From Microscilla marina ATCC 23134 (GTDB taxonomy: Bacteria; Bacteroidota; Bacteroidia; Cytophagales; Microscillaceae), in assembly GCF_000169175.1 (NCBI RefSeq), contig NZ_AAWS01000009.1:124001-188000 (forward strand): a DNA stretch of 64,000 bases, given 5' to 3'. The translations under genes were made by a program, and so were the position numbers. This document shows positions 1 through 64,000 of the stretch, piece after piece (the first letter of the stretch is position 1; each line of letters begins with the position of its first letter). The notes beneath the pieces are model-generated. The model saw only the letters and a program-made list of their open reading frames with translations. It searched no databases and was not told where the DNA came from.

Positions 1-224
1 ATTTATACTTTTATTTATAAGCAGTAATGCGCATCTTTACGCATCATTCGAGCTACCCTTGGGGTTACCTTGTGCTATTTTAGCTTTTAGGTAACCTGAA
101 AAGTAGTCGTATCTCTAGTGCTGTGCATTGTAAGTGATTGTTAATAAGCATCATAAATACTAAAACTTAGAGTAGGTTACCATTTGCTATATGAGTAAAA
201 TTGGTAACTAAACATACAATAATT
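1..224. other. Region upstream of integrase, possible recombinase-binding sites
   Basis: No gene is visible here. The 7-mer GGTTACC occurs at 63-69, inverted at 90-96 (so 63-96 can form a stem) and again near 174-180, with a related GGTAACT near 203. Short repeated sites beside a tyrosine recombinase gene are often arm-type binding or att sequences. That reading is inference, and I found no matching direct repeat at the other end of the element. Confidence 0.25.
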
Positions 225-1487
225 ATGGGACTTTCAATAGGTTTTTTATTAAGAAAAGATAAGACAAACAAGAAAGGTGAAACCCCTGTGTTTTGCCGTA
301 TATCTTATCAAGGGAAAAGAGTGGATTTCCAGACTGAGGTTAAAATACCTATGGATAGATGGTTGCCTCCAGTGGTCAAATTGGAAAAGAATGGAGATCA
401 AATTTTTATCAAAGGTACTAGCGAAGTGATCAAAAGTATGAATCGCCTGCTAAATAAGATGAGAGGCAGGATTCTGAATGCTTATACTGATTTGCTAAAC
501 GAGGAAGAAGAAGTACGACTTCAAAAATTAAAAGCAGTTGCCAAAGGGGAAGAAGAAAAAGGGATTACTTTTTTAGAAGTACTTACCAGATCAGCTAACC
601 GGAGCGGACTTAGAAGTGGTACGCAAAGAAAAATCAAAATCTCCATTCAGAACTTAAAGTTGTTTTTACGGGATGAGTATGGCAAGGAGGATATTTATCT
701 GACTGATCTTTTAAAAGAAGCTTATAAGGGCTTTGATATTCGGTATGTAGGTTGGTGTACTACTAAAACCACGATCAGGTTTGATGGTTCTACCCGTTTG
801 CCTAAGAAACATCAGACCGCCATTAAAGAGGTGAGGCATTTCCGTCAGGCAGTCAACACCGCTGTACAGTTGGGAGAAATTAGAACTAACCCTTTAATTG
901 CGAAGTTCAAAATCCCTAAAGATGAGCGTCCAAAGCGGGTTATCCTTACCCTTGATGAATTAAAGCAAATTATGGAAGTAGATTTATCTGATAAGCGAGG
1001 TATGGAAAGAGTTCGTGATTGTTTTGTTTTTCAGTGTTTTACCGGATTTGCTTTCTCTGATATTGTGGACTTGAAACCAGAGCACCTGATTGAACAAGGT
1101 GAGCGAACCTGGATTATTAAAGAACGGGTAAAATCTTCCACCATTGCCAAGATGCCTTTGCTTCCCCAGGCCAGGTTTATTTTAGATAAGTACAAAGATG
1201 ATCCTGTCTGTTTAAGTAAAGGTGTATTGATTCCTGTAATTACCAGTGGAAATTACAATACTTACCTCAAAATGATTGCGGAGTATGTAGGAATTGATAA
1301 GCACTTGACAAGCCATGTAGGGCGTAGAACCTTTGCCACTTTGGTGTATAATGCTGGAACTGACCGATCAAAACTAAAAGAAATGACCGGGCATACTAAT
1401 GAAGCAATCACAGAAATTTATGCAAGCCTTGCCAATGAAACCATTGCAAAAGAAATGGATAAGTTTGAAGGCTTGTTTACTGATTGA
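225..1487 (+). CDS. Tyrosine recombinase/integrase, Bacteroidetes transposon-phage type
   Basis: Site-specific recombinase that would integrate and excise the element. The frame is open from a TTG at 201, but the ATG at 225 (MGLSIGFLLRK) fits the family N-terminus, giving 420 aa. Order: arm-type DNA-binding domain (about 1-90), SAM-like core-binding domain (about 115-225), catalytic domain (about 240-410). Catalytic residues visible are H364-x-x-R367 (HVGRR), H390 (TGH) and Tyr399 (IYASL). The first catalytic Arg of the usual TGLR box appears as Ala (TGFAFSD), a departure also known in Bacteroides conjugative-transposon integrases. It stands alone on the plus strand facing a long minus-strand gene set. 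Confidence 0.93.
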   Translation: MGLSIGFLLRKDKTNKKGETPVFCRISYQGKRVDFQTEVKIPMDRWLPPVVKLEKNGDQIFIKGTSEVIKSMNRLLNKMRGRILNAYTDLLNEEEEVRLQKLKAVAKGEEEKGITFLEVLTRSANRSGLRSGTQRKIKISIQNLKLFLRDEYGKEDIYLTDLLKEAYKGFDIRYVGWCTTKTTIRFDGSTRLPKKHQTAIKEVRHFRQAVNTAVQLGEIRTNPLIAKFKIPKDERPKRVILTLDELKQIMEVDLSDKRGMERVRDCFVFQCFTGFAFSDIVDLKPEHLIEQGERTWIIKERVKSSTIAKMPLLPQARFILDKYKDDPVCLSKGVLIPVITSGNYNTYLKMIAEYVGIDKHLTSHVGRRTFATLVYNAGTDRSKLKEMTGHTNEAITEIYASLANETIAKEMDKFEGLFTD

Positions 1488-1494
1488 GAGATAT

Positions 1495-1530
1495 TACCCC
1501 TCGTGTTTAGCAAATATAAAACGAGGGGTA
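1495..1530. terminator. Hairpin between convergent integrase and HTH gene
   Basis: A perfect 10-bp stem, TACCCCTCGT (1495-1504) paired with ACGAGGGGTA (1521-1530), with a 16-nt loop, just after the integrase stop and before the stop of the convergent HTH gene. There is no strong U-tract, so it may be a weak or bidirectional terminator. Confidence 0.5.
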
Positions 1531-1551
1531 CTTCATTGGTAGTGTGTACGA

Positions 1552-1821
1552 CTATTCTGTAAAGACTCTGCGTATATCTTCTCCTTTATAGTACCACTTT
1601 CCGCTCACTTTTTTCGCTGGAAGCTCCCCTCTTTCTCTCATTCGGGCAAGGGTATCATCGCTAATGTCTCCTCCCATTTCTTCTTTGATTCTTTTGTTGG
1701 TGTATATATCTAACCCACTGTTTTCAGCTTTAAATAACGCTTCTATCTTGCCATACATTGTTTTTTCAAAATCCTTCATTAAGTCCTGAAGATCTTCTGC
1801 TGTTGGAATATTTACTGCCAT
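1552..1821 (-). CDS. Excisionase-like helix-turn-helix protein (HTH_17 type)
   Basis: An 89-aa protein. Residues about 50-88 (DDTLARMRERGELPAKK, then GKWYYKGEDIRRVF) form the MerR/Xis-like winged HTH of small DNA-binding proteins that sit next to Bacteroidetes integrases. The charged N-terminal half may be helical. Its position directly convergent with the integrase suggests a recombination directionality factor or a regulator of it. ATG start at 1821. The fold is clear; the excisionase role is inferred from position. Confidence 0.7.
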   Translation of the reverse strand: MAVNIPTAEDLQDLMKDFEKTMYGKIEALFKAENSGLDIYTNKRIKEEMGGDISDDTLARMRERGELPAKKVSGKWYYKGEDIRRVFTE

Positions 1822-1907
1822 AATTTTAAATACTTATTTTTTTAAATAAAAGGTTATGGTTGCAGGCATTTGTTTCTGATTCTTTTACTACTTGTTATTT
1901 GTTGGTA

Positions 1908-2150
1908 TTACGAAAATCTGTTTTGCCAGATCATACGCTTCTGTATTTCAATCCAGTCAATGGGAGTTGTATTCGCTTGCCTGGCGTTTTGAGATGGATT
2001 TTGTTTGTATATCAGCGTAAACCTTTTATAAAGTAGTTGATATATGTCCTCAACAGGCATCTGGGTAGCTGTGGCATTGATCCAGCCCTGTCCAGTAAAA
2101 ACAATTTTTGAATCCCCAAAGCTTTGTATCATTAAATTTGTTGTCTCCAT
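1908..2150 (-). CDS. Small protein related to the C-terminal domain of Rha-like regulators
   Basis: An 80-aa protein. Its second half (VEDIYQLLYKRFTLIYKQ, ANTTPIDWIEIQKRM) matches by eye the C-terminal domain of the proteins at 3136-4011 (GLYQILYKEFTV, ANKTPIEWLESTGW) and 47781-48476 (EVYATFYRQFSI, ADKTPIAWIESRGY). It therefore carries only the C-terminal module found in phage antirepressors and lacks their DNA-binding N-terminus. It may be a free-standing modulator or a remnant. It is the first of three related genes in a row. Confidence 0.6.
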   Translation of the reverse strand: METTNLMIQSFGDSKIVFTGQGWINATATQMPVEDIYQLLYKRFTLIYKQNPSQNARQANTTPIDWIEIQKRMIWQNRFS

Positions 2151-2204
2151 TTTTATTTAGTTGTTTATAGTGTAAAGAAGCGAAAAAGCAAACACCTTTA
2201 CATT

Positions 2205-3017
2205 TTAGGTTTTAGGGAATTGTATGTTTTGGGTGATGCTATAGCAAACTTTCCTGATTTTATGTTTTATTTCCTTAGAGAATTGCTTGTATATAGCATT
2301 CGACTGACATACAAATAGTATCAAAGGGTCTGCTTCTTCCTGTCTTTTTATTTTCCGTAACTTGACGGGAAAACTGATAGTCAGCGAGTTATGTAAGACT
2401 TCCTTTAAAACCTTCTTTGTATTGCCGTTTTTTAAAGGCAACAACCAACAACCTTTTTCTGGAAAGGGCGTCAACAGAAATCGCCCGGTTTTCGTTAAGG
2501 TAGCTGCCTCTACACCACGTTTTCTCACTCCGGTTTCAAACTGAAACGAGCCAGATTCTTCTATTTTAGCCTGATGGTTTTCAAGAGTCGTAGCCCCTAC
2601 ACCACGTTTTCTCATCTCCATTTCAAAAGGAAGCGAGCCAAACTCTTCTATTTTAGCCTGATGGTTTTCAAGAGTAGTAGCTCCTACACCACGTTTTCTC
2701 ACTACCGTTTCAAGAGGCATCGAGCCAGGCTCTTCTATTTTAGCCTGATCAAGGGTAGCTGCCCCTATATCACGTTTTCTCATCTCCATTTCAAGAGGCA
2801 GCGAGCCAGACTCTTCTATTCTAGCCTGATCAAGGGTAGCTACCTCTATATCGCGTTTTCTCGCTACCGTTTCAAGAGGCAGCGAGCCAGACTCTTCTAT
2901 TTTAGCCTGATAACACCTAATAGCTTTCATTAGAGCCTCAGCCAATGCCTTTACCAGAAGCAAACCTGCCACAGGAGACTGTGGCCTTAAATCATTTGTA
3001 TTCATTGGTTTTATCAT
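2205..3017 (-). CDS. Rha-like regulator derivative built from tandem repeats
   Basis: A 270-aa frame. After a short N-terminus ending in a helix like that of the neighbouring Rha protein (ALMKAIRCYQAKIEE versus ALMATIRRYQAKIEE), it contains five tandem units of about 27-29 aa of the form QAKIEESGSLPLE..RKRD-GA-TL. The intact neighbour at 3136-4011 has this unit once. The last part (from about residue 205) is homologous to a DNA segment at 5082-5209. The usual Rha centre and C-terminus are missing. It looks like a rearranged, repeat-expanded copy. The frame is kept through all units, but it may be a decaying gene rather than a working repressor. Confidence 0.5.
   Translation of the reverse strand: MIKPMNTNDLRPQSPVAGLLLVKALAEALMKAIRCYQAKIEESGSLPLETVARKRDIEVATLDQARIEESGSLPLEMEMRKRDIGAATLDQAKIEEPGSMPLETVVRKRGVGATTLENHQAKIEEFGSLPFEMEMRKRGVGATTLENHQAKIEESGSFQFETGVRKRGVEAATLTKTGRFLLTPFPEKGCWLLPLKNGNTKKVLKEVLHNSLTISFPVKLRKIKRQEEADPLILFVCQSNAIYKQFSKEIKHKIRKVCYSITQNIQFPKT
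2297..2424. repeat. 128-bp dispersed repeat, copy A
   Basis: This segment is closely similar, at roughly 85 percent by eye and equal length, to 5082-5209. Both begin CATTCGACTGACATAC and end near CCTTCTTTG. Here it codes for the tail of the repeat-rich Rha-like protein; in the other copy it follows a truncated dnaB-like gene. Confidence 0.8.
2516..2910 (-). repeat. Five tandem 81-87 bp units within the Rha-like gene
   Basis: Units begin at the shared motif CACGTTTTCTC (plus-strand reading) near 2516, 2603, 2690, 2771 and 2852. Each contains CTCTTCTATTTTAGCCTGAT or a close variant. The first two are 87 bp and the next two 81 bp, so unit length always stays a multiple of three. One copy of the same unit is at about 3790-3848 in the next gene. 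Confidence 0.88.
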
Positions 3018-3135
3018 TAAAATCCGATTGATTTACCATTTTTGAATCTTGGCATCACTCACTGGTTAAAATAACAGTAGTTGTCTTTCTTCCAATTTGA
3101 AAGATTGAACTACTGTTATGATGCCTTCTACTCTC

Positions 3136-4011
3136 TTATCTGTCAGGATTTCCTAAGTCACCCTTATAATCTTGATTTTCTTCTGGTATTCCAAAATGTT
3201 TTATTGCCAGGTCATAAGCCTCTAAAATCCAGCCTGTGGATTCGAGCCACTCGATGGGTGTTTTATTTGCCATTTTTGCTTGCTGATATATATATTGTCC
3301 GGATGCTACGGTAAATTCCTTGTAAAGAATCTGGTAGAGTCCCTGGGTGGTCATCCCATACCAGATCGAATAATTTTGCATCATTTGCCCCAGGTCTTTT
3401 CTGACTTTGGTAAAAAGCGGGTTGAAGTTTTCTATCTGTAAACTTGTTTGAGCTGCCTTGATATGGGTTATTTCGTCTGTCAAGGAATCTTGTGCATCCC
3501 TGATGCTACTTATTTCGTGTGCCAAAAATGTTTGCCGAGAGTTCAATATTTTTATTTCCCTTTTAGTTTCTTTGGTGGACTTTGTTAGTTCACAGAGGTT
3601 TTTTACTGCCTGTACCCAAAGCTTCTGATTGAATGGCTGTCCCTGAACTGTTTTTCGAACCTGGTCGAATGATTGAATCAGTTTGGATTTAAAGGCAACA
3701 ACCTTTTTCGTGTTCCTGGAAAGGGTCCCAAGGAAGATGGCCTGATTCTCACTAAGGTAGCAGAATCTTAGGGTAGTTGCCCCTACATCACGTTTTCTCA
3801 CTTCGGTTTCAAAAGGCAGCGAGCCAAACTCTTCTATTTTAGCCTGATAACGCCTGATTGTTGCCATCAAAGCTTTATGCTTGATTCCTAATGTTTCTGC
3901 CACCAACCTGCTATCTACTACTGGCATTTCGTTTTTTATTTCAATAGGTAATAAGCCTTCCAGTGAAGCTTGTGTTGAGTTGTCTTTGTTCATTGATTTT
4001 GTCATTAACAT
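3136..4011 (-). CDS. Rha family phage regulatory protein
   Basis: A 291-aa protein. The N-terminal region (VVDSRLVAETLGIKHKAL, then IRRYQAKIEE) and the later LSENQAIFLGTLSRNTKKVV followed by a helix resemble the Rha DNA-binding domain of temperate-phage regulators. Residues about 140-200 look coiled-coil. The C-terminal domain (GLYQILYKEFTV...KTPIEWLESTGW) is shared with three other proteins in this window. Such proteins control lysogeny or interfere with phage growth. Two in-frame ATGs lie close together at the start (MLMTKSMNKDN), so the exact start is uncertain. Confidence 0.78.
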   Translation of the reverse strand: MLMTKSMNKDNSTQASLEGLLPIEIKNEMPVVDSRLVAETLGIKHKALMATIRRYQAKIEEFGSLPFETEVRKRDVGATTLRFCYLSENQAIFLGTLSRNTKKVVAFKSKLIQSFDQVRKTVQGQPFNQKLWVQAVKNLCELTKSTKETKREIKILNSRQTFLAHEISSIRDAQDSLTDEITHIKAAQTSLQIENFNPLFTKVRKDLGQMMQNYSIWYGMTTQGLYQILYKEFTVASGQYIYQQAKMANKTPIEWLESTGWILEAYDLAIKHFGIPEENQDYKGDLGNPDR

Positions 4012-4132
4012 AAGTTTTGAGTGGGGTGAAAACGTTTTTTTAGAAAATAATATCTTTCCCAGTTCCTCATTCGCCCCTTGTTATTTTTGAAAACTAAACT
4101 GTTCTATGTCCCCCATAATATTTAAGATAACA

Positions 4133-4141
4133 GGGGGGGGG
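4133..4141. other. G9 homopolymer tract
   Basis: Nine consecutive G residues about 12 bases beyond the stop of the ATPase gene at 4154-4891, in non-coding DNA. Such tracts can slip, but here no reading frame would be affected. Confidence 0.6.
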
Positions 4142-4153
4142 CTCACAAATATG

Positions 4154-4891
4154 CTACCCTGCCTTTTCCAATTCTGTCAGAATAAAATGTAAGCCAATCA
4201 TTTCCACATCCGTAAAATGAGCCGTTCGCGGAGTAAAACTCAGGGGGATGTCAGAAGGCTCGCCTGTAGGCTGCTTAATTACTTCCAGTTGAGCCGCTAT
4301 TTCATACTCCGGACGATCCAGCCACAGGGTTACATCTGCATAAGTGTTCAGCAAAGCATTGATTTTAGTTACCTTTTGTATATTGTCATCTTCTGCCTGG
4401 GGCAATGGGGTAAATACAATGCAAGGGATATTCAACACGCTGGCAAGCTTTTTTAATTCCTGAATATTACTTTGAACGTCCCCATCCACTACCTGATGTA
4501 AATTATCTACAATAATGAGTTTAACCTGATTGTAATAGGCGTGATAAAGGCATTTGCGTCTGAACTCCTCAAATGCAACCCCTCTGATGTTACAGGCAAT
4601 GAAATTAAGATTAAAAGTGGCCATTAACGTATCATTGTATTTTTTGTACTTTTCATCTTCGGGACTTTCTTTGATGTGCTCTATTTCCATCAGGTCAATA
4701 TCACTCATGGCTGATACCAGGCGATGCCTGATGTCTCTTTCTTTGCCTGCCGAACAAAAAAATATACCCATATCGTGGTGTATAAGCGCATCGAGAGCCA
4801 AGCTTACCGCCAGGCTGGTTTTACCTGCTTTAGGGTAAGAAGCAATATGAGTAAGGGGTTCGGTAAGGTGAAATAAATCGGCTGTCACCAT
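4154..4891 (-). CDS. RecA-fold ATPase related to the DnaB helicase domain
   Basis: A 245-aa protein that starts almost directly with a Walker A motif (ASYPKAGKTSLAV, about residues 17-29) and has a Walker B strand (VKLIIVDNL, about 123-131). The rest follows the DnaB C-terminal/RecA core but lacks the DnaB primase-binding N-domain. It is one of three DnaB-type ATPases in tandem. Such short forms in phages may be helicase loaders, RepA-like hexameric helicases or regulatory ATPases; which one is not decidable here. ATG start at 4891. Confidence 0.7.
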   Translation of the reverse strand: MVTADLFHLTEPLTHIASYPKAGKTSLAVSLALDALIHHDMGIFFCSAGKERDIRHRLVSAMSDIDLMEIEHIKESPEDEKYKKYNDTLMATFNLNFIACNIRGVAFEEFRRKCLYHAYYNQVKLIIVDNLHQVVDGDVQSNIQELKKLASVLNIPCIVFTPLPQAEDDNIQKVTKINALLNTYADVTLWLDRPEYEIAAQLEVIKQPTGEPSDIPLSFTPRTAHFTDVEMIGLHFILTELEKAG

Positions 4892-4950
4892 AAGAGTTAT
4901 CTTGATTTAAAATGTTTGAAAAACCTATTTTTGCTATTTGCTGGCAGGAT

Positions 4951-5075
4951 TTACTTTTCTTCAAAGTCATCCGGATTCCTGCTAAATCCTCTCAAAGAGG
5001 CTGTAGGTAGTATTTGAGGAGGCATAATCTCTCCATTAGCCATTTGCCAAAACTCTCTTCTAAATTTTCAAATCT
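4951..5075 (-). pseudogene. Orphan C-terminal tail of a dnaB-like gene
   Basis: Reading the minus strand to the TAA at 4951-4953 gives EFWQMANGE...LRGFSRNPDDFEEK. It aligns with the end of the full DnaB at 6155-7633 (QFWREPIP...FRGFSQNPDDFDK). Upstream RFENL matches the DnaB RFQDL but needs a one-base shift to join. No gene leads into it: the 128-bp repeat (5082-5209) lies in between, and the adjacent DnaB-like gene ends at 5306. This is a remnant of a third dnaB copy or the severed tail of its neighbour. Confidence 0.75.
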
Positions 5076-5081
5076 TTGGCA

Positions 5082-5209
5082 CATTCGACTGACATACGAA
5101 TAACATCAAAGGGGCTTCTCTTCCTGCCTTTTTATTTTTCCGCAACTTAGCGTAAAAACTGATAGTCAGTGAGTTATGTAAAGCTTCCTCTAAAACCTTC
5201 TTTGCATTG
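5082..5209. repeat. 128-bp dispersed repeat, copy B
   Basis: Partner of 2297-2424. It sits between the 3' end of the dnaB-like gene (stop at 5306) and the orphan dnaB tail, so it marks the joint of a rearrangement. On the minus strand it encodes a fragment (KKVLEEALHNSLTISF) matching the end of the protein at 2205-3017. Confidence 0.8.
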
Positions 5210-5305
5210 TTGCTTCGTTTGCCAAAAGTGAACCAAGTCATAAGCCTGGTTCTGGTTTTGGGTAACGAGTTTAAGTCCTTTCCTACCACTACCTGCCCCT
5301 CTGGA

Positions 5306-6109
5306 TCACTTTTGCAAGCTTTTAAAGTAAGTGTGCTTGCCAATGAACTGCAACGGTATGGTTACATTGGTTGGTTTGGCTTTGTTCTTTGCCAGGATAA
5401 GTTGCGTAATGCCCTGGGTATCTTCCGGTACCCGGTGGAGAAATAAAACAGTATCAGCATTTTTGGTGGCTTCCAGATCAGCCAGGCAAGGCGGTCGTCT
5501 TTCCAAGGCATGTGAACGATTTAACTGTACTACGGCAATGATGGAGATTTGCAGTTCACTGGTCATTTTTTTTAGTTGCTCTGTGATCCAGGCGAGTTCC
5601 TGAGACCTGCTACCAAAAGATTGTTCTTTGACTTCAATGAACTGAATAAAGTCAATGCATACGAGTTGAATATCGTGTTTAATTTTGAACCGCATGATTT
5701 TGGTCTTTAATTTCTGAAGTGGAAAACTACTGCTGTCATCAATAAATATTGGACGTTGGTTCAACAGTTGGGCTTGTTTTTCAAATGAAGCAAATTCTTC
5801 CCTGGTCAGTTGTCCCGACCTGCTGCTGTTCATCTCTACCCTTGCTTCGGTGCATATCATTCTGTGAACAAGGCAATCCGTTGGTGATTCCAGGTTAAAG
5901 ATCAGAGTAGGGGTGTTTTCTTTGCTGGCACTGTGGGCAAACATTGCCATTAAAGAGGTTTTACCCAAGCCAGAAAGTGAAGCAATCAAAGTAAGTTGCC
6001 CCTTTTGCCATCCACCCGTTAGTTGATCCAATTCTTCAAAACCACTTGTAATGCCAGAAATTTCTGCCGGGGTCTTATTCTGTGATTGATTGTTACTTTG
6101 CTTTTTCAT
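5306..6109 (-). CDS. DnaB-like helicase C-domain protein (no N-domain)
   Basis: A 267-aa protein with the DnaB helicase core: GFEELDQLTGGWQKGQL, Walker A SLSGLGKTSLMA (about 44-55), LESPTDCLVHRM in the place of the DnaB LEMS motif, Walker B VCIDFIQF, and VVQLNRSHALERRPPCLADLEA matching the DnaB sensor region. It lacks the first 170 or so residues of DnaB and ends at HTYFKSLQK, where the full DnaB goes on about 35 residues. The missing tail may be the fragment at 4951-5075. It may have lost a tail, or it may act with the full DnaB. Confidence 0.8.
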   Translation of the reverse strand: MKKQSNNQSQNKTPAEISGITSGFEELDQLTGGWQKGQLTLIASLSGLGKTSLMAMFAHSASKENTPTLIFNLESPTDCLVHRMICTEARVEMNSSRSGQLTREEFASFEKQAQLLNQRPIFIDDSSSFPLQKLKTKIMRFKIKHDIQLVCIDFIQFIEVKEQSFGSRSQELAWITEQLKKMTSELQISIIAVVQLNRSHALERRPPCLADLEATKNADTVLFLHRVPEDTQGITQLILAKNKAKPTNVTIPLQFIGKHTYFKSLQK

Positions 6110-6154
6110 TTGATAACTCTTTTGTTGTTTTTATTTAATTCTTATGAATGCCTT

Positions 6155-7633
6155 TTATTTGTCAAAATCGTCAGGGTTTTGACTAAACCCTCTGAACTGT
6201 TTTGCCGGGAGCGATTGTGTTGCCCTGCCTGGCTGCTCAGGTTTTGGTATGGGCTCTCTCCAAAACTGTTGATTCAAGTCCTGAAACCTGAGGTGCTGAG
6301 GAATGAAATCCAGCAGAATCGTTCCCGATTTACCATCCCGGTGTTTAGCAATGATGAGTTCAGTGACTCCTTCGGTAGAGTTTCCAAGGTGATCTTCGGT
6401 AACTCCGTAATAAGCTGGTCGGTAGAGAAATGCGATGGTATCGGCCGACTGCTCAATTTCTCCTGATTCCCTCAAATCGGCCATCACAGGACGTTTATCC
6501 CCTGGTCTGGTTTCTACCCCCCGGTTAAGCTGAGAGAGTGCAATGATGGGGATATCCATTTCTTTGGCGAGCGCCTTCAAATCCTTTACAATGGTGGCTA
6601 CTTCCAGCTGTCGGTTTTGGCTTGCCTGACCACTATGTCCTTTCATCAACTGAAGGTAGTCAATGATTACACACTCCACCTGATGGCTAAACACCAACCG
6701 TCGTACTTTTGCTTTGAATTGTAGTAGGGATAGTTGTGGGGTGTCATCAATAAAGAGGTTAGGTTTCTGGATGAGCTTTTCTGCCTGCCTTACTTTTGGT
6801 ATCTCTTCCTGGGACAGCGCTCTGTTTTTGATTCTTTTAGACGCAATGCCTGAACACATGGCAAGCAACCTGTAACCCAGCTCTCTTGCGCTCATTTCAA
6901 GTGAAAAAAAGGCCACAGGTCGCTCAAATACTTCTGCGGCATTGAGGGCAAGGTTCAGGGCAAAGGCGGTTTTACCCATCGCGGGTCGGGCTGCGAAAAC
7001 GGTCAGCGTTGCTTTATCAAACCCTCCAATATGCTTATCCAGGCTATACAAACCCGATGGTATTTTGTTTTTCTGGATTCTTTGAGGGTTTGCTACATCC
7101 TCCTCAAGCGTGAGTATGTTTTCAGAGACTATTTTTGATGCCCGGCTGAACTGCTTCTTTATTCCTGTCTCGCTTAGTTGAAATACATCATTTGCCAGGT
7201 CATCTATGACCTCGAATGCATCGCTGGTGTGGTCAAAGGCCACTTTACGGATTTTGGAGCTTATCTCGATCAACCGCCGCTTTATTGCCTGTTCTACCAG
7301 AATGTGGGCATGGTACTCAATGTTGGCGGAGGAATTCACCATGGAGGTCAGCTTCATGACAAAAGTGGGACCTCCTGCCATTTCAAGTTTACCTGTTTGC
7401 CTTAGTTGCTGAGTTACTGTAAGCATATCTACTGGATTGGCTTGAGCAAACAGCTCCAGTATTGCCTGATAAACCTCCTTGTGGGCAGGCTTGTAAAAGT
7501 AATCGGGTTGCAGCAAGTCAATGACCTGCATGAAGGCAGGTTGTTCAATGAGTATCGCTCCGAGTACCGCTTCTTCTATATCGATGGCTTGAGGAGGAAC
7601 CTGTCCTTGTACTACCATTGTTTTTTTGGCCAT
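6155..7633 (-). CDS. dnaB: Replicative DNA helicase DnaB
   Basis: A 492-aa protein, the normal length for DnaB. It has the N-terminal domain (about 15-115, starting PPQAIDIEEAVLGAILIE), linker and RecA-type helicase domain. Walker A is ARPAMGKTAFAL (about 215-226), the LEMS motif is FFSLEMSARELG, Walker B is CVIIDYLQLM, and ALSQLNRGVETR and the DLRESGEIEQSAD motif follow. It would unwind DNA ahead of the fork and is probably the phage's own copy, lying in a minus-strand series with two DnaB-related ATPases and possible initiators. Confidence 0.95.
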   Translation of the reverse strand: MAKKTMVVQGQVPPQAIDIEEAVLGAILIEQPAFMQVIDLLQPDYFYKPAHKEVYQAILELFAQANPVDMLTVTQQLRQTGKLEMAGGPTFVMKLTSMVNSSANIEYHAHILVEQAIKRRLIEISSKIRKVAFDHTSDAFEVIDDLANDVFQLSETGIKKQFSRASKIVSENILTLEEDVANPQRIQKNKIPSGLYSLDKHIGGFDKATLTVFAARPAMGKTAFALNLALNAAEVFERPVAFFSLEMSARELGYRLLAMCSGIASKRIKNRALSQEEIPKVRQAEKLIQKPNLFIDDTPQLSLLQFKAKVRRLVFSHQVECVIIDYLQLMKGHSGQASQNRQLEVATIVKDLKALAKEMDIPIIALSQLNRGVETRPGDKRPVMADLRESGEIEQSADTIAFLYRPAYYGVTEDHLGNSTEGVTELIIAKHRDGKSGTILLDFIPQHLRFQDLNQQFWREPIPKPEQPGRATQSLPAKQFRGFSQNPDDFDK

Positions 7634-7676
7634 GGGTTTTGATCAGTTTTTGAGTGATTATTTTTTGAGTTTTATG

Positions 7677-9413
7677 CTAATACCAGTCTGGTCTGGTGGC
7701 GGGCTCAAAGTCCTGTTGGTAGGAGGTATACATTATTTGCCCCATTTCCTTCTTTCGTTGATAGTCTTGTTTTTTTTGAACTCTATCGAGGTCTTTCGAC
7801 CAGTCTCTGCCATAGCCATTTCCTTCAATTGTGAGCCAGTTTTTGAGGCTGTAGTTGGTCGTTACCCCATGGGTTTGAATAAAGCGTTGATACATTTGCA
7901 GGTTTTGCCGCATTTGTTGAATGCTCAGGTCACGCTCCTGTTGAATGTTTGAAATTTGTTGCATAAGGTTTCCCAACTCCTTTTTGGAAGGCAAAATGTT
8001 AAAGGCTTCGTAGGTTTCTTGTGCCAGATGATAGGTCTCGTGCTGTCTGGCAGTATCTTTTGCCGCAGTATTTTCTGGTTTTTGCTCTGCCTGATCCGGA
8101 GACGCTTGCGTTGTGTCTGCTGGAGCAGCTGACAGGGCATTACGGCGAACCGTGGCTTCACTAATCAAACCTTCCTGAATAAGCGACAGGTTATCACTGA
8201 AATATTTTTCTGCCATTGTCACAGTGCTGCCTTCCTCAGTAAATATTTGAATGACTTCTTCTTTGGAAGGTACCGGATTTACCAGGTGTTTTGATTCTTG
8301 CTGACCAGATGGTGCGGGTTTGTTTTCGGTCATTTCTGTGGCAACAGACTGATTCTTTTCACTTACCTGAGTTGATTTTTTTTCTGAATAAACCTCTTCT
8401 TTTACGGGCGTAGCCAATGCTTTTTTTTCCAGGACACTTAACCTTTTCAGGAGCGACTCATTGGTTTTAGCGGTTTCTTTTTGCCGTTCCAGTTCCCTGG
8501 CTTCCAGGGTTGCCATTCTTTTTTCCATAGCTGCCACTTTGCTCAGGAGCGACTCATTGGTTTTAGCGGTTTCTTTTTGCCGTTCCAGTTCCCTGGCTTC
8601 CAGGGTTGCCATTCTTTTTTCCAGAGCAGCTAAATCCTTGTTCAGTTTTTCATGGTCATTACCTCCTGCCTGAGTATGTTCTTTTTTTAACAAAACATTT
8701 TCCTCCCTCTCTTCTTCTTGCACAGCAGTGAATATTTGTTCTTTACTTTCAAAAATTTCTTTTTCTTCTTTTTCTTTAGAGAGAGTATAGGTTTTAATTT
8801 TATTATCATTAACTATATTATTATTAACTATATTATTGGGTGAATCACCGTTCACATCCGGGGTGAACAGTGAAGCATAATCCTGGTGAACTATTGGTCG
8901 CCCCTCCAGAAGGTTTTGCACTATAAGGGTGAACAACTGATCACTTGTGGCGTGATCAATGGTTTGCCCCTGACTGACTTCCACTAATAGGGTGATTAGT
9001 TGTTCCTTTCGTTTTTTAAGGTTGGGCAAGTCAGAGGCTGCCAAAATACAGGTATTGTCAAACAGTTTTTTTGCGACAGGAGAAAATGCATAGTAAGCCC
9101 CTACTTTACTTCGGTTACGGTGAGGGATCAGAAGCCCTTTTTTTACCAGTTTTTCAAACTTCTTCTGCATGCCCCGTTTACTTGCGATTTCCAGTGTAGG
9201 CAAGTCATTCCGGCATTTTTCTGGTCTAAGCCAGTAATACATGGTACCATCTTCCTCGAAAGACTTATTTTTACCACTTTTGGCAAAGTCGTATGCCCAG
9301 CCAAGAATCGTCTGCTCGTCCAGTTTAAGACTGATGCCTTGCCGGATAACTGCCTCAAAATCGAGGTTGATTCGTTTTTTATAGGTATTATCTGTTTGTT
9401 TTTGATTTTTCAT
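7677..9413 (-). CDS. Winged-helix-like replication protein with coiled-coil repeats and long tail
   Basis: A 578-aa protein. The first 120 residues (YKKRINLDFEAVIRQGISL, ILGWAYDFA, LPTLEIASKRGMQKKFEKLV, GAYYAFSPVAKKLF) match the two small proteins encoded directly upstream at 9447-9788 and 9795-10262. This domain looks like the winged helix of phage replication or regulatory proteins. Next is a charged, heptad-like section with a 32-aa unit present twice (LEKRMATLEARELERQKETA), then a helical C-terminal region (about 465-578) with LTIEGNGYGRDWSKDL. The link with dnaB 43 bp downstream suggests initiation or helicase loading; this is inference. Confidence 0.6.
   Translation of the reverse strand: MKNQKQTDNTYKKRINLDFEAVIRQGISLKLDEQTILGWAYDFAKSGKNKSFEEDGTMYYWLRPEKCRNDLPTLEIASKRGMQKKFEKLVKKGLLIPHRNRSKVGAYYAFSPVAKKLFDNTCILAASDLPNLKKRKEQLITLLVEVSQGQTIDHATSDQLFTLIVQNLLEGRPIVHQDYASLFTPDVNGDSPNNIVNNNIVNDNKIKTYTLSKEKEEKEIFESKEQIFTAVQEEEREENVLLKKEHTQAGGNDHEKLNKDLAALEKRMATLEARELERQKETAKTNESLLSKVAAMEKRMATLEARELERQKETAKTNESLLKRLSVLEKKALATPVKEEVYSEKKSTQVSEKNQSVATEMTENKPAPSGQQESKHLVNPVPSKEEVIQIFTEEGSTVTMAEKYFSDNLSLIQEGLISEATVRRNALSAAPADTTQASPDQAEQKPENTAAKDTARQHETYHLAQETYEAFNILPSKKELGNLMQQISNIQQERDLSIQQMRQNLQMYQRFIQTHGVTTNYSLKNWLTIEGNGYGRDWSKDLDRVQKKQDYQRKKEMGQIMYTSYQQDFEPATRPDWY
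8451..8642 (-). repeat. Two tandem 96-bp units within the replication-protein gene
   Basis: GAGCGACTCATTGGTTTTAG begins at 8451 and again at 8547. The two 96-bp units are nearly identical and encode the 32-aa coiled-coil unit twice, in frame. Confidence 0.88.
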
Positions 9414-9446
9414 TGCTAATTATTTAAGGTAAATTGAGACAGTACA

Positions 9447-9788
9447 TCAGGAGCCTTTGAATAGTTTTTGGGTGATAGGAGAAAAAGCATAATAAGCACC
9501 TATCCCCTGCCGATTGTAGTGGGGAACAAGCAGGTCTTGCTTTACCAGTTTTTCGATGATTTTCCGGATTCCTCTATCAGTCTTAATTTTGAGGGTAGGC
9601 AGGGCATCCCGAAATCCTTTTGGAGTAAAACAATAATACCTGATGCCATCATCCTCAAGAGGTTCAAGAGTGCCATCCCAGGCAGCTTCATAAGCCCAGG
9701 TCAGAACCACATGCTCAGAGAGCTTAAGGTCTATGTTGTTTTGAATAAGCGCGTGAAAATCAAGAGTTAAATTTTTTTTGTAAGGCAT
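9447..9788 (-). CDS. Small winged-helix-like paralogue 2
   Basis: A 113-aa protein consisting only of the N-terminal domain of the protein at 7677-9413: YKKNLTLDFHALIQNNIDL, VVLTWAYEAA, LPTLKIKTDRGIRKIIEKLV, GAYYAFSPITQKLF. The pattern RxIxKxxEKLVxxxLLxPH followed by aromatic strands suggests a winged helix. It is the middle one of three tandem paralogues, likely made by duplication. It may bind DNA with, or compete with, the longer protein. ATG at 9788. Confidence 0.6.
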   Translation of the reverse strand: MPYKKNLTLDFHALIQNNIDLKLSEHVVLTWAYEAAWDGTLEPLEDDGIRYYCFTPKGFRDALPTLKIKTDRGIRKIIEKLVKQDLLVPHYNRQGIGAYYAFSPITQKLFKGS

Positions 9789-9794
9789 TGTTAT

Positions 9795-10262
9795 TTAGTT
9801 TGATGAATTAATTTTTATTTGTTTTAGCATTTGAGATACCACCTTTGCCTGCTCACTAATCTCGTATGTATCTGTGCTATCCAGCAGGCCAAAATGAGTA
9901 AAGAGCTTCTTGGCTTTGGAAGTGAATCCGTAATATGCCACTCTGTTTTTTTGGTAGGGGTGAGACACCAGCAACCCTTGTCTTACTAACCTTTCAAATT
10001 TTTTCTGTATACTTTGTTTGCTGCCAACCCCCAGCGTGGGCAACTCCTGAAGGCACCTGTCGGCACTTAGTTCAAAGTACTCTATCCCAGCCTCCACCAC
10101 CGAAGGGTGACTGCCATCGCATGCCAGGTCGTGTGCCCAGTCCAGAATGACATATTCATCAGTTTTGATACTGATGTTGTTTTCAATGAGGGCTGTCATA
10201 TCGAACCTCATGTGTTTTTTATAGTTGACAGGTGTTGATGTCTGATGATTCATTTGGTACAT
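9795..10262 (-). CDS. Small winged-helix-like paralogue 3
   Basis: A 155-aa protein, the first and most divergent of three tandem paralogues: YKKHMRFDMTALIENNISI, VILDWAHDLA, LPTLGVGSKQSIQKKFERLV, VAYYGFTSKAKKLF. It has about 35 extra C-terminal residues (STDTYEISEQAKVVSQMLKQ) that look helical. It lies 6 bp upstream of the next paralogue, so they are probably co-transcribed. A second ATG at 10253 is an alternative start. Confidence 0.6.
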   Translation of the reverse strand: MYQMNHQTSTPVNYKKHMRFDMTALIENNISIKTDEYVILDWAHDLACDGSHPSVVEAGIEYFELSADRCLQELPTLGVGSKQSIQKKFERLVRQGLLVSHPYQKNRVAYYGFTSKAKKLFTHFGLLDSTDTYEISEQAKVVSQMLKQIKINSSN

Positions 10263-10293
10263 ATTTTAAGTATTGATTAAATCTGTGTTTGAA

Positions 10294-10584
10294 CTACTTT
10301 TTATTTTTCTTTTTCAACCTTCTGGCTTTGGCTGCTGCCTTATTTCTGGCAATACGCCCTGCCCTGATTTGTTCTTCCTGGTCTTTCTTCTCCCGGATAC
10401 GCTCTGCTCTGGCTGCCAGGTAAGCTTTGAGCTTTCGTTTGCTTCGGGCAAGTTTTTTGGGTAGGTAAATCCAGGTGTTGTGGTCTACCTGTACCTTCAC
10501 TTTGTTTTGCAGGTCTTTTTGCCGCTGTTGGGCAAGGAGCTTTGCTTCGCGCTTGTGTTGTTTGGTAATGCTTTCTCTACTCAT
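10294..10584 (-). CDS. Small very basic protein of unknown function
   Basis: A 96-aa protein made largely of Lys, Arg, Ala, Gln and Glu, with basic clusters at both ends (KQHKREAKLLAQQRQKD and AAAKARRLKKKNKK) around a short non-helical stretch (DHNTWIYLPKKLARSK). It is probably helical and nucleic-acid binding. It starts the run leading into the replication genes. No family recognised. Confidence 0.5.
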   Translation of the reverse strand: MSRESITKQHKREAKLLAQQRQKDLQNKVKVQVDHNTWIYLPKKLARSKRKLKAYLAARAERIREKKDQEEQIRAGRIARNKAAAKARRLKKKNKK

Positions 10585-10728
10585 AGCTGGTGCTCTTTAG
10601 GTTTACTACTCAGTATTAGCATTGCCTGTAAAATCAGCCATAGCAGTGGTAGGTTTGCCCACAAGGTATGCGACAAATGATGTATCATTTTTCTTATAGT
10701 TTTTTGTTAGCAGTGTATTTTTACCCAC

Positions 10729-11037
10729 CTAATCTTTCCCACATTGTCCTTTTAGATTGTCCGATTTTCTTTGGAAATGATGGGTTATCTTGGATTCTAT
10801 TTTTGCCTCAAAACTGACCGGAAATTCAAACAAGGAGACTATTTTGCCTTCAAAGACAGCCTCACGAACGGAGAGTTTTTTGGGATACTGGGGCTGAAAG
10901 TCGTGATAAAACAGACTCCCATTGAGGTGCTTTAGATCAGTAATGGTAAAGTACTGAATGTCACTTTCATTCAGTTTTTGCAATACCGTTACCTTTTTTC
11001 TTGTGTGCGGGTTGACTCTTTTTTTCCTCTTTTTCAT
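10729..11037 (-). CDS. Hypothetical basic protein
   Basis: A 102-aa protein with a basic start (KKRKKRVNPHTRKK) and a middle that could be beta-strand (DIQYFTITDLKHLNGSLFYH, EAVFEGKIVSLFEFPV). No family recognised. It is the first gene of the minus-strand replication run, directly downstream of the long hairpin-rich non-coding region that probably holds its promoter. Confidence 0.45.
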   Translation of the reverse strand: MKKRKKRVNPHTRKKVTVLQKLNESDIQYFTITDLKHLNGSLFYHDFQPQYPKKLSVREAVFEGKIVSLFEFPVSFEAKIESKITHHFQRKSDNLKGQCGKD

Positions 11038-12340
11038 TTTTTACTTTGATGTTTGATCTTTAAATATTGAGAGAATATCCTCTTTTGTATGGCTACAGCA
11101 ATGCCGTAGAGTTGCCTGCCCAGAGGGACACACCACCTTACCGAAAGCTATACCAGGAAGCATTTACTCGTGCGTTTGCTTACCCTGAGTAGTCATCGTT
11201 ACATAATGGCAAATAGGTTTGCCAGACTGACACCAGGATGAATGAAGGGATTGAAGATATTGCTTGCCTCTCTTGAACAAGTCGCTGGGGGAATTATAAT
11301 GTTGTTTACTTCATTTGATCATTTGTTAATTTAAGTAAGTAGTTTCTTTCTATTTAATAAGCAGTCGTTTGTGCTGACAATGTTGTTTACCTGTCTGTCT
11401 AGAGAAAAAGGCAAAGGCATGCTACGTGCATGTCTTTGCCCGGAAATATTACAAGGGTCAAACTTGCATTAGATAAGCGCTATCCATGGTACTGTTTGAC
11501 CCTCACATTCAACTAAACTCAGATCATCATTGTCAGGTATTTCACTAAGCCTTCTGCTTAATGAGGATGCAATAGTATGAACAAGAAATAATACAAACAA
11601 GGTTTTTGTTAAAAAACTTCTCTTTTTTGCGTAAAAAACAAGTATTTATACTTGCTTATGTGATAGCTAATATTTTTTTGAAAGAATTTTGAATGTTGAT
11701 GAAAGTTTGGTAAGATTGTACTCAACATAAGGGTTCTTTCGTTCGGGAGATCAAACGTTGCCTGCTTACTGGCAGTGTTTGATTTTGCTTACGACATATC
11801 ATTAGAGCAAAGGCTCCACCTATTTTTCTTGTTTATATAACATCACACGGCTTGCCTGTCAGCAGAATCCCGCTGGCAGGACAGGCTTAAAAGAAACCCA
11901 GAGTTATTTCTTAACTGTATATCAAACTGCTTGATTTGAGGCTGTATGGCGCTTTTATGCCTGGTTTTAAAGCAAGCAGCCACCTTACCACAGGTGTTTA
12001 TTCAGGACTAAAGTATGGCTGTTTGCATACGTTACTGATTTACCTGTGGTCTGGAATGGCTTGGTCTGCCTGTACCGGAAACTGATGTTTCTGTACCAGA
12101 GCCAAAAAACAACCGTTCAGTTTTTTGCGCTGTAGCAGGTGTTTTTTAGGCTAAAGTCCCTGTTTTGGTATGAAAATTTAAATTATCATTTTAGCGAATA
12201 TAATAATTCGCTTGAATAAATGGGAGTGCTATATATATACTTCAAAAGAGTATTATTATTTGATAAATACAATTTTAACAATTTGTTGTATCCGTTTGTG
12301 AATTACAACTACTAAGAGTCGTTTGATTATTTATTTATGC
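11038..12340. other. 1.3-kb non-coding region with a series of hairpins
   Basis: No convincing gene on either strand. Stem-forming pairs seen: 11410-11440 (GGCAAAGGCATG with CATGTCTTTGCC), 11455-11502 (GGGTCAAAC with GTTTGACCC), 11639-11654 (CAAGTATTTATACTTG), 11750-11783 (ATCAAAC..TTGCC with GGCAG..GTTTGAT), 11854-11886 (GCCTGTC with GACAGGC), and 12194-12211 (GCGAAT with ATTCGC) in a very AT-rich patch. Lying between the replication genes and the XRE regulator, it could hold the replication origin, promoters or a structured RNA. Confidence 0.5.
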
Positions 12341-12375
12341 AAAAACCTTTGCTTGTTTCAGGCGAAGGTTTTTTT
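12341..12375 (-). terminator. Rho-independent terminator of the XRE gene
   Basis: A stem with AAAACCTTTGC on one side and GCGAAGGTTTTTTT on the other, 9-nt loop, 12 bp beyond the stop of the minus-strand regulator. T-runs on both sides allow termination in either direction. Confidence 0.7.
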
Positions 12376-12386
12376 ATTGGCATTAC

Positions 12387-12710
12387 TCATTTATTTTTTG
12401 GTAGCTTCTTCAGTATTTGTTCAGCGGCATCCACTTTGGTTTGGGCTTCCCTGAATAAATGAACGGCTTCTTTGAGCAAAGCAGTGGCAGTTCCTTCCGG
12501 GGTTGCCCGGTTCATCAACTCTACCACCGTCAGCCCAAATACCTGCGCAATCTGGGCAATGTCGTCCAGCCCTACATTTTGGGTACGTCCATTTTCAATT
12601 CTTTCATAAGTTTGTTTGCCCCAACCCAGTTTAGTCGCCATTTGTTGGTGGGTAAGCCCCTCACTGGTACGCAAATGCTTAATGATTTTTAGTAAGTCTT
12701 GTTTTTCCAT
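12387..12710 (-). CDS. XRE-family helix-turn-helix regulator
   Basis: A 107-aa protein from the ATG at 12710. The frame stays open upstream to 12839, but that part crosses the operator-like palindromes and is not domain-like. HTH_3 at about 8-63: LRTSEGLTHQQMATKLGWGKQTYERIENGR, then LDDIAQIAQVFGLTVVELM. A helical tail follows (AVHLFREAQTKVDAAEQIL). It is likely an autoregulated repressor, divergent from the membrane-protein gene at 12885. Two matching 15-bp palindromes lie in the shared promoter region. Confidence 0.85.
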   Translation of the reverse strand: MEKQDLLKIIKHLRTSEGLTHQQMATKLGWGKQTYERIENGRTQNVGLDDIAQIAQVFGLTVVELMNRATPEGTATALLKEAVHLFREAQTKVDAAEQILKKLPKNK

Positions 12711-12742
12711 GGGGCTAAAATACCTGCTTTTTCTTTGACACA

Positions 12743-12757
12743 CATCAAGTTTTGATG
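12743..12757. promoter_or_regulatory. Operator-like palindrome 1
   Basis: CATCAAGTTTTGATG: 6-bp half sites CATCAA/TTGATG with a 3-bp spacer, 33 bp upstream of the XRE start codon. It matches a second site at 12805-12819 at 13 of 15 positions. Probably bound by the adjacent XRE protein (inference). Confidence 0.65.
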
Positions 12758-12804
12758 CTTTTTGTTTGTAAGTAGTTACCAAAAGATTACATTTGAATGA
12801 ATAA

Positions 12805-12819
12805 CATCCATTTTTGATG
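12805..12819. promoter_or_regulatory. Operator-like palindrome 2
   Basis: CATCCATTTTTGATG, the second copy of the palindrome, 62 bp from the first and 66 bp upstream of the plus-strand gene at 12885. Two sites about six helical turns apart suit cooperative control of both divergent promoters. Confidence 0.6.
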
Positions 12820-12884
12820 TTAAATGTATTATAAGACATTTAAATATGATGTAATTTACTGATTCACTACCAACTATCTTTACT

Positions 12885-14906
12885 ATGAACAATTCTCAAC
12901 AACTATTACAAAAGATCAAACAGGCACATTCTGCCACCCGGCTTACCACCCAAAATCCTTACGATGAACAACACGAAGTGGCCAAATGGAAAGACCACTA
13001 TGAAAAGGCGCAGCAGTATATGGAGGGCAAGTCTTACCTCGAAAGGCGGTTGGTCTGGTTTAAACTCAGCAAAGGATTCAGGACGTTTTATCACCCGGTA
13101 TCAGTCATACTTGCCTTGGTAACCGCTACCCTGCTGGCCACCCGGCATTTAAAGCTGCACTCACTGGGTCCCACCTCTATCTTTTTGCTCTTACTCACTC
13201 TGGCGTGTTTGCTGGTGATTTTTGGCGCACTCGAATGGGGCAAGAAAGAAAAAGCCACTGATGTGTTTTATCGGCGGGCAAACGGCAGAGCAGTAGCGCT
13301 GGTGCAATGGCTCTACCTTGGTTTACTGGTGTTTGCTTCGCTGCTGGTCAGTGCTTTGGGTGGGGCACTCATTGGCGATGCCCAAACGAATGAGAACAAA
13401 AATATTATGGCGGATAAAGTTCAAGCTGTCCAACAGGTAAAAACCGATCACCAGACACGTTTGCAACAGCTGGCAAAGACCATTGCCGGGCTCGAAAGCC
13501 TGTCGGTAAACCCTAAGGTAAGGCGCTGGGGGCTGACCAAAGCCGAGCAGGAAAACCTGCGGGCGGGCAAAGCAGAAAAAGCAAAACTTGAGCAACAACA
13601 GGCGCAGCAAATTGCCCGGCTTGAGACCCGTTACGGGCAACGTAGCCAAATCAACCATTATTACCGCCACTTAGGAATGGGGATTGGTTTTTCGGTGGTG
13701 CTGATGATGGAACTGTTCCTGATATACGCCTATTACTTTCACAATGCTTTTATGAAACGGGTAGAAGCCGAAGGCAGGCAACACGCTATTTTGCCCCTGC
13801 CCGAAGAAGCTAAAGAAGGAGTATTGCCTCACCAGGAAATCATAACGGCAGTGACTCAGGGTTTACAAACCGGGTTTAGTCAGTTAATCAATGTCTCTGA
13901 TTCAGCCACAGAGTCAGAAGGGCATGATCAAAGAAAGGAAATCAGTTTGCGCCCCAGAGGTAAGCCTGACCCGGTAAACAGGCACGAGTTGCATGACAGT
14001 TTAATGAATAATGATGGTGGTGGTATGAACAAAAGTGGTGTCAAATCAAAAGACAGTCATGACAGTTTAATGGGTGGTATGAACAAAAGCGGTGTCAAGT
14101 CAAAAGACAGTCATGACAGTTTAATGGGTGGTATGAACAAAAGTGATGTCAAGTCAAAAGACTGTCATGACAGTTTAATGGGTGGTGTGAACAATCATAC
14201 AACACCTATGAACAAAAGCAGTGATGTCAAGTCAAAAGGCTGTCATGACAGTTTAATGGATGGTGGTATGAACAAAAGTGATGTCAAGTCAAAAGACTGT
14301 CATGACAGTTTAGTGGATGGTGGTATGAACAAAAGCAGTGATGCCAAATCAAAAGACTGTCATGACAGTTTAATGGGTGGTATGAACAAAAGTGATGTCA
14401 AGTCAAAAGACAGTCATGACAGTTTAACGAGTGATGGTATGAACAAAAGTGGTGTCAAATCAAAAGACAGTCATGACAGTTTAATGGGTAGTATGAACAA
14501 TCATACAACACCTATGAACAAAAGCAGTGGTGTCAAGTCAAAAGACAGTCATGACAGTTTAATGGGTGGTAGTGCTGCTATGAACAATCGTGCAACACCT
14601 ATTGTGGCGAGCAACGGTGTCAAACAAAGCAGAAAAAAAACAGGTCGCAATGGCTATTATATTTCTCCTATTTGTTTTGACCGCTATTATGAAGGACGCG
14701 ATTGTAACGATGAGCCTTACCGCAAGTTGAGGTGGTATGAAACAGTAATACCTGACTTGATGAAAGGGGTGAAGTATGGAGATATTCTGGAAAAGCAATA
14801 CCAGGTCTATGATTTTAGACAAGACAGGTATGTGGTGAAAAACATCAGTGATACCACGCTCAGAAGCACCATTGTAGCCCAATTGAAAAGTCTGGAAAAT
14901 ATGTGA
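12885..14906 (+). CDS. Multi-pass membrane protein with nine tandem MNKS-HDSL repeats
   Basis: A 673-aa protein, no family recognised. Order: hydrophilic N-terminus (1-70), hydrophobic segments near 72-92, 97-116 and 143-165, a coiled-coil-like stretch (about 175-245, rich in Q, K, E), a fourth membrane segment near 253-277, then a hydrophilic region with nine copies of a 17-25 aa unit (MNKSDVKSKDSHDSLMGG type, about 380-570), and a C-terminal domain (about 585-673: GYYISPICFDRYYEGRDCND, LRWYETVIPDLMKGVKYGDI). It is divergent from the XRE gene and likely controlled with it. The repeats may vary in number between strains. Confidence 0.6.
   Translation: MNNSQQLLQKIKQAHSATRLTTQNPYDEQHEVAKWKDHYEKAQQYMEGKSYLERRLVWFKLSKGFRTFYHPVSVILALVTATLLATRHLKLHSLGPTSIFLLLLTLACLLVIFGALEWGKKEKATDVFYRRANGRAVALVQWLYLGLLVFASLLVSALGGALIGDAQTNENKNIMADKVQAVQQVKTDHQTRLQQLAKTIAGLESLSVNPKVRRWGLTKAEQENLRAGKAEKAKLEQQQAQQIARLETRYGQRSQINHYYRHLGMGIGFSVVLMMELFLIYAYYFHNAFMKRVEAEGRQHAILPLPEEAKEGVLPHQEIITAVTQGLQTGFSQLINVSDSATESEGHDQRKEISLRPRGKPDPVNRHELHDSLMNNDGGGMNKSGVKSKDSHDSLMGGMNKSGVKSKDSHDSLMGGMNKSDVKSKDCHDSLMGGVNNHTTPMNKSSDVKSKGCHDSLMDGGMNKSDVKSKDCHDSLVDGGMNKSSDAKSKDCHDSLMGGMNKSDVKSKDSHDSLTSDGMNKSGVKSKDSHDSLMGSMNNHTTPMNKSSGVKSKDSHDSLMGGSAAMNNRATPIVASNGVKQSRKKTGRNGYYISPICFDRYYEGRDCNDEPYRKLRWYETVIPDLMKGVKYGDILEKQYQVYDFRQDRYVVKNISDTTLRSTIVAQLKSLENM
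14025..14570 (+). repeat. Nine tandem 51-75 bp coding repeats
   Basis: Each unit starts ATGAACAAAAG and carries AAAAGACAGTCATGACAGTT or a close variant. Unit length changes only in steps of three bases, so the frame is kept. Two units carry an insert reading NNHTTP and the last a variant NNRATP. Neighbouring units are near-identical at DNA level, suggesting recent expansion or gene conversion. Confidence 0.9.
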
Positions 14907-14911
14907 TAAGT

Positions 14912-14949
14912 AACCCCTGTAGGTAGACCGTCTGTCTACCCCAGGGGTT
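14912..14949. terminator. Strong hairpin between convergent genes
   Basis: AACCCCTG (14912-14919) plus GGTAGAC (14922-14928) pair with GTCTACC (14934-14940) plus CAGGGGTT (14942-14949): a 15-bp stem with one small internal bulge and a 5-nt loop. It lies between the stop of the repeat-bearing membrane protein and the stop of the convergent gene at 14957. Confidence 0.65.
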
Positions 14950-14956
14950 TGGGTGT

Positions 14957-15397
14957 TCAAGTGTTTACTTTTAAAGTCTCTGCGTGTTTTGCCAGTTCTT
15001 TGATTCTATTCAACTCCGGTTTGCCCGCCCCGACCAGGGTAGCCTTGCGAAGTGCCTCTTTTTCGCTGATCTGAAACTTCCGAAACACGGTTTGCCAGGC
15101 GTCAGGGTTTTGCCAATACTCCTGTTCTTTTTCGCTGAGGTTTTCGGCCAGTAAAATCACTACCTGATTGCCTGCGGCAAACAAGCACTCGATGAGTTGG
15201 CGGGTAAAAGCCAGTGGATCAGTGGTAGCCTTGGTTTTATTAGTGGCTTTGCTACCAACTACTGTTTCATTGGCGGTAAGCGATACCACAGGCAGCCCCT
15301 GGCAAGCCGCCCATGCTTCTTTGCCCGAAAAGGGCAGCCCTACGGTACAATATAAGGTAGGGAGTTGCTTTTGTTGTGGTTGTTTCTGTTGATTCAT
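14957..15397 (-). CDS. Hypothetical protein with a P-loop-like motif
   Basis: A 146-aa protein with TLYCTVGLPFSGKEAWA near residues 14-30, which resembles the Walker A of small phage P-loop kinases (GxPxSGK[ST]) but with Glu instead of Ser/Thr after the lysine. The rest is mostly helical and I see no clear Walker B. It is the last gene of the minus-strand baseplate series, so it may be a late phage gene. Function unknown. Confidence 0.45.
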   Translation of the reverse strand: MNQQKQPQQKQLPTLYCTVGLPFSGKEAWAACQGLPVVSLTANETVVGSKATNKTKATTDPLAFTRQLIECLFAAGNQVVILLAENLSEKEQEYWQNPDAWQTVFRKFQISEKEALRKATLVGAGKPELNRIKELAKHAETLKVNT

Positions 15398-15443
15398 AAA
15401 TGTGTTAATTGATTGATCGATCGTCTATTTGTCGGAGTTTTGA

Positions 15444-16718
15444 TTAGATAAAATAAGTGGCAAAAATGCCGAGAAAGTGCATGATGTCACTGTTTTCCAT
15501 ATTACTTATCGTTGGCGGATTTATCAGGTTAAGTTCTGTGTCTGACAAATCAGCTGATATATTACTTGTTATCAGCTGATAAGTATTCAAACGGTCAGCG
15601 GAGCGGTAAATGCCTGTGCTGATCCTTTTGGCAGACTGGGGTATAAACTCCCCATTCATATTAGCAAGTACCCTTACCCTTTGAGGGGAAGACACATCAG
15701 CGAAAGCAAGGTAGCCAAACAAGCTCACTCTGAAAGGGTAGCGGTGTTCTCTAAACTCGACTTCGGCATAGAGCGACTGCTGTAGTTTGGTGTCAATGGC
15801 TTCCTTGATAGGTTGGGCTATTCTTACCCAGGCTTCAAAGTCTGTTTTATCTGCATAGCTGTGTACCGGGAAGTACCTTACCAACCTGCCCTTGGTTTTA
15901 TAAGTTTCTATCCGGATTCTTGGTTCATACTCTTCGTTTGTTGCATACAACTCCTGCACGTTGGCACCTGTTGGTTCATAGCTATCATCCAGGGTTACCT
16001 TGCCCAAAAAGGTGGCGTGTGCAGCAAGCGCCTCTTCTGCTACCAAAAACTCCAGGGCATCCTGCCATTTATTGGGCTGGCAATACATCTGGTATTCCTC
16101 TCCATTATAATGACTGTTGGGTAGTGAATCAGGTGGAGGAAAACTAAGCACAATATCTCCCGCAACCTGCCATTTTTTGCCTTGACAGATTATTTCGGTT
16201 TGGTCGCTCTGGTTGCCAGTCCGCTCTGCATTGAATATGAGACTGTCGCTGAACGGCTTTTTCAGGTCGAAACCTGCCACAATGCCTTCTTCAGTGCCGG
16301 GCATTACCTTGGTGTGCCACAGGTTTTGGTGGAGTATGGTGGCTTGTGTTATTGTATTTACAAGCTTCATTTTCCTGATTTTATGGGGGGCGTGTGCATT
16401 ACCATTGGCATAAATTACAGGGTTGTTTGGGCGACTGGTTTCCTCTATTGCCCAACCATAGTTCTCGGCGTCTGGTACCGACTGAGCCTCTACTTCGAAC
16501 ACCTCGCCGTTGTGGAGTATCAAGCCTGCGGTGGTGGTAGCAAAGCCACTGTCATCTTCGCTAATTTCGCAGCCTTGAAGTATATAGGACTTACTCAAAT
16601 CAAGTCCCAACGCCATAAATACTGCCGCCTGCCCTTCTTGCTGAGCTTCCTGCAAATGGAGCAAATCGTCCAGCGAGTCGGGGTGTCCGCCCGTAATGAG
16701 GTCTAATATTTTTGCCAT
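15444..16718 (-). CDS. Putative phage baseplate/tail-end protein
   Basis: A 424-aa protein after the gpI-like gene, the usual place of tail-fibre or receptor-interaction proteins. Its first 110 residues (EGQAAVFMALGLDLSKSYIL, GLILHNGEVFEVEA, NNPVIYANGNAHAPHKIRKM) resemble N-terminal attachment domains of Bacteroidetes tail proteins. The middle and end are strand-rich (RIRIETYKTKGRLVRYFPVH, FRVSLFGYLAFADVSSPQRV). No signal peptide. The exact role is inferred from position. Confidence 0.5.
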   Translation of the reverse strand: MAKILDLITGGHPDSLDDLLHLQEAQQEGQAAVFMALGLDLSKSYILQGCEISEDDSGFATTTAGLILHNGEVFEVEAQSVPDAENYGWAIEETSRPNNPVIYANGNAHAPHKIRKMKLVNTITQATILHQNLWHTKVMPGTEEGIVAGFDLKKPFSDSLIFNAERTGNQSDQTEIICQGKKWQVAGDIVLSFPPPDSLPNSHYNGEEYQMYCQPNKWQDALEFLVAEEALAAHATFLGKVTLDDSYEPTGANVQELYATNEEYEPRIRIETYKTKGRLVRYFPVHSYADKTDFEAWVRIAQPIKEAIDTKLQQSLYAEVEFREHRYPFRVSLFGYLAFADVSSPQRVRVLANMNGEFIPQSAKRISTGIYRSADRLNTYQLITSNISADLSDTELNLINPPTISNMENSDIMHFLGIFATYFI

Positions 16719-16727
16719 AGTGTGTGC

Positions 16728-17228
16728 TTATTCTTTGGTGATAATTGCATAAACCTTATCGGGTAATTTGTATTTATTAATGAATGCACGAATCTGACGT
16801 TGTTGATCCTCACTCAGTGCTGGAATCTGTACTACAAAATCGTACTCTCCCTGAAATTCGCCCAGCGCATAACTAAACTTTGGGATGATATTTTTTTCGA
16901 TAATTTCGCGCAATGAGTAACGATAATATTGCAAACTGGAGGCTTCGCTGAGGTAATAGATATAGCGGCGATTTCTCTGATACGTTTGGTTGATGATCAC
17001 GATCTCCTGGCTCAGTCCTAACCTTCGGTTGAGCTCTTCTTCGAGCACCATCGTTTGGTTACTGATGGCGATTTCCAGCTGGGTGACCACCCTAAAAGCC
17101 ACAAACTTTGCGTATAAGGTTTTGATGGGGGTAAGCATTACTTGCAGCCAAGCCAAATGCCGTGCTTGCCCCTTTTTGAGGTACGAAGGCACTAGCCAAC
17201 GTACAAATTTGTTCCAGTCAATGGTCAT
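16728..17228 (-). CDS. Putative tail protein in gpI position
   Basis: A 166-aa protein, 13 bp downstream of the baseplate J-like gene. P2 and Mu-like phages place gpI here. Visible: a start WNKFVRWLVPSYLKKGQARH, helices with LEEELNRRLGLSQEIVIINQ, and an ending DKVYAIITKE. Direct similarity to gpI is not obvious, so the call rests on synteny. Confidence 0.45.
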   Translation of the reverse strand: MTIDWNKFVRWLVPSYLKKGQARHLAWLQVMLTPIKTLYAKFVAFRVVTQLEIAISNQTMVLEEELNRRLGLSQEIVIINQTYQRNRRYIYYLSEASSLQYYRYSLREIIEKNIIPKFSYALGEFQGEYDFVVQIPALSEDQQRQIRAFINKYKLPDKVYAIITKE

Positions 17229-17241
17229 GCTTTTACTTATT

Positions 17242-18057
17242 TTATAAAGGAGTTTTTAAAGTGAGGTGATCTTTGAGTGGGTGTGCATTGTCTATTTTTA
17301 CATAGCCCGATTTGGGGATGTACACCCGGTTTACTGGAGTGTAAGTTTCTCCACTTGCCTTTGCTTCAAATAATGTAATGACAACATCTTCTACTCCTGC
17401 CACTGCCTGAACTGCATCCACAATTTTAGATTTCAGTATTTTACCGTCAAAGGGCAGGTTGGCTAAGTGCTGTTTGATAGTGGTTTCTATGCTTGTTTTG
17501 AATGGGGCAGGTTCCAGCAAGGGATTGTAGTATACTTCCAGGCTGAGCCTTGCGATGTCGCCAGGCAAGCTATTAACCAGAATATACGCCCCTGGCGGTT
17601 GGAGACGATCAATGTAGGCTCTGGCCGCTGCCAGTTCGCCTGCCGAAAGTTGCCCCGGCTGTCCGTTCACCGTTTTGGCTACCTTGAGCGTGGCAACGTT
17701 GTCATTGCCGCTGGCCACCGAAATGGCGGCTTGGCTGATGATTTGTTTTTCGGGAGATACCTGGGCATAACCCAGTGCTCCATTTTGATCCCTGACGAGG
17801 TTGTCTCCGTACTGAAATTTTGTTGCCTGTAGCACAAACCATTCTGCCGAGCCAAATATGCTTTGTGCGAGCCGGGCTTCCACTGCTGCCTTGTGTCGGT
17901 CAAAGAGTTGCTCCAGCGTCCAGACTGCCATGGCCACCACATAGAGCCAGAGTCGCCAGATCGCAAAATTAGAAGGAGAGTCCAGGGCATCGAGCTTGGG
18001 TTCAGCAGCCTTGGCCGCCAGCAGTTCGTTGCGTATTTGAGTAAGGGTTCTTGCCAT
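17242..18057 (-). CDS. Baseplate J/gp47-like protein
   Basis: A 271-aa protein. It starts with a helical N-terminus (LTQIRNELLAAKAAEPKLDA), has a central strand-rich part (YGDNLVRDQNGALGYAQVSP, GQLSAGELAAARAYIDRLQP) and ends with the baseplate-J-like ending (KSKIVDAVQAVAGVEDVVIT). The pattern GxAxYxxRxxPxG followed by a C-terminal 'xVAGVxDV' segment is typical of the J/gp47 wedge family. Position between the gpX/gp25 genes and the gpI-like gene agrees. It would build the wedge of a contractile tail. Confidence 0.6.
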   Translation of the reverse strand: MARTLTQIRNELLAAKAAEPKLDALDSPSNFAIWRLWLYVVAMAVWTLEQLFDRHKAAVEARLAQSIFGSAEWFVLQATKFQYGDNLVRDQNGALGYAQVSPEKQIISQAAISVASGNDNVATLKVAKTVNGQPGQLSAGELAAARAYIDRLQPPGAYILVNSLPGDIARLSLEVYYNPLLEPAPFKTSIETTIKQHLANLPFDGKILKSKIVDAVQAVAGVEDVVITLFEAKASGETYTPVNRVYIPKSGYVKIDNAHPLKDHLTLKTPL

Positions 18058-18177
18058 GGTTGTTTGCTTGTATACTTAAACAAAAATGGTTTTGAAGATG
18101 GATTTTGACTAATTGTTTTAATACCAACACTAATCAATCCTGTAAATCCTAAAATCACTTTAATCTTAGTATAGTAT

Positions 18178-18420
18178 TTAATTTCCTGTTTTTACAATTA
18201 CCGCCTGGGGCAACTTATTTTGAAAGTACTTGACTAAGGGCAAGTCACGAATGTCTACTTTATCAGGGTCATACCTGACCTTGGTGCCCGCTGCAATCTC
18301 CTCATCCAGCGAAAGCGTGGGGTTGTCGTCCAGAAGCACAAAAAATGCCTGGGGGTTGCCATAAAGTTGCAGGGCAAGGTCTATGATGTTTTGTCCCTCG
18401 TAAGTAGTATAAACTTGCAT
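18178..18420 (-). CDS. LysM-like tail protein X
   Basis: An 80-aa protein. VYTTYEGQNIIDLALQLYGN followed by LLDDNPTLSLDEEIAAGTKV is a LysM-type fold as in P2 gpX and other small tail proteins that bind the tube or hub. It lies among baseplate genes. The ATG is at 18420; 120 bp of non-coding DNA separate it from the next gene on the minus strand. Confidence 0.7.
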   Translation of the reverse strand: MQVYTTYEGQNIIDLALQLYGNPQAFFVLLDDNPTLSLDEEIAAGTKVRYDPDKVDIRDLPLVKYFQNKLPQAVIVKTGN

Positions 18421-18439
18421 AATATCTATATCGGTGTAT

Positions 18440-18502
18440 CAATCATCGCTTTGCGCCAACCATCAAACCATTAGCGAAGCGAAACCATTTAACCATTTAA
18501 TT
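18440..18502. repeat. Intergenic repeat family, copy A (partial)
   Basis: Shares GCGCCAACCATCAAACCAT and AGCGAAGCGAAACCATTTAA with segments at 42403-42511, 42962-43048 and 44961-45075, all between phage structural genes. See the finding on this family. Confidence 0.6.
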
Positions 18503-18844
18503 ACTCCACCCCGCCTCAATCTGCACCAGTTCGTGCCCTTCTCCCTGGGTCAGGTCAATGCGGACAGATTCTATGGTTTGCCCATCGAGCTCCAGTTGCA
18601 GCTCAATCTCGGCGCGCATCTCGCTCAAATCCCGGTTTTCGTCGCCCAGAAATATGTGTAGCCCAACACCTGCCTGGGGGGTAGCACGCAAATCCCCTTT
18701 GTTTGCCACCAAGTGATGTGCCTGATGCTGTACGGTGGCATCGCCCAAGGCAAAGTCACCGTTTTCAAAAGCGAGGTCTCCATCCACTTCCGAGAGCAGA
18801 ATATCTATCACCTTGCGCCATTTGTTAGGGTCAGTTGTCGCCAT
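18497..18844 (-). CDS. gp25-like baseplate wedge protein
   Basis: A 115-aa protein. FENGDFALGDATVQHQAHHL...GVGLHIFLGDENRDLSEM...VRIDLTQGEGHELVQIEA follows the DUF2634/gp25-like pattern: an early 'G DF..G' segment, a helix, then a short basic or amphipathic end. gp25 links wedge and sheath in contractile tails. It overlaps the spike gene upstream by 14 bp, so the two are probably translationally coupled. Confidence 0.55.
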   Translation of the reverse strand: MATTDPNKWRKVIDILLSEVDGDLAFENGDFALGDATVQHQAHHLVANKGDLRATPQAGVGLHIFLGDENRDLSEMRAEIELQLELDGQTIESVRIDLTQGEGHELVQIEAGWSN

Positions 18845-19529
18845 CGCCGTGCGTTACTTTTTTGTTGATGATCGAATCTTTTAATACCCCGGTCTGTTTG
18901 CCCGCCACAGCTCCCTTGAGGGAGGCTTGCAACGCTGAGGGGCTGCCATTGCCAGGTTCGGGCACGGGGGCACCAGATAGTACCTGAACCAAACCATCCA
19001 GGATTGCCTTGTTCTTGTTCCACTCGGTTTTGAGCTCTTTGATTTTGATCAGTCCACCTGCACTGTCTCCATTGAGCGAAAGCTGATCGGCAGCCAGCTT
19101 CAGGCTCAAATCACCCACTTTCAATTGGTGGGCATCCTGGCTCAGGTTTACTTCCAAATCACCGTTTTTGTAGCTCAAACCTGCTTCGCTCAACTCGGCA
19201 AAGCTGTCTTCGCTAAACCGGATGATAAGCTTTTCTACTTCCCCAAAACTGGTCACATACGCCTCACTTTCCGAGGCTTCGAGCATCGATACAATCACCG
19301 CACTGCCTATTTTGGGAATAAAAACTACCCCGCCAATCACTTCACTGTTTATACTTGCCACCAGACGTACATCGGGCAGGGGAGCCTCACCCCCCAAAGG
19401 CTGCACTTCGCAAGTGCGGGCAACTTCGTCTACCTCTATCACCGTACCCCGGATGTTTTTGCTGTCAGTGGGTAAAGCCTCCATAATCCGCCTGATAGAG
19501 GCAATAAAAGCGTTGATATTTTCATCCAT
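18831..19529 (-). CDS. Baseplate assembly/spike protein gpV-like
   Basis: A 232-aa protein with an OB-fold-like N-terminus: IRGTVIEVDEVARTCEVQPL...LPDVRLVA...GGVVFIPKIGSAVIVSML. This is the gpV/gp5 pattern in which 'G.V..VD....C.V.P..G' is followed by strand-rich repeats. Residues 115-155 hold short strand repeats (LEVNLSQDAHQLKVGDLSLK) that could form a spike helix. The C-terminus is Gly/Lys rich. It would form the tail tip with the hub protein encoded just upstream. Confidence 0.65.
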   Translation of the reverse strand: MDENINAFIASIRRIMEALPTDSKNIRGTVIEVDEVARTCEVQPLGGEAPLPDVRLVASINSEVIGGVVFIPKIGSAVIVSMLEASESEAYVTSFGEVEKLIIRFSEDSFAELSEAGLSYKNGDLEVNLSQDAHQLKVGDLSLKLAADQLSLNGDSAGGLIKIKELKTEWNKNKAILDGLVQVLSGAPVPEPGNGSPSALQASLKGAVAGKQTGVLKDSIINKKVTHGDGDN

Positions 19530-19532
19530 AGT

Positions 19533-20522
19533 TTACTGTGCCCTCCTTCCAATTTTGACGGCTCGCTTGAAGCCCCCGGTTTTGCTGATCGTGGTTTTTA
19601 CTTCATCTACAAAATACAATCCCTCGCGTTCGGGGTAGTCAGCATCCCGGATTTGGCAACGTGCCGAATGCACCACGTGTGGAATGCCCAGGGTTTTGAT
19701 TCCCCCCTTGTAGCCCTCGTAGCGGTACAGCTTGACCTTCTCGTTGGCAATTTTTTGCAAGGTATCCTTGTCCGCAATGGGTTCGGGCGAAATCCAGGTT
19801 CTCAGCTCGCCTTCTTCGCTGCCTGCGTACACTTCCAGTTTTTGATTGTTTTTGAGGTATGAAGTCGCCTTGAGCTTAATCTTGATGTCCTCCTTGCGGC
19901 GATATTCCAACTCGGTAGCAAGTACATTGCGCTGTAAGTCATACACCACAGGTGCTTCATCTACCCCAGTAGTAGCCGCTACATCCTCTGAATAAGGCAA
20001 GCCCACGTACAACTGCTTGCCCCGGAAATACATCGCCAGCCCGTAGTTGTCTTTGAGCTTTTGCAACACTTTGGCGGCGCTGGCATTGGCCACCCGAAAG
20101 GGGGCAAGGGCTACTTCGGGCACCTCTTTGGGGTTCACAAACTCCACCTCAAAGCCTTTTATAGCTTCTTCAATTACTTCCTTCAAAGTGGCGTGCTTCC
20201 AGGTTTTGTTGAGGTTGGAGCGCTGCAAATGGTAGACCTCATCCACACAATGCATCTCGAAGGGTTGGTTGGGGAGCAGCCGGGCAATGTAACCTTTGAA
20301 TTCGGTATGCAACTTACCGTCGTAGCCCAGCTTTATTTCTACTCCATCTCCTTCTTTGAGCTGCTTGTTGAACTGACCCCGTAACCTGCCCAATTTGATC
20401 ACGGCCATATCACCCAGATTTTTCCAGGAACTGGTGATTTCCAGCGAGGTAAAGCTGTCTAACAGGTACTGCGCCCCACCAGCAGCAGGGGTAAATATGA
20501 CTTGGGTGTTGAATGTGAGCAT
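19533..20522 (-). CDS. Tail hub protein, phage late control gpD-like
   Basis: A 329-aa protein with the VgrG/gpD/gp27-like architecture: an N-terminal barrel (FTSLEITSSWKNLGDMAVIK, GDGVEIKLGYDGKLHTEFKG), then the second barrel (FEMHCVDEVYHLQRSNLNKT, the typical 'D....L.+....+.+...T'), a helix with VLQKLKDNYGLAMYFRGKQLY, and an ending on AVKIGRRAQ. Placed directly before the spike gene, as in P2 (U-D-V) or Mu. It forms the trimeric hub under the tube. Confidence 0.75.
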   Translation of the reverse strand: MLTFNTQVIFTPAAGGAQYLLDSFTSLEITSSWKNLGDMAVIKLGRLRGQFNKQLKEGDGVEIKLGYDGKLHTEFKGYIARLLPNQPFEMHCVDEVYHLQRSNLNKTWKHATLKEVIEEAIKGFEVEFVNPKEVPEVALAPFRVANASAAKVLQKLKDNYGLAMYFRGKQLYVGLPYSEDVAATTGVDEAPVVYDLQRNVLATELEYRRKEDIKIKLKATSYLKNNQKLEVYAGSEEGELRTWISPEPIADKDTLQKIANEKVKLYRYEGYKGGIKTLGIPHVVHSARCQIRDADYPEREGLYFVDEVKTTISKTGGFKRAVKIGRRAQ

Positions 20523-20902
20523 GGGGGCAACTTAGCAATGCCCAGGTGGTTTTGGGTAAGAGTTTTTTGGGGGATTGAGGTTTGAGGGGGTGAGGTGTTG
20601 TTTTCTTAAAGAATCAGTCGATATTTTAGCTGTATTGGCAACTTGAATGACCAACGACAACAAACAACATAATAACCACCCTATACACCTCAAAGTCTGA
20701 AATTTTGTGTATATTGAGAGCACAAAAGGTAGTATAATCAATTGACTTGTGAGTAAATCTCTGATAGCCAAACACTTGTAAGGTCTGAAACCCTCTAGAG
20801 CTTTTTACACTATGGGAGGTTTCAGACTTTACAAGGTTAAAAACTTTTGCCTCAACTTTGATTTGAGCCTGTAAATGCTCATTTTTATCCATTATTTCAC
20901 GG
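20523..20902. other. Intergenic region, likely CRISPR leader
   Basis: About 380 bp between the hub gene and the first CRISPR repeat. No convincing gene. It contains the hairpin at 20775-20835. Since the worn last repeat is at the high-coordinate end, the leader and promoter would be on this side (inference). Confidence 0.5.
20775..20835. other. Long inverted repeat in the presumed CRISPR leader
   Basis: An 18-bp arm at 20775-20792 (CTTGTAAGGTCTGAAACC) pairs with 20818-20835 (GGTTTCAGACTTTACAAG) with one mismatch (G-U in RNA) and a 25-nt loop. The distance to the first repeat is 67 bp, the same as one repeat-spacer period. It could be a leader structure, terminator or protein site. Confidence 0.7.
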
Positions 20903-21396
20903 GGCTTAATCGGATCATTTAGAAATTGAAATTTTATAACGGGTCTTGTGCTGCTTTCCCTCCTTGCTGGGCTTAATCGGATCATTTAGAAATTGAAATA
21001 AGGTGCTACCAACCAAGGAGCAGCCACCAGCCACGGCTTAATCGGATCATTTAGAAATTGAAATAGTGTGCACTCGAGTATGTTTCTGTACCCCCTGCAA
21101 AGGCTTAATCGGATCATTTAGAAATTGAAATAACATTGCATCTCGTGTTCACCACTTACCACCAATTGGCTTAATCGGATCATTTAGAAATTGAAATAAG
21201 GTGCTACCAACCAAGGAGCAGCCACCAGCCACGGCTTAATCGGATCATTTAGAAATTGAAATAGAGTTCTTAAAATGGCTTCCCCAGTTGCTATATCAGG
21301 GCTTAATCGGATCATTTAGAAATTGAAATAAACCTGTTATATCCAAAACAAAAGCTATTAGCTTTGGCTTAATCGGATCATTCAGAAATTGACAGC
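20903..21396 (+). CRISPR. CRISPR array, 8 repeats and 7 spacers, no cas genes
   Basis: 30-bp repeats begin GGCTTAATCGGATCATTTAG and end AAATTGAAAT. They start at 20903, 20970, 21035, 21102, 21168, 21233, 21300 and 21366; the last is worn (T to C change and altered 3' end). Spacers are 37, 35, 37, 36, 35, 37 and 36 bp. Ending in ATTGAAAT suits the 8-nt 5' handle of type I-B or III crRNAs, so transcription should run on the plus strand from a leader at 20.6-20.9 kb. The spacers at 21000-21034 and 21198-21232 are identical. No cas gene lies in the window, so the array would depend on Cas proteins elsewhere or be inactive. It sits between the hub gene and the tape-measure gene of a phage. Confidence 0.93.
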
Positions 21397-21576
21397 AGTC
21401 GTCGTGTGTATAAAACTTTTTGGGTGTACTTAAGTATATCATTCAGTGCATCATCCTAAACGTTTTGATTTTACACCTTTCTTTAGCTACCATTTTACCT
21501 CTGTAATTTACCAACCCCTAAACAAATACCCCATACTCTTGCCAAATCCCACCTAGTTTGAAAGCAAAAATGTCCC

Positions 21577-24219
21577 ATGAAAATCTATGAGTTTGCTCTC
21601 AAAATGCGGGACCTGGCAAGTTCCAAAGTGGAAAAGCTAAACAAGCTGGCTGGCAATACCAGGTCTAAGGTAGAACAGCTCGGAGCTCAGGCAAGCAAGG
21701 CAGCGGGCAAGTTTCAGCAACGCTTCCCGGCGGCAAGTCGTGCGGTAGCTGCTGTAGGCAATGCCGTCTCAAGGGTCACCCGTAAAATGGGCAAGCTTCG
21801 TCAGGTAGTGGCTTCGGGGGTGATGGCTGCCTTTAAAGGACTCAAAAAAGCCATGCTTGCTATAGGCGTGGCAGCTACCCTTGCCTTTGGGGTGGCTACC
21901 AAAGAAAGTATGGGCTTCAATGCCCAGATGAGTAGAGTCCAGGCCATCAGTAATGCTAATGCCAAGGAGTTTCAGGTACTCAGAAACAAGGCGCTGGAAA
22001 TGGGCAAAACGACCAGGTTCAGCGCCAGAGAAGCGGGGCAAGGTTTAGAGTATTTGGGAATGGCGGGCTTTTCGGCCAAAGATGCGGCCAGTGCCTTGGG
22101 TGGAGTACTTGACCTGGCGGCGGCTTCGGGAATGGACTTGGGGCGTACCGCCGACATTGCCTCCAATGCCATCTCTGCCTTCGGGCTCAGTGCCAACCAA
22201 AGCGACCGGGTGGCCGATGTATTTGCCAAAACGATTACTTCATCCAACACCAACCTCGAAATGCTTGCCGAGAGTATGAAGTACCTGGCACCCACGGCAA
22301 GGGCTTTGGGGGTAAGCCTGGAAGAATCGGCTTCGGCCATTGGTATTCTGGGCGACAATGGTTTGCAGGGTTCGGTGGCCACCACTACCCTGGCTTCGGG
22401 CTTCAACCGCCTTGCCAAACCCACCCGCCAAATGCGTACCCTGATGAAAGGCTTAGGGATTGAAATGTTTGATGCCAGGGGCAAGTTCAAAGGCATCGCC
22501 GGGATGATTCAGGAACTCAACCGGGTCACGGTAAATATGACCGATCAGCAAAAACAAGCCACCATTGCCACCCTTTATGGTTCTGAGGCCACCAAAAATA
22601 TGCTATCGCTACTCAACGGAGAAAAGAAGCTGAAAATTGATGCGGCCAATGCTACCCAGGTAGCGCTGATGAAGCGACTCATTGGGGAAAAACGTTTGCA
22701 GGCCGCGCTTAAAAAAGGGGGTGAAATCACCCTCAAAGGAGCCGAGGCAATCAAGGGTTATGATATTGTGCTCAATACCGCAGCGGGTACCGCCAGGAAA
22801 ATGGCCAAAACCATGGAAGATAACCTGGCGGGGGATGTGACCAAGGCAAAGTCGGCTTTCAGCGGCTTGATGATTGAAATTGGTGACCGCTTTGACCCTT
22901 TCCTGCGCCGGATGACTCAATCAATGACAGGAGTGCTGAGCAACCTGGGCGAAAACTTCGGAACGTATTACAAAACCCTCAGCGATGCTTTTGCTCCTTT
23001 GCGTAAAGCCTTTGGGCAGTTCAAACGCGATTTGTTGGGGGCACAAGGCAGTCTGGACGATTTTGGCAATGCTTCACTTGGCGTAAAAGAAGTAGTACAA
23101 GGTATTGCCCAGGCAGTCAGCTTTGTTTCTCCTTTTATTGCGACCATGCTCAGCAATATCTCAGGTTTGATCAACCGCCTTGCCACTACCTTTGCCCCCA
23201 TGAAAGATCGTCTTCAGCAACTATTGGGTGGGCTACGCACCAACCTGCTGATGGTTAGCCAGGACGTGTGGAACATTGCGGGCAACCTGATTGGGGCACT
23301 ATCACCCCTGATTGAGGTAGTACTCAACGTGGCAAACACTATTATGGACAACTTTGGGCACATCTGGAAGGCAATTAACGGGGTGGTAAATATGGTATTG
23401 CCTTTTGTCTATCAGCTTGCCGATTCGTTTCGGGCAAACGTAGATGTAGGCGGCTTGCTGGGCAATGTCATGGGAGGAGTCACGGCAGTGATCAATGGTT
23501 TGCGCCCAGTGCTTCGGGTGATTTTACGTCTGCTCACTCCTTTGGGCAAACTCTTTTTGTGGATTGGGGGCATTTTGCTCAAAGTGGTAGGGGTTGCCTT
23601 TGAAGGTTTGGGTAACATTGTGGGCAAAGTATTTGGTGGCATAGGCGATTTGTTCAACTGGTTGATTGACAAGTTTAGCTGGGTGTTCAACAAGATAAAA
23701 CAAGGGCTGCGCCTGATTGGGGTGATGTCGAAAGAAGCAGACAGCGTGAGTCAAAAACAAAAGGATAAAATCCAGCAAGATAAAAAGCCAAAGCCTAAAA
23801 CTATTGCCGAAGAACAACAGGAAAAGGAAGAAAAAGAGCGCAAAAAACGCCTCAAAAAACTACAGGATGAGATAGATACCTTCAACAAAGACCGTAAGAA
23901 AAAAACGGTGGGTACGATGACTGGTGCGGCTTTCAATACCTTGATTACCCCCACTAAACAATCTGGTAAGACCACCACGGCAACCCCGGAGAGCAGCGGT
24001 GGGGCAAGCACCACCAGTGCGAGTGGCATGAACAAAATCACGGGCGGAGGCAGCAAACAGGTCAATATCAATATTACCATTGGCAACATCATCGGCATGA
24101 ACGTAGACAGCATCAACAACCTGGATGCGAAAGGTCAGGAGGTGCAACAATCAGCCGATTTTATTGTACAGGAGATTGTCCGCAAGATCAATGGGGCGAT
24201 GATGGTGCAGGAGGGGTAG
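21577..24219 (+). CDS. Phage tail tape-measure protein (TP901 type)
   Basis: An 880-aa protein. After a helical N-terminus (1-90) and a hydrophobic segment (about 90-106, AMLAIGVAATLAFGVA) comes the tape-measure core: FNAQMSRVQAISNANAKEF, GLEYLGMAGFSAKDAASALG, LDLAAASGMDLGRTADIASN, AISAFGL. Hydrophobic helices lie at about 550-730, a Lys/Glu-rich stretch at 735-790, and a C-terminus with NINITIGNIIGMNVDSINNL. It sets tail length and would span the tube. It is on the plus strand, opposite to every other tail gene here, and separated from the chaperone genes by 17 kb. Confidence 0.9.
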   Translation: MKIYEFALKMRDLASSKVEKLNKLAGNTRSKVEQLGAQASKAAGKFQQRFPAASRAVAAVGNAVSRVTRKMGKLRQVVASGVMAAFKGLKKAMLAIGVAATLAFGVATKESMGFNAQMSRVQAISNANAKEFQVLRNKALEMGKTTRFSAREAGQGLEYLGMAGFSAKDAASALGGVLDLAAASGMDLGRTADIASNAISAFGLSANQSDRVADVFAKTITSSNTNLEMLAESMKYLAPTARALGVSLEESASAIGILGDNGLQGSVATTTLASGFNRLAKPTRQMRTLMKGLGIEMFDARGKFKGIAGMIQELNRVTVNMTDQQKQATIATLYGSEATKNMLSLLNGEKKLKIDAANATQVALMKRLIGEKRLQAALKKGGEITLKGAEAIKGYDIVLNTAAGTARKMAKTMEDNLAGDVTKAKSAFSGLMIEIGDRFDPFLRRMTQSMTGVLSNLGENFGTYYKTLSDAFAPLRKAFGQFKRDLLGAQGSLDDFGNASLGVKEVVQGIAQAVSFVSPFIATMLSNISGLINRLATTFAPMKDRLQQLLGGLRTNLLMVSQDVWNIAGNLIGALSPLIEVVLNVANTIMDNFGHIWKAINGVVNMVLPFVYQLADSFRANVDVGGLLGNVMGGVTAVINGLRPVLRVILRLLTPLGKLFLWIGGILLKVVGVAFEGLGNIVGKVFGGIGDLFNWLIDKFSWVFNKIKQGLRLIGVMSKEADSVSQKQKDKIQQDKKPKPKTIAEEQQEKEEKERKKRLKKLQDEIDTFNKDRKKKTVGTMTGAAFNTLITPTKQSGKTTTATPESSGGASTTSASGMNKITGGGSKQVNINITIGNIIGMNVDSINNLDAKGQEVQQSADFIVQEIVRKINGAMMVQEG

Positions 24220-24548
24220 ATGGTACTGAAAAAAACAGCGAGTTTTTTGTTGTAAGGAACGTTATATAAGAATGTTATCCAACATTTATTCAGCAAGTAA
24301 GCTGATTTAAAGATCAAGTAATTTCACTTAAAATATAACAAATTAGTGCATTTAAAAAGATATAAAACTAAAGCCAAATAATATAACACTTTGTATATGC
24401 AATTTGGTAAATTTGTGGAGAGCGTTCATTAAACTGTGCTTTTTCAAAAAATGATCATTGATTATCAGTACTTTATATTTTTTTGACACAGTTGAGTGAA
24501 CAGTCCCAATTTGTGATAAAGACTAATAACGTATTTTATTAATTCATC
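24220..24548. other. Intergenic region before the copper island
   Basis: An AT-rich gap. A weak hairpin (AAAAAAC 24230-24236 with GTTTTTT 24242-24248) follows the tape-measure stop. TAAATTTG at 24408-24415 fits the -7 box of Bacteroidetes promoters, with a TTTG 14 bp upstream, shorter than the usual 19-21 bp. It may hold the promoter of the copper genes. Confidence 0.35.
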
Positions 24549-25007
24549 ATGTCTAACAAAATGAAATCTTTAATCTCTTTATACCTGGCATTCAATATAT
24601 TGATTGTTTCAGTTGGGATTAATGTGTTCAAACATTCTTGTCAGACATTACAAACGGTTTCAGTCTCAACACATTCCTCTAGTGAGATGTCTTGCTGTTG
24701 CACAGGTGGAACCAATGAGGCTTTGTGCAAAATGCCTCATCACCAAACTCAAGCACAGGATGAAAACGTGCCTACACCCGATGACGACTGTTGTACTAAT
24801 GAAATTACTTCTTTTAAAACTGAAGTCTTTGCCCCTAAGTTTAAGACTACAACTATAGCGTTTGCTGGCACCTTACCTGTGTTTATTATTTCTTCTGAAG
24901 AGATAACTCCTGTATTTTTGGAGAAAAATCTTACTGATTTTACTGATTCTTCACCACCTCTCACTGGGCAACAACAAGTTATTTTATATCAAGCCTTTCT
25001 TTTATAG
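24549..25007 (+). CDS. HYC_CC_PP-like membrane protein of copper loci
   Basis: A 152-aa protein. A single N-terminal membrane segment or signal (LISLYLAFNILIVSVGINVF) is followed by KHSC, a Cys-rich stretch (MSCCCTGG, CKMPHH), DDDCC and an ending SPPLTGQQQVILYQAFLL. This H-C, CC and PP layout is that of a small Bacteroidetes family often found near metal-efflux genes. The clustered Cys, His and Met fit metal binding outside the membrane. It leads the copper island, 170 bp upstream of cusA. Confidence 0.65.
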   Translation: MSNKMKSLISLYLAFNILIVSVGINVFKHSCQTLQTVSVSTHSSSEMSCCCTGGTNEALCKMPHHQTQAQDENVPTPDDDCCTNEITSFKTEVFAPKFKTTTIAFAGTLPVFIISSEEITPVFLEKNLTDFTDSSPPLTGQQQVILYQAFLL

Positions 25008-25177
25008 TTCTTCATACACTTCCCTCGTTGGTGTACTGAGGTTTTACGTTTTTTGGTTCAGCATCAAAATACGTTATGAAACTTATTGCCTCATTCATCA
25101 ATCCCATCTTTTTGTTTATTCTTTCATTTCAAACAAGCTTTTGAGTAAAAGCATATTGTTTATCAGACGATATAAAC

Positions 25178-28100
25178 ATGTGGAACTATATTATTAGATT
25201 CTTTTTAGAAAATAAATTATTTACCCTTCTCCTGCTCATGGTATTTGTAGGTTGGGGAATCATAACGGCTCCTTTTAATTGGGATATAGGCTTGCCAAAT
25301 GATCCTGTACCTGTAGATGCAATTCCTGATATTGGAGAAAACCAACAAATTATTTTCACTGAGTGGAAAGGTCGCTCTCCTCAAGATATAGAAGATCAAA
25401 TTACCTATCCACTGACTACTGCTTTACTAGGTATTCCAGGCGTAAAAACCATTCGAAGCAATTCCATGTTTGGCTATTCGAGTATCTATGTAATCTTTGA
25501 AGAAAACGTTGAGTTTTACTGGAGTCGCTCCAGAATGCTAGAAAAGCTCAACTCTCTGCCAAAAGGACTGTTGCCCGAAGGTGTACAGCCTTCATTAGGT
25601 CCAGATGCCACAGCTTTAGGACAAGTATTTTGGTATACCTTGGAAGGCCGTGATGAACAAGGTAAAGTAACTGGAGGTTGGGGACTGGAGGAACTCCGTA
25701 GTGTGCAGGACTTCTATGTAAAATATGGACTTGCATCTGCCACAGGAGTTTCTGAGGTGGCATCTATTGGAGGGCACTTGCGTGAATATCAGATAGAGCT
25801 TAACCCTGAAGCGCTTAAAGCACATCATATTAGTATGTCCCAAGTAGTGACAGGGGTAAAAAGCAGTAATCTCGATATTGGTGCCAAAACTCTTGAAATC
25901 AATCAAGCAGAGTATTTTGTACGAGGGTTGGGGTATATTAAAAATGCCAAAGACCTGGAGGAAGCGGTCGTAAGTGTTAAAAACGATATTCCGCTTCGTA
26001 TTCGTGACATTGCAACCGTGCAAATTGGTCCAACTACCCGAAGAGGAGTACTAGATAAGTCAGGAGCTGAAGTCGTAGGTGGGGTAATCATTGCCCGTTA
26101 TGGTGCCAATCCACTGGAGGTGATCAATGAAGTAAAAGCCAAGATTAAAGAAATAGAAGCTGGATTGCCCAGTAAAACCTTGAGTGATGGTAGAGTTTCC
26201 AAGGTAAAAATTATTCCTTTTTATGATCGTACCCAACTTATTTATGAAACCTTGGGTACACTCAATGAAGCGCTTACTTTAGAAATTTTAATTACGATCA
26301 TTGTAATTATTGTAATGGTACAAAACCTACGAGCTTCGGTGCTTATTGCGGGTTTGCTTCCGGTGGCAGTACTCATGACTTTTATTGCAATGCGTTATTT
26401 TAGTATAGATGCCAATATCGTAGCATTATCAGGAATTGCGATTGCTATTGGAACGATGGTAGACGTAGGCATTGTGCTTTCTGAAAACATGCTCAAGCAC
26501 CTTGAAGAAGCCCCTACTGGACAATCAAAACTTGATACCATATTTAAAGGTGCTGTAGAAGTAGCCCCCGCAATTGTTACAGCCATGGCTACTACTATTG
26601 TGAGCTTTATTCCCGTGTTTACAATGGAAGCAGCCGAGGGTAAACTTTTTCGTCCGTTAGCTTTTACTAAAACTTTTGCCTTAGTGTCAGCCATGATTGT
26701 TTCATTGGCATTTATTCCGATGCTTGCTCACCTACTTTTTTCTTTCCGGCTTAGCCGAAGGAAGATAAGGTTAGGCTTTGCTTTCGCTTTGCTATTGAGT
26801 TCGGGGTATGTGCTTATAAGCTGGAGTACCTTAACAGGCATCTTTTTGCTGACTTTCACCTTGGTGAATCTGGTGCAGGTCTGGTTGATGCCACACTATG
26901 AAAAGCATTTTAAATGGGGTTATATTGGCATAGCTTTGTTGGGGGTAACCTATTTGCTCACCCAAAACTGGCTACCATTGGGAACAAATGCCAGTTTCCC
27001 GCTTAATTTTATCTTCGTAGCAGGCATTATTACCTTTGTTTTAGGGCTATTCTTTTTGGTCATCCGCTACTATCCTTATTTACTAGGTTGGTGCCTTAGT
27101 CATAAACGGACTTTTTTGCTGATCCCCACTTTTTTACTGTTATGGGGCGCAGCAGTTTGGCTTGGCTTTGATGCTGTCTTTAGTAAGGTAGCCCAAGGTT
27201 TTGACCTGGTAGGAGTGAATCTGCGTAGCACTCGCCCCTGGGCTTATTTGACTCACCAGTTTCCAGGTATAAGCAAAGAGTTTATGCCTGCCTTGGATGA
27301 AGGTGCTTTTTTGCTGATGCCTACTTCTATGCCTCACTCAGGAGTACAGTATAATACCCAAACGCTGCAACAACTGGATATGTTGGTAACTGCTATTCCA
27401 GAAGTAGAATTAGTAGTGGGTAAACTTGGTCGGGTAGAAAGTGCTCTCGATCCAGCACCTATCTCGATGTATGAAAACGTGATTTTATATCGCAGCGAGT
27501 TCAAAACAGATAAAAACGGACATAAGATTAGGTTTAAAGTAGATGACAAAGGGCAGTTTGTACGCGATAATCAAAGTCAGTTGATTCCAAACTCTAGGGG
27601 TAAGCATTTTCGTCAGTGGCGTGAGCATATCAAGTCACCTGATGATATCTGGCAGGAGATCGTCAAAGTAACAAAAATCCCAGGTGTTACTTCGGCTCCC
27701 AAATTACAGCCAATTGAGACTCGTTTGATTATGTTACAAACTGGAATGCGGGCTCCTATGGGGATTAAAGTAAAAGGGCCTGATTTGAAAACCATTGAGA
27801 GTTTTGGCATGCAGCTGGAAAAACTACTCAAAGAAGTCCCATCGGTCAAACAAGAAGCAGTATTTGCGGATAGAATAGTGGGCAAACCTTATTTAAATAT
27901 TCGTATTGATCGCCATAAAATAGCTCGTTATGGTCTTACTATTCGACAAGTACAACAATACATTCAGGTAGCAGTAGGAGGCATGTCTCAAACTATGACA
28001 GTTGAAGGACGAGAAAGATACTCGGTACGAGTTCGTTACGCCCGTGAATTGCGGGATGACCCAGAGTCTTTAAAGAATATCCTCATTCCCACACAAGATG

Positions 28101-28951
28101 GCAAACAGATTCCACTAGGAAGCCTCACCCAGATTGAATACACCCAAGGACCACAATCTATCAAGAGTGAAGATACGTTTTTGCTGGGATATGTCTTATT
28201 CGATAAAAAGGATGGCTACTCTGAGGTAGATGCTGTAGAAAATGCTCAGAAGTACATTCAACAAAAAATCGTTCAGGGAAAACTCAAAGTCCCTGCTGGG
28301 GTCAGTTTTAGGTTTTCAGGAAGCTATGAGAATCAAATCAGGGCTGAAAAGCGCTTAGCCTTGGTGGTGCCACTTTGTTTGGGAGTTATATTAATACTTC
28401 TATACTTTCAATTTAAATCCCTCATCACTGCCTTTATTGTTTTTTCCGGGATTGCAGTCGCCTTTGCCGGAGGGTTTATTATGATTTGGTTGTATGGACA
28501 AGGTTGGTTTTTAAACTTTTCCCTGTTTGATAATAATCTGCGTGATTTATTCCAAATCAACCCGGTGAATCTAAGTGTGGCTGTTTGGGTTGGCTTTATC
28601 GCTTTGTTTGGCATTGCCACTGATGATGGAGTAGTAATGACAACCTATCTAGATCAAAACTTTAAGGCAAACATACCCAAAACCAAAGAAGAAATTCGCC
28701 AAAAGGTATTGGAAGCCGGAATGCGTCGGATAAGACCTTGTTTAATGACCACTGGAACCACTTTATTAGCATTGTTACCCATTCTTACTTCTTCAGGGAG
28801 GGGGGCTGACATTATGATTCCAATGGCGATTCCTTCTTTTGGGGGAATGGCCATTGCACTCATCACATTGTTTGTAGTGCCAGTATTATACTCCGTTTGG
28901 CAAGAAAATAAACTACGAACTAAAACCTCCATAAATAATGAAGCAGCATAA
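25178..28951 (+). CDS. cusA: Heavy-metal RND efflux pump, CusA/CzcA family
   Basis: A 1257-aa protein, longer than usual (about 1050) because of extra hydrophobic segments near 530-700. The N-terminal membrane helix is followed by the family signature DPVPVDAIPDIGENQQIIFT. Periplasmic porter domains, the helix block 345-520 (ALSGIAIAIGTMVDVGIVLS) and a second porter with MLQTGMRAPMGIKVKGPDL follow. TM helix 4 has the acidic relay residues, and the end reads IPSFGGMAIALITLFVVPVL. It is the proton-driven exporter of Cu(I)/Ag(I) from the periplasm. Its end overlaps the next gene by 14 bp. Confidence 0.93.
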   Translation: MWNYIIRFFLENKLFTLLLLMVFVGWGIITAPFNWDIGLPNDPVPVDAIPDIGENQQIIFTEWKGRSPQDIEDQITYPLTTALLGIPGVKTIRSNSMFGYSSIYVIFEENVEFYWSRSRMLEKLNSLPKGLLPEGVQPSLGPDATALGQVFWYTLEGRDEQGKVTGGWGLEELRSVQDFYVKYGLASATGVSEVASIGGHLREYQIELNPEALKAHHISMSQVVTGVKSSNLDIGAKTLEINQAEYFVRGLGYIKNAKDLEEAVVSVKNDIPLRIRDIATVQIGPTTRRGVLDKSGAEVVGGVIIARYGANPLEVINEVKAKIKEIEAGLPSKTLSDGRVSKVKIIPFYDRTQLIYETLGTLNEALTLEILITIIVIIVMVQNLRASVLIAGLLPVAVLMTFIAMRYFSIDANIVALSGIAIAIGTMVDVGIVLSENMLKHLEEAPTGQSKLDTIFKGAVEVAPAIVTAMATTIVSFIPVFTMEAAEGKLFRPLAFTKTFALVSAMIVSLAFIPMLAHLLFSFRLSRRKIRLGFAFALLLSSGYVLISWSTLTGIFLLTFTLVNLVQVWLMPHYEKHFKWGYIGIALLGVTYLLTQNWLPLGTNASFPLNFIFVAGIITFVLGLFFLVIRYYPYLLGWCLSHKRTFLLIPTFLLLWGAAVWLGFDAVFSKVAQGFDLVGVNLRSTRPWAYLTHQFPGISKEFMPALDEGAFLLMPTSMPHSGVQYNTQTLQQLDMLVTAIPEVELVVGKLGRVESALDPAPISMYENVILYRSEFKTDKNGHKIRFKVDDKGQFVRDNQSQLIPNSRGKHFRQWREHIKSPDDIWQEIVKVTKIPGVTSAPKLQPIETRLIMLQTGMRAPMGIKVKGPDLKTIESFGMQLEKLLKEVPSVKQEAVFADRIVGKPYLNIRIDRHKIARYGLTIRQVQQYIQVAVGGMSQTMTVEGRERYSVRVRYARELRDDPESLKNILIPTQDGKQIPLGSLTQIEYTQGPQSIKSEDTFLLGYVLFDKKDGYSEVDAVENAQKYIQQKIVQGKLKVPAGVSFRFSGSYENQIRAEKRLALVVPLCLGVILILLYFQFKSLITAFIVFSGIAVAFAGGFIMIWLYGQGWFLNFSLFDNNLRDLFQINPVNLSVAVWVGFIALFGIATDDGVVMTTYLDQNFKANIPKTKEEIRQKVLEAGMRRIRPCLMTTGTTLLALLPILTSSGRGADIMIPMAIPSFGGMAIALITLFVVPVLYSVWQENKLRTKTSINNEAA

Positions 28952-30203
28952 TCATTTAAAAGTCCTTTGGTTAATTAGTTGGCTAATGATAGGGGTTACT
29001 TCTTCTGGTAAATCCCAAACTATTTTACAGCAACATCTACAAAAGCTTTTATTTAACCATCAAGGCATTAAAGTTATAGAAATCCAACAGTTGGCAGCTC
29101 AGAAACAAGCAGGCATGGTAGGGTATTTACCTGACCCGGAAGTAGGGTTGGGAATATTTGCTCTGCCTGTGGAAACTCGTCTGGGAGCACAACGATTTCG
29201 TTTTTCAGTTTCTCAGGCTTTGCCTTGGAAAGGCACTCTTAAACAGCAAAGAGTCATTGCACAAAAACAAGCAAAGGTAGTGGCCACCAGGATTCCTGTG
29301 TTGCAGAATCGGTTGATATGGCAGTTCAAAAAGTCCTACTACCCTTTGTATATGCTTCGTCAGGATAGCCTTCTTTATGTCAAATATCTGGATATTTTAT
29401 CTGTTTATCAAAAACTGACCAGGCAAAAGTACGAAACTGGTAAAGCAAGCATGGTAGACATCATCAGGGTGCGTACTGAAACCCGTCAAATCAATACCCA
29501 GCTTCAGTTATTGAGCCTAAAGTGTCAAGAATTTACCGAAGCATTGAAAGGTTTATTGTTTCTGGAAGGCAATCAGGTTATTGCGGTGGATGATAGCTTG
29601 GGTTCACCGAAACGACTTTTGATTAACTCTCCTGGGATATTTGTGGATAGTGCTTACCAAAGTAATCCTCAGTTTGGTGTGTGGGAAAGTCAAGCGCAAT
29701 TACTGGAAAGCAAACATTGGATGACGCAACTGATGAGTAAGCCTACGATTAAATTTGGGCTTGATTATATCAATGTGAGTGCTCGTTCTGAGGTAGATAT
29801 TCCTCAAAACGGAAGAGATGCCTTAATGGGAAGAGTAGGGGTTAAAATACCTTTGAACCAAAAAACTTATCGGGTTGAACGGCAGCAAATTCGCATTCAA
29901 CAAGAAGAGTTAAAGTTAAAGGCTTCGGTACTGAAAAATAATTTAAGAAGTCGTTTCCAGCAACTGCTGGTAAGCTATGAATTGACTCAAACTCAGTTAA
30001 GACTTTACAAGCAGCAAATCACGGATGTTCAGGAAGCCATCCGTATTCAATCTACCACCTTTGCTTCTTCAGGTAAAGGTTTTGAAGAAGTTCTGCGATT
30101 TCAACAGCAAATACTCAAATATGAGTTGGCCAGAAATAAAGTGTTGTTAAAGCAGTTTATGATCAAGGCTGAAATAGAAATGTTACTAGGAAAAACACAA
30201 TAA
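28938..30203 (+). CDS. cusC: TolC-family outer-membrane efflux protein, CusC-like
   Basis: A 421-aa protein with an N-terminal signal peptide (LKVLWLISWLMIGVTSSG). Two long helical-hairpin repeats with the TolC-type patterns (PDPEVGLGIFALPV, RFRFSVSQALPWKGTLKQQR; then VGVKIPLNQKTYRVERQQIR) surround RQKYETGKASMVDIIRVRTE, a common motif in this family. It forms the exit channel of the Cus pump. Starts 14 bp inside cusA, so coupled translation is likely. Confidence 0.9.
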   Translation: MKQHNHLKVLWLISWLMIGVTSSGKSQTILQQHLQKLLFNHQGIKVIEIQQLAAQKQAGMVGYLPDPEVGLGIFALPVETRLGAQRFRFSVSQALPWKGTLKQQRVIAQKQAKVVATRIPVLQNRLIWQFKKSYYPLYMLRQDSLLYVKYLDILSVYQKLTRQKYETGKASMVDIIRVRTETRQINTQLQLLSLKCQEFTEALKGLLFLEGNQVIAVDDSLGSPKRLLINSPGIFVDSAYQSNPQFGVWESQAQLLESKHWMTQLMSKPTIKFGLDYINVSARSEVDIPQNGRDALMGRVGVKIPLNQKTYRVERQQIRIQQEELKLKASVLKNNLRSRFQQLLVSYELTQTQLRLYKQQITDVQEAIRIQSTTFASSGKGFEEVLRFQQQILKYELARNKVLLKQFMIKAEIEMLLGKTQ

Positions 30204-30216
30204 ACCCAAGATACTT

Positions 30217-30846
30217 ATGAAGTATATTGTTCACAAATTATTAATCATCTGGATTGTATTCACTTTACAAGCCTGTGGTACAGGTGCAAAAACGAACCAT
30301 ACCAATGGCAACGATACTATAGCCATTGATAAGCACGCTCATCATAAACACTCCAAAGCTGAATCAGGTGCTACTAAACCAGAAAAGAAAAAAACATTGA
30401 GCCCCCGAAGAATGGCGATGAGTGATGTGGGTGAAAATCATATTCATATTGACTATGGTGCCCCTAGTGTCAGGAATAGAGTTATTTGGGGTGGACTGGT
30501 GGCTTATGACAAAGTATGGGCTAGTGGAGCACACTCTGCTACCAGCATTACTTTCGCTAAAGATGTAGTAGTAAATGGTAAGCAGATAAAAGCAGGTAAA
30601 TATGCATTTTTTACTATTCCTGGCAAGGATATGTGGACACTTATTATCAATAAAAACCACGTCCAACACCTGGCAGATGACTACCAGGAGAAAGAAGATA
30701 TCATAAGGGTCAAAGTAAAACCAACCATGCTTGAGTCGCCCCAAGAGCAGCTCAAGTATGAGGTAATTACCACAGACAAAGGTGAAGCTGTTGTTTCTTT
30801 AAGCTGGGAAAAAATGAAGGTGTCATTCACTGTGAAAAATGATTAA
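30217..30846 (+). CDS. DUF2911 lipoprotein
   Basis: A 209-aa protein. Signal peptide with lipobox LQAC (Cys20), a His-rich linker (KHAHHKHSKAESG), then a DUF2911-type domain: SPRRMAMSDVGENHIHIDYG, GAPSVRNRVIWGGLVAYDKVW, SATSITFAKDVVVNGKQIKAG, YAFFTIPGKDMWTLIINKN. The function of DUF2911 is unknown. His-rich sequence between the lipid anchor and the domain may bind metal. It lies between the cusC- and cusB-like genes, 13 bp after the former, and so is part of the operon. Confidence 0.8.
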   Translation: MKYIVHKLLIIWIVFTLQACGTGAKTNHTNGNDTIAIDKHAHHKHSKAESGATKPEKKKTLSPRRMAMSDVGENHIHIDYGAPSVRNRVIWGGLVAYDKVWASGAHSATSITFAKDVVVNGKQIKAGKYAFFTIPGKDMWTLIINKNHVQHLADDYQEKEDIIRVKVKPTMLESPQEQLKYEVITTDKGEAVVSLSWEKMKVSFTVKND

Positions 30847-30855
30847 TTCTGCCCT

Positions 30856-32649
30856 ATGAAAAACATGGTGAGTAAATTTAAAAAATACCTGCCTATACTT
30901 TGGGTGGTGTTAGGGATTTTTATTGGTTGGTTGCTATTTGGTACAGGAAGCGGAACCGATTCGCATTCAGGTCACAGTTATCAGCAGACATCAAGCAAAA
31001 AAGTAAGCAAGGCATCAGAAGTTTGGACTTGTTCTATGCATCCCCAAATAAGGCAACCTGAACCAGGCCAATGCCCTATTTGTGGCATGGATTTGATTTT
31101 GCAAAAGGATAATAATAGCGATGATTCCCCTTATCGCCTGGTGATGACCCAAAATGCGGTAGCTTTGGCTGGCATCCAAACGTCAGTAATTAATGAAGCC
31201 CGTCCTGAGAAAGAAGTCCGATTAACGGGAAAAATCAAAATGGATGAACGACAAATGTTCACCCAAGTTTCTCACGTCAAAGGGCGTATAGACCGATTGT
31301 ATGTAAATTATACCGGAGAAAACATTGTAAAAGGGCAGCGATTGGCCTCATTATATGCTCCAGGGTTACTTACTGCTCAAAAGGAACTGATAGAAGCTCT
31401 TAATTATGAGCAAACCAATCCGGCATTGGTCAAGGCAACTCGCAATAAGCTACGCTATTTACGACTTACTGAAGCCCAGATCAAGCGCATAGAAAAAGAT
31501 AAAAAGGTACAAACCAATTTTGATATTTATGCTGATGTATCAGGGGTAGTCATCAAACGAAAGGTGGCTTTAGGTAATTATGTTCAAGAAGGATCACCCA
31601 TGTTTAAAGTTGCTAACCTTAATGCTTTATGGGTAATTTTTGATGCTTATGAAAGTGACTTGGCTTGGTTGAAAGTAGGTGAAGTGATTAAATTTAAGGT
31701 AGCTGCTTATCCTGATCAGGTGCTAGATAGTCGAATTACCTTCATTGACCCGATGATTAACCCTCAAACCCGTACTGCAAATGTAAGAGCCGAAATACTG
31801 AATAAGGGGCTAAAACTCAAACCTGAAATGTTTGTGGAAGGGTTGGTAAAAGCACATTTGCCTTTTAATAATACGGCGCTTATTGTACCAAAATCTGCGG
31901 TGATGTGGACAGGTAAACGATCGGTAGTGTACATCAAAGATACTAAGGAAAAGGTACCCATCTTTGAGATGAGGGAAGTAACGTTGGGGCAACCACTGGG
32001 AAACAGCTATATCATTAAAGAGGGATTGAAAAAAGGAGAAGAAGTCGTGACCAATGGCACATTTGCGATTGATGCAGCAGCTCAGTTGAATAACAAACTG
32101 AGTATGATGAACAAAAACATAGAGATTAAAGGTCAAAAAAACTCTGCAAAAAAAGAGAGGAAAGAAGGGGTTAAAATCACGGATTATAGTAAAACTACCC
32201 CTACGCCATTTAAAAATCAATTAAAAGAATTAGTCAAAGCATACCTGAGCTTCAAAGATGCCTTTGTAAAAACAGATGCTACCCAGATCAATGCTCAAGC
32301 CACACTTATGAGTAATCGCCTGAAAAAAGTAAACATGGGTTTGCTCAAAGGTAAAGCACATATAACTTGGATGAAGCACTTGACTCAAATCAAAACGGCA
32401 ACAAAGGCGATCAATAAAGCCAAAAATGTGGAGAAACAACGTACCCATTTCGAGCAATTGTCTAATATACTCATTGCTGTAGTGAAAAGTTTTGGAGTCA
32501 ATGAAATCACACTTTATAAGCAATATTGCCCAATGGCTTTTGATAATAGAGGTGCTTTTTGGCTGAGTGACAAGGAAGAAATTCGTAACCCATATTTTGG
32601 TGACAAGATGCTGAAATGTGGTAGTATAAAAGAGACTATCAAATTTTAA
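30856..32649 (+). CDS. cusB: CusB-like membrane-fusion protein with heavy-metal-binding and DUF3347 domains
   Basis: A 597-aa protein with one N-terminal membrane segment (YLPILWVVLGIFIGWLLFG). Next comes a heavy-metal-binding domain (about 56-79: WTCSMHPQIRQPEPGQCPIC), the adaptor barrel-sandwich and hairpin domains (EKEVRLTGKIKMDERQMFTQ, NLNALWVIFDAYESDLAWLK), and KEGLKKGEEVVTNGTFAIDA. The last 150 or so residues are a DUF3347 domain with ITLYKQYCPMAFDNRGAFWL and NPYFGDKMLKCGSI. It links cusA and cusC and passes metal to the pump. The DUF3347 fusion recurs in the next gene as a separate protein. Confidence 0.92.
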   Translation: MKNMVSKFKKYLPILWVVLGIFIGWLLFGTGSGTDSHSGHSYQQTSSKKVSKASEVWTCSMHPQIRQPEPGQCPICGMDLILQKDNNSDDSPYRLVMTQNAVALAGIQTSVINEARPEKEVRLTGKIKMDERQMFTQVSHVKGRIDRLYVNYTGENIVKGQRLASLYAPGLLTAQKELIEALNYEQTNPALVKATRNKLRYLRLTEAQIKRIEKDKKVQTNFDIYADVSGVVIKRKVALGNYVQEGSPMFKVANLNALWVIFDAYESDLAWLKVGEVIKFKVAAYPDQVLDSRITFIDPMINPQTRTANVRAEILNKGLKLKPEMFVEGLVKAHLPFNNTALIVPKSAVMWTGKRSVVYIKDTKEKVPIFEMREVTLGQPLGNSYIIKEGLKKGEEVVTNGTFAIDAAAQLNNKLSMMNKNIEIKGQKNSAKKERKEGVKITDYSKTTPTPFKNQLKELVKAYLSFKDAFVKTDATQINAQATLMSNRLKKVNMGLLKGKAHITWMKHLTQIKTATKAINKAKNVEKQRTHFEQLSNILIAVVKSFGVNEITLYKQYCPMAFDNRGAFWLSDKEEIRNPYFGDKMLKCGSIKETIKF

Positions 32650-32666
32650 TTTTAACTAAACAAATC

Positions 32667-33302
32667 ATGAGAAAAATCAATGTGAAAATTTGGTATGCTG
32701 CCTTGGTAATGGCCTTGACGATGGGGTTGCAAAGCTGTGGCAGTGGTGAGAAAAAACAAGCTGATGCTACTTCAAAAGATGGAAGGAGTACTGCTAGTAT
32801 TGATGGAGAAAAAAAGAATTCCAAAAACTCTGCTTTGGGTGATGCTATTTCGGAAGAAGCTATGCTTCACGTAGCCAGCTTACTGGACAACTATCTGGCA
32901 TTGAAAAATGCCCTGGTAGCTGGAGATGCTGAAAAAGCAAAGTCTTCGGCTCAGACTACTTTAACTTCTTTGGAGAAATTTGATATTTCTTCGCTTACAG
33001 GTAAACTCAAAAAAGTGTATGGTAGTCAACTGGACATGATTAAAACCCACAATACTAAGATATCCAAAGCAACCGATGTGGTTGCTCAGCGTGAGGAACT
33101 CGATATGCTCTCTATGCACATGTTGGTGCTGGTAAAAACTTTTAAAGCCAATCAAATACCTTTGTATAAGCAGCATTGCCCAATGGCTTTTGACAGTAAA
33201 GGCGCGGGGTGGCTTAGTGAAAAGAGAAAAATTCGTAATCCATACTTTGGTGAGAAAATGCTCAAGTGTGGGAGTATAAAAGATAGCATAATGGCCAACT
33301 AA
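32667..33302 (+). CDS. DUF3347 lipoprotein, probable periplasmic copper binder
   Basis: A 211-aa protein. A lipoprotein signal (LQSC, Cys24) is followed by a Lys-rich linker and a helical DUF3347 domain ending in IPLYKQHCPMAFDSKGAGWL and NPYFGEKMLKCGSIKDSI. The same motif closes the cusB protein upstream, so the two domains are paralogues. Conserved His, Cys, Met and Cys in the last 45 residues are candidates for binding Cu(I). A strong hairpin follows this gene. Confidence 0.82.
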   Translation: MRKINVKIWYAALVMALTMGLQSCGSGEKKQADATSKDGRSTASIDGEKKNSKNSALGDAISEEAMLHVASLLDNYLALKNALVAGDAEKAKSSAQTTLTSLEKFDISSLTGKLKKVYGSQLDMIKTHNTKISKATDVVAQREELDMLSMHMLVLVKTFKANQIPLYKQHCPMAFDSKGAGWLSEKRKIRNPYFGEKMLKCGSIKDSIMAN

Positions 33303-33312
33303 ACTATAAAAA

Positions 33313-33352
33313 GTATCACAAGGGTGAAAGCTTTCGCCTTTGTGATTTTTCA
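33313..33352 (+). terminator. Rho-independent terminator before the AraC gene
   Basis: A near-perfect 16-bp palindrome: ATCACAAGGGTGAAAG (33315-33330) followed directly by CTTTCGCCTTTGTGAT (33331-33346), one G-U type mismatch, then TTTTT. It ends 6 bp before the ATG of the regulator, so part of its mRNA may arise by read-through. Confidence 0.8.
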
Positions 33353-33357
33353 AGCTT

Positions 33358-33930
33358 ATGGAAGATCATTATTTAATACACATCAAAAATATGGTATGTG
33401 CCCGTTGTATCACTTCGGTCAAAGATATTTTGACAGATTTAGCTATACTTTATCAGAAGGTTAGTCTGGGCGAAATAATACTGAAAAAAGAACTTACCGA
33501 CACCGAACAAAAGAATTTAAACGAAAAGCTTTTAGAAGTAGGTTTTGAACTGTTACAATCTACAAAGTCAACTTTAATTTCAAGAATTAAAACTCTTCTG
33601 ATTGAACAGATACATTACCAAGAAGAACCCTTGGCGGTGAACTACTCTACTTTTTTAGCAGAAAAACTGCACCAGGAATATGGTTACCTGAGTCGCTTGT
33701 TTTCATCAGTAGAAGGAGTCACTATCGAAAAATACATAGCCCAACAAAGAATTGAAAAAGTAAAAGAGTTGTTGTTTTACAATGAGCTCACCTTGTCTGA
33801 GATTGCTTTTCAAATGCATTATAGCAGTACCGCTCACCTTTCGGCTCAGTTTAAAAAACAAACCGGGATGACTCCTACTCAATTTAAAAAGGAAAAGTCA
33901 TTTCAACGACGCAGCTTGGATCAAATATGA
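33358..33930 (+). CDS. AraC-type regulator with an N-terminal HMA-like metal-binding domain
   Basis: A 190-aa protein. The N-terminal 70 residues look like a heavy-metal-associated fold: IHIKNMVCARCITSVKDIL has the CxxC of HMA domains (Cys14 and Cys17). The rest is an AraC HTH pair (LSRLFSSVEGVTIEKYIAQQ, then LSEIAFQMHYSSTAHLSAQF, KKQTGMTPTQFKK). This domain order suggests that metal binding controls DNA binding directly. Likely the regulator of this island, by position. Confidence 0.85.
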   Translation: MEDHYLIHIKNMVCARCITSVKDILTDLAILYQKVSLGEIILKKELTDTEQKNLNEKLLEVGFELLQSTKSTLISRIKTLLIEQIHYQEEPLAVNYSTFLAEKLHQEYGYLSRLFSSVEGVTIEKYIAQQRIEKVKELLFYNELTLSEIAFQMHYSSTAHLSAQFKKQTGMTPTQFKKEKSFQRRSLDQI

Positions 33931-34102
33931 TCATAATTTTATGCGAAAAAATAATCAAACTTGATCATGGGCAGCCAATGTCAAAGGGTGAGATTAAATC
34001 CTTATAATAAAATTTTATCAGCCACAATTATTAATGTTATGTATGCCCATTGATGATTAAAGCTAACCAGACTTAATTATCTCTTGTTTTTTTAATAAAA
34101 AT

Positions 34103-36097
34103 ATGGATCACTCAAATCACAATAACTCATCTCATAACCATCAGGAGCATCATCGAATGATGATCCGTGATTTTAGAAAACGGTTTTGGATAGCTACGGG
34201 GCTATCCATACCTGTTTTGTTACTTTCACCAATGATTCAATCCTTTTTAGGGTTGGATTGGTCATTTTCGGCGCAACCCTACTTTCTTTTCGTTTTTGCG
34301 TCATTTATTTTTGGCTATGGAGGCTACCCTTTTTTGATGGGCTTAGTAAAAGAAATCAGGGACAAAGCCCTTGGTATGATGACACTTATTTCTATTGCTA
34401 TTACGGTAGCTTACACATATAGCAGTGCAGTAGTGTTTGGACTTCCTGGCAAAATGTTTTTTTGGGAGTTGGCTACACTCATTGACCTCATGTTGGTTGG
34501 ACATTGGATTGAGATGCGATCAGTGGTGGGTGCATCCAAAGCACTGGAAAAACTGGCTCGCTTGATGCCATCCGAAGCTCATTTGATCGAAAACGGCCAG
34601 ATCAAGGATGTATCCATCGATCAACTCAAGAAAGGGGATGTAATTCTGGTCAAATCCTTCGACAAAGTCCCGGCAGATGGGGAAATCGTAGAAGGAGAAA
34701 GTTATATCAATGAATCGATGCTTACCGGAGAATCAAAGCCCATAAAAAAAAACGTTGGTGATCAGGTAATCGGAGGATCAGTCAATGGTAATAGTTCCCT
34801 GAAAATAATCATAGAAAAAACAGGGAAAGAAGGTTACCTGCAACAAGTAATTGGTCTGGTAGAAGAAGCTCAAAATAAACAATCTAAAACCCAACATTTG
34901 GCTGATAAAGCCGCCAAATGGTTAGCTTATATTGCCTTGACTTCAGGAGTTATTACTCTAACAGTGTGGTGGGCTTTGGGCTATGATTTTGTGTATGCAT
35001 TAGAACGAATGGTAACAGTTATGGTGATTTCCTGCCCCCATGCTTTGGGTTTGGCCATTCCTTTGGTGGTGGCTATTTCTACAGCTCTATCTGCCCAAAA
35101 CGGAATATTGATTCGCAACCGTACTGCTTTTGAAAACGCTCGTAATATATCTGCTGTTGTGTTTGATAAAACGGGTACTTTGACTTTGGGGGACTTTAGT
35201 GTAACCAGAATAGTAAACATTGATCAAAAGTACTCAGAAAAAGAGATTATTTTGTTAGCTGGTGCTCTGGAACAAAATTCTGAGCACCCCATTGCTCAGG
35301 GTATCCTCAAAAAAGCAGAAGAATGGAAACTGAGCCTTCCAACTACATCAAATTTTGGGGCGATCACAGGCAAAGGAGTAACAGCTACTGTTGATGGTAA
35401 AAATATTAAAGTCGTAAGCCCTGGTTACTTGAAGGAACAAAATATCTCCATACCTAACAATGCGTATCAAAATGAGGTAGAAACTGTGGTGTTTATATTG
35501 TTGGAGAATGCTCTTATTGGCAGTATAGCACTCGCAGATAAGATTAGACCTGAGTCAAAACAGGCAATTGATACTCTCAAAAAAAATGGAATAAAGGTAA
35601 TGATGGCCACCGGAGATAATGAGCGAACTGCCAAGGCTGTCAGTGAGGAACTAGGGCTGGATAAATACTTTGCGCAGGTTTTGCCTCACGAAAAAGTAGA
35701 AGTAGTCAAACAGCTACAAAAACAAGGAGAGTTTGTAGCCATGACAGGTGATGGGGTAAATGATGCTCCCGCTTTGGCTGAAGCAGGTGTTGGCATTGCA
35801 ATTGGGTCAGGAACCGACGTTGCGGTTGAAACAGCTGATATTATTCTTGTAAACAGCAATCCACAAGATATTGCCCAACTTATACTATTTGGTAAAGCTA
35901 CTTATCGTAAAATGACTCAAAATCTTATTTGGGCAACTGCTTATAATGCGTTGGCTCTACCTCTGGCTGCTGGAGTCTTATATCCTATTGGTTTTACTTT
36001 GAGTCCAGCACTAGGAGCAGTACTTATGAGCTTAAGTACAATTGTAGTAGCAATCAATGCTCAACTATTAAAAAAACAAGTTAAAGCTAAATTATAA
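34103..36097 (+). CDS. copB: P1B-type ATPase, CPH class (CopB-like)
   Basis: A 664-aa protein with a His-rich N-terminus (about 1-18, [12 protein letters not shown]), no CxxC HMA domain and eight predicted membrane helices. TGES is at 209-212, the CPH motif at 311-313 ([13 protein letters not shown]), and the phosphorylation Asp at 355 ([12 protein letters not shown]). [20 protein letters not shown] follows. The CPH class is thought to export Cu(II) or Ag(I). It pairs with the CPC-type ATPase downstream. Confidence 0.93.
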
Positions 36098-36335
36098 TTA
36101 TTTAAAACATTGTTTAAAGTTCTTCCAAGTAGTTTTTACCAGCGCTGCAACGTTACCATCAGGAATGTTTTGAGTATCTCCTCTCATTTAACTTAACCCA
36201 AAAAGCAGGAGATACTTCCCCGAAGTAATTTGAATCAAATACAGTCATAATTTCATAAAACTCTCCGCAAATGATGTAATACAACAATGATGAAAACTGG
36301 CGAAATTTGTAGTATCAATTAAGACAAAGACAACA

Positions 36336-38588
36336 ATGAACACTACAAGTTTACTTAAGATAAATACACCTGAACCTGATTTGGTAAAACAGTCTTTTCC
36401 TGTAACTGGCATGAGTTGTGCTGCCTGTGCTGCCAGTGTAGAGGCGATACTTGGCAATACAGAAGGAGTAAAGCAAGCAAGTGTAAATTTTGCCTCTAAC
36501 TCAGTATTAGTAGAATACCAAAACACTTTGGCTCCAGCTGAAATGAGCAAGGCATTGCAAGGGGGTGGCTATGATATTATTACGGATACAGCCGACTCTT
36601 TGGGGGTGCAGCAACAAGTCCAAAACAAACAATATAGGCTCTTAAAACAACAAACTACCTGGGCAGCCATCTTCACTTTGCCAGTTTTTGTCATAGGCAT
36701 GTTTTTTATGGATTGGCAACCTGGCAGGTGGATTTCAGCTGTATTAACTATCCCTGTATTATTTTACTTTGGTAAGCGGTTCTTTATAAACGCCTGGAAA
36801 CAAGCCCAACACAAAAAGGCAAATATGGATACGCTGGTTGCGTTGAGCACTGGTATTGCTTTTTTGTTTAGCCTGTTTAATACACTGTTTCCAGAAGTTT
36901 TACAAAGCAAAGGTTTTGCCCCTCATGTATATTATGAAGCAGCTACCGTCATCATTACTTTTATTTCGTTTGGGAAACTACTCGAAGAAAGAGCCAAAGC
37001 CAGTACCTCGTCAGCCATAAAAAAACTGATTGGGTTGCAACCCAAAACGCTTTGGGTGGTGATAGATGGAGAAGAGCAAGAAATTGACATTCAAGCGGTA
37101 GCACTTGGCATGCACATTGTGGTGCGTCCAGGCGAGAAAATACCCGTAGATGGACGGGTAATCAAGGGCAGTTCTTTTGTAGACGAAAGTATGATTACAG
37201 GCGAGCCAATGCCTGTAGAAAAAAAGGCAGAAGACAAACTCTTTGCGGGCACCATCAACCAAAAAGGAAGCCTTCGTTTTGAGGCTGAAAGGGTAGGGCA
37301 AGAAACGTTGTTGGCTCAAATTATTAAAATGGTACAAGAAGCACAAGGAAGCAAAGCACCCGTGCAAAAACTGGTAGACAAGGTGGCAGGTATATTTGTG
37401 CCTGTGGTGATGCTTATCTCTATATTAACCTTTGTGGCTTGGTTTACCTTTGGTGGCGAACAAGCCCTTACTCAAGCATTGCTCAATGCCATTGCGGTAT
37501 TAGTGATTGCCTGTCCTTGTGCTTTGGGGCTGGCCACACCCACTGCCATTATGGTAGGCATAGGCAAAGGGGCAGAGCACAACATTTTGATTAAAGATGC
37601 TGAAAGCTTGGAACTGGCACACCAAGTAAATGCGGTAGTACTTGACAAAACAGGCACCATTACCGAGGGCACGCCATCGGTGAAAGATATGGTGTGGTTA
37701 GAGTCTGAGCAGATGTCACATTGGCAGGGTATACTCATTGCAATAGAGCAGCAATCTGAACACCCCTTGGCAGAGGCAATTGTACAAACCCTCAGAGAAC
37801 AAGGAACAAACCCTCAAGCCATTGAGCAATTCTATAGTATTACTGGTAAGGGAGCAGTAGCTACTGATACTACTGGCAACACCTATTATGTTGGCAACCA
37901 TCGCTTGTTGGAAGAATATAAGATTGAGATTTCGGCGGCACTTACTCAACAAGTGCGACAATGGCAAAGCCAAGCCTACACTGTAGTATTTTTTGCCAAC
38001 AGTACTCAAGTTTTAGCAGTCTTTGCCATTACTGATCAAATTAAGGAAACCTCTTATCAGGTAATACAACAACTGCAAACCCAAGGAGTAGAAGTGTATA
38101 TGCTCACGGGTGATAATCACCAAACCGCCAAAGCAGTTGCCCAACAAGTAGGTATTCGATATTTTGAGGCAGAAATGTTGCCTCAAGACAAGCAGGCCTT
38201 TGTGCAAGGTCTACAAGCCCAAGGCAAAGTAGTGGCAATGGTTGGCGATGGTATCAATGATTCACAAGCGTTGACGCAGGCAAATGTAAGCATTGCCATG
38301 GGTAAAGGATCAGATATAGCTATGGATGTTGCCCAAATCACCTTAATCACCTCCGATTTGGCTTTAGTGCCCAAGGCTTTCAAGCTTTCTACCAAAACCG
38401 TGAAGGGGGTAAGGCAAAATTTGTTTTGGGCATTTATCTACAATATAGTGGGTATTCCCTTAGCAGCTGGAGTATTTTATTCTTTCAATGGTTTTTTAGT
38501 AAACCCTATGTTAGCAGGAGCAGCCATGGCTTTTAGTTCAGTATCGGTGGTTGCCAACAGCTTGCGTTTAAAAATGATTCGTCTTTAA
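36336..38588 (+). CDS. copA: Cu(I)-translocating P1B-type ATPase, CPC class (CopA-like)
   Basis: A 750-aa protein. One N-terminal HMA domain (GMSCAAC at 25-31), membrane helices, TGEP-type actuator loop ([15 protein letters not shown]), CPC at 393-395 ([17 protein letters not shown]), Asp437 in [10 protein letters not shown], and [20 protein letters not shown]. It exports Cu(I) from the cytoplasm. Codon and base use are like the rest of the island. 238 bp separate it from copB, enough for its own promoter. Confidence 0.95.
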
Positions 38589-38650
38589 AAAAGACTGTTT
38601 CATTCAAATTAGATTATTGAAGTTTGTGTAACCAAAAACCAAAATTACCC

Positions 38651-38863
38651 ATGAATACACTTAAGTTTAAGACCAATATACAATGTAATGGATGTTTGAC
38701 GAAAGTTACTCCTCATCTTAATCAACTAGAAGCAATTAAGGATTGGGAGGTTGATTTGAAAAGTCTCAACAGAGTACTTACTGTACGTACAGCCACAAAT
38801 GAAGCGCAAGAGCAGGTTATTGATAAATTAAAAGCAATAGGTTTTTTTGCCAGAGAAATATGA
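38651..38863 (+). CDS. Small HMA-domain copper chaperone
   Basis: A 70-aa protein from the ATG at 38651 (an upstream TTG at 38624 is less likely). TLKFKTNIQCNGCLTKVTPHL has the CxxC of a CopZ-like fold; the second half has KDWEVDLKSLNRVLTVRTA and the end IDKLKAIGFFAREI. It would carry Cu(I) to the CopA ATPase. It closes the island, 62 bp after copA. Confidence 0.85.
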   Translation: MNTLKFKTNIQCNGCLTKVTPHLNQLEAIKDWEVDLKSLNRVLTVRTATNEAQEQVIDKLKAIGFFAREI

Positions 38864-39346
38864 CTTTAAGTGTCTTTCATTGTATTTAAACTCTATGCTT
38901 GTTATTGCTCAGATTTATCTAAGCTCGGCTTTGGTCTTTTGTAATATTAGCTAAATTGCTTTATATGCCCTAAATAAGCATTGTTACACTATCACCTTTT
39001 TTGGACGACCGTGCAAAATTAGATTTAATACAAAAGTGTTTGTAAACAAAACCTTAAATATTAGCCCAATGTTTGCCTGAAATATTCCTAAAAATGAGTT
39101 TTTTCTATAAAAAAATGCTTAGTAAAACTCATTTTTAGAATAAGTGGTTTTAAAATGACCAAAGTCGAGCGAAGAGCTTTTTTAAAATTAGCCGTTGTCA
39201 GTTATTCGAATTTTTACGTGTTTGGATTTGGCTATTTTTAACGATGCATGGTAAAGAAAATTTAAACTAAAAATGGTCAGTTATTACGAACTTGTCACTT
39301 AGTTATGACAGGCTCTACTTTTGTATAATCCTCAATGTAACAAGAA
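38864..39346. other. Intergenic region at the joint of the copper island and phage genes
   Basis: 483 bp with no gene seen. An exact 15-bp inverted repeat lies at 39088-39102 (CTAAAAATGAGTTTT) and 39124-39138 (AAAACTCATTTTTAG), loop of 21 nt. It could end transcription from both sides. This is the edge between a plus-strand island and a minus-strand phage operon. I could not match it to the other edge near 21.4-24.2 kb. Confidence 0.6.
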
Positions 39347-40522
39347 TTATCTTTCCACCCCCTCAATCCCCCGAAAAATCTCCACCACCAATGGTACCAC
39401 TACCGCGTTTCCGTAGCCTTTGATCGACTCGTTTCGGAGGCGAGGAATGGTAATTCCGTCCACAGGGGCGGGAAACCCATCATCTCCGCCACAAACCGGG
39501 GATTGAGTTTGCCAATCGGGGCGGAACCTGTAGTCTTGCCTTGGGGCGGGGTAGGTGTATCTCCATTTTGGGTTGAGTGATTCATCGCAAATTTGTGGGC
39601 AATGCCTGGCAGCGATTCGTAGTTTGTTTTCACCTTTTCGCCCCTTAGTTTTTTGTACTTCCTTCCGTGCATGCCCTTCCAGTCTCTCACTGTGGGGGCG
39701 GGTAGTAGCTTCATAGTCGCCATTCTGCCCAGGTTCAGGCTGTAGCTGTTCTTGCCATCTTTGCTCTGCCGTCTCCCGTTGGGGGTAAGGGTACAGAGGC
39801 TGCTTGGTTCCTGGGTAGTGGGGGTAGGCAGAAGCGAATGAAACATGGCATAGTCGAGTATACTGTTGGGGCGTAGCTTGCCTGCCATTCGGCTCGTCAT
39901 GGTTTTGGCTCCCATTTCCTTGAGGCGGGCGACCCGTTCGGGATGATCGCGCTGCACTACGGTGGGTGTAGGCCAAAAACCAGACCCGGTCTCTTCGGTG
40001 GGGCGCTTCGACGGCACAAGCCGGAATAACGACCGGCTGGACGCTGTAGCCGAGGGCTTCGAAGTCTTCACATATTCGGTGGATAACGGCTTCGGCTTCC
40101 ATTGTTCGGTGTATTGTTTCGCCCTCAGCATTGGTCCCGCCTTCCAGGTGAGCCACACTCGGCTGGAGTACCATCGTGGCGATTCCAGCAACGTTTTCAC
40201 CCAGCACCCAAGTGGGTCTGATCTCTCGTATAGCGCGAAGCATTTCCGGCCAGAGATAACGCTTGTCGTTAATTCCTTTGCGTTTTCCGGCCTGGCTGAA
40301 TGGCTGGCAGGGAAATCCTCCGGTAAGGAGGTCGATTTGCCCGTAGTGGGGGGTAAAGTCGGTTTGTCTGATGTCTTCATAGTGGGTGGTGTCTGGCCAG
40401 TAGTGGCGGAGAATGGTTTGGCAAAAAGGGTTGTTTTCGACGGTGAAAACATTAACCCAGCCCATTCTTTCGGCGGCTAAATCGAAGCCGCCCATACCAC
40501 TAAAGAGGCTGGCGTGTCTCAT
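39347..40522 (-). CDS. DNA (cytosine-5) methyltransferase
   Basis: A 391-aa protein, near-complete C5-MTase: motif I (SLFSGMGGFDLAAERMG), motif IV with the catalytic Cys72 (GGFPCQPFSQAGK), motif VI (WVLGENVAG), motif VIII (PHRRDRVWFLAYTHR), a variable target-recognition region at about 190-340, and motifs IX/X (IPRLRNESIKGYGNAVVVPL). No cognate restriction gene is next to it, so it is an orphan phage methylase, probably protecting the genome from host restriction. It lies within the tail operon, after the DUF6046-like gene. Confidence 0.93.
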   Translation of the reverse strand: MRHASLFSGMGGFDLAAERMGWVNVFTVENNPFCQTILRHYWPDTTHYEDIRQTDFTPHYGQIDLLTGGFPCQPFSQAGKRKGINDKRYLWPEMLRAIREIRPTWVLGENVAGIATMVLQPSVAHLEGGTNAEGETIHRTMEAEAVIHRICEDFEALGYSVQPVVIPACAVEAPHRRDRVWFLAYTHRSAARSSRTGRPPQGNGSQNHDEPNGRQATPQQYTRLCHVSFASAYPHYPGTKQPLYPYPQRETAEQRWQEQLQPEPGQNGDYEATTRPHSERLEGHARKEVQKTKGRKGENKLRIAARHCPQICDESLNPKWRYTYPAPRQDYRFRPDWQTQSPVCGGDDGFPAPVDGITIPRLRNESIKGYGNAVVVPLVVEIFRGIEGVER

Positions 40523-40613
40523 AAATAAAAATGGTGTTTATACTATTGGTTTTCAGTATATTACTAGTAGTTTATACGTACACCACAGCTATCAACTGAA
40601 CGCTGTGGACTAT

Positions 40614-41210
40614 TTACCTTGAATTTTCGGGAAGCGGGCTGGTATCAGTAAATGCGTCCGCTTTGTCTTGATTGAGCCTCAACTCCACTGCCTCGTCTGA
40701 AATACATTCCAGCGTATAGGGCTTAAACTCAATGCCTCCTTCGGGGTCGCCAAAACGCGCCGACAAGATGGCAAGCTCCCGAATGCCAAAGGCACCAAGT
40801 AGTTCATTATTTACCTTGAGACTGCTGCGTTTTTTGATGAGTTTCATCAACCTGCGTAGCTCATCCAGCGGAGCGCTGCCTGCTTGTTCGCTGACCAAAA
40901 AGCCCCGAATGGTGAGCTTAAAATTGTCCAGCCCCATATCTTCCAGTACATTGGTTTCGGCGTTCACCATTTGGTTGATCACAATAGATTTAGAGGTACT
41001 CACCTCAATGAGCGGTTCCAGGGGAAAAGCATAATCATCCAGCTTCAGGGGCATCATAATAGGCGTGCTCAACAAGCTTTGTTTTTTGCCCTTACCCAAA
41101 AGCGCCGAAGGGGTATAGCTTTCTACCAGATTGCCTGGCTTGGTCAGCCCTGGATATACAATGAACCTTCCGAAGGCTCTTTGGTACAATTGGTTTAAGT
41201 CGTAGGTCAT
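40614..41210 (-). CDS. DUF6046-like phage tail protein
   Basis: A 198-aa protein: YQRAFGRFIVYPGLTKPGN, a strand-rich middle (LEPLIEVSTSKSIVINQMVN, DNFKLTIRGFLVSEQAGSAP), then FGIRELAILSARFGDPEGGI and a closing LECISDEAVELRLNQ. This pattern is common in Bacteroidetes contractile-tail phages, next to tail chaperone and hub genes. The exact role is unknown; a tube terminator or a hub-linked role is possible. ATG at 41210. Confidence 0.55.
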   Translation of the reverse strand: MTYDLNQLYQRAFGRFIVYPGLTKPGNLVESYTPSALLGKGKKQSLLSTPIMMPLKLDDYAFPLEPLIEVSTSKSIVINQMVNAETNVLEDMGLDNFKLTIRGFLVSEQAGSAPLDELRRLMKLIKKRSSLKVNNELLGAFGIRELAILSARFGDPEGGIEFKPYTLECISDEAVELRLNQDKADAFTDTSPLPENSR

Positions 41211-41226
41211 TTAGTCGGGAGTTAGG

Positions 41227-41531
41227 AGTTGGTAGTCGGGAGTTTTTTATTATACAATTATTAAATTTGCGATAATGAGAGTAAGTATTTCATACTCATT
41301 AATTTTTGTTACTTAAGGTCTCAGAATATAGCAGTGAGCTATCGACCAATGCTGTTTAACTGTGTTGAGCTCACTACGTTCGGTTCCTTAAGGATTGAGC
41401 ATTTGAACAAACAGACACGTGAGCTATCTGCGACGGGCTAAAGCTAATGAGAGCTTTGCTCCACTCCGCCGCACGGAGAAGCTCATGGCTAAGGACTTGA
41501 GGCTGTAACTGAAAACTCTCGTCTACTGACT
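41227..41531. repeat. MITE-like element 1 with terminal inverted repeats
   Basis: AGTTGGTAGTCGGGAGTTTT at 41227-41246 and AAAACTCTCGTCTACTGACT at 41512-41531 are inverted partners (16 of 20 positions). The 305-bp interior has no gene. Its right end resembles element 2 at 44289-44479 (GCTCATGGCTAAGGACTTG versus GCTAATGGCTAAAAGCTTA). The stop codon of the frameshifted tail chaperone (41523-41525) lies within the right arm, so insertion probably reset that protein's end. Confidence 0.65.
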
Positions 41532-42361
41532 ATAGACTCCCGACTGACTCACATTCACCGCCGTTTGTTTGCGTTCTTCGTCTCTGATGTATTCCAGCAG
41601 GGCAATTTGCCGGGCAAACTCATCGTCTGAAAGCGAATCTATCTCGGTGCTGCTCAGGGAAAAGTAGTACCGCAAAAAGCCTTCGTGGATGGCTTCCCAT
41701 TGTTCCATGTCCACTTTTTCGCCTTTGATGCGGTACTCGGCTACTTTTTTACCAGCTCTACTATTTTCCGGGTTTTGAGTTCCTGAATTGCAGCAAGTAC
41801 GCCCATATAGGCAAAGTCGTCCTGGCGGAGCTCGTTCAGGTCGCCTTCCTGCCAAATCATTTCCAGCAAGTGCATTTCAGTGCCGAAAGGTTTGTTGGCG
41901 GTGTTGCGTTTTTCGGCTTGTTTGCGTTGTTTGCGGCTAGGTTTTGCCACCTTACCCACAAAACCTTTGACCTTAAGCTCGTAGAGGTTTTCGTCTGCCA
42001 AAAAACGGGTTTCTGCATCGGGTATTTCTACCCAGGGCTCAAACTCATTCAAGGCAGCCTCATACAAATCTTCGTTCATGAGCCAGGCTTCATTGCCCGC
42101 CAGCCAACAGCTTTTAAAGAGCAAATCTTCAAAATCAATGGTGGTTTTGCCTTTTTTAAACTGGGCAATGGCCACCCGCATAATGGGTAAGTCGGGGCGG
42201 CGCAGCCAAAGCCTGTGTCCTTCGCCATCATCGGCAGCCAATACCTCCCCAAAAGTTGCCTTCCACTGAGTTTCTTCTTCTACAGTGGGTGGGGTGGTTC
42301 GGTACTTTTGCTCTCCGTGAGTGAAAAATTCGGGGGTGTTGTTTTCTTGTATTTGTGTCAT
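41523..42361 (-). CDS. Tail chaperone frameshift fusion (gpGT-like)
   Basis: A -1 slip at the heptamer A AAA AAG (41744-41750) joins the upstream protein to a second frame. The sequence runs through ELVKKVAEYRIKGEKVDMEQ to the TAG at 41523-41525, a fusion of about 279 aa in place of the 206-aa unshifted product. This gene pair upstream of the tape-measure gene, with a slippery site in the overlap, is the classic G/GT arrangement of tailed phages. The extension EAIHEGFLRYYFSLSSTEID is acidic and helical. Free translation from the ATG at 41708 (MEQWEAIHEG) is the alternative. Confidence 0.7.
41741..42361 (-). CDS. Tail assembly chaperone (gpG-like)
   Basis: A 206-aa protein: TPPTVEEETQWKATFGEVLA, LWLRRPDLPIMRVAIAQFK, KTTIDFEDLLFKSCWLAGN, MNEDLYEAALNEFEPWVEIP. 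A basic linker (PSRKQRKQAEKRN) precedes the C-terminal part. Chaperone size, position downstream of the tube gene and the overlapping second frame support the call. It would bind the tape-measure protein before tube polymerisation. Stop at 41741-41743. Confidence 0.7.
   Translation of the reverse strand: MTQIQENNTPEFFTHGEQKYRTTPPTVEEETQWKATFGEVLAADDGEGHRLWLRRPDLPIMRVAIAQFKKGKTTIDFEDLLFKSCWLAGNEAWLMNEDLYEAALNEFEPWVEIPDAETRFLADENLYELKVKGFVGKVAKPSRKQRKQAEKRNTANKPFGTEMHLLEMIWQEGDLNELRQDDFAYMGVLAAIQELKTRKIVELVKK
41744..41750 (-). promoter_or_regulatory. Slippery heptamer for -1 frameshift
   Basis: On the minus strand GTA AAA AAG TAG ends the zero frame, so A AAA AAG (X XXY YYZ) lies directly before the stop. 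The -1 frame remains open for another 73 codons. The form is the most efficient slippery site known in bacteria. Confidence 0.75.
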
Positions 42362-42402
42362 GTTTTAAAAAAAGATTGTTAAAAAAAATGCTGGGGTTAT
42401 TA

Positions 42403-42511
42403 CAATTGTTTCGCCTTTCGGCTGATTGTTCAATTGTTAAAATTGTTCGCGAAGTGACTCAGAATGGCTTCGCCCAACCATAAAACAATTTAACAATCAG
42501 CGCAGCGCAAT
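42403..42511. repeat. Intergenic repeat family, copy B, with a long palindrome
   Basis: CTGATTGTTCAATTGTT (42422-42438) and AACAATTTAACAATCAG (42484-42500) are inverted partners (16 of 17). Between them is GGCTTCGCCCAACCATAAAA, shared with the copies at 18440, 42962 and 44961. The segment lies between the tube gene and the tail chaperone gene. No protein is encoded. Confidence 0.7.
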
Positions 42512-42523
42512 AATATAACCCTG

Positions 42524-42952
42524 TTACTGCCTGCTAATTTTCCCAATACTAATGGGCAGTTCTACCTCCATAAAGTCATCGCCTTGTTCCATTGTAAGTT
42601 CATACTCAGTTACTTCTACATTATTCAGGATGTGGGTGACTACCAGCCCATTCTCGGCATATACCAAGGTAATATCAAAAGGATCGAGGTCGGTCAGGTC
42701 AGCTCCACCGTTCTGGATGGCCGCCTTTTCTAAGGCAATCACTTCCCGAAACAACAACTTGATACTGCCTTCATATTCTTTCTTGCCCTTGGCACGGGCA
42801 ATGGGGTCTTTGCCACGCCCGTGGATGTTGGCTTTGCTTTTTGATACCTTGTATTTGAAGCCGCGAAAGCCGTCTACAATTCGTCCAAACAGGGTGATCG
42901 TTACATCTTCCCAACCTATCTCAAAGGGAAGTTGTGAGGAGTTATTCGCCAT
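42524..42952 (-). CDS. Putative tail tube protein
   Basis: A 142-aa protein: EIGWEDVTITLFGRIVDGFR, GFKYKVSKSKANIHGRGKDP, KEYEGSIKLLFREVIALEKA, and a C-terminal strand series (LDPFDITLVYAENGLVVTHI, ELTMEQGDDFMEVELPISIG). Such a strand-rich protein of this size directly after the sheath gene is the usual tube (gp19/FII-like). Similarity is by pattern and order. Confidence 0.65.
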   Translation of the reverse strand: MANNSSQLPFEIGWEDVTITLFGRIVDGFRGFKYKVSKSKANIHGRGKDPIARAKGKKEYEGSIKLLFREVIALEKAAIQNGGADLTDLDPFDITLVYAENGLVVTHILNNVEVTEYELTMEQGDDFMEVELPISIGKISRQ

Positions 42953-42961
42953 TTTTTAAAT

Positions 42962-43048
42962 GTTTAAATTGTTCGTTTTTGGAAGGTTGGCATTACACGG
43001 CTTTGCCCAACCATTGAACCATAGAGCGTAGCGAAACCATCCAACCAT
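42962..43048. repeat. Intergenic repeat family, copy C
   Basis: Carries GGCTTTGCCCAACCATTGAA and GAGCGTAGCGAAACCATCCA, variants of the sequence at 42403-42511 and 44961-45075. It lies between the tube and sheath genes. Confidence 0.6.
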
Positions 43049-43051
43049 ATT

Positions 43052-44266
43052 TTACCCAGGATTTACAAACCCCAGATCAATGGTGATTTTTTGCGCCATA
43101 CCCACGGGTTCAATGTCAATTTTCACTTTCAGCTCGGCGGTGGCAATCACGTCCTGTTCAGGGTCAATCAAAGGGGTGACCGAAGACACCTCCCCGTTGT
43201 TGGTCATCTGCAAGTCAAGGGCTTTTTTAATGTCCTGCTCAAACGCTTTCACCTTTGCCACAGGCAACTTGCCTTGTTCCAGCTGAAAATCGTCCAACAA
43301 CTCCTGTACATACACATTGTAGGCAATACGGGCTACTTTATCGGCCACCCTGCCCCGGCCAATGCTGTTGTAGTCGGTGGTGAGCGCAATGGCTACCGGG
43401 TCACCGTTGAGGTAATAACCCGCTCGGTTGGCAAAACTGCGGGGTACAATATAGCCGCGTTGGTGCAACAAGTTGAGGTTGCCTTGCCCATACTGTTCTA
43501 CCGTTTTTTTGGGCGTGGCAGCCGTGACAATATACGCCTGCTGAATGCCCAAGTCGCCGTCTTTTACCCGCCCAATGTTGCGTTGCACAGGTACCCCGGC
43601 TACCTTGCCCAGCACCAAACCCAACCAACTGCCTTCGTAGCTCTCGTCGTGCCAACCCAAACACACTGAGACCCGATTGGCGGTTTGAGTGCGTAAATTA
43701 CTCACCGCTGAAGCGTTGCCCTGAAAGTCGCGCCCTTCTATGATTACCTGCACGGGTTGGTGCAATGTCTGTTGGGCATTGATAAGTATTTGAGCATTTG
43801 CCAAAGCTGCCAGCACATCAGGGTCTAACTCTTCGCTGGGGCTTGCCGTATAAGCCACATCGGGCACCCTGCCCACTCCCAACAGCTTGATGTTGCCCTG
43901 CTTTTGGTTAAGCAAATTGGGGGCATAATTGCCTGCCGTGTCCAGCATTTCTGCCATCGTTACTGTTTTGGGGGCAAGCATCAAATAGAGTTCTGCCCCT
44001 TCGCCCGCCTGACGGTAAAAATCTACACAGTGGGCGTATACTTTCAGCGAATGGCTGGTGTCATACTCGGCAGTAATGCCTTTTTTCTGCACATCTTTGA
44101 TTCCGAAAAAGGGACCAATGACCACCCCCAAGTCAAAACCTGCATCCCCGGAAAGGGGCACGGCAACGCCCGAAAGCAACATGGCTGCCACCCCGTCGTT
44201 GCTAAAGCCCGCCCCACCGAGTTGCCCATCCAGATAATTGATCGAAACGTCTGGTAAATTACTCAT
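43052..44266 (-). CDS. Tail sheath protein (DUF2586-like)
   Basis: A 404-aa protein from the ATG at 44266 (MSNLPDVSINYLDGQLGGAG). The frame continues upstream, but that part reads from the MITE-like element and is not coding. VSINYLDGQLGGAG, YGQGNLNLLHQRGYIVPRSF, AGYYLNGDPVAIALTTDYNS and a C-terminus with EVSSVTPLIDPEQDVIATAE fit the DUF2586-type sheath of Bacteroidetes phages. It forms the contractile outer tube and lies between capsid and tube genes. Confidence 0.75.
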   Translation of the reverse strand: MSNLPDVSINYLDGQLGGAGFSNDGVAAMLLSGVAVPLSGDAGFDLGVVIGPFFGIKDVQKKGITAEYDTSHSLKVYAHCVDFYRQAGEGAELYLMLAPKTVTMAEMLDTAGNYAPNLLNQKQGNIKLLGVGRVPDVAYTASPSEELDPDVLAALANAQILINAQQTLHQPVQVIIEGRDFQGNASAVSNLRTQTANRVSVCLGWHDESYEGSWLGLVLGKVAGVPVQRNIGRVKDGDLGIQQAYIVTAATPKKTVEQYGQGNLNLLHQRGYIVPRSFANRAGYYLNGDPVAIALTTDYNSIGRGRVADKVARIAYNVYVQELLDDFQLEQGKLPVAKVKAFEQDIKKALDLQMTNNGEVSSVTPLIDPEQDVIATAELKVKIDIEPVGMAQKITIDLGFVNPG

Positions 44267-44288
44267 AGTTTTTAGTTGGTTAGTCAAT

Positions 44289-44479
44289 AGTTGGTAGTCG
44301 GGAGTCGGGAGACGATAGTTAGTAATGTAGTGCAAAAGTGATGAAGCTTCAACCTGTGAACTTTATACCCATCTAAAATCAACGTGCTATAAAGTTGGTT
44401 ACAATACTTAAAAAAACAGCCTCAAGCTAAAAGCTAATGGCTAAAAGCTTAAGGCTGTAGAAACTCCCGTCTACCAACT
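44289..44479. repeat. MITE-like element 2 with terminal inverted repeats
   Basis: AGTTGGTAGTCGGGAGT (44289-44305) and ACTCCCGTCTACCAACT (44463-44479) pair at 16 of 17 positions. An inner hairpin ACAGCCTCAAGCT (44416-44428) with AGCTTAAGGCTGT (44446-44458) follows. No gene inside. Related ends occur at 41227-41531, and a single arm-like sequence at about 46019-46046. Confidence 0.7.
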
Positions 44480-44497
44480 CCCAACTCTGGACTAGTT

Positions 44498-44950
44498 CTA
44501 CTTCTTCGCTTTCACTCCAGCTGTGCCACTTTTGCGTACCGTCGTTGTCGCTTTTTTAGCCTCCGCTGCCTTTTCCTCTGCTTTTACCTGCTCTGTGAGA
44601 TTTGCCGAAATATCATCCTTATCTTCAAAATCACCCTCTACTACTTTTTTAGCAGTGGCTTTCGCCAAAGGTTTGCCTACCTTGGGGGGAGTATCTTCTT
44701 CCTCTACATCTTCTATCACTCCAAAGGCTTGTTCCTGGCGACCTTCGGCATATTCGGGGTTTTGAAACCGAAAAATGCGGGCGTGGAACTTATGCGAATG
44801 TTTGACGGCCAGGCTTCGCCCGCCAGGGTCATCGGCAAAAATGTTGGTGTCCGAGAGTACCAGCAAGGTAGGCTGGTCACGGTAGCGTTGAAAGGCTTCG
44901 GGCAACATTTCCCGAAGCTCTTCTTTGTTGTATTGTTTGATTTGTGTCAT
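44498..44950 (-). CDS. Hypothetical phage structural protein
   Basis: A 150-aa protein between capsid and sheath genes, where head completion proteins usually lie. The N-terminal half is compact (MLPEAFQRYRDQPTLLVLSD, RSLAVKHSHKFHARIFRFQN); the C-terminal half is low-complexity and rich in Lys, Glu and Ala (about 95-150). No family recognised. Confidence 0.45.
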   Translation of the reverse strand: MTQIKQYNKEELREMLPEAFQRYRDQPTLLVLSDTNIFADDPGGRSLAVKHSHKFHARIFRFQNPEYAEGRQEQAFGVIEDVEEEDTPPKVGKPLAKATAKKVVEGDFEDKDDISANLTEQVKAEEKAAEAKKATTTVRKSGTAGVKAKK

Positions 44951-44960
44951 GTTTCAGTTT

Positions 44961-45075
44961 TTAAAAAATTGTTGAATTGTTCGCAAAGCGCAGTAGAATG
45001 GCTTCGCCCAACCATAAAACCATAGAGCCATAAAACCATTTAAAATGGAACAATCAGCGTAGCAACAACAATTGA
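44961..45075. repeat. Intergenic repeat family, copy D
   Basis: GGCTTCGCCCAACCATAAAA occurs exactly as in copy B, with TTGTTGAATTGTTCGCAAAG before and AACAATCAGCGTAGC after. It lies directly after the capsid gene stop (minus strand). Confidence 0.65.
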
Positions 45076-45078
45076 TTT

Positions 45079-45966
45079 TTACCCCACAATTGCCCCCACC
45101 GCACGGTTGGCTTTGGGCAACGCCACAAAGTACAGGCGGAAGCCCACTTCGTGTTGGCGCAAACGAGGATTGTTTTCAGAGCGCTGCCAGTACATTTTTA
45201 CCTCCCGGTCGCGTGCCTTAAACATCTCCGAGTTTACAAAACCTACGCTGGCAATGCGGTCGGTGCCAGGGTTGTACAAACTGCCAAAAGCTTTCTTGAT
45301 GCCACTGGCGGCATAATAAGGCAAAGAGGTATATTCGCCGATCATAAAGCCATACAAACGCAGGGGCTGCCCCTCACGAATGTTTGCGTATTGGTCACGA
45401 AAGCTTTCGTGGGTAGTAATCAAATCTTGCACGTGGGCAGGCGAAAGAATCAATTCCCTGCCTTGTTTGGGTACGTTGGCATCGTCCCAACGGCGTTTGA
45501 GGTGAGCCACATCACCAGGCACCATACGGTTACGGGTAATCCCATCTTCGCTTACGGCTTCGCCACTCGTGGCAATCACCGGAGTGCGCGCGGTATTACT
45601 TGCTGGAGCAAAAGCGTGAATGGCTTTGTCGCCCGTTGCCTCTCGCATTGATTCGGTGTGTTTGGTGGTGGTTTCGCCCATTTTATCAATCGAAATGGCG
45701 TACAAGGTATCGTCCGACACCGAGGTGTTTTCGGTGTCAAACTTGTCCAGACTGATGGCCACATCCGAGTCCACGTCGTTTACTGTGGCAATAGGGTAAG
45801 TACTGTTATTGATGAGCACCTTGGGGTCGGCCCCCAGTTCGGTGAGGTGAATCACTTTGTTATTGACCAGATCGCTGCGATCCGGAATGCGATTCATAAA
45901 TGAAGTATCCTTTCTGAACTTGCGAATTACTTCCCCCGTCCAGATTTCCTTATGAACTCCTGCCAT
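45079..45966 (-). CDS. Major capsid protein
   Basis: A 295-aa protein: VHKEIWTGEVIRKFRKDTSF, RIPDRSDLVNNKVIHLTELG, NDVDSDVAISLDKFDTENTS, SVSDDTLYAISIDKMGETTT, RWDDANVPKQGRELILSPAH, ASVGFVNSEMFKARDREVKM. The early 'W..E+...+...F', the central D-rich strands and the late 'R.ED...R..EVGFRLYFVA'-like end fit the HK97-fold coat proteins of Bacteroidetes phages. Directly after the protease-scaffold gene, as expected. Confidence 0.72.
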   Translation of the reverse strand: MAGVHKEIWTGEVIRKFRKDTSFMNRIPDRSDLVNNKVIHLTELGADPKVLINNSTYPIATVNDVDSDVAISLDKFDTENTSVSDDTLYAISIDKMGETTTKHTESMREATGDKAIHAFAPASNTARTPVIATSGEAVSEDGITRNRMVPGDVAHLKRRWDDANVPKQGRELILSPAHVQDLITTHESFRDQYANIREGQPLRLYGFMIGEYTSLPYYAASGIKKAFGSLYNPGTDRIASVGFVNSEMFKARDREVKMYWQRSENNPRLRQHEVGFRLYFVALPKANRAVGAIVG

Positions 45967-46055
45967 GATTTTTTTTAATATTTAGTGTAAATGTTTTGAA
46001 ATAATCGGAAGGCTGGCAAAGCTCCTGACTCCCGACTCTTGACTAAAAAACTAAC

Positions 46056-47333
46056 TTAGAGCACTGGCTCAGTACCGTATTCCTTGCGGAACAGTTCTTT
46101 GTAAAGCACCGGGTTTTCGTTTTTGATCAGCATCAGTTTTTCCGGAAACTTGTTGGACAGTTCGCTAAAGCTTAACTCCTCAAAACCAGCATTTGCCCCG
46201 GCTTCGTTACTGGTACCCATAGCCTTGATTTTGTTCACCAGGTTGGGGTGGGTAGGCATATCGGCAAGCGTATCGCGCACCATGTCATAGTTGTCATAGG
46301 CGTGGTTAAGCCATTTTTCCTTTTTTACCGGGGCAATTTTCCCTTCTTTGATGGCATTCTCTACCAAGGCAATGGCCTCGTGTTTTTTCATTTCGGCTAC
46401 CTCATCGTGTAACCTTTTCTTTTCGTTTTCCAGGTTTTCGACATTGGTTTTGTAGCTCTCAATTTTGAGGTCAAGCGATTTAAGGCGTTTGATCTCGTTG
46501 CGAAGCCCTTCGACATGGCCAAGAATGCCGTCGCGTCCGGCATCGGTGGGTAGCCCACAGGCATTGAGCACAGCGGTCAGGTCGCCTTTATAGCCCAGCA
46601 CCTCATTACGAAGTTGTTCTGCCTGTTCAGATGTTAAACTCATAGGGTGATTTGTATTTGTAGGTTCAGGTAAAAATTTTATGGGGTATTGATTGAAAAT
46701 ATCAAAGAGGCTTGCCACATCGTTTTCGGCGGCAGCCACCGATGTAGCCATGCTTTTCTTTCTGGGATGTTCAAATACTTCATCCACAAAGCCCTGGCGT
46801 TTTGCCTCAGCTGCACTCAGCCAGGTGGTTTGGTTCATCATGGCAGATAGCGTCTCTATCTTTTGCCCGGTGCGGGTAGCAAGCAGGGTCAGCAACATTT
46901 CTTTGACCTGCATCAAGGTTTCGTGTTGCCCTGCCTCGTTGGGGTCAGTGCTGTTTTTGCCCCCGATAAAAGGGTTGTGGAGCATCAATTTGGCAAAATT
47001 GCACATGCCTACTTTTTTGCCGCATACCGCAATCAGCCCCGCAATGCTGAGGGCAAGCCCGTCTACATAAGTATCAATGCGCACATTAGGCGTGGTTTGA
47101 TTGATGTTGAGAATAGCGGCACAAACCGACAAACCATCGGTGATTTTGCCGCCGGGCGAGTTGATGCGTACATTGAGGCGGCGATACCTTCGGGCAAGCG
47201 AGTACAGTTCTTTTGCAAACCGTTGCCCGGAGATACCCTTGCCTTCTTCATCAATGCCGATTTTGTCGTAGAGCAAAATATGGGCAACCTCTCCTGCGGC
47301 GTTCCGAATGTCAAAATATTTGTATTCTTCCAT
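46056..47333 (-). CDS. ClpP-type head maturation protease with scaffold domain
   Basis: A 425-aa protein. The N-terminal domain (1-190) is a ClpP/S14-like protease: RINSPGGKITDGLSVCAAIL, catalytic Ser96 in VDGLALSIAGLIAVCG, His119 in KLMLHNPF, and an ending LSAAEAKRQGFVDEVF. From about 220 the protein is helical and charged (DLKIESYKTNVENLENEKK), as in capsid scaffolds. It would shape and then cleave the prohead. An internal Met (MSLTSEQAEQL, about 228) may also give a separate scaffold. Confidence 0.88.
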   Translation of the reverse strand: MEEYKYFDIRNAAGEVAHILLYDKIGIDEEGKGISGQRFAKELYSLARRYRRLNVRINSPGGKITDGLSVCAAILNINQTTPNVRIDTYVDGLALSIAGLIAVCGKKVGMCNFAKLMLHNPFIGGKNSTDPNEAGQHETLMQVKEMLLTLLATRTGQKIETLSAMMNQTTWLSAAEAKRQGFVDEVFEHPRKKSMATSVAAAENDVASLFDIFNQYPIKFLPEPTNTNHPMSLTSEQAEQLRNEVLGYKGDLTAVLNACGLPTDAGRDGILGHVEGLRNEIKRLKSLDLKIESYKTNVENLENEKKRLHDEVAEMKKHEAIALVENAIKEGKIAPVKKEKWLNHAYDNYDMVRDTLADMPTHPNLVNKIKAMGTSNEAGANAGFEELSFSELSNKFPEKLMLIKNENPVLYKELFRKEYGTEPVL

Positions 47334-47343
47334 GCAGTTTCGC

Positions 47344-47622
47344 CTAGCTCAGTGCCGTAGCCGTATCGGTGTCAATGTCGTAGGTGATGCGTTTCCATGG
47401 GGCATCCCCCTCTTCCTGGGCAGCAAGCGCGGCAAACTGTGAAGTGCTCACCGCAGCGAGTTGCACTGCCCCACCCGTGGCATCGGTCACCGTGGCAAGT
47501 AGCCCCGGTGCGAGCGTGCGCACATCAGGATTGCTGCCCGTGGTGTTGGTCCCATTTTTCAAGTCCAGTATTTCGGCGCGACTGCCTGCCACGTGGCAAT
47601 CGCCTGTGTATCTTAAAGCCAT
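47344..47622 (-). CDS. Small phage head protein
   Basis: A 92-aa protein just upstream of the protease gene (10 bp). It is Thr/Ala rich with strand-like segments (DVRTLAPGLLATVTDATGGA) and an ending DAPWKRITYDIDTDTATALS. A decoration or stabilisation protein is possible. No family recognised. Confidence 0.4.
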   Translation of the reverse strand: MALRYTGDCHVAGSRAEILDLKNGTNTTGSNPDVRTLAPGLLATVTDATGGAVQLAAVSTSQFAALAAQEEGDAPWKRITYDIDTDTATALS

Positions 47623-47754
47623 CAGTTTTTTTGCTTGTTTGGTTTGGGCAGCTATTAAGCAAGGAATGAGCAGGCTAAAAAGAGGGGTTTTATGGGAGTG
47701 TAGTTTTTTGGGGCAGGTTGGTAGGTGGCAGGGTTGTAGGTAAATTTCATTCGC

Positions 47755-47777
47755 TAAAAAAGGGGCAAAAGCCCCCT
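47755..47777 (-). terminator. Rho-independent terminator of the antirepressor gene
   Basis: On the minus strand GGGGGC-TTTT-GCCCC is followed by a T6-7 run (A-run at 47755-47761 plus strand). It starts 4 bp beyond the antirepressor stop and separates the early regulatory gene from the head genes. Confidence 0.85.
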
Positions 47778-47780
47778 TCT

Positions 47781-48476
47781 TTACTCCACAAATAACTCCC
47801 TCGCCAGGTCATACGCCTGGGTGATATAGCCCCGGCTTTCTATCCAGGCGATGGGTGTTTTATCGGCTTTTTGGGCAAGGTGGTACAGTTGCACCTGAAA
47901 CCTTATGGAGAACTGACGATAAAAAGTAGCATATACTTCCTGGGGTGGTATTCCTTTGGCGAGCGCGTAAGACTTGATGAGGTGGTCAAAGGCACGGCGG
48001 GTATCTACAAAAAGGGTTTGCGAAGGAGCTTTATTGATGGCGGCAAGGTAGACCTTGGCTTCTTCTCTTTCTTGTTCCAAATCGCTGATCCGTTCCTCAT
48101 GGTCAATCAGGGTTTCCACGCTTTCTTTGAGAATCTGAAGTTTGTTCTTGCCCCTGGTCAGTGCCTTCAGTCGCTTTTCGCACTCCAGAAAATACAGTCT
48201 TACTTCGCGCCCTTTTTCAGTTTGGGCAAGCATGGCAAAAGACTTGGCGCAATCAATAGATAAACAAATCATAGCCGCAGGTCTACCTCCTTTTGGGTTT
48301 TCCACATCGGAGTGGAAAACCTGGTAATCAACACTTTGGGTGAAGTTCTTCTCCAGTGTACGCTTGGCAGAGTCTTTTCTTGCAAAGCCACACCATTGCC
48401 AAAAGGCATCAAAATCTACCGGAAATGCCTGGTGGCTTTGTAGGTAAAGGGTAATCTCGTTCATTAAATCTTTCAT
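47781..48476 (-). CDS. AntA/AntB-type antirepressor
   Basis: A 231-aa protein. The N-terminal domain (1-105) has WQWCGFARKDSAKRTLEKNF and LSIDCAKSFAMLAQTEKGRE VRLYF (AntA/AntB pattern). A coiled stretch (LKESVETLIDHEERISDLEQ) leads to the C-terminal domain (EVYATFYRQFSI...KTPIAWIESRGYITQAYDL) shared with the Rha-like proteins at 1.9-4.0 kb. It would relieve phage repression. The start MKDLMNEITLY could also be the second Met. Confidence 0.8.
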   Translation of the reverse strand: MKDLMNEITLYLQSHQAFPVDFDAFWQWCGFARKDSAKRTLEKNFTQSVDYQVFHSDVENPKGGRPAAMICLSIDCAKSFAMLAQTEKGREVRLYFLECEKRLKALTRGKNKLQILKESVETLIDHEERISDLEQEREEAKVYLAAINKAPSQTLFVDTRRAFDHLIKSYALAKGIPPQEVYATFYRQFSIRFQVQLYHLAQKADKTPIAWIESRGYITQAYDLARELFVE

Positions 48477-48482
48477 TAGTTT

Positions 48483-49631
48483 TTAGTTTGATTTGTGTTG
48501 ATTGATCAGTTGTTTTACTTCATTGCCCAGCGCGGTGATTCTATAAATCTCGCTGCCAAACATTTGTAGTTGCCGGGCTTTGCGCCACAAGCTTTGCAGT
48601 TGCCCATGAAGCACCGCCAGGGTGTGTGCCGGGTAATCCTTGAAGTTGGCCTGTTGCGCTTCAAGCGCTGACAACTGGTGGCAAATACTGGTGGTCTGGC
48701 GGGTGACATTCATCAAGTCGGGCTGAGGTTGGGCGCGGGTGCCTGTGCCCTGCGTTTTTTTACGTTTGGCAGTCAGCCACTCCTGGTACTGCTCACCCGT
48801 TTTGGCAAAGACCAAACCCTGCCAGCCATTGGCAATCGACTTCCCGATGAGTTCCAGGGCAAAAGCTTCTTCAAACCCGGCCAGCTTGTCCAAAATGCGT
48901 TGTACACTGAGTGCCGATTTGTAGGGCTTTTTGATCTCCGTGCGGTACCTCAGCCAATCGTCCCATGCTTGCTTGAAAGTGTCCGAAGCAAAAGGCAGCT
49001 TGACTTCGGAGGCAAGGCTTGTTTTTTTAGGCGCCTCCTTCTTTTTGACTACCTTAACTTCTGCTGTTTTAGGCGCCTGCTTCTTTTTGGGTGGTACAGT
49101 CGCTTTTTCTTTTTTAAGCAACCCTTTCTCTTCTTCTATAGAGATATTGTTAGTTGACTCATTACTGATACCATTATGTGGACAAATTGGCATGGTTGCT
49201 GGCTCTTTTTGGCATGGTTGTGCCGTTTGAACCTCGCCAAATTGTCCTTGAACCATGCCAGTTTGTCCCTCAACCTTGCCAAATTGTCGAGGTTCCAGCC
49301 GGGAAAAATTGACCCGAAGCTGGCGGTGATGCCCGTCAAATCCTGACAAAATCAGGTAGTTGTCTTTAACAAGCTCCGAAATATACCTGGCCGCTGAACG
49401 CTTGCTAATATTCAGGGTCGCCGCAAAATGTTCATTGGAGGCAATGCAGCCCAACGGACGTTGCTCCAGCAAAGAAATTTCCACGAGCAGGTTTTTGGCC
49501 ACCGGGTTGAGGTGCTTATCCAGCCAGATACTGGCGGGGTAAAAGAAACCTTCAAAAGTGGGGAGGTGGGCAGGATTCAGTTCTTTGATTGTAGTTGTTT
49601 TTTTTGTGGTAGTTTGTTCGCTTGTTTTCAT
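48483..49631 (-). CDS. Replication initiation protein with HTH and internal iterons
   Basis: A 382-aa protein. The N-terminus (about 20-105) is a winged-helix replication-type domain (EGFFYPASIWLDKHLNPVAK, ISKRSAARYISELVKDNYLI). Then a low-complexity linker with 7-aa repeats (RQFGKVEGQTGMVQGQFGEV) and a Lys/Pro-rich stretch. The C-terminal part has WDDWLRYRTEIKKPYKSALS and IGKSIANGWQGLVFAK, a DnaD-like tail typical of Bacteroidetes phage and plasmid initiators. The DNA of the linker holds the iteron-like repeats, as in lambda O. It is 6 bp from the antirepressor gene. Confidence 0.7.
   Translation of the reverse strand: MKTSEQTTTKKTTTIKELNPAHLPTFEGFFYPASIWLDKHLNPVAKNLLVEISLLEQRPLGCIASNEHFAATLNISKRSAARYISELVKDNYLILSGFDGHHRQLRVNFSRLEPRQFGKVEGQTGMVQGQFGEVQTAQPCQKEPATMPICPHNGISNESTNNISIEEEKGLLKKEKATVPPKKKQAPKTAEVKVVKKKEAPKKTSLASEVKLPFASDTFKQAWDDWLRYRTEIKKPYKSALSVQRILDKLAGFEEAFALELIGKSIANGWQGLVFAKTGEQYQEWLTAKRKKTQGTGTRAQPQPDLMNVTRQTTSICHQLSALEAQQANFKDYPAHTLAVLHGQLQSLWRKARQLQMFGSEIYRITALGNEVKQLINQHKSN
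49179..49293. repeat. Iteron-like repeats inside the initiator gene (candidate origin)
   Basis: Three direct 21-bp units at 49231-49251, 49252-49272 and 49273-49293 share ACC.TGCCA..TTGTC. Two more partial copies in inverted orientation lie at about 49180-49198 (GACAAATTGGCATGGTT) and 49208-49222 (TTTGGCATGGTTGTG). The in-frame 21-bp period gives the 7-aa protein repeat. Origin iterons inside an initiator gene are known in lambda-like phages. Confidence 0.65.
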
Positions 49632-49672
49632 GGGAGTACAGATAAGTAAGGAGTTGTTGTTGTAGTTGTGTT

Positions 49673-49708
49673 AAAAAAAACTCCCCAACAAGGTTGCTTG
49701 TCAGGGAG
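49673..49708 (-). terminator. Rho-independent terminator
   Basis: On the minus strand CTCCCTGACAAG pairs with CTTGTTGGGGAG (loop CAAC), followed by eight T residues. It lies 14 bp beyond the stop of the gene at 49722 and ends that transcript ahead of the initiator gene. Confidence 0.88.
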
Positions 49709-49721
49709 AAGGTAAATGGTC

Positions 49722-50279
49722 TTATACCACTGCCATGGCATACACTTGCCGGAGCTCATTCAGGTACTGACCCAGACTGCTGCGCTCGTGGTGTTCACAA
49801 GGAATCAGGTAAGGAATCAAGCCTTCCAGTTCGCCACTGTATTGCCAGTAACCCAGGAGCATTTCGGCTTCGTCGTGGGTAAGCTCATCGCCCCAGCCTT
49901 CTAAATGCATGGCTTCCATATAAGCCCTTCGCTCATAAAAAGAAGTACCCGCCCCGGCAAAATCTGCCACCGACCAAATACCCGGAGTGGGTTCAAAGTC
50001 CATTCGCCACACGGTGCCGTGGTGCACATAATAAAGCGCGTTGCCATGGCGCCCCACATAATGGTACTGCGCGTGGCGCAAGCGGTGGTAAGGGTAGAGT
50101 AGCCCGTTAAAACTCAGGTTGTTGAGCACAGGTTTTTGCCAGTCTTCTACGATGCACGATTGGCGGTGAACATCATAGCTTTGTACCTGCCCTACACCCA
50201 ATGCCGGATAAGTGACATCCTCTACCCACAAACCCAACATCTGGTTTGGGTTTCTTGTGGAAATTGTTGAGTTTTGCAT
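49722..50279 (-). CDS. Hypothetical protein at the start of the phage minus-strand run
   Basis: A 185-aa protein: GLWVEDVTYPALGVGQVQSY, HRLRHAQYHYVGRHGNALYY, GTVWRMDFEPTPGIWSVADF, then helical LTHDEAEMLLGYWQYSGELE. Rich in Tyr, His and Trp, no membrane segment. No family recognised. A strong terminator follows, so it is a separate unit from the initiator gene. A structured leader lies in front. Confidence 0.45.
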   Translation of the reverse strand: MQNSTISTRNPNQMLGLWVEDVTYPALGVGQVQSYDVHRQSCIVEDWQKPVLNNLSFNGLLYPYHRLRHAQYHYVGRHGNALYYVHHGTVWRMDFEPTPGIWSVADFAGAGTSFYERRAYMEAMHLEGWGDELTHDEAEMLLGYWQYSGELEGLIPYLIPCEHHERSSLGQYLNELRQVYAMAVV

Positions 50280-50299
50280 ATTGATTCAACTTTATAGGT

Positions 50300-50357
50300 C
50301 CCCGTGTTGAGTGCTGTAGTCGTCCAAACTAAAAGGCACTTTGGCGGGGCTTTTTTA
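50300..50357. other. Nested stem-loop upstream of the 49722 gene
   Basis: CCCCG (50300-50304) pairs with CGGGG (50345-50349), and AGTGC (50310-50314) with GCACT (50336-50340), followed on the plus strand by CTTTTTTATTT. On the plus strand it looks like a terminator with no gene leading into it; on the minus strand it is the leader of the 49722 gene. It may also mark the edge of the phage element. Confidence 0.45.
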
Positions 50358-50503
50358 TTTGTAATTGTGTAGTGCAAGTATAAACAATCATGGTGGGGAA
50401 TCGTAGGGAAACGAGGAGAAAGAGTGGGGATTTTTTGGGCGGCTAAGATGTTTTTGAATACTTTTGTTTATCAGTGATTTATAACTTTACAAAACAATCA
50501 AAT

Positions 50504-51031
50504 ATGACAGTTTCTGAAACAATCAAAAACGCCTTTAACCAACTCAAAACCTGGCAAAAAGCATTAGTTGTACTTGTGATATTTAGCCTTATTGTGTCGC
50601 CGTTTATCCCAGAAGAAGAGAAAAACAAGGAGGATGAAGCTACCCGCAAGTGGAATGAAAGAAAGCAAGAGGTTACTCGACAAGTAAAAAAAGAAGAAAA
50701 ACCTATGGAGAAGGCACCTGAAAAATCAACCGTTTCTGAAAAAGAAGAAACAGTAGTTCCCCTGGAGAAACCAGCTGGGTTTTCTATGATTAATCAAACC
50801 TCTATGGCAAATTACAAGCATACAATCAACATTCGTCTGGAAAAAAAGCGAACTAAAGAAGAACTTGAAAAGATTGCAAAATATTTGAAGGCTCAGGTTA
50901 AGCAAAAGTTTGAACGGGTACTGATGCTTTATTATTTGCCCGATATGCCACCAGGTGAAGGAGCTTGGGCAACCACTCACTATGAAGGAGAGAGTTTGAG
51001 TGTGAGAATCATGGATTTTATGGCAAATTAG
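50504..51031 (+). CDS. Small membrane-anchored hypothetical protein
   Basis: A 175-aa protein from the ATG at 50504 (a GTG at 50474 is less likely). One membrane segment near 18-36 (WQKALVVLVIFSLIVSPFIP), a Lys/Glu-rich linker (about 40-85) and a folded C-terminal part (NYKHTINIRLEKKRTKEELE, LMLYYLPDMPPGEGAWATTH). No family recognised. It is the first plus-strand gene after the phage region. Confidence 0.5.
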   Translation: MTVSETIKNAFNQLKTWQKALVVLVIFSLIVSPFIPEEEKNKEDEATRKWNERKQEVTRQVKKEEKPMEKAPEKSTVSEKEETVVPLEKPAGFSMINQTSMANYKHTINIRLEKKRTKEELEKIAKYLKAQVKQKFERVLMLYYLPDMPPGEGAWATTHYEGESLSVRIMDFMAN

Positions 51032-51050
51032 ACTGTAAATGCCAAGCTTT

Positions 51051-51088
51051 TTTAAGCCTGATTCATACAAAACTGAGTCAGGCTTAAA
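51051..51088. terminator. Hairpin after the membrane-anchored protein
   Basis: TTTAAGCCTGATTCA (51051-51065) pairs with TGAGTCAGGCTTAAA (51074-51088), with one G-U type mismatch and an 8-nt loop, about 20 bp after the stop. There is no long U-run. Confidence 0.6.
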
Positions 51089-51199
51089 GTCAAAAGGTTA
51101 TGAGTAGTAATGAATGTTATGAATAAAGTAGCTTTTTATACCTCAATTGAAACAAATAATGGTAAGTAAAGCCTGCTTTACCACTCAACAACTCAAGAA

Positions 51200-52363
51200 A
51201 TGGAAAACCAAGACTTTATATATTTAGACAACAACGCAACTACCCCAGTAGACCCTAGAGTTTTAGAGACAATGATGCCCTATCTTACCCGAAATTTTGC
51301 GAATGCTGCCAGTAGGCATCAACCAGGGTTAGATGCCAACCAAGCGGTAAATCAAGCCAGAGAACAAATAGCCAAACTCATAGGATCAAAACCAAGCGAG
51401 ATTATCTTTACTTCAGGTGCGACTGAAGGGATTAACCTTGCTGTAAAAGGGATGGTAGAAACACAAAAGTCAAAAGGTAAACATATCATTACATTAGCGA
51501 CTGAGCATAAGGCGATGCTGGATACTTATGAGTTTTTGGCAAGCAAAGGCTTTGATGTGGAGTATTTGCCAGTTAAACCTGATGGACTACTAGACCTGGA
51601 AGTGCTAAAAAAGGCAGTAAGAGAAGATACTGTATTAGTGTCAGTGATGCTGGCAAACAACGAAACAGGGGTGATACAACCACTCAAAGAAATATCAGCC
51701 ATTGTGCATGAGGCTGGGGCTTTTTTTATGACTGATGCTACCCAAGCATTTGGTAAACTATCTATTAGTGTAAATGATTTAGGCATCGATTTAATGACTT
51801 TCTCTGGTCATAAGATATATGCACCTAAAGGTATTGGGGGCATATATTTTAGAAGCCGTAGGCCTTTTCGAGTAAAATTAGAAGCTATTATTCATGGGGG
51901 TGGGCACGAGAAAGGTATGCGAAGTGGTACGCTCAATGTACCAGGCATCATAGCTTTGGGCAAAGCTGCAGAAGTTGCTCTTCAAGACATGGAAAAAGAT
52001 GCGAAGCAAGTTCAAGAACTCAGAGACTATTTAGAACAAAATCTACTACAGATAGAAGATACTACTATTAATGGTAATACTACACACCGACTTTATAATA
52101 CTAGTAACATTTTTTTTCAAGGAGTAGATAGTGATGCCTTGATTGCTAATTTAGATAGTTTGGCTTTCTCCAGTGGCTCTGCCTGTACCTCAGCGTCTGT
52201 AGAACCATCACATGTGTTGATAGCCTTGGGACTTTCAAAAGAAGATGCTTATTGTTGTATGCGTTTTAGCTTGGGGAGATTCACCACTAAAGAAGAGATA
52301 AATAAAGCCATTGAGTTGCTCAAGGAAGCTATTGAAAACTTGAGAGCTCTACGGCTTTTATAA
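51200..52363 (+). CDS. dndA: Cysteine desulfurase, probable DndA
   Basis: A 387-aa PLP enzyme of the NifS/IscS class that takes sulfur from cysteine. Visible: start YLDNNATTPVDPRVLE, FTSGATEGINLAVKG, ANNETGVIQP, PLP-binding Lys205 in TFSGHKIYAPKG, and the persulfide Cys329 in FSSGSACTSASVEP. With dndC, dndD and dndE nearby it is the likely sulfur donor for DNA phosphorothioation, though a general IscS is possible. Its stop overlaps the stop of the convergent HIT gene by 6 bp. Confidence 0.85.
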   Translation: MENQDFIYLDNNATTPVDPRVLETMMPYLTRNFANAASRHQPGLDANQAVNQAREQIAKLIGSKPSEIIFTSGATEGINLAVKGMVETQKSKGKHIITLATEHKAMLDTYEFLASKGFDVEYLPVKPDGLLDLEVLKKAVREDTVLVSVMLANNETGVIQPLKEISAIVHEAGAFFMTDATQAFGKLSISVNDLGIDLMTFSGHKIYAPKGIGGIYFRSRRPFRVKLEAIIHGGGHEKGMRSGTLNVPGIIALGKAAEVALQDMEKDAKQVQELRDYLEQNLLQIEDTTINGNTTHRLYNTSNIFFQGVDSDALIANLDSLAFSSGSACTSASVEPSHVLIALGLSKEDAYCCMRFSLGRFTTKEEINKAIELLKEAIENLRALRLL

Positions 52364-52579
52364 ATCCTTGAGATAGTTTGCCTTTTCAGGAATGACATAA
52401 CGTACTCCACCAGCAGGGTTTTCTACATCATCTTTATACCTTGGAATAAGATGGATATGTACATGAAAAATAGTTTGTCCTGCTGCTTCACCCATGTTAA
52501 TGCCTATGTTGAACCCGTCAGGCTGGTATTTTTCGGCCAATATTTGTTTCATTTCTTTTGCCAATGCCCAGCAGTCATT
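52358..52579 (-). pseudogene. HIT-family protein, C-terminal fragment
   Basis: The last 73 codons of a gene cut in three. It reads NDCWALAKEMKQILAEKYQP, GFNIGINMGEAAGQTIFHVH and IHLIPRYKDDVENPAGG, with the histidine triad HVHIH. The sequence upstream is broken at 52580; the matching front parts are at 56135-56228 and 58849-58927. HIT proteins hydrolyse nucleotide phosphate-sulfate or phosphoramidate bonds. Translation from an internal TTG could make only a short fragment. Confidence 0.88.
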
Positions 52580-52860
52580 TTAAACTTACAAAACTACTTT
52601 CCCCTATACTCAGCTTATAAACTCAAATTTAAGTTTCATAAATCCCTATTGAAGACTCATAAATTTACCAGAAATCATACAAAAGATATTCTCTATATTA
52701 GCCATTGTTAAATAAAATTTCTAACACCTGACTACTTAACAATCAAAGTTTAGAGTTAAAAGGTTGGATTGATTCTTAAATCATTTTCAATTGTATCTTA
52801 TTCTACACCAGCTAGTAAATTCTATCTTTTTTCTTCAAGTAGTTGCTAATCATTTTTGCT

Positions 52861-55263
52861 ATGTCTAATACTTTAACCTGGAAAAACTGGATCAAAAGCC
52901 ATGAAACAACCATTCCTGAATCTAATTACTATGAGCCTTCCAATGAACCTGACATCAGGCATATTCTCGAAATAGCCATTGCCAGTGGTTTAAAAGTTAA
53001 AATGGTAGGATCGGGGCACTCACACTCTAAGGTTGCCCAGCCTGTTTCAAATAACATACTGATCTCTCCTGTAAAACTATCAGGTGAACTTCCCAACTAT
53101 TCCTGGCTTAAACCAGATAGCCAACTTAACTTACAATCATCTTCTCACGCATTGGTAAGAGTGAAATCAGGTACTCAGCTTAGAACTATTAATCGTGAAA
53201 TTTTAGCACCCAAAGGACTTGGTTTGATAAATATGGGACCTTTTGATGGACAAACTATTGGGGGAGTGATCAATACTAATACCCATGGTACCGGGCTGTA
53301 CCTGCCTGGATTTACCGACATGGTTCGCTCAGTAGAAATGCTGGTGGTAAAAACTACCTCTAACAGTGAAAGGTTAGTGGAAACCTGGGTGATTGAACCT
53401 ACCCATGGCATTTCAGACCCTCAAAAGTTTTCCGATGAATCTAACGGTAAGTGCCTGATACAAGATAATAACCTGTTTTATTCAGTCACCTGTGGTTATG
53501 GATTATTTGGCATTGTTCATTCCTATACCTTAGAGGTTAGAGACAGTTACTGGCTAGATGAACGTTTTGAAGCCACCACTTGGCAAGCAATCAAAAATAA
53601 ATTTAATGACACCGTAGATGAACAGATAAATAACGATGAACCTCCCCGTTTTTTGCATGAAAATCACCAAGTAAAAATTTATGTCAATACTGCGGAATGC
53701 CTAAGAGAGGGAGGAATTAAAGATGATACTCATTGCCGTATAGATTACTGGAATGAGGTGCCTGTCGAAAGCCGCCCCAGTAACTGGGAAAATCATCACA
53801 ACAATCGTAAAAAAGTATGGCCGCCTGCCAGAAAGAATCCAGGTAATCATTTTGGCCTATGGTTGCAAGGTCTGTTATTCAATATTTCAAAGCCCAAACC
53901 AGCCGCTGCGACGGTAAATATACTAAACGATAACTTTTTTGTGAGTGATAATGGAGAGCACTTTGTCCGAGGTTACAAAGCCTCTGCCTATTACCGAGCC
54001 ATCAGACGTTTACCTGACGAATGCATTGAATACGATAGCTCTTTATCTGATAGTGAGAAAGATGTAGATAATACAGAATTCACCAGTGATCCGGAAGCCA
54101 ATAATGTAGGTACCAGTATTGAGTTTAGTGTGCCCATTCGAAGAACTATTGAAGCAGTAGAAAAAGCACTTAATTTTCTAAGTGACCTCAATCCTGATGT
54201 GAATTTTATCACTCCCATTGGTATTAGATTTACCAAGGAATCTATGCATTACCTTTGCCCAACTTATCAAAGAGACAGTGCTTTTATTGAAATTGTAGGC
54301 TTTTTACCCAATAACAGAGCTAACAAATGGGATGATTTTAAGGATGATTACCACGATGCCTTTGATAAACTCATTGATTACCTGAGAGGCGAATTTCCCG
54401 GAGGCGGAGTCAGATTTCATAAAGGAAAGTACAATACCTATAACGACACAACGCTTGCTACAGATTATCCTTTCTATAATACTTGGGTAACCAATTATCA
54501 CATTCTTAACGCCACAGGGTTGTTTGACTGCCCTAATGCTGCCCGTTGGAATCTGGATGCTTCTAAGCCTGCCACACTTACCCCCATCGAAGCAGGCATA
54601 CAAATGGACAATTTTAAATCTCTTTGCAGCAAAGAAGGTAAAGGTCTTGAGATAGTTGAAACAACTTTTTCACTAATCCCTAATTCGGGAGATCATTTAA
54701 AAATTGAACTACCAGTTTGGATGCGAAGCTCTGATTTGGAAATTGAAATTGATCTCGCAAGCGCTCCTGATAGCACTTACTTGCAGTTTTCTTCTGAACT
54801 CACTGATCCGGTAAGGTTTCTTGAAACAGATAATTTTTATATTACTAACCATTATCAAAAAGATCAGTACCTACTTACTGCTACCAAAACCAGAGGTAAT
54901 CAAGGTAGTATTAAAAAGATCAATATACCCAGTACCAGGCTTTATCCAATCTCTTTTCGGTTATCAGTAGGGGAGCTACCATTTGTAACAACTCAAAACC
55001 CATATCATGAGAACTATTCAGCGAAAATTCTTGTAAAACGTCTTGGAGAACCAGCATATGAGATTACGATTCATTTAAGGTTTTATATCGCACCTTTTGT
55101 GGGCAATCTTAATTCTACTCCTTGCCCAGAGTTACATATGTTTGGTTGTGAATGGGAAATGTTAATGTCAAATCAACATCGTGTCCCGTATTTTAGTATT
55201 CAGGACGCTCATAACGATGGCTACGATAATGGTCACTATTGTTTAGGAGGTTCTACTTGTTAA
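52861..55263 (+). CDS. FAD-linked oxidase with D-arabinono-1,4-lactone-oxidase-like architecture
   Basis: An 800-aa protein from the ATG at 52861 (the frame opens at a TTG at 52843). FAD-binding domain: EPDIRHILEIAIASGLKVK, GSGHSHSKVAQPVSNNILIS, LVRVKSGTQLRTINREILAP, GLGLINMGPFDGQTIGGVINT (flavin-binding), THGTGLYLPGFTDMVRSVEM. The substrate domain follows (VTCGYGLFGIVHSYTLEV). About 200 C-terminal residues are beyond the usual length and of unknown type. The passenger gene of an insertion, with its own terminator. The substrate is not known. Confidence 0.7.
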   Translation: MSNTLTWKNWIKSHETTIPESNYYEPSNEPDIRHILEIAIASGLKVKMVGSGHSHSKVAQPVSNNILISPVKLSGELPNYSWLKPDSQLNLQSSSHALVRVKSGTQLRTINREILAPKGLGLINMGPFDGQTIGGVINTNTHGTGLYLPGFTDMVRSVEMLVVKTTSNSERLVETWVIEPTHGISDPQKFSDESNGKCLIQDNNLFYSVTCGYGLFGIVHSYTLEVRDSYWLDERFEATTWQAIKNKFNDTVDEQINNDEPPRFLHENHQVKIYVNTAECLREGGIKDDTHCRIDYWNEVPVESRPSNWENHHNNRKKVWPPARKNPGNHFGLWLQGLLFNISKPKPAAATVNILNDNFFVSDNGEHFVRGYKASAYYRAIRRLPDECIEYDSSLSDSEKDVDNTEFTSDPEANNVGTSIEFSVPIRRTIEAVEKALNFLSDLNPDVNFITPIGIRFTKESMHYLCPTYQRDSAFIEIVGFLPNNRANKWDDFKDDYHDAFDKLIDYLRGEFPGGGVRFHKGKYNTYNDTTLATDYPFYNTWVTNYHILNATGLFDCPNAARWNLDASKPATLTPIEAGIQMDNFKSLCSKEGKGLEIVETTFSLIPNSGDHLKIELPVWMRSSDLEIEIDLASAPDSTYLQFSSELTDPVRFLETDNFYITNHYQKDQYLLTATKTRGNQGSIKKINIPSTRLYPISFRLSVGELPFVTTQNPYHENYSAKILVKRLGEPAYEITIHLRFYIAPFVGNLNSTPCPELHMFGCEWEMLMSNQHRVPYFSIQDAHNDGYDNGHYCLGGSTC

Positions 55264-55303
55264 ACTTAGGCTACTCAATACTTGACAGGTAATGTATATA
55301 GCT

Positions 55304-55339
55304 AAAAGTGATCCTGGATTTTATGGGATCACTTTTTTT
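55304..55339 (+). terminator. Rho-independent terminator of the FAD oxidase gene
   Basis: AAAAGTGATCC (55304-55314) pairs with GGATCACTTTT (55326-55336), an 11-nt loop, then a T-run. It lies 41 bp after the stop. Confidence 0.88.
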
Positions 55340-55470
55340 ACATCCTATCACTGGAGTATAAGAAACCCCTCCTTTTCTCAAACTCCCTCAAAATATTCGA
55401 TTCTGAGGGTAGCTTTATCCTTAGTAGGTATCCATTCCACGAAGAACAGTTAAGCCAAGCAAGCCCTTCT

Positions 55471-55770
55471 TTATAGGATCTTATTCCCCTCCACCATTAG
55501 GCTCAGTTCCAACCAGGAAATCCTCGCCTTGTTGGGCAGTGAAAAACAGCCTTTTTCCAAACGCTTATAGTACAACACAAAACCTCCTGCTTCCCAATGA
55601 AGTAATTTTAGATGAGTGCGACGACGGTTGAGAAAAACATACACCGAACCATCAGTGGGTTCACGCCCCAACTCGCCCAACACCAAACCACACAAACCAT
55701 CAAAGCTTTTACGCATGTCACAAATACCTTGGTACAAAAAATATTGGTAATCGGCGTGAAGGCTAAACAT
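55471..55770 (-). CDS. IS66-family TnpB (Orf2-like), solitary
   Basis: A 99-aa protein: YQYFLYQGICDMRKSFDGLC, LGREPTDGSVYVFLNRRRTH, KLLHWEAGGFVLYYKRLEKG. This is the IS66 Orf2 family, accessory to transposition. It overlaps the end of the broken tnpA by 8 bp. The transposase gene tnpC that should follow is absent, so the element is not autonomous. Confidence 0.88.
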   Translation of the reverse strand: MFSLHADYQYFLYQGICDMRKSFDGLCGLVLGELGREPTDGSVYVFLNRRRTHLKLLHWEAGGFVLYYKRLEKGCFSLPNKARISWLELSLMVEGNKIL

Positions 55771-56070
55771 CTAATTTGAGCAGTTGAGGTAAAATGGATA
55801 AGTCCAAAGAAGGCAAACAAAGACGAACTCCATTGGAGTAAACAATTTCGTACACTTGGGCTGCCTTGATATCAACTGACTTGGGGGTTGGTTTTTCTAT
55901 AGGAGCAAAAACAGGTGACTGGACTTCCTCTGACTTGTGCAAGGCCAACCATTTAGTACGCCAATAACCAAAGCTGGCCAGGCTTACACCTTGATCTGCA
56001 CAAAAGCAGGTTGAGTTTGTCCACTTTGCTCCCATAACTCAATCAAACATTTTCTGTTCTTTATTCATAT
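55763..56070 (-). pseudogene. IS66-family TnpA, frameshifted
   Basis: The frame from the ATG at 56070 (MNKEQKMFD) stops at once. The expected ELWEQSGQTQPAF then lies in another frame and the rest (CADQGVSLASFGYWRTKWLA) in a third, so two frameshifts are needed, one in a T4 run near 55990-55998. The later part ends QVYEIVYSNGVRLCLPSLDL as in IS66 TnpA. A degenerate gene. Confidence 0.75.
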
Positions 56071-56134
56071 CTTTTTGATACAAAGGTAAGCAGGCAAATA
56101 GCAGATGTAAACATGTACTCACTGGGAGGGATAC

Positions 56135-56228
56135 TTCATTTCTTCTTGAGTAAGCTCAAAAAAATTAGCTACATGTTTGTTGGGTATAATAAGCGTATGC
56201 CCTGGTGAAACTGGGAACCTATCATAAA
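56135..56228 (-). pseudogene. HIT-family protein, middle fragment
   Basis: Reads YDRFPVSPGHTLIIPNKHVA, NFFELTQEEM, the typical central section of HIT proteins. On its right it is cut by the IS21 element (with the TSD CATAAA at 56223-56228), on its left by the 3.5-kb insert. Confidence 0.9.
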
Positions 56229-56389
56229 TGTAATCGGTAACTAAGAGGTAACACATTTCGGTAATTAAGAGGTAACACATTTTCGTTCCTACAGATTTCG
56301 CTTTTGGTAATTAAGGGGTAACAGTTTTGGTAATTAAGAGGTAACAGTTTTTTAAGTTTATGGCTTGTATCCAACAAATCTGGTAAGCC

Positions 56390-57967
56390 ATGTTAAAAAC
56401 AGCCCAATTGCAAAAACTTATGAATTACCAAAAATTATTGGCTCTACGCGAAAGCGGGGCAAGCCTATCTCAGATCAGTCGTGAATTAGGTATCAGCCGA
56501 AAAACGCTCTACAAATGGCTATCCCAACCTGATTTTGAACATTGGGTGTTGGTTGACGCTGAGCAACGTTGCCCCAAGTTATCTGATTATGAACACTTTG
56601 TTAAAACTCGTCTGGAGCGTTGCTCATCAGCAAGTAGTGCTCAGGTTCGCGATTGGTTGCATGAGCATTATGATGATTTACCAGAGGTGTGTGAGAAAAC
56701 CTTTTACAATTTTACTCAGTACGTCCGCAAAAAGCATAACATCATCAAAAAGTCTCGCAACTTCCGAGATTATCAGCCAATCCCTGCTATGATGTATGGT
56801 GAACAAGCTCAGGTAGATTTCGGTCAGGATTGGTTGGTGGACAATGACGGGCAAAAGCATAAGGTGTACTTTTTCGCTATAGTACTGAGTTGTTCCCGCT
56901 ATAAATATGTTTATTTCCAAGACACCCCCTTCACCAGTGAAACTGCCATTTTAGCTCATGAGCAAGCTTTTGCCTATTATGGAGGGGTTCCAGCTCAGGT
57001 GGTCTATGATCAGGATCGGGTATTTGTGGTTTCGGAGAATAAAGGAGCTATTATCTACACCCAGGCATTTTCATCTTACCTGAAAAGTCGAAAGTTTAAG
57101 GTGTACCTATGCCGAAAGGCTGATCCAGAGAGTAAGGGCAAAATTGAAAACGTAGTGGGTTATGTCAAAGGAAATTTTCTGCACGGCCGGGTGTTTGAAA
57201 ACATCAGTTTGTTGAACACTGCTGCACTTGCCTGGCTTGAGCGCACAGGTAATGGACGAGTTCATAATGGCACTGGACTGGTTCCGGCTGAGGAGTTCAA
57301 AAAGGAACAGTCTCATTTACAAGTTTTTACTCCTCTACCATCCTTTATCCCCTATACTTATCGCCAGGTTCGTAAAGATAATTTAGTTTGTTTTCAGGGG
57401 AACTTCTATAGTGTTCCGTTGGGCACCTATTATGAAAACCCAAAGGTAATCATTGAATCAGATAAAGAATGGTTGTATATCTATAGTGAGGCTCACCAAG
57501 AGCTTGCCCGACATTTGATTGTTACCGGAAAACACCAACAAGTAATAGCCGAAAGTCATCTAAGAAACAGCCAGTACCTGGTACTCAAGCTCATTGAGAG
57601 CTTGGCAGAGCAGTTTGTAGAACCTGAGCTTGCCAAAACCTACCTTACCCAAGTAGCCGAAAAATGGAATCGTTATGCTAAAGGTCAGCTCAATACTATA
57701 GAGAAGACCTTAGAAAAACACCCAAAAGATGTTATAGAGCGTACTTTTCGGTTCTGTAGAGAGCAGAAAGTCTATAGTGGCACTGACTTCAGCCAAATTG
57801 CCCGCTATTATGAGCTTGAGAAAATTGGAAATCCTAACATCGGGGAGGGAGTTGAATCAGCCCCTACTACAGCTTCTGCCAAAGTTGAGCACCCCTCAGC
57901 AGATACTTGGGCAGCAATGGAACCACAAAAAACCGATATAGAATTATTTGAACAACTTTTTAACTAA
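56390..57967 (+). CDS. istA: IS21-family transposase IstA
   Basis: A 525-aa protein. HTH near 20-55 (RESGASLSQISRELGISRKT), then a DDE integrase core with AQVDFGQDWLV, VVYDQDRVFVV, and DPESKGKIENVVGYVKGNFL (catalytic D, D and E in place), and the charged C-terminal region. It cuts and joins the element's ends. Six bp separate it from istB. Confidence 0.95.
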   Translation: MLKTAQLQKLMNYQKLLALRESGASLSQISRELGISRKTLYKWLSQPDFEHWVLVDAEQRCPKLSDYEHFVKTRLERCSSASSAQVRDWLHEHYDDLPEVCEKTFYNFTQYVRKKHNIIKKSRNFRDYQPIPAMMYGEQAQVDFGQDWLVDNDGQKHKVYFFAIVLSCSRYKYVYFQDTPFTSETAILAHEQAFAYYGGVPAQVVYDQDRVFVVSENKGAIIYTQAFSSYLKSRKFKVYLCRKADPESKGKIENVVGYVKGNFLHGRVFENISLLNTAALAWLERTGNGRVHNGTGLVPAEEFKKEQSHLQVFTPLPSFIPYTYRQVRKDNLVCFQGNFYSVPLGTYYENPKVIIESDKEWLYIYSEAHQELARHLIVTGKHQQVIAESHLRNSQYLVLKLIESLAEQFVEPELAKTYLTQVAEKWNRYAKGQLNTIEKTLEKHPKDVIERTFRFCREQKVYSGTDFSQIARYYELEKIGNPNIGEGVESAPTTASAKVEHPSADTWAAMEPQKTDIELFEQLFN

Positions 57968-57973
57968 TATAAA

Positions 57974-58717
57974 ATGTATACAACCGATCATCTCAGACAG
58001 ATGCTTCTACAGCTCAAGCTACTCAATGTGGAGCAAAAATTATCAGAAAGCCTGGTGAAGGCACAAACTGAACAAATGACTCATCAAGAATGGCTCACCC
58101 TTTTGTTGCAAACCGAAATCAATGAACGGGAACAGCGAATGATGAAAACTCGCATTAAAAGAGCCAAACTTCCCCAGAATCATTTACTCGAATACTATGA
58201 TTTTGGGGTGGACAATGGCATCTCCAAAACACAAATGAACCAACTAAAAGAGCTTCATTGGCTCGAACAGCATTTTAACGTCATTTTAATGGGACCATCA
58301 GGAACAGGGAAAACCTTCATTGCAGCAGGACTGGCTTACTTGGCACTCAAGGCAGGTTATAAGGCCATTTTTAGGACAATGGAGGATTTAGCCAGAATAC
58401 TAAAACTCTCGGATATGACCAAAAATAATCGGGCACAATATAATGCCTGTGTGAAAGCCGAATTACTGGTCATAGATGATCTTATGATGTTCCCCATCGA
58501 GAAAAAAGTCGGGCAAATGCTTTTTCACCTCATTGACACCTTGCATGAAAAGAGTTCAGTCATCATCACGACCAACAAATCTCCCAAAGAATGGGCTGAA
58601 GCGCTCGATGATCAGGTGTTGGCTACAGCCATGCTGGATAGGTTACTACACAGAGCGCAAGTCGTTCAACTAAAGGGAGAGAGCTATAGAATGAAAAATA
58701 GGAAAACCATCTTTTAA
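57974..58717 (+). CDS. istB: IS21-family ATPase IstB
   Basis: A 247-aa AAA+ ATPase: Walker A ILMGPSGTGKTFIAAGLAY (about 103-121), Walker B AELLVIDDLMMFPIE, VIITTNKSPKEWAEAL and LLHRAQVVQLKGESYRMK. It directs IstA to target sites. Intact length for the family. Confidence 0.95.
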   Translation: MYTTDHLRQMLLQLKLLNVEQKLSESLVKAQTEQMTHQEWLTLLLQTEINEREQRMMKTRIKRAKLPQNHLLEYYDFGVDNGISKTQMNQLKELHWLEQHFNVILMGPSGTGKTFIAAGLAYLALKAGYKAIFRTMEDLARILKLSDMTKNNRAQYNACVKAELLVIDDLMMFPIEKKVGQMLFHLIDTLHEKSSVIITTNKSPKEWAEALDDQVLATAMLDRLLHRAQVVQLKGESYRMKNRKTIF

Positions 58718-58848
58718 AAATAAAAGGTTGGTGTAGTAACAACTTTTGGCTAAATTGCTGAAGGTTCCTCTAAAACAGAGGTTTTTTTATACCAAAAACT
58801 GTTACCCCTTATTTACATTTCTTTGTTACCCCTACCTTACCGATTACA

Positions 58849-58927
58849 CATAAATAGCAAACACATTTTTCTGAGATTTTATGGTGCTCAAATTAGTTTG
58901 ACAGAAAGGACAATTATTTTTTTCCAT
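58849..58927 (-). pseudogene. HIT-family protein, N-terminal fragment
   Basis: From the ATG at 58927: MEKNNCPFCQTNL, STIKSQKNVFAIY, then the IS21 insertion (TSD at 58849-58854). CPFC is the usual start of HIT proteins. With 56135-56228 and 52358-52579 it rebuilds a HIT protein of about 130 aa, the normal size. Confidence 0.9.
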
Positions 58928-58989
58928 AATTGTGCAACGATCTTACGATGTTGTTTGTTTTAGTAGTAATTTTGTCTTTTCGATGCCGT

Positions 58990-59020
58990 TTTGTTAATAA
59001 TGTTAAGATTGTTAACTTTA
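58990..59020 (+). promoter_or_regulatory. Candidate dnd promoter
   Basis: TTTG (58990-58993), 19-bp gap, TAACTTTA (59013-59020), one base off the Bacteroidetes TAnnTTTG box. The implied start of RNA is near 59027, 18 nt before the dndC ATG at 59045. The HIT gene is divergent from this region. Confidence 0.45.
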
Positions 59021-59044
59021 GTGAGCAAAAATGATCCTACAAAA

Positions 59045-60451
59045 ATGAATATAAAAGAGCAAGTTGAACAAATAAAAAAAGAGATACTTGAGCAGTATCG
59101 TGAGGAGGATAATAACCGTCCCTGGATTATAGGGTTTAGCGGAGGGAAGGATTCTACTATGCTATTGCAATTGGTGTGGAAAACGATTCAAGATAATGTA
59201 CCGCAAGATTTGCGCACACGCCCCATCCATGTAATTTGTAACAACACTTTGGTCGAAAACCCAAAAATTTTAAGTTTTGTAGAGAGAACACTTGAAAAAA
59301 TAAGAGAAGCAAGCCTTGCTCAAGGCATGCCGATGACTGTAGAACAAACTACTCCAAAGCTTGAAAGTAGTTTTTGGGTAAACCTAATTGGTAAAGGATA
59401 CCCTGCCCCCAACACTATCTTTCGTTGGTGTACCGAACGTCTCAAAATTAACCCTACTACCCAATATATTAAGGATAAAATAAGTAATTATGGAGAGGTT
59501 ATCATCCTACTGGGTACCCGATCGGACGAAAGTTCACAAAGAGCCAAAAATATTAAGCGTCATGAAATAAAAGGGCAGCGCCTAAGAACTCACTCTTTGG
59601 CAAATGCCTATGCTTTTACTCCCATCAAAGATGTACTCACTAAGGATGTTTGGACTTATTTGCAAGCAGTAAACCCACCTTGGGAAGGTGATAACAAAGA
59701 GTTGATTACCTTATACATGAGTTCTAGTGGTGGTGATTGTCCTATTATTACCGATATCTCAACTCCTTCTTGTGGCAACAGTCGTTTTGGTTGTTGGGTT
59801 TGTACTGTGGTAAAAAGAGACAAATCTATGGAAGGGTTGATTGAAAGCGGAGAAGACTGGATGGTACCATTGGTGGAAATTCGTGATTTCTTATCAAAAA
59901 CAGTAGATCGGGATCACCCAGAATATGATCTGGAGAAATACCGAATGCCCATTAGAAGAAATAATCAAGAGGGACCAGGTCCCTACTGGCCAAGATGGAG
60001 AAAATACATTTTAGAGGAGGTTCTTAAGGCTCAAAGAGAAATCCAAGAAGATCAGCCTGAGATGGTGCTGATAACCCATCAGGAGTTGGCTGCTATTCAA
60101 GTAACCTGGCATAGAGATTTTATCTTTGAATTTAATGTTTCTGATATATACAATGATGTTTTCAATCGGCAAATCAGTTTCAATCAAGGAGATGAAAACA
60201 TAAAAAAAGAAAAGAAATTGCTACAAGAAGTTTGTGACAATGAAGGGGAGTTTAAATTGATTAACAACTTGCTAAAGGCGCAAAAGAATAAAGTACTTCT
60301 GGTAAATAAAAGAGGGCTTCAAAATGACCTCGAACATATTATAGAAGAACATGTTTACCCCACCAAAACCGCTGTAGAAGGTTATCAGGATGGAGAGGTT
60401 AATTTTGATAAAAAAGAGGGTGACAATGGTCAAATGAAACTAGACATATAA
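59045..60451 (+). CDS. dndC: DNA phosphorothioation protein DndC
   Basis: A 468-aa protein from the ATG at 59045 (upstream in-frame TTG and ATG lie before or within the likely promoter). PP-loop ATP-pyrophosphatase motif SGGKDS at 32-37, RWCTERLKINPT, RSDESSQRAKNIKRHE, and a Cys cluster (SCGNSRFGCWVCTVVKRDKS) for the Fe-S cluster. It activates the DNA backbone for sulfur insertion with DndA, DndD and DndE. Leads a tight operon: 2 bp before dndD. Confidence 0.95.
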   Translation: MNIKEQVEQIKKEILEQYREEDNNRPWIIGFSGGKDSTMLLQLVWKTIQDNVPQDLRTRPIHVICNNTLVENPKILSFVERTLEKIREASLAQGMPMTVEQTTPKLESSFWVNLIGKGYPAPNTIFRWCTERLKINPTTQYIKDKISNYGEVIILLGTRSDESSQRAKNIKRHEIKGQRLRTHSLANAYAFTPIKDVLTKDVWTYLQAVNPPWEGDNKELITLYMSSSGGDCPIITDISTPSCGNSRFGCWVCTVVKRDKSMEGLIESGEDWMVPLVEIRDFLSKTVDRDHPEYDLEKYRMPIRRNNQEGPGPYWPRWRKYILEEVLKAQREIQEDQPEMVLITHQELAAIQVTWHRDFIFEFNVSDIYNDVFNRQISFNQGDENIKKEKKLLQEVCDNEGEFKLINNLLKAQKNKVLLVNKRGLQNDLEHIIEEHVYPTKTAVEGYQDGEVNFDKKEGDNGQMKLDI

Positions 60452-60453
60452 GA

Positions 60454-62544
60454 ATGAATATCCAAAAAATAAAGCTATATAACTTTAAAATTTACGCGGG
60501 AGATCAACAACTTACTTTTGATTATAAAAGCCAAAGCCATCGCAATGTATTTGTAGTAGCTGGAAGCAACGGTTATGGTAAAACTACCTTACTTACTTCA
60601 TTGGTTTGGTGCTTGTACGGCAAGCTCATGCAAGAAGTAGATGATATTTTTAAACGCCAAATCATTGAGGCAGGAGGATACCATAAATATTTGTTGGCAA
60701 GCATGAATCGCTTGGCTTATGCCAATGATGAGCGTTTATATTCGGTGCAAATCACATTTAATGATATTGATATACCAGGGGTTTCTTGCAGTAATATAGA
60801 TATCATTAGGAGCTATAGCTACGGGGCTGTTGAGGATAAATTACAAATACTGATTGATGGGCAAGAAAATGAATTAATCAAGGATATTGGTACAGAGATT
60901 TTTATCCACGATTTTATTTTACCTAAAGAAATAGCCAAGTTCTTCTTCTTTGATGCTGAAAAAATAGTTTCACTGGCTGAAATGAAGTCCATCGATGATA
61001 AGAGAAAGTTGAGTAAAGCTTATTCGGAAGTACTAGGGATTAACAAATATGAAACGCTCAAAAGCAACCTTCAGGATTTAAGACTTCGTTTTCGTAGAGA
61101 TTCGGCAAGTGATGATGAGAAACAGAAGTTTGAAACGACGGTTAAACAGATTGAAGAAGCAGAGAAGTTAATTGAATATAGTGATGAGCAAGTTATTAAA
61201 CTCAAAGAAGAGAAGTTGATTTGCCAAACTCAGATAGATCAAATACAGGAGCGTTTAATCCGGCAAGGAAGTGGGTTGTCAGTTGATCAGATCAAAGATT
61301 TACGTAAACGTAAAGTACAGCTTAAGGTAGAGGGGGAGCAAATAAGAAATGAGTTCAAAGATTTGATGGAGTTGGCTCCTTTTGCTATCTCTTTCAAACT
61401 ATTGAATGAAGTGTTGGAGCAAGGGGTGCAAGAACTAAAACAATCTAAAGCCTCTGTACAGGACTCAGCTACCCAAGGTAACTTCAAAAAGTTATTAAAA
61501 GACTTCAAGTCACTCAAAAATAAAGATATTCATAAAGCTACCCATGAATACTACCTAAAAAGCCTTCAACAATTAATCGATAAACATTTTAAACCTAACG
61601 AACAACAAGCAACCGATGAAGTAAAAGTATTGCATGGTTTTTCAGAAGATGAGTTGTATACACTCAGGGCAATCATTGATAACTTAAAAACTTCTTATAA
61701 AAAACAGCTTCAAGCTTTAAAACAACGCGTGAAACGCAATCGTCAGGATAACGCTCAAGTGACTGCTCAACTTAGTGATGCCGAGAGTAAAGAGAAAGAT
61801 GCATTGATTCAAAAGCATCGAGATGAAAAAACACGATTGGAGCAACGAGTGATCGAAATAGAAGATAAAATAGAGGCACTCATCAGTGAAAGTAGTAAGA
61901 GAGAAAGCACACTGAATAGTCAAAAAAGTTTATACGAAAGCCTTACCCGAAAAATAGAAGTGGGCGAAAAGTATAAAGGTAAAGATAAACAAACCGCAAG
62001 GTTAATTGAACACTTGAATGCATTTATTGTAAAGATGAAGCACAAAAAGCATGAGTCATTGGAGCAACATATTTTACAAGGGCTAAGAACCTTAATGCAC
62101 AAAAAAGACTTTGTAGAAAAAGTAAAGGTAGAGCTGGACAATGATATTATAGATATACACTTGTACAATAACCGTGGTGAGGAAATAGAAAAAACGACTT
62201 TATCAAAAGGTGAACAACAACTTTATGCCACGGCCATTTTAAAATCTCTGGTAGAAGAATCAAATATTGACTTTCCGGTATTCATTGATAGTCCGATGCA
62301 AAAACTGGATGTAGCTCACTCTCAGAACATCATTGCAGAATTCTACCCAACAATCTCTAAGCAAGTAGTGATTTTGCCATTGCTTAATAAAGAGATGACA
62401 CAGGCGGAGTATGATTTGCTAAAAGAGTACATAAATAATACTCATTTAATAGTTAATGAAGATGATGAAAAGTCTTCGTTTATGCCTGTGAAGCCAAATG
62501 AATTATTTGAAACAGCCCAAAAAATAGTTACTCAACATGTTTAG
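60454..62544 (+). CDS. dndD: DNA phosphorothioation ATPase DndD
   Basis: A 696-aa SMC-like ATPase: Walker A AGSNGYGKTTLLTSLVW (G37-T44), HDFILPKEIAKFFFFDAEKI, long coiled coils (about 205-300 and 400-530) and the C-terminal signature LSKGEQQLYATAILKSL with Walker B FPVFIDSPMQKLD. It opens or nicks DNA for sulfur insertion. There is no CxxC hook in the coiled coil. It overlaps dndE by 8 bp. Confidence 0.95.
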   Translation: MNIQKIKLYNFKIYAGDQQLTFDYKSQSHRNVFVVAGSNGYGKTTLLTSLVWCLYGKLMQEVDDIFKRQIIEAGGYHKYLLASMNRLAYANDERLYSVQITFNDIDIPGVSCSNIDIIRSYSYGAVEDKLQILIDGQENELIKDIGTEIFIHDFILPKEIAKFFFFDAEKIVSLAEMKSIDDKRKLSKAYSEVLGINKYETLKSNLQDLRLRFRRDSASDDEKQKFETTVKQIEEAEKLIEYSDEQVIKLKEEKLICQTQIDQIQERLIRQGSGLSVDQIKDLRKRKVQLKVEGEQIRNEFKDLMELAPFAISFKLLNEVLEQGVQELKQSKASVQDSATQGNFKKLLKDFKSLKNKDIHKATHEYYLKSLQQLIDKHFKPNEQQATDEVKVLHGFSEDELYTLRAIIDNLKTSYKKQLQALKQRVKRNRQDNAQVTAQLSDAESKEKDALIQKHRDEKTRLEQRVIEIEDKIEALISESSKRESTLNSQKSLYESLTRKIEVGEKYKGKDKQTARLIEHLNAFIVKMKHKKHESLEQHILQGLRTLMHKKDFVEKVKVELDNDIIDIHLYNNRGEEIEKTTLSKGEQQLYATAILKSLVEESNIDFPVFIDSPMQKLDVAHSQNIIAEFYPTISKQVVILPLLNKEMTQAEYDLLKEYINNTHLIVNEDDEKSSFMPVKPNELFETAQKIVTQHV

Positions 62545-62923
62545 TAGTCTTAAAACTTCTGAAGCCAATAAAATACGTATTACAGAACTTACCAGTAAAC
62601 TAAGCCTAGGGGCAGAGAATGCTATTGCCCGCATTGCACTTGGTCATTCCCTGGCGCAGAGTAAAAAGCTTGACTTAAAAAATATCGCTGATGCTAAAGG
62701 GAAAGAATACAGCAAGCGAATTTTACTAGGCGAACATGAAGCGTATTATATCGCCCTTATTTGTCAAAAGTATGGGCTTTATAAAACAGATAAGGATATC
62801 CCAAAATACCTTAAGCTTCATATAGATCATGGATTAGAGCTGGTGCATGGCAGCATCAGCTCTAATCCAAACCTGGATGGTATTGATTTTTTAATTAGTG
62901 AGGTGAGCTTGGGGTTGGGTTAA
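62537..62923 (+). CDS. dndE: DNA phosphorothioation protein DndE
   Basis: A 128-aa protein: LKTSEANKIRITELTSKLSL, NAIARIALGHSLAQSKKLDL, KEYSKRILLGEHEAYYIALI, then HIDHGLELVHGSI. Normal DndE size. It binds nicked DNA in the Dnd complex. Its stop overlaps that of the convergent gene by 4 bp. Confidence 0.92.
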   Translation: MFSSLKTSEANKIRITELTSKLSLGAENAIARIALGHSLAQSKKLDLKNIADAKGKEYSKRILLGEHEAYYIALICQKYGLYKTDKDIPKYLKLHIDHGLELVHGSISSNPNLDGIDFLISEVSLGLG

Positions 62924-64000
62924 GATAAACTGAACACCTTTAAGGCAACCTCAATTAGCTTTTTTTCTCTACGTTGTATTGTTGCTACGTCCCAAACAGA
63001 ATTATCTGCAATCTCAATGTTCATTTTTAACATTGAATCTTTTAAAATATCTTTTTTATTATTGAAGGCTTTATTACCAGCAGTAGCATTGTCTTTGGTA
63101 TCAAAGAATGATAAGTTGCCAAGCGTATTGACAAGTGGTTCCAAACTCAAATCTTTTACATGTGGTTCAGGCTTTTGTGGATACACATGTTCAATGGTTG
63201 AGGATTCAAAATCATATATACGATTTAAGCCTTTAGGTTGAGGGCTTCCCTGGGCTCCATCATTATACCAACTTAAGTAATAATCTACTGTAGTTAAGAA
63301 GTATTTCACTGCTTTTCTTGCTGATGATTCATACTTTAGTTTACTGGGAAGTAAATTTTTGAAGGTTTCGTCATCAGCACTTTTTTGTAATAGGTTATTC
63401 AACTTTTTCTTTAGTTGTTGATTTATATTGTATGTAGCAGGGTTATCTCTAATTGTTTTTGCTTCTTTATTATATACTTGTATCAAAGCACTTGCATGTC
63501 CATTACAGATGATCTTGTACCTAAAGAAGAACTTCTCCAGCAAATGTACTAAATCTGCAAATTTACGTGCACCAAGTTGTTGAGCCGCAAGTAATAAAGG
63601 TATGCTTGCTTTATTATCTAATACGTTGATTAATAAATAAAGACGATACTTATCCCATTGTTTGACATTATCAACATCTTGGAATGGCCAATGATAATGC
63701 AAGTATTTGTTACATAACTCAAATTCATTTACAATTTTTTGAGTATTATCCCTTATTTCTATTGACTGTTCCTGGTCAACTTGTTCTTGGATGGGATAAA
63801 AAAGCTGGGTGAATTCCTTGTGAAGCTTGGCTTTTTTAGCTCTTTCACCATTTTTAGAGGAGTAAATCCACTGTAAGTTATCTTCTACAACCTTTGTTTC
63901 ACTAGAGAGTATTTGATCCCAGGATTTTTCTACACTATTTTGTTCGTTAGGATACTGTTCCAGTGCTTCAAGTACATTGGCCTTAATTAAATCGCCATTT
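62920..64000 (-). CDS. DUF262/DUF1524-type protein (GmrSD/SspE-like), partial
   Basis: The gene stays open through 64000, so its N-terminus is outside the window. An in-frame TTG at 63702 is not a real start. The visible 360 residues comprise a helical part (LIKANVLEALEQYPNEQNS, KLHKEFTQLFYPIQEQVDQE) and the DUF1524 C-domain with the HNH-type motif SSTIEHVYPQKPEPHVKDLS and NTLGNLSFFDTKDNATAGNK. DUF262 should lie in the missing part. Such proteins cut modified DNA (GmrSD) or sense phosphorothioate (SspE). Convergent with dndE, it may be the restriction partner of the locus. Confidence 0.82.
   Translation of the reverse strand, partial: NGDLIKANVLEALEQYPNEQNSVEKSWDQILSSETKVVEDNLQWIYSSKNGERAKKAKLHKEFTQLFYPIQEQVDQEQSIEIRDNTQKIVNEFELCNKYLHYHWPFQDVDNVKQWDKYRLYLLINVLDNKASIPLLLAAQQLGARKFADLVHLLEKFFFRYKIICNGHASALIQVYNKEAKTIRDNPATYNINQQLKKKLNNLLQKSADDETFKNLLPSKLKYESSARKAVKYFLTTVDYYLSWYNDGAQGSPQPKGLNRIYDFESSTIEHVYPQKPEPHVKDLSLEPLVNTLGNLSFFDTKDNATAGNKAFNNKKDILKDSMLKMNIEIADNSVWDVATIQRREKKLIEVALKVFSLS

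What the first reader, a model, noticed from the sequence alone, without database searches (positions are those of the whole stretch)
20903..21396. cas-less CRISPR array inside a phage tail region
Eight 30-bp repeats sit between the tail hub gene and the tape-measure gene. No cas genes are within 20 kb on the left or 40 kb on the right. A phage-borne mini-array could use host Cas proteins against rival phages or steer host immunity. The worn terminal repeat and ATTGAAAT end fix the orientation.
Basis: partly seen in the sequence, partly recalled or inferred. Interest (0 to 1): 0.8.

Follow-up and report, generated by a model that had tools for sequence, protein, structure and literature searches.

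The report
Stripped phage-borne CRISPR array, Microscilla
A small CRISPR memory cassette sits between two phage-tail genes, most likely because a whole element-borne CRISPR-Cas immune system once occupied that spot and later lost its protein genes, leaving the guide list behind.

Summary
The array is real: 7 identical 30-bp repeats plus a worn eighth at 20903-21395, between a baseplate-hub gene and a tape-measure gene (TMP). The genome (genus Microscilla by its closest named relative) holds five close copies of this phage-like element. A second copy, 132 kb away, carries an 18-repeat array at the same spot. In a sister species that spot holds a type I-D CRISPR-Cas system: leader1-array1 (59 repeats, mostly T18) - WYL - cas6 - cas10d - csc2 - csc1 - cas3d - cas4-cas1-cas2 - leader2-array2 (62 repeats, all C18) - TMP. 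Both cas-less arrays join the leader1 side to the array2 trailer (208/210 identical for the second copy), and ours switches from T18 to C18 at its last repeat. I conclude that crossover between the flanking arrays looped out the cas operon. Other copies of the spot are empty or hold other cargo, so the gap looks like a cargo slot. No convincing spacer target was found, and the searches found no type I-D effector here beyond a 36-residue Cas10d scrap. Related host Cas6 proteins and 22-23/30-similar host repeats leave processing in trans possible but unshown.

The parts
20903..21395 (+). CRISPR array: 7 identical repeats (T18) + degenerate C18 terminal repeat; 7 spacers, 6 distinct
20523..20902 (+). 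leader and hub-proximal stretch, homologous over its whole length to leader1 of the sister type I-D locus and to the leader of the second array
   Evidence: to leader1 297 identities, 66 mismatches, 22 gaps
20775..20835 (+). 18-nt inverted repeat (25-nt loop) in the leader; also in copy B, where one pair is changed on both sides; core visible in both sister leaders in the alignment
21396..21576 (+). trailer, homologous to the trailer of array2 (not array1) of the sister I-D locus: deletion-junction side
   Evidence: 164 identities, 37 mismatches, 7 gaps to array2 (terminal repeat included); to array1 only 25 aligned nt, within the repeat
19533..20522 (-). baseplate hub gene (gpD-like)
   Evidence: phrog_4930 3.8e-69
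21577..24219 (+). tape-measure gene, divergent from the hub; A's similarity to the other copies ends at about its stop codon (B and C4 share some sequence beyond it)
   Evidence: PF10145 8.1e-52
18831..19529 (-). putative spike/gpV-like gene (name by position, recalled; only family match phrog_27270, unknown function, 5.7e-9)
   Evidence: position
18497..18844 (-). putative gp25/W-like baseplate gene (by eye and position, no family hit)
   Evidence: no hit; position
18178..18420 (-). putative gpX/LysM-like tail gene (by eye, no family hit)
   Evidence: no hit; position
17242..18057 (-). baseplate J-like gene (Pfam match weak, below cut-off)
   Evidence: phrog_38413, unknown function, 1.3e-45; PF04865 E 0.0053
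15444..17228 (-). two further genes (166 aa and 424 aa) without family hits, present in copy B
201..1487 (+). integrase of the element
   Evidence: phrog_1 6.3e-39
3136..4011 (-). Rha/anti-repressor-like regulator
   Evidence: phrog_373 8.5e-30
4154..7633 (-). three DnaB-like helicase ORFs (4154-4891, 5306-6109, 6155-7633)
   Evidence: phrog_243 / phrog_19
12387..12839 (-). HTH repressor-like gene
   Evidence: PF13560 6.1e-13; phrog_8
1..24219 (.). element copy A (begins about 370 bp left of the window, C9:123629-148219)
   Evidence: homology with copy B, C9:255691-281557

Best explanation
The array is the residue of a type I-D CRISPR-Cas system carried as cargo in the gap between the hub and tape-measure genes of an integrating phage-like element of Microscilla. 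In the cas-bearing form two same-direction arrays flank the cas operon, array1 (T18 repeats) next to the hub and array2 (C18 repeats) next to TMP. Homologous recombination between repeats (copy A) or in the leader/first repeat (copy B) looped out the cas operon, leaving one hybrid array: leader1 and array1 head joined to array2 tail and trailer. In this genome the array seems to have no effector of its own. It most likely persists as an inert or low-activity relic; it could act only if a host Cas6 (I-B at C46, or the separate Cas6-family gene at C21) and a host effector use its crRNAs in trans. Shown: anatomy, the cas-bearing homologue, the hybrid junctions, and no Csc2 and only a Cas10d scrap in the genome searches. 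Inferred: direction (loss rather than gain), recombination as the route, present inactivity.
For: Same hub/TMP site: array in copy A, array in copy B, I-D locus in sister species G007:C83 (Cas5d 3.6e-21, Cas7d 1.1e-28, Cas10_Id 1.6e-8, I-D Cas3 1.1e-37, plus Cas6, Cas4, Cas1, Cas2). Position-18 markers: array1 T18 in 57 of 59 repeats, array2 C18 in 62 of 62; A = 7 T18 then one C18, B = 18 C18. The leaders of A and B align over their whole length to leader1 but only over 120 and 125 nt to leader2; the trailers match array2 (B 208 of 210; A 164 identities, 37 mismatches, 7 gaps) and not array1 beyond the repeat. This genome shows only the first 36 residues of Cas10d (C68, 81%), no Csc2, and no Cas6 closer than 36% to the I-D one. 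The site varies: of 7 close copies 3 carry CRISPR, 2 are about 160 bp with no array, 1 has other cargo and 1 cannot be read.
Against: No shared spacer links A, B and the sister arrays (apart from A_2 = A_5 only matches of up to 17 nt), so the sister arrays are not the direct parents. Only one cas-bearing copy is known, so polarity rests on one genome. The sister's cas1, cas2, cas4 and cas6 match I-B rather than I-D models best. Repeats in A (7 of 7) and B (17 of 17 before the worn last ones) have not decayed, which would also fit continued use; zero changes in 720 sites bounds decay since the loss at about 0.4%. Tape-measure sequences are mosaic between copies, so exchange between copies could also have moved array parts. 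Recombination was not observed directly, and both genomes are drafts.
Confidence: 0.72

Rival explanations
1. Element-borne guide cassette used in trans: after losing its own cas genes the array is transcribed, cut by a host Cas6 (I-B at C46 or the Cas6-family gene at C21), and loaded into a host effector against rival phages or elements.
For: Host C46 and C45 repeats match 22 and 23 of 30 positions; for C46, 15 of the first 22, reached by 3 of 100,000 shuffles. C46 Cas6 is 33% and C46 Cas1 58% identical to the sister I-D locus proteins; another Cas6-family gene (36%) is at C21. Repeats in A and B are undecayed; a leader inverted repeat is kept. A cas-less Listeria array acts with cas genes in trans (PMC3886909, abstract).
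Against: No convincing spacer target in the collections searched. Repeats are not identical to those of the host systems. A Cas6 of a related family need not cut this repeat, and I-B effectors may prefer their own 5' handle (inference). No expression data.
Confidence: 0.18
2. Gain, not loss: an array-only cargo was ancestral and the cas operon entered later in the G007 lineage.
For: Array-only copies outnumber the cas-bearing copy 2 to 1.
Against: Array2 has its own leader and array1 its own decayed terminal repeats and a different trailer. An insertion into one array would not by itself produce the T18/C18 segregation plus the T18-to-C18 switch of A. This genome keeps a Cas10d scrap elsewhere.
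Confidence: 0.06
3. Assembly chimera: the assembler jumped between two arrays and dropped a real cas operon.
For: Both genomes are draft assemblies (135 and about 760 contigs), and array repeats invite such jumps.
Against: Csc2 was not found and Cas10d only as a 36-residue scrap in the whole 98%-complete assembly; two copies would both have to be wrong, at different crossover points.
Confidence: 0.04

Closest known systems
Subtype I-D CRISPR-Cas (cas10d/csc2/csc1/cas3d)
   Same: the sister locus at the same site has the I-D gene set and this repeat
   Different: the window copy has no cas genes; the cas-bearing locus lies in a phage-like element of a Bacteroidota genus, its cas1/2/4/6 match I-B models best, and its Cas10d matched none of 395 genomes drawn from the class except this genome's scrap (few candidates per genome were scored)
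Virus-borne CRISPR mini-arrays (archaeal portogloboviruses; review PMC11656645, passages seen)
   Same: cas-less array inside a virus-derived region
   Different: mini-arrays are described with 1-2 spacers, the host's own repeat, and spacers mostly against related viruses; here 7 and 17 spacers, repeat only 22-23/30 like the nearest host ones, no convincing targets, and a cas-bearing homologue at the same spot
Cyanophage N-1 CRISPR array (PMC4916379, abstract seen)
   Same: a CRISPR array on a phage, related to a repeat family common in its hosts
   Different: N-1 is an isolated phage whose array is transcribed during infection; here an integrated element without recognised head genes and no expression data
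Listeria RliB orphan array (PMC3886909, abstract seen)
   Same: array without adjacent cas that could rely on cas in trans
   Different: RliB is never beside cas genes and depends on PNPase; here a cas-bearing form is known and the arrays sit in a phage-like element

Membership tests
CRISPR array | direct repeats of near-constant length separated by unique spacers of similar length | tested here: met
   8 repeats of 30 nt, spacers 35-37 nt, one spacer present twice
CRISPR array | conserved leader at one end, degenerate repeat at the other | tested here: met
   21366-21395 has 3 mismatches
CRISPR array | spacers match mobile elements | tested here: inconclusive
   no convincing match for 6 of 6 distinct spacers; best weak hits 27/37 to spacer 1 and 24/36 to spacer 7; viral contigs tested only by exact 20-21-mers
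Subtype I-D CRISPR-Cas system (window locus) | cas10d, csc2, csc1, cas3d present | tested here: not met
   Cas10d and Csc2 searched over the whole genome: only a 36-residue Cas10d scrap on another contig; csc1 and cas3d were not searched
Subtype I-D CRISPR-Cas system (sister locus G007:C83) | cas10d, csc2, csc1, cas3d, cas6, cas4-1-2 with arrays | tested here: met
   the Cas10d match is weak (1.6e-8) and cas1/2/4/6 match I-B models best, but Cas5, Cas7 and Cas3 match I-D models
Virus-borne mini-array for inter-virus conflict | repeat identical to that of the host CRISPR system | tested here: not met
   22/30 to C46, 23/30 to one C45 repeat, 16/30 to C8 and 15/30 to C20; no array was found beside the C44 type III genes
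Virus-borne mini-array for inter-virus conflict | spacers target related viruses | tested here: inconclusive
   no convincing targets in the collections searched
Complete prophage | head, terminase, portal and tail genes | tested here: inconclusive
   integrase, regulators, helicases and baseplate/TMP found; no head gene recognised, but several ORFs have no family hit and a few short ones were not scanned; sheath hits only on other contigs

The most novel reading that the evidence does not exclude
A family of tail-gene-bearing integrating elements uses the hub/TMP gap as a swappable defence slot. It can turn an autonomous type I-D system into a guide-only cassette by array-array recombination, and the guides are then served by the host's I-B or other Cas6 and effectors, so that element and host share one memory.
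Probability: 0.13. Interest if true: 0.8.

Novelty: new variant of a known kind. Interest (0 to 1): 0.5.

Why it matters
How cas-less arrays on mobile elements arise usually has to be guessed. Here a cas-bearing form, two cas-less derivatives with different junctions, empty sites and a swapped cargo are all seen at one spot in two related species, with a repeat polymorphism that marks the crossover. It gives a concrete, testable route from a complete element-borne CRISPR-Cas system to an orphan array, and points to the hub/TMP gap as a cargo slot in Microscilla elements.

Tried and rejected
Spacer-target search: array A against phages and plasmids (no match), 57 related genomes, exact 20-21-mers of all 6 distinct spacers against viral contigs (0 of 6). 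One search reported matches in 9 of 57 genomes: this one, the sister, and 7 with weak hits at E 5e-5 to 0.01 per genome, most touching repeats; a few touch spacers, but the best whole-spacer fits in the seven loci checked are 27 of 37 (spacer 1) and 24 of 36 (spacer 7), so I do not count them. Array B against phages gave one 26-nt hit at E 0.3, not credible; sister array1 against phages none. Array B and sister array1 were not searched against plasmids or viral contigs; sister array2 was searched against neither collection.

A resemblance of spacer A_2 to B_17 looked striking, but over 19,740 pair comparisons its score (11.0) barely exceeds the next best (10.0), so I dropped it.

The repeat pattern gave 0 matches in viral contigs and only the sister's contig in genome contigs (the tool notes that the window's own record may be left out). 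Distant hub homologues: 23 loci, read up to about 1.5 kb on each side, 0 with an array by a simple exact-18-mer finder. (Csm6 HEPN family) was uninformative: its control rang nowhere.

Literature: the listings showed no title or abstract start that reports a type I-D system or array in such a tail element; they cover open-licence papers only, and most listed papers were not opened.

Full report
What is there. The window lies on contig C9 (124001-188000) of a 9.77-Mb, 98%-complete draft genome. Its closest held relative, G007, is in the same genus; G007's contig C83 (37,643 bp) corresponds in number and length to NZ_CANLRP010000083.1, titled "Uncultured Microscilla sp.". Microscilla is in the phylum Bacteroidota. 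The array consists of 8 repeats of 30 nt, seven identical and the last with three mismatches, with spacers of 35-37 nt and spacer 2 equal to spacer 5. The repeat, up to 3 mismatches, occurs 26 times in the genome and its reversed control never: 8 copies here and 18 in a second array at C9:277589-278740.

Surroundings. To the left on the minus strand are a baseplate hub (phrog_4930), a J-like baseplate gene and other tail-module genes; to the right on the plus strand a tape-measure gene. Further left are an integrase, an anti-repressor, DnaB-like helicases and an HTH repressor. Several small tail genes I named by eye and position only. No capsid, portal, terminase or sheath was recognised among the ORFs scanned; the two sheath-family hits in this genome lie on other contigs. 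Copy B, 132 kb away, is the same element from C9:255691 to 281557. Tail genes differ between copies A and B mainly at third codon positions (hub 97 of 129 differences, tape measure 227 of 305), consistent with purifying selection. To the right of the tape measure lie host-type genes (RND efflux pump, P-type ATPases).

A cargo slot. A hub search found 5 close copies in this genome (A, B, C4, C16, C39) and 2 in G007 (C83, C325), plus distant homologues. The hub-tape-measure gap holds: an 8-repeat array (A), an 18-repeat array (B), a CRISPR-Cas locus (G007:C83), about 160 bp without array (C4, C325), and other cargo of about 4.9 kb including an S24-type repressor (C16); C39 ends in the gap. By the hub region the copies fall broadly into two groups (A, C4, C16, C39 against B, C83, C325), each with members with and without CRISPR. 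The tape measure does not follow this grouping: in several 250-nt blocks A resembles B and C83 (87-94%) while C4 and C16 are far off (57-73%), so the copies are mosaics. Among 23 distant hub loci none has an array within about 1.5 kb.

The cas-bearing form. G007:C83 reads hub - leader1 - array1 (59 repeats) - WYL regulator - cas6 - small ORF - cas10d - csc2 - csc1 - cas3d - cas4 - cas1 - cas2 - leader2 - array2 (62 repeats) - trailer - tape measure. The Cas10d match is weak (1.6e-8) but Cas5, Cas7 and Cas3 match I-D models; cas1, cas2, cas4 and cas6 match I-B models best, so the locus may be a I-D effector with a I-B-like adaptation module. In 395 genomes drawn from the class the Cas10d found only this genome's own 36-residue scrap (G007, which would have matched, was evidently not drawn, and few candidates per genome were scored).

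The hybrid junction. Position 18 of the repeat separates the arrays: T in 57 of 59 array1 repeats (the two C are its last two), C in 62 of 62 array2 repeats. Copy A has seven T18 repeats and then a C18 terminal repeat; copy B has 18 C18 repeats. Both A and B have the full-length leader1 on the hub side, while leader2 shares only its proximal 120-125 nt; both have the array2 trailer (B 208 of 210 identical to the sister's; A 164 identities, 37 mismatches, 7 gaps), with no similarity to the array1 trailer beyond the repeat. This is what crossover between the two arrays predicts, with different crossover points in A and B. I infer loss rather than gain because array2 carries its own leader and this genome keeps a Cas10d fragment, with a lone repeat about 1.3 kb away, on C68. 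No spacers are shared between A, B and the sister arrays, so the sister locus is a relative of the parent, not the parent.

Does it still work? Own effector: Cas10d scrap only, no Csc2. The genome has two type I-B systems with their own arrays (C46, C8), type III genes (C20, C44), and a further Cas6-family gene at C21 with no array in the 20 kb read, whose neighbours I did not scan. The C21 and C46 rows flag stop codons inside the match; the ORFs are 261 and 263 aa, and the stops probably fall where the query's first residues extend upstream of the real start (inference). The C46 repeat matches the element repeat at 22 of 30 positions, 15 of the first 22 (3 of 100,000 shuffles reach this); C8 16 of 30. 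C46 Cas6 is 33% and C46 Cas1 58% identical to the sister-locus proteins. So cross-processing is possible but unproven. Repeats in A and B show no internal decay; zero changes in 720 sites bounds neutral divergence since the loss at about 0.4%, meaning recent loss, selection or gene conversion. No convincing spacer target was found; phages of such hosts are probably thinly sampled (my judgement).

Known systems. The review PMC11656645 (passages) describes virus-borne mini-arrays with one or two spacers and the host's repeat; this array fails the identical-repeat test. Cyanophage N-1 carries an array transcribed during infection (PMC4916379, abstract), and Listeria RliB shows that an array can act with cas in trans (PMC3886909, abstract). 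Arrays on mobile elements and orphan arrays are therefore known kinds; what seems unusual is a type I-D system as tail-module cargo in Microscilla and the visible junctions that point to how cas was lost. The literature listings I ran did not show this case.

Verdict. Observation confirmed; interpretation partly supported; origin by loss of an element-borne I-D system is well supported, present function open.

Noticed in passing
L031:7236-7372 and 7907-8029 (C9:255236 and 255907) and C9:123824-123948 left of element A: tRNA-like sequences at the left ends of elements A and B with inserts of 29-62 nt (ARAGORN with introns allowed; none found without) sharing a motif; Rfam tRNA 43.6 bits for the first. 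Too short for group I introns (recalled knowledge).
   Followed up: partly
L113 / G007:C83:27025-27118, opposite strand: Two-repeat mini-array between cas6 and the cas10d operon; the first 17 nt of its spacer recur at C83:26920-26936 just upstream of the operon's first ORF, an arrangement like CreR-type autoregulatory guides (name recalled; listing only).
   Followed up: partly
window 20775-20835 and L024:15181-15241: 18-nt inverted repeat in the array leader, with one pair changed on both sides in copy B; possible site of a regulator (WYL?) or integration factor.
   Followed up: partly
L088:8891-9430 (G000:C45): Another 8-repeat array (one repeat ATATTAATCGCACCATATAGGAATTGAAAT) with no obvious cas gene in the 14 kb read (judged by eye from ORFs of 120 aa or more); repeat family like C46 and the element.
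   Followed up: partly
G000:C68 (L069:12099-12200, 13484-13508) and G007:C58 (L086:2133-2224): Remnants of another CRISPR locus with the same repeat: a Cas10d N-terminal scrap and lone repeat in G000, a two-repeat remnant in G007, sharing the same downstream flank by eye.
   Followed up: partly
G007:C28:61440-62276 (L121): A second Cas6 in the sister genome, 73% identical to the I-D Cas6, about 2 kb from an array with a different, 37-nt repeat; one Cas6 type may thus serve different repeats.
   Followed up: partly
L051:7697-10453 (G000:C16): After the tape measure of copy C16 lies a 918-aa gene with a weak SH3 match and a C-terminus that looked toxin-like by eye.
   Followed up: no
window 13992-14602: In-frame repeats inside the 673-aa plus-strand ORF (SKDSHDSLMGGMNKS-type units), variable between element copies.
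   Followed up: no
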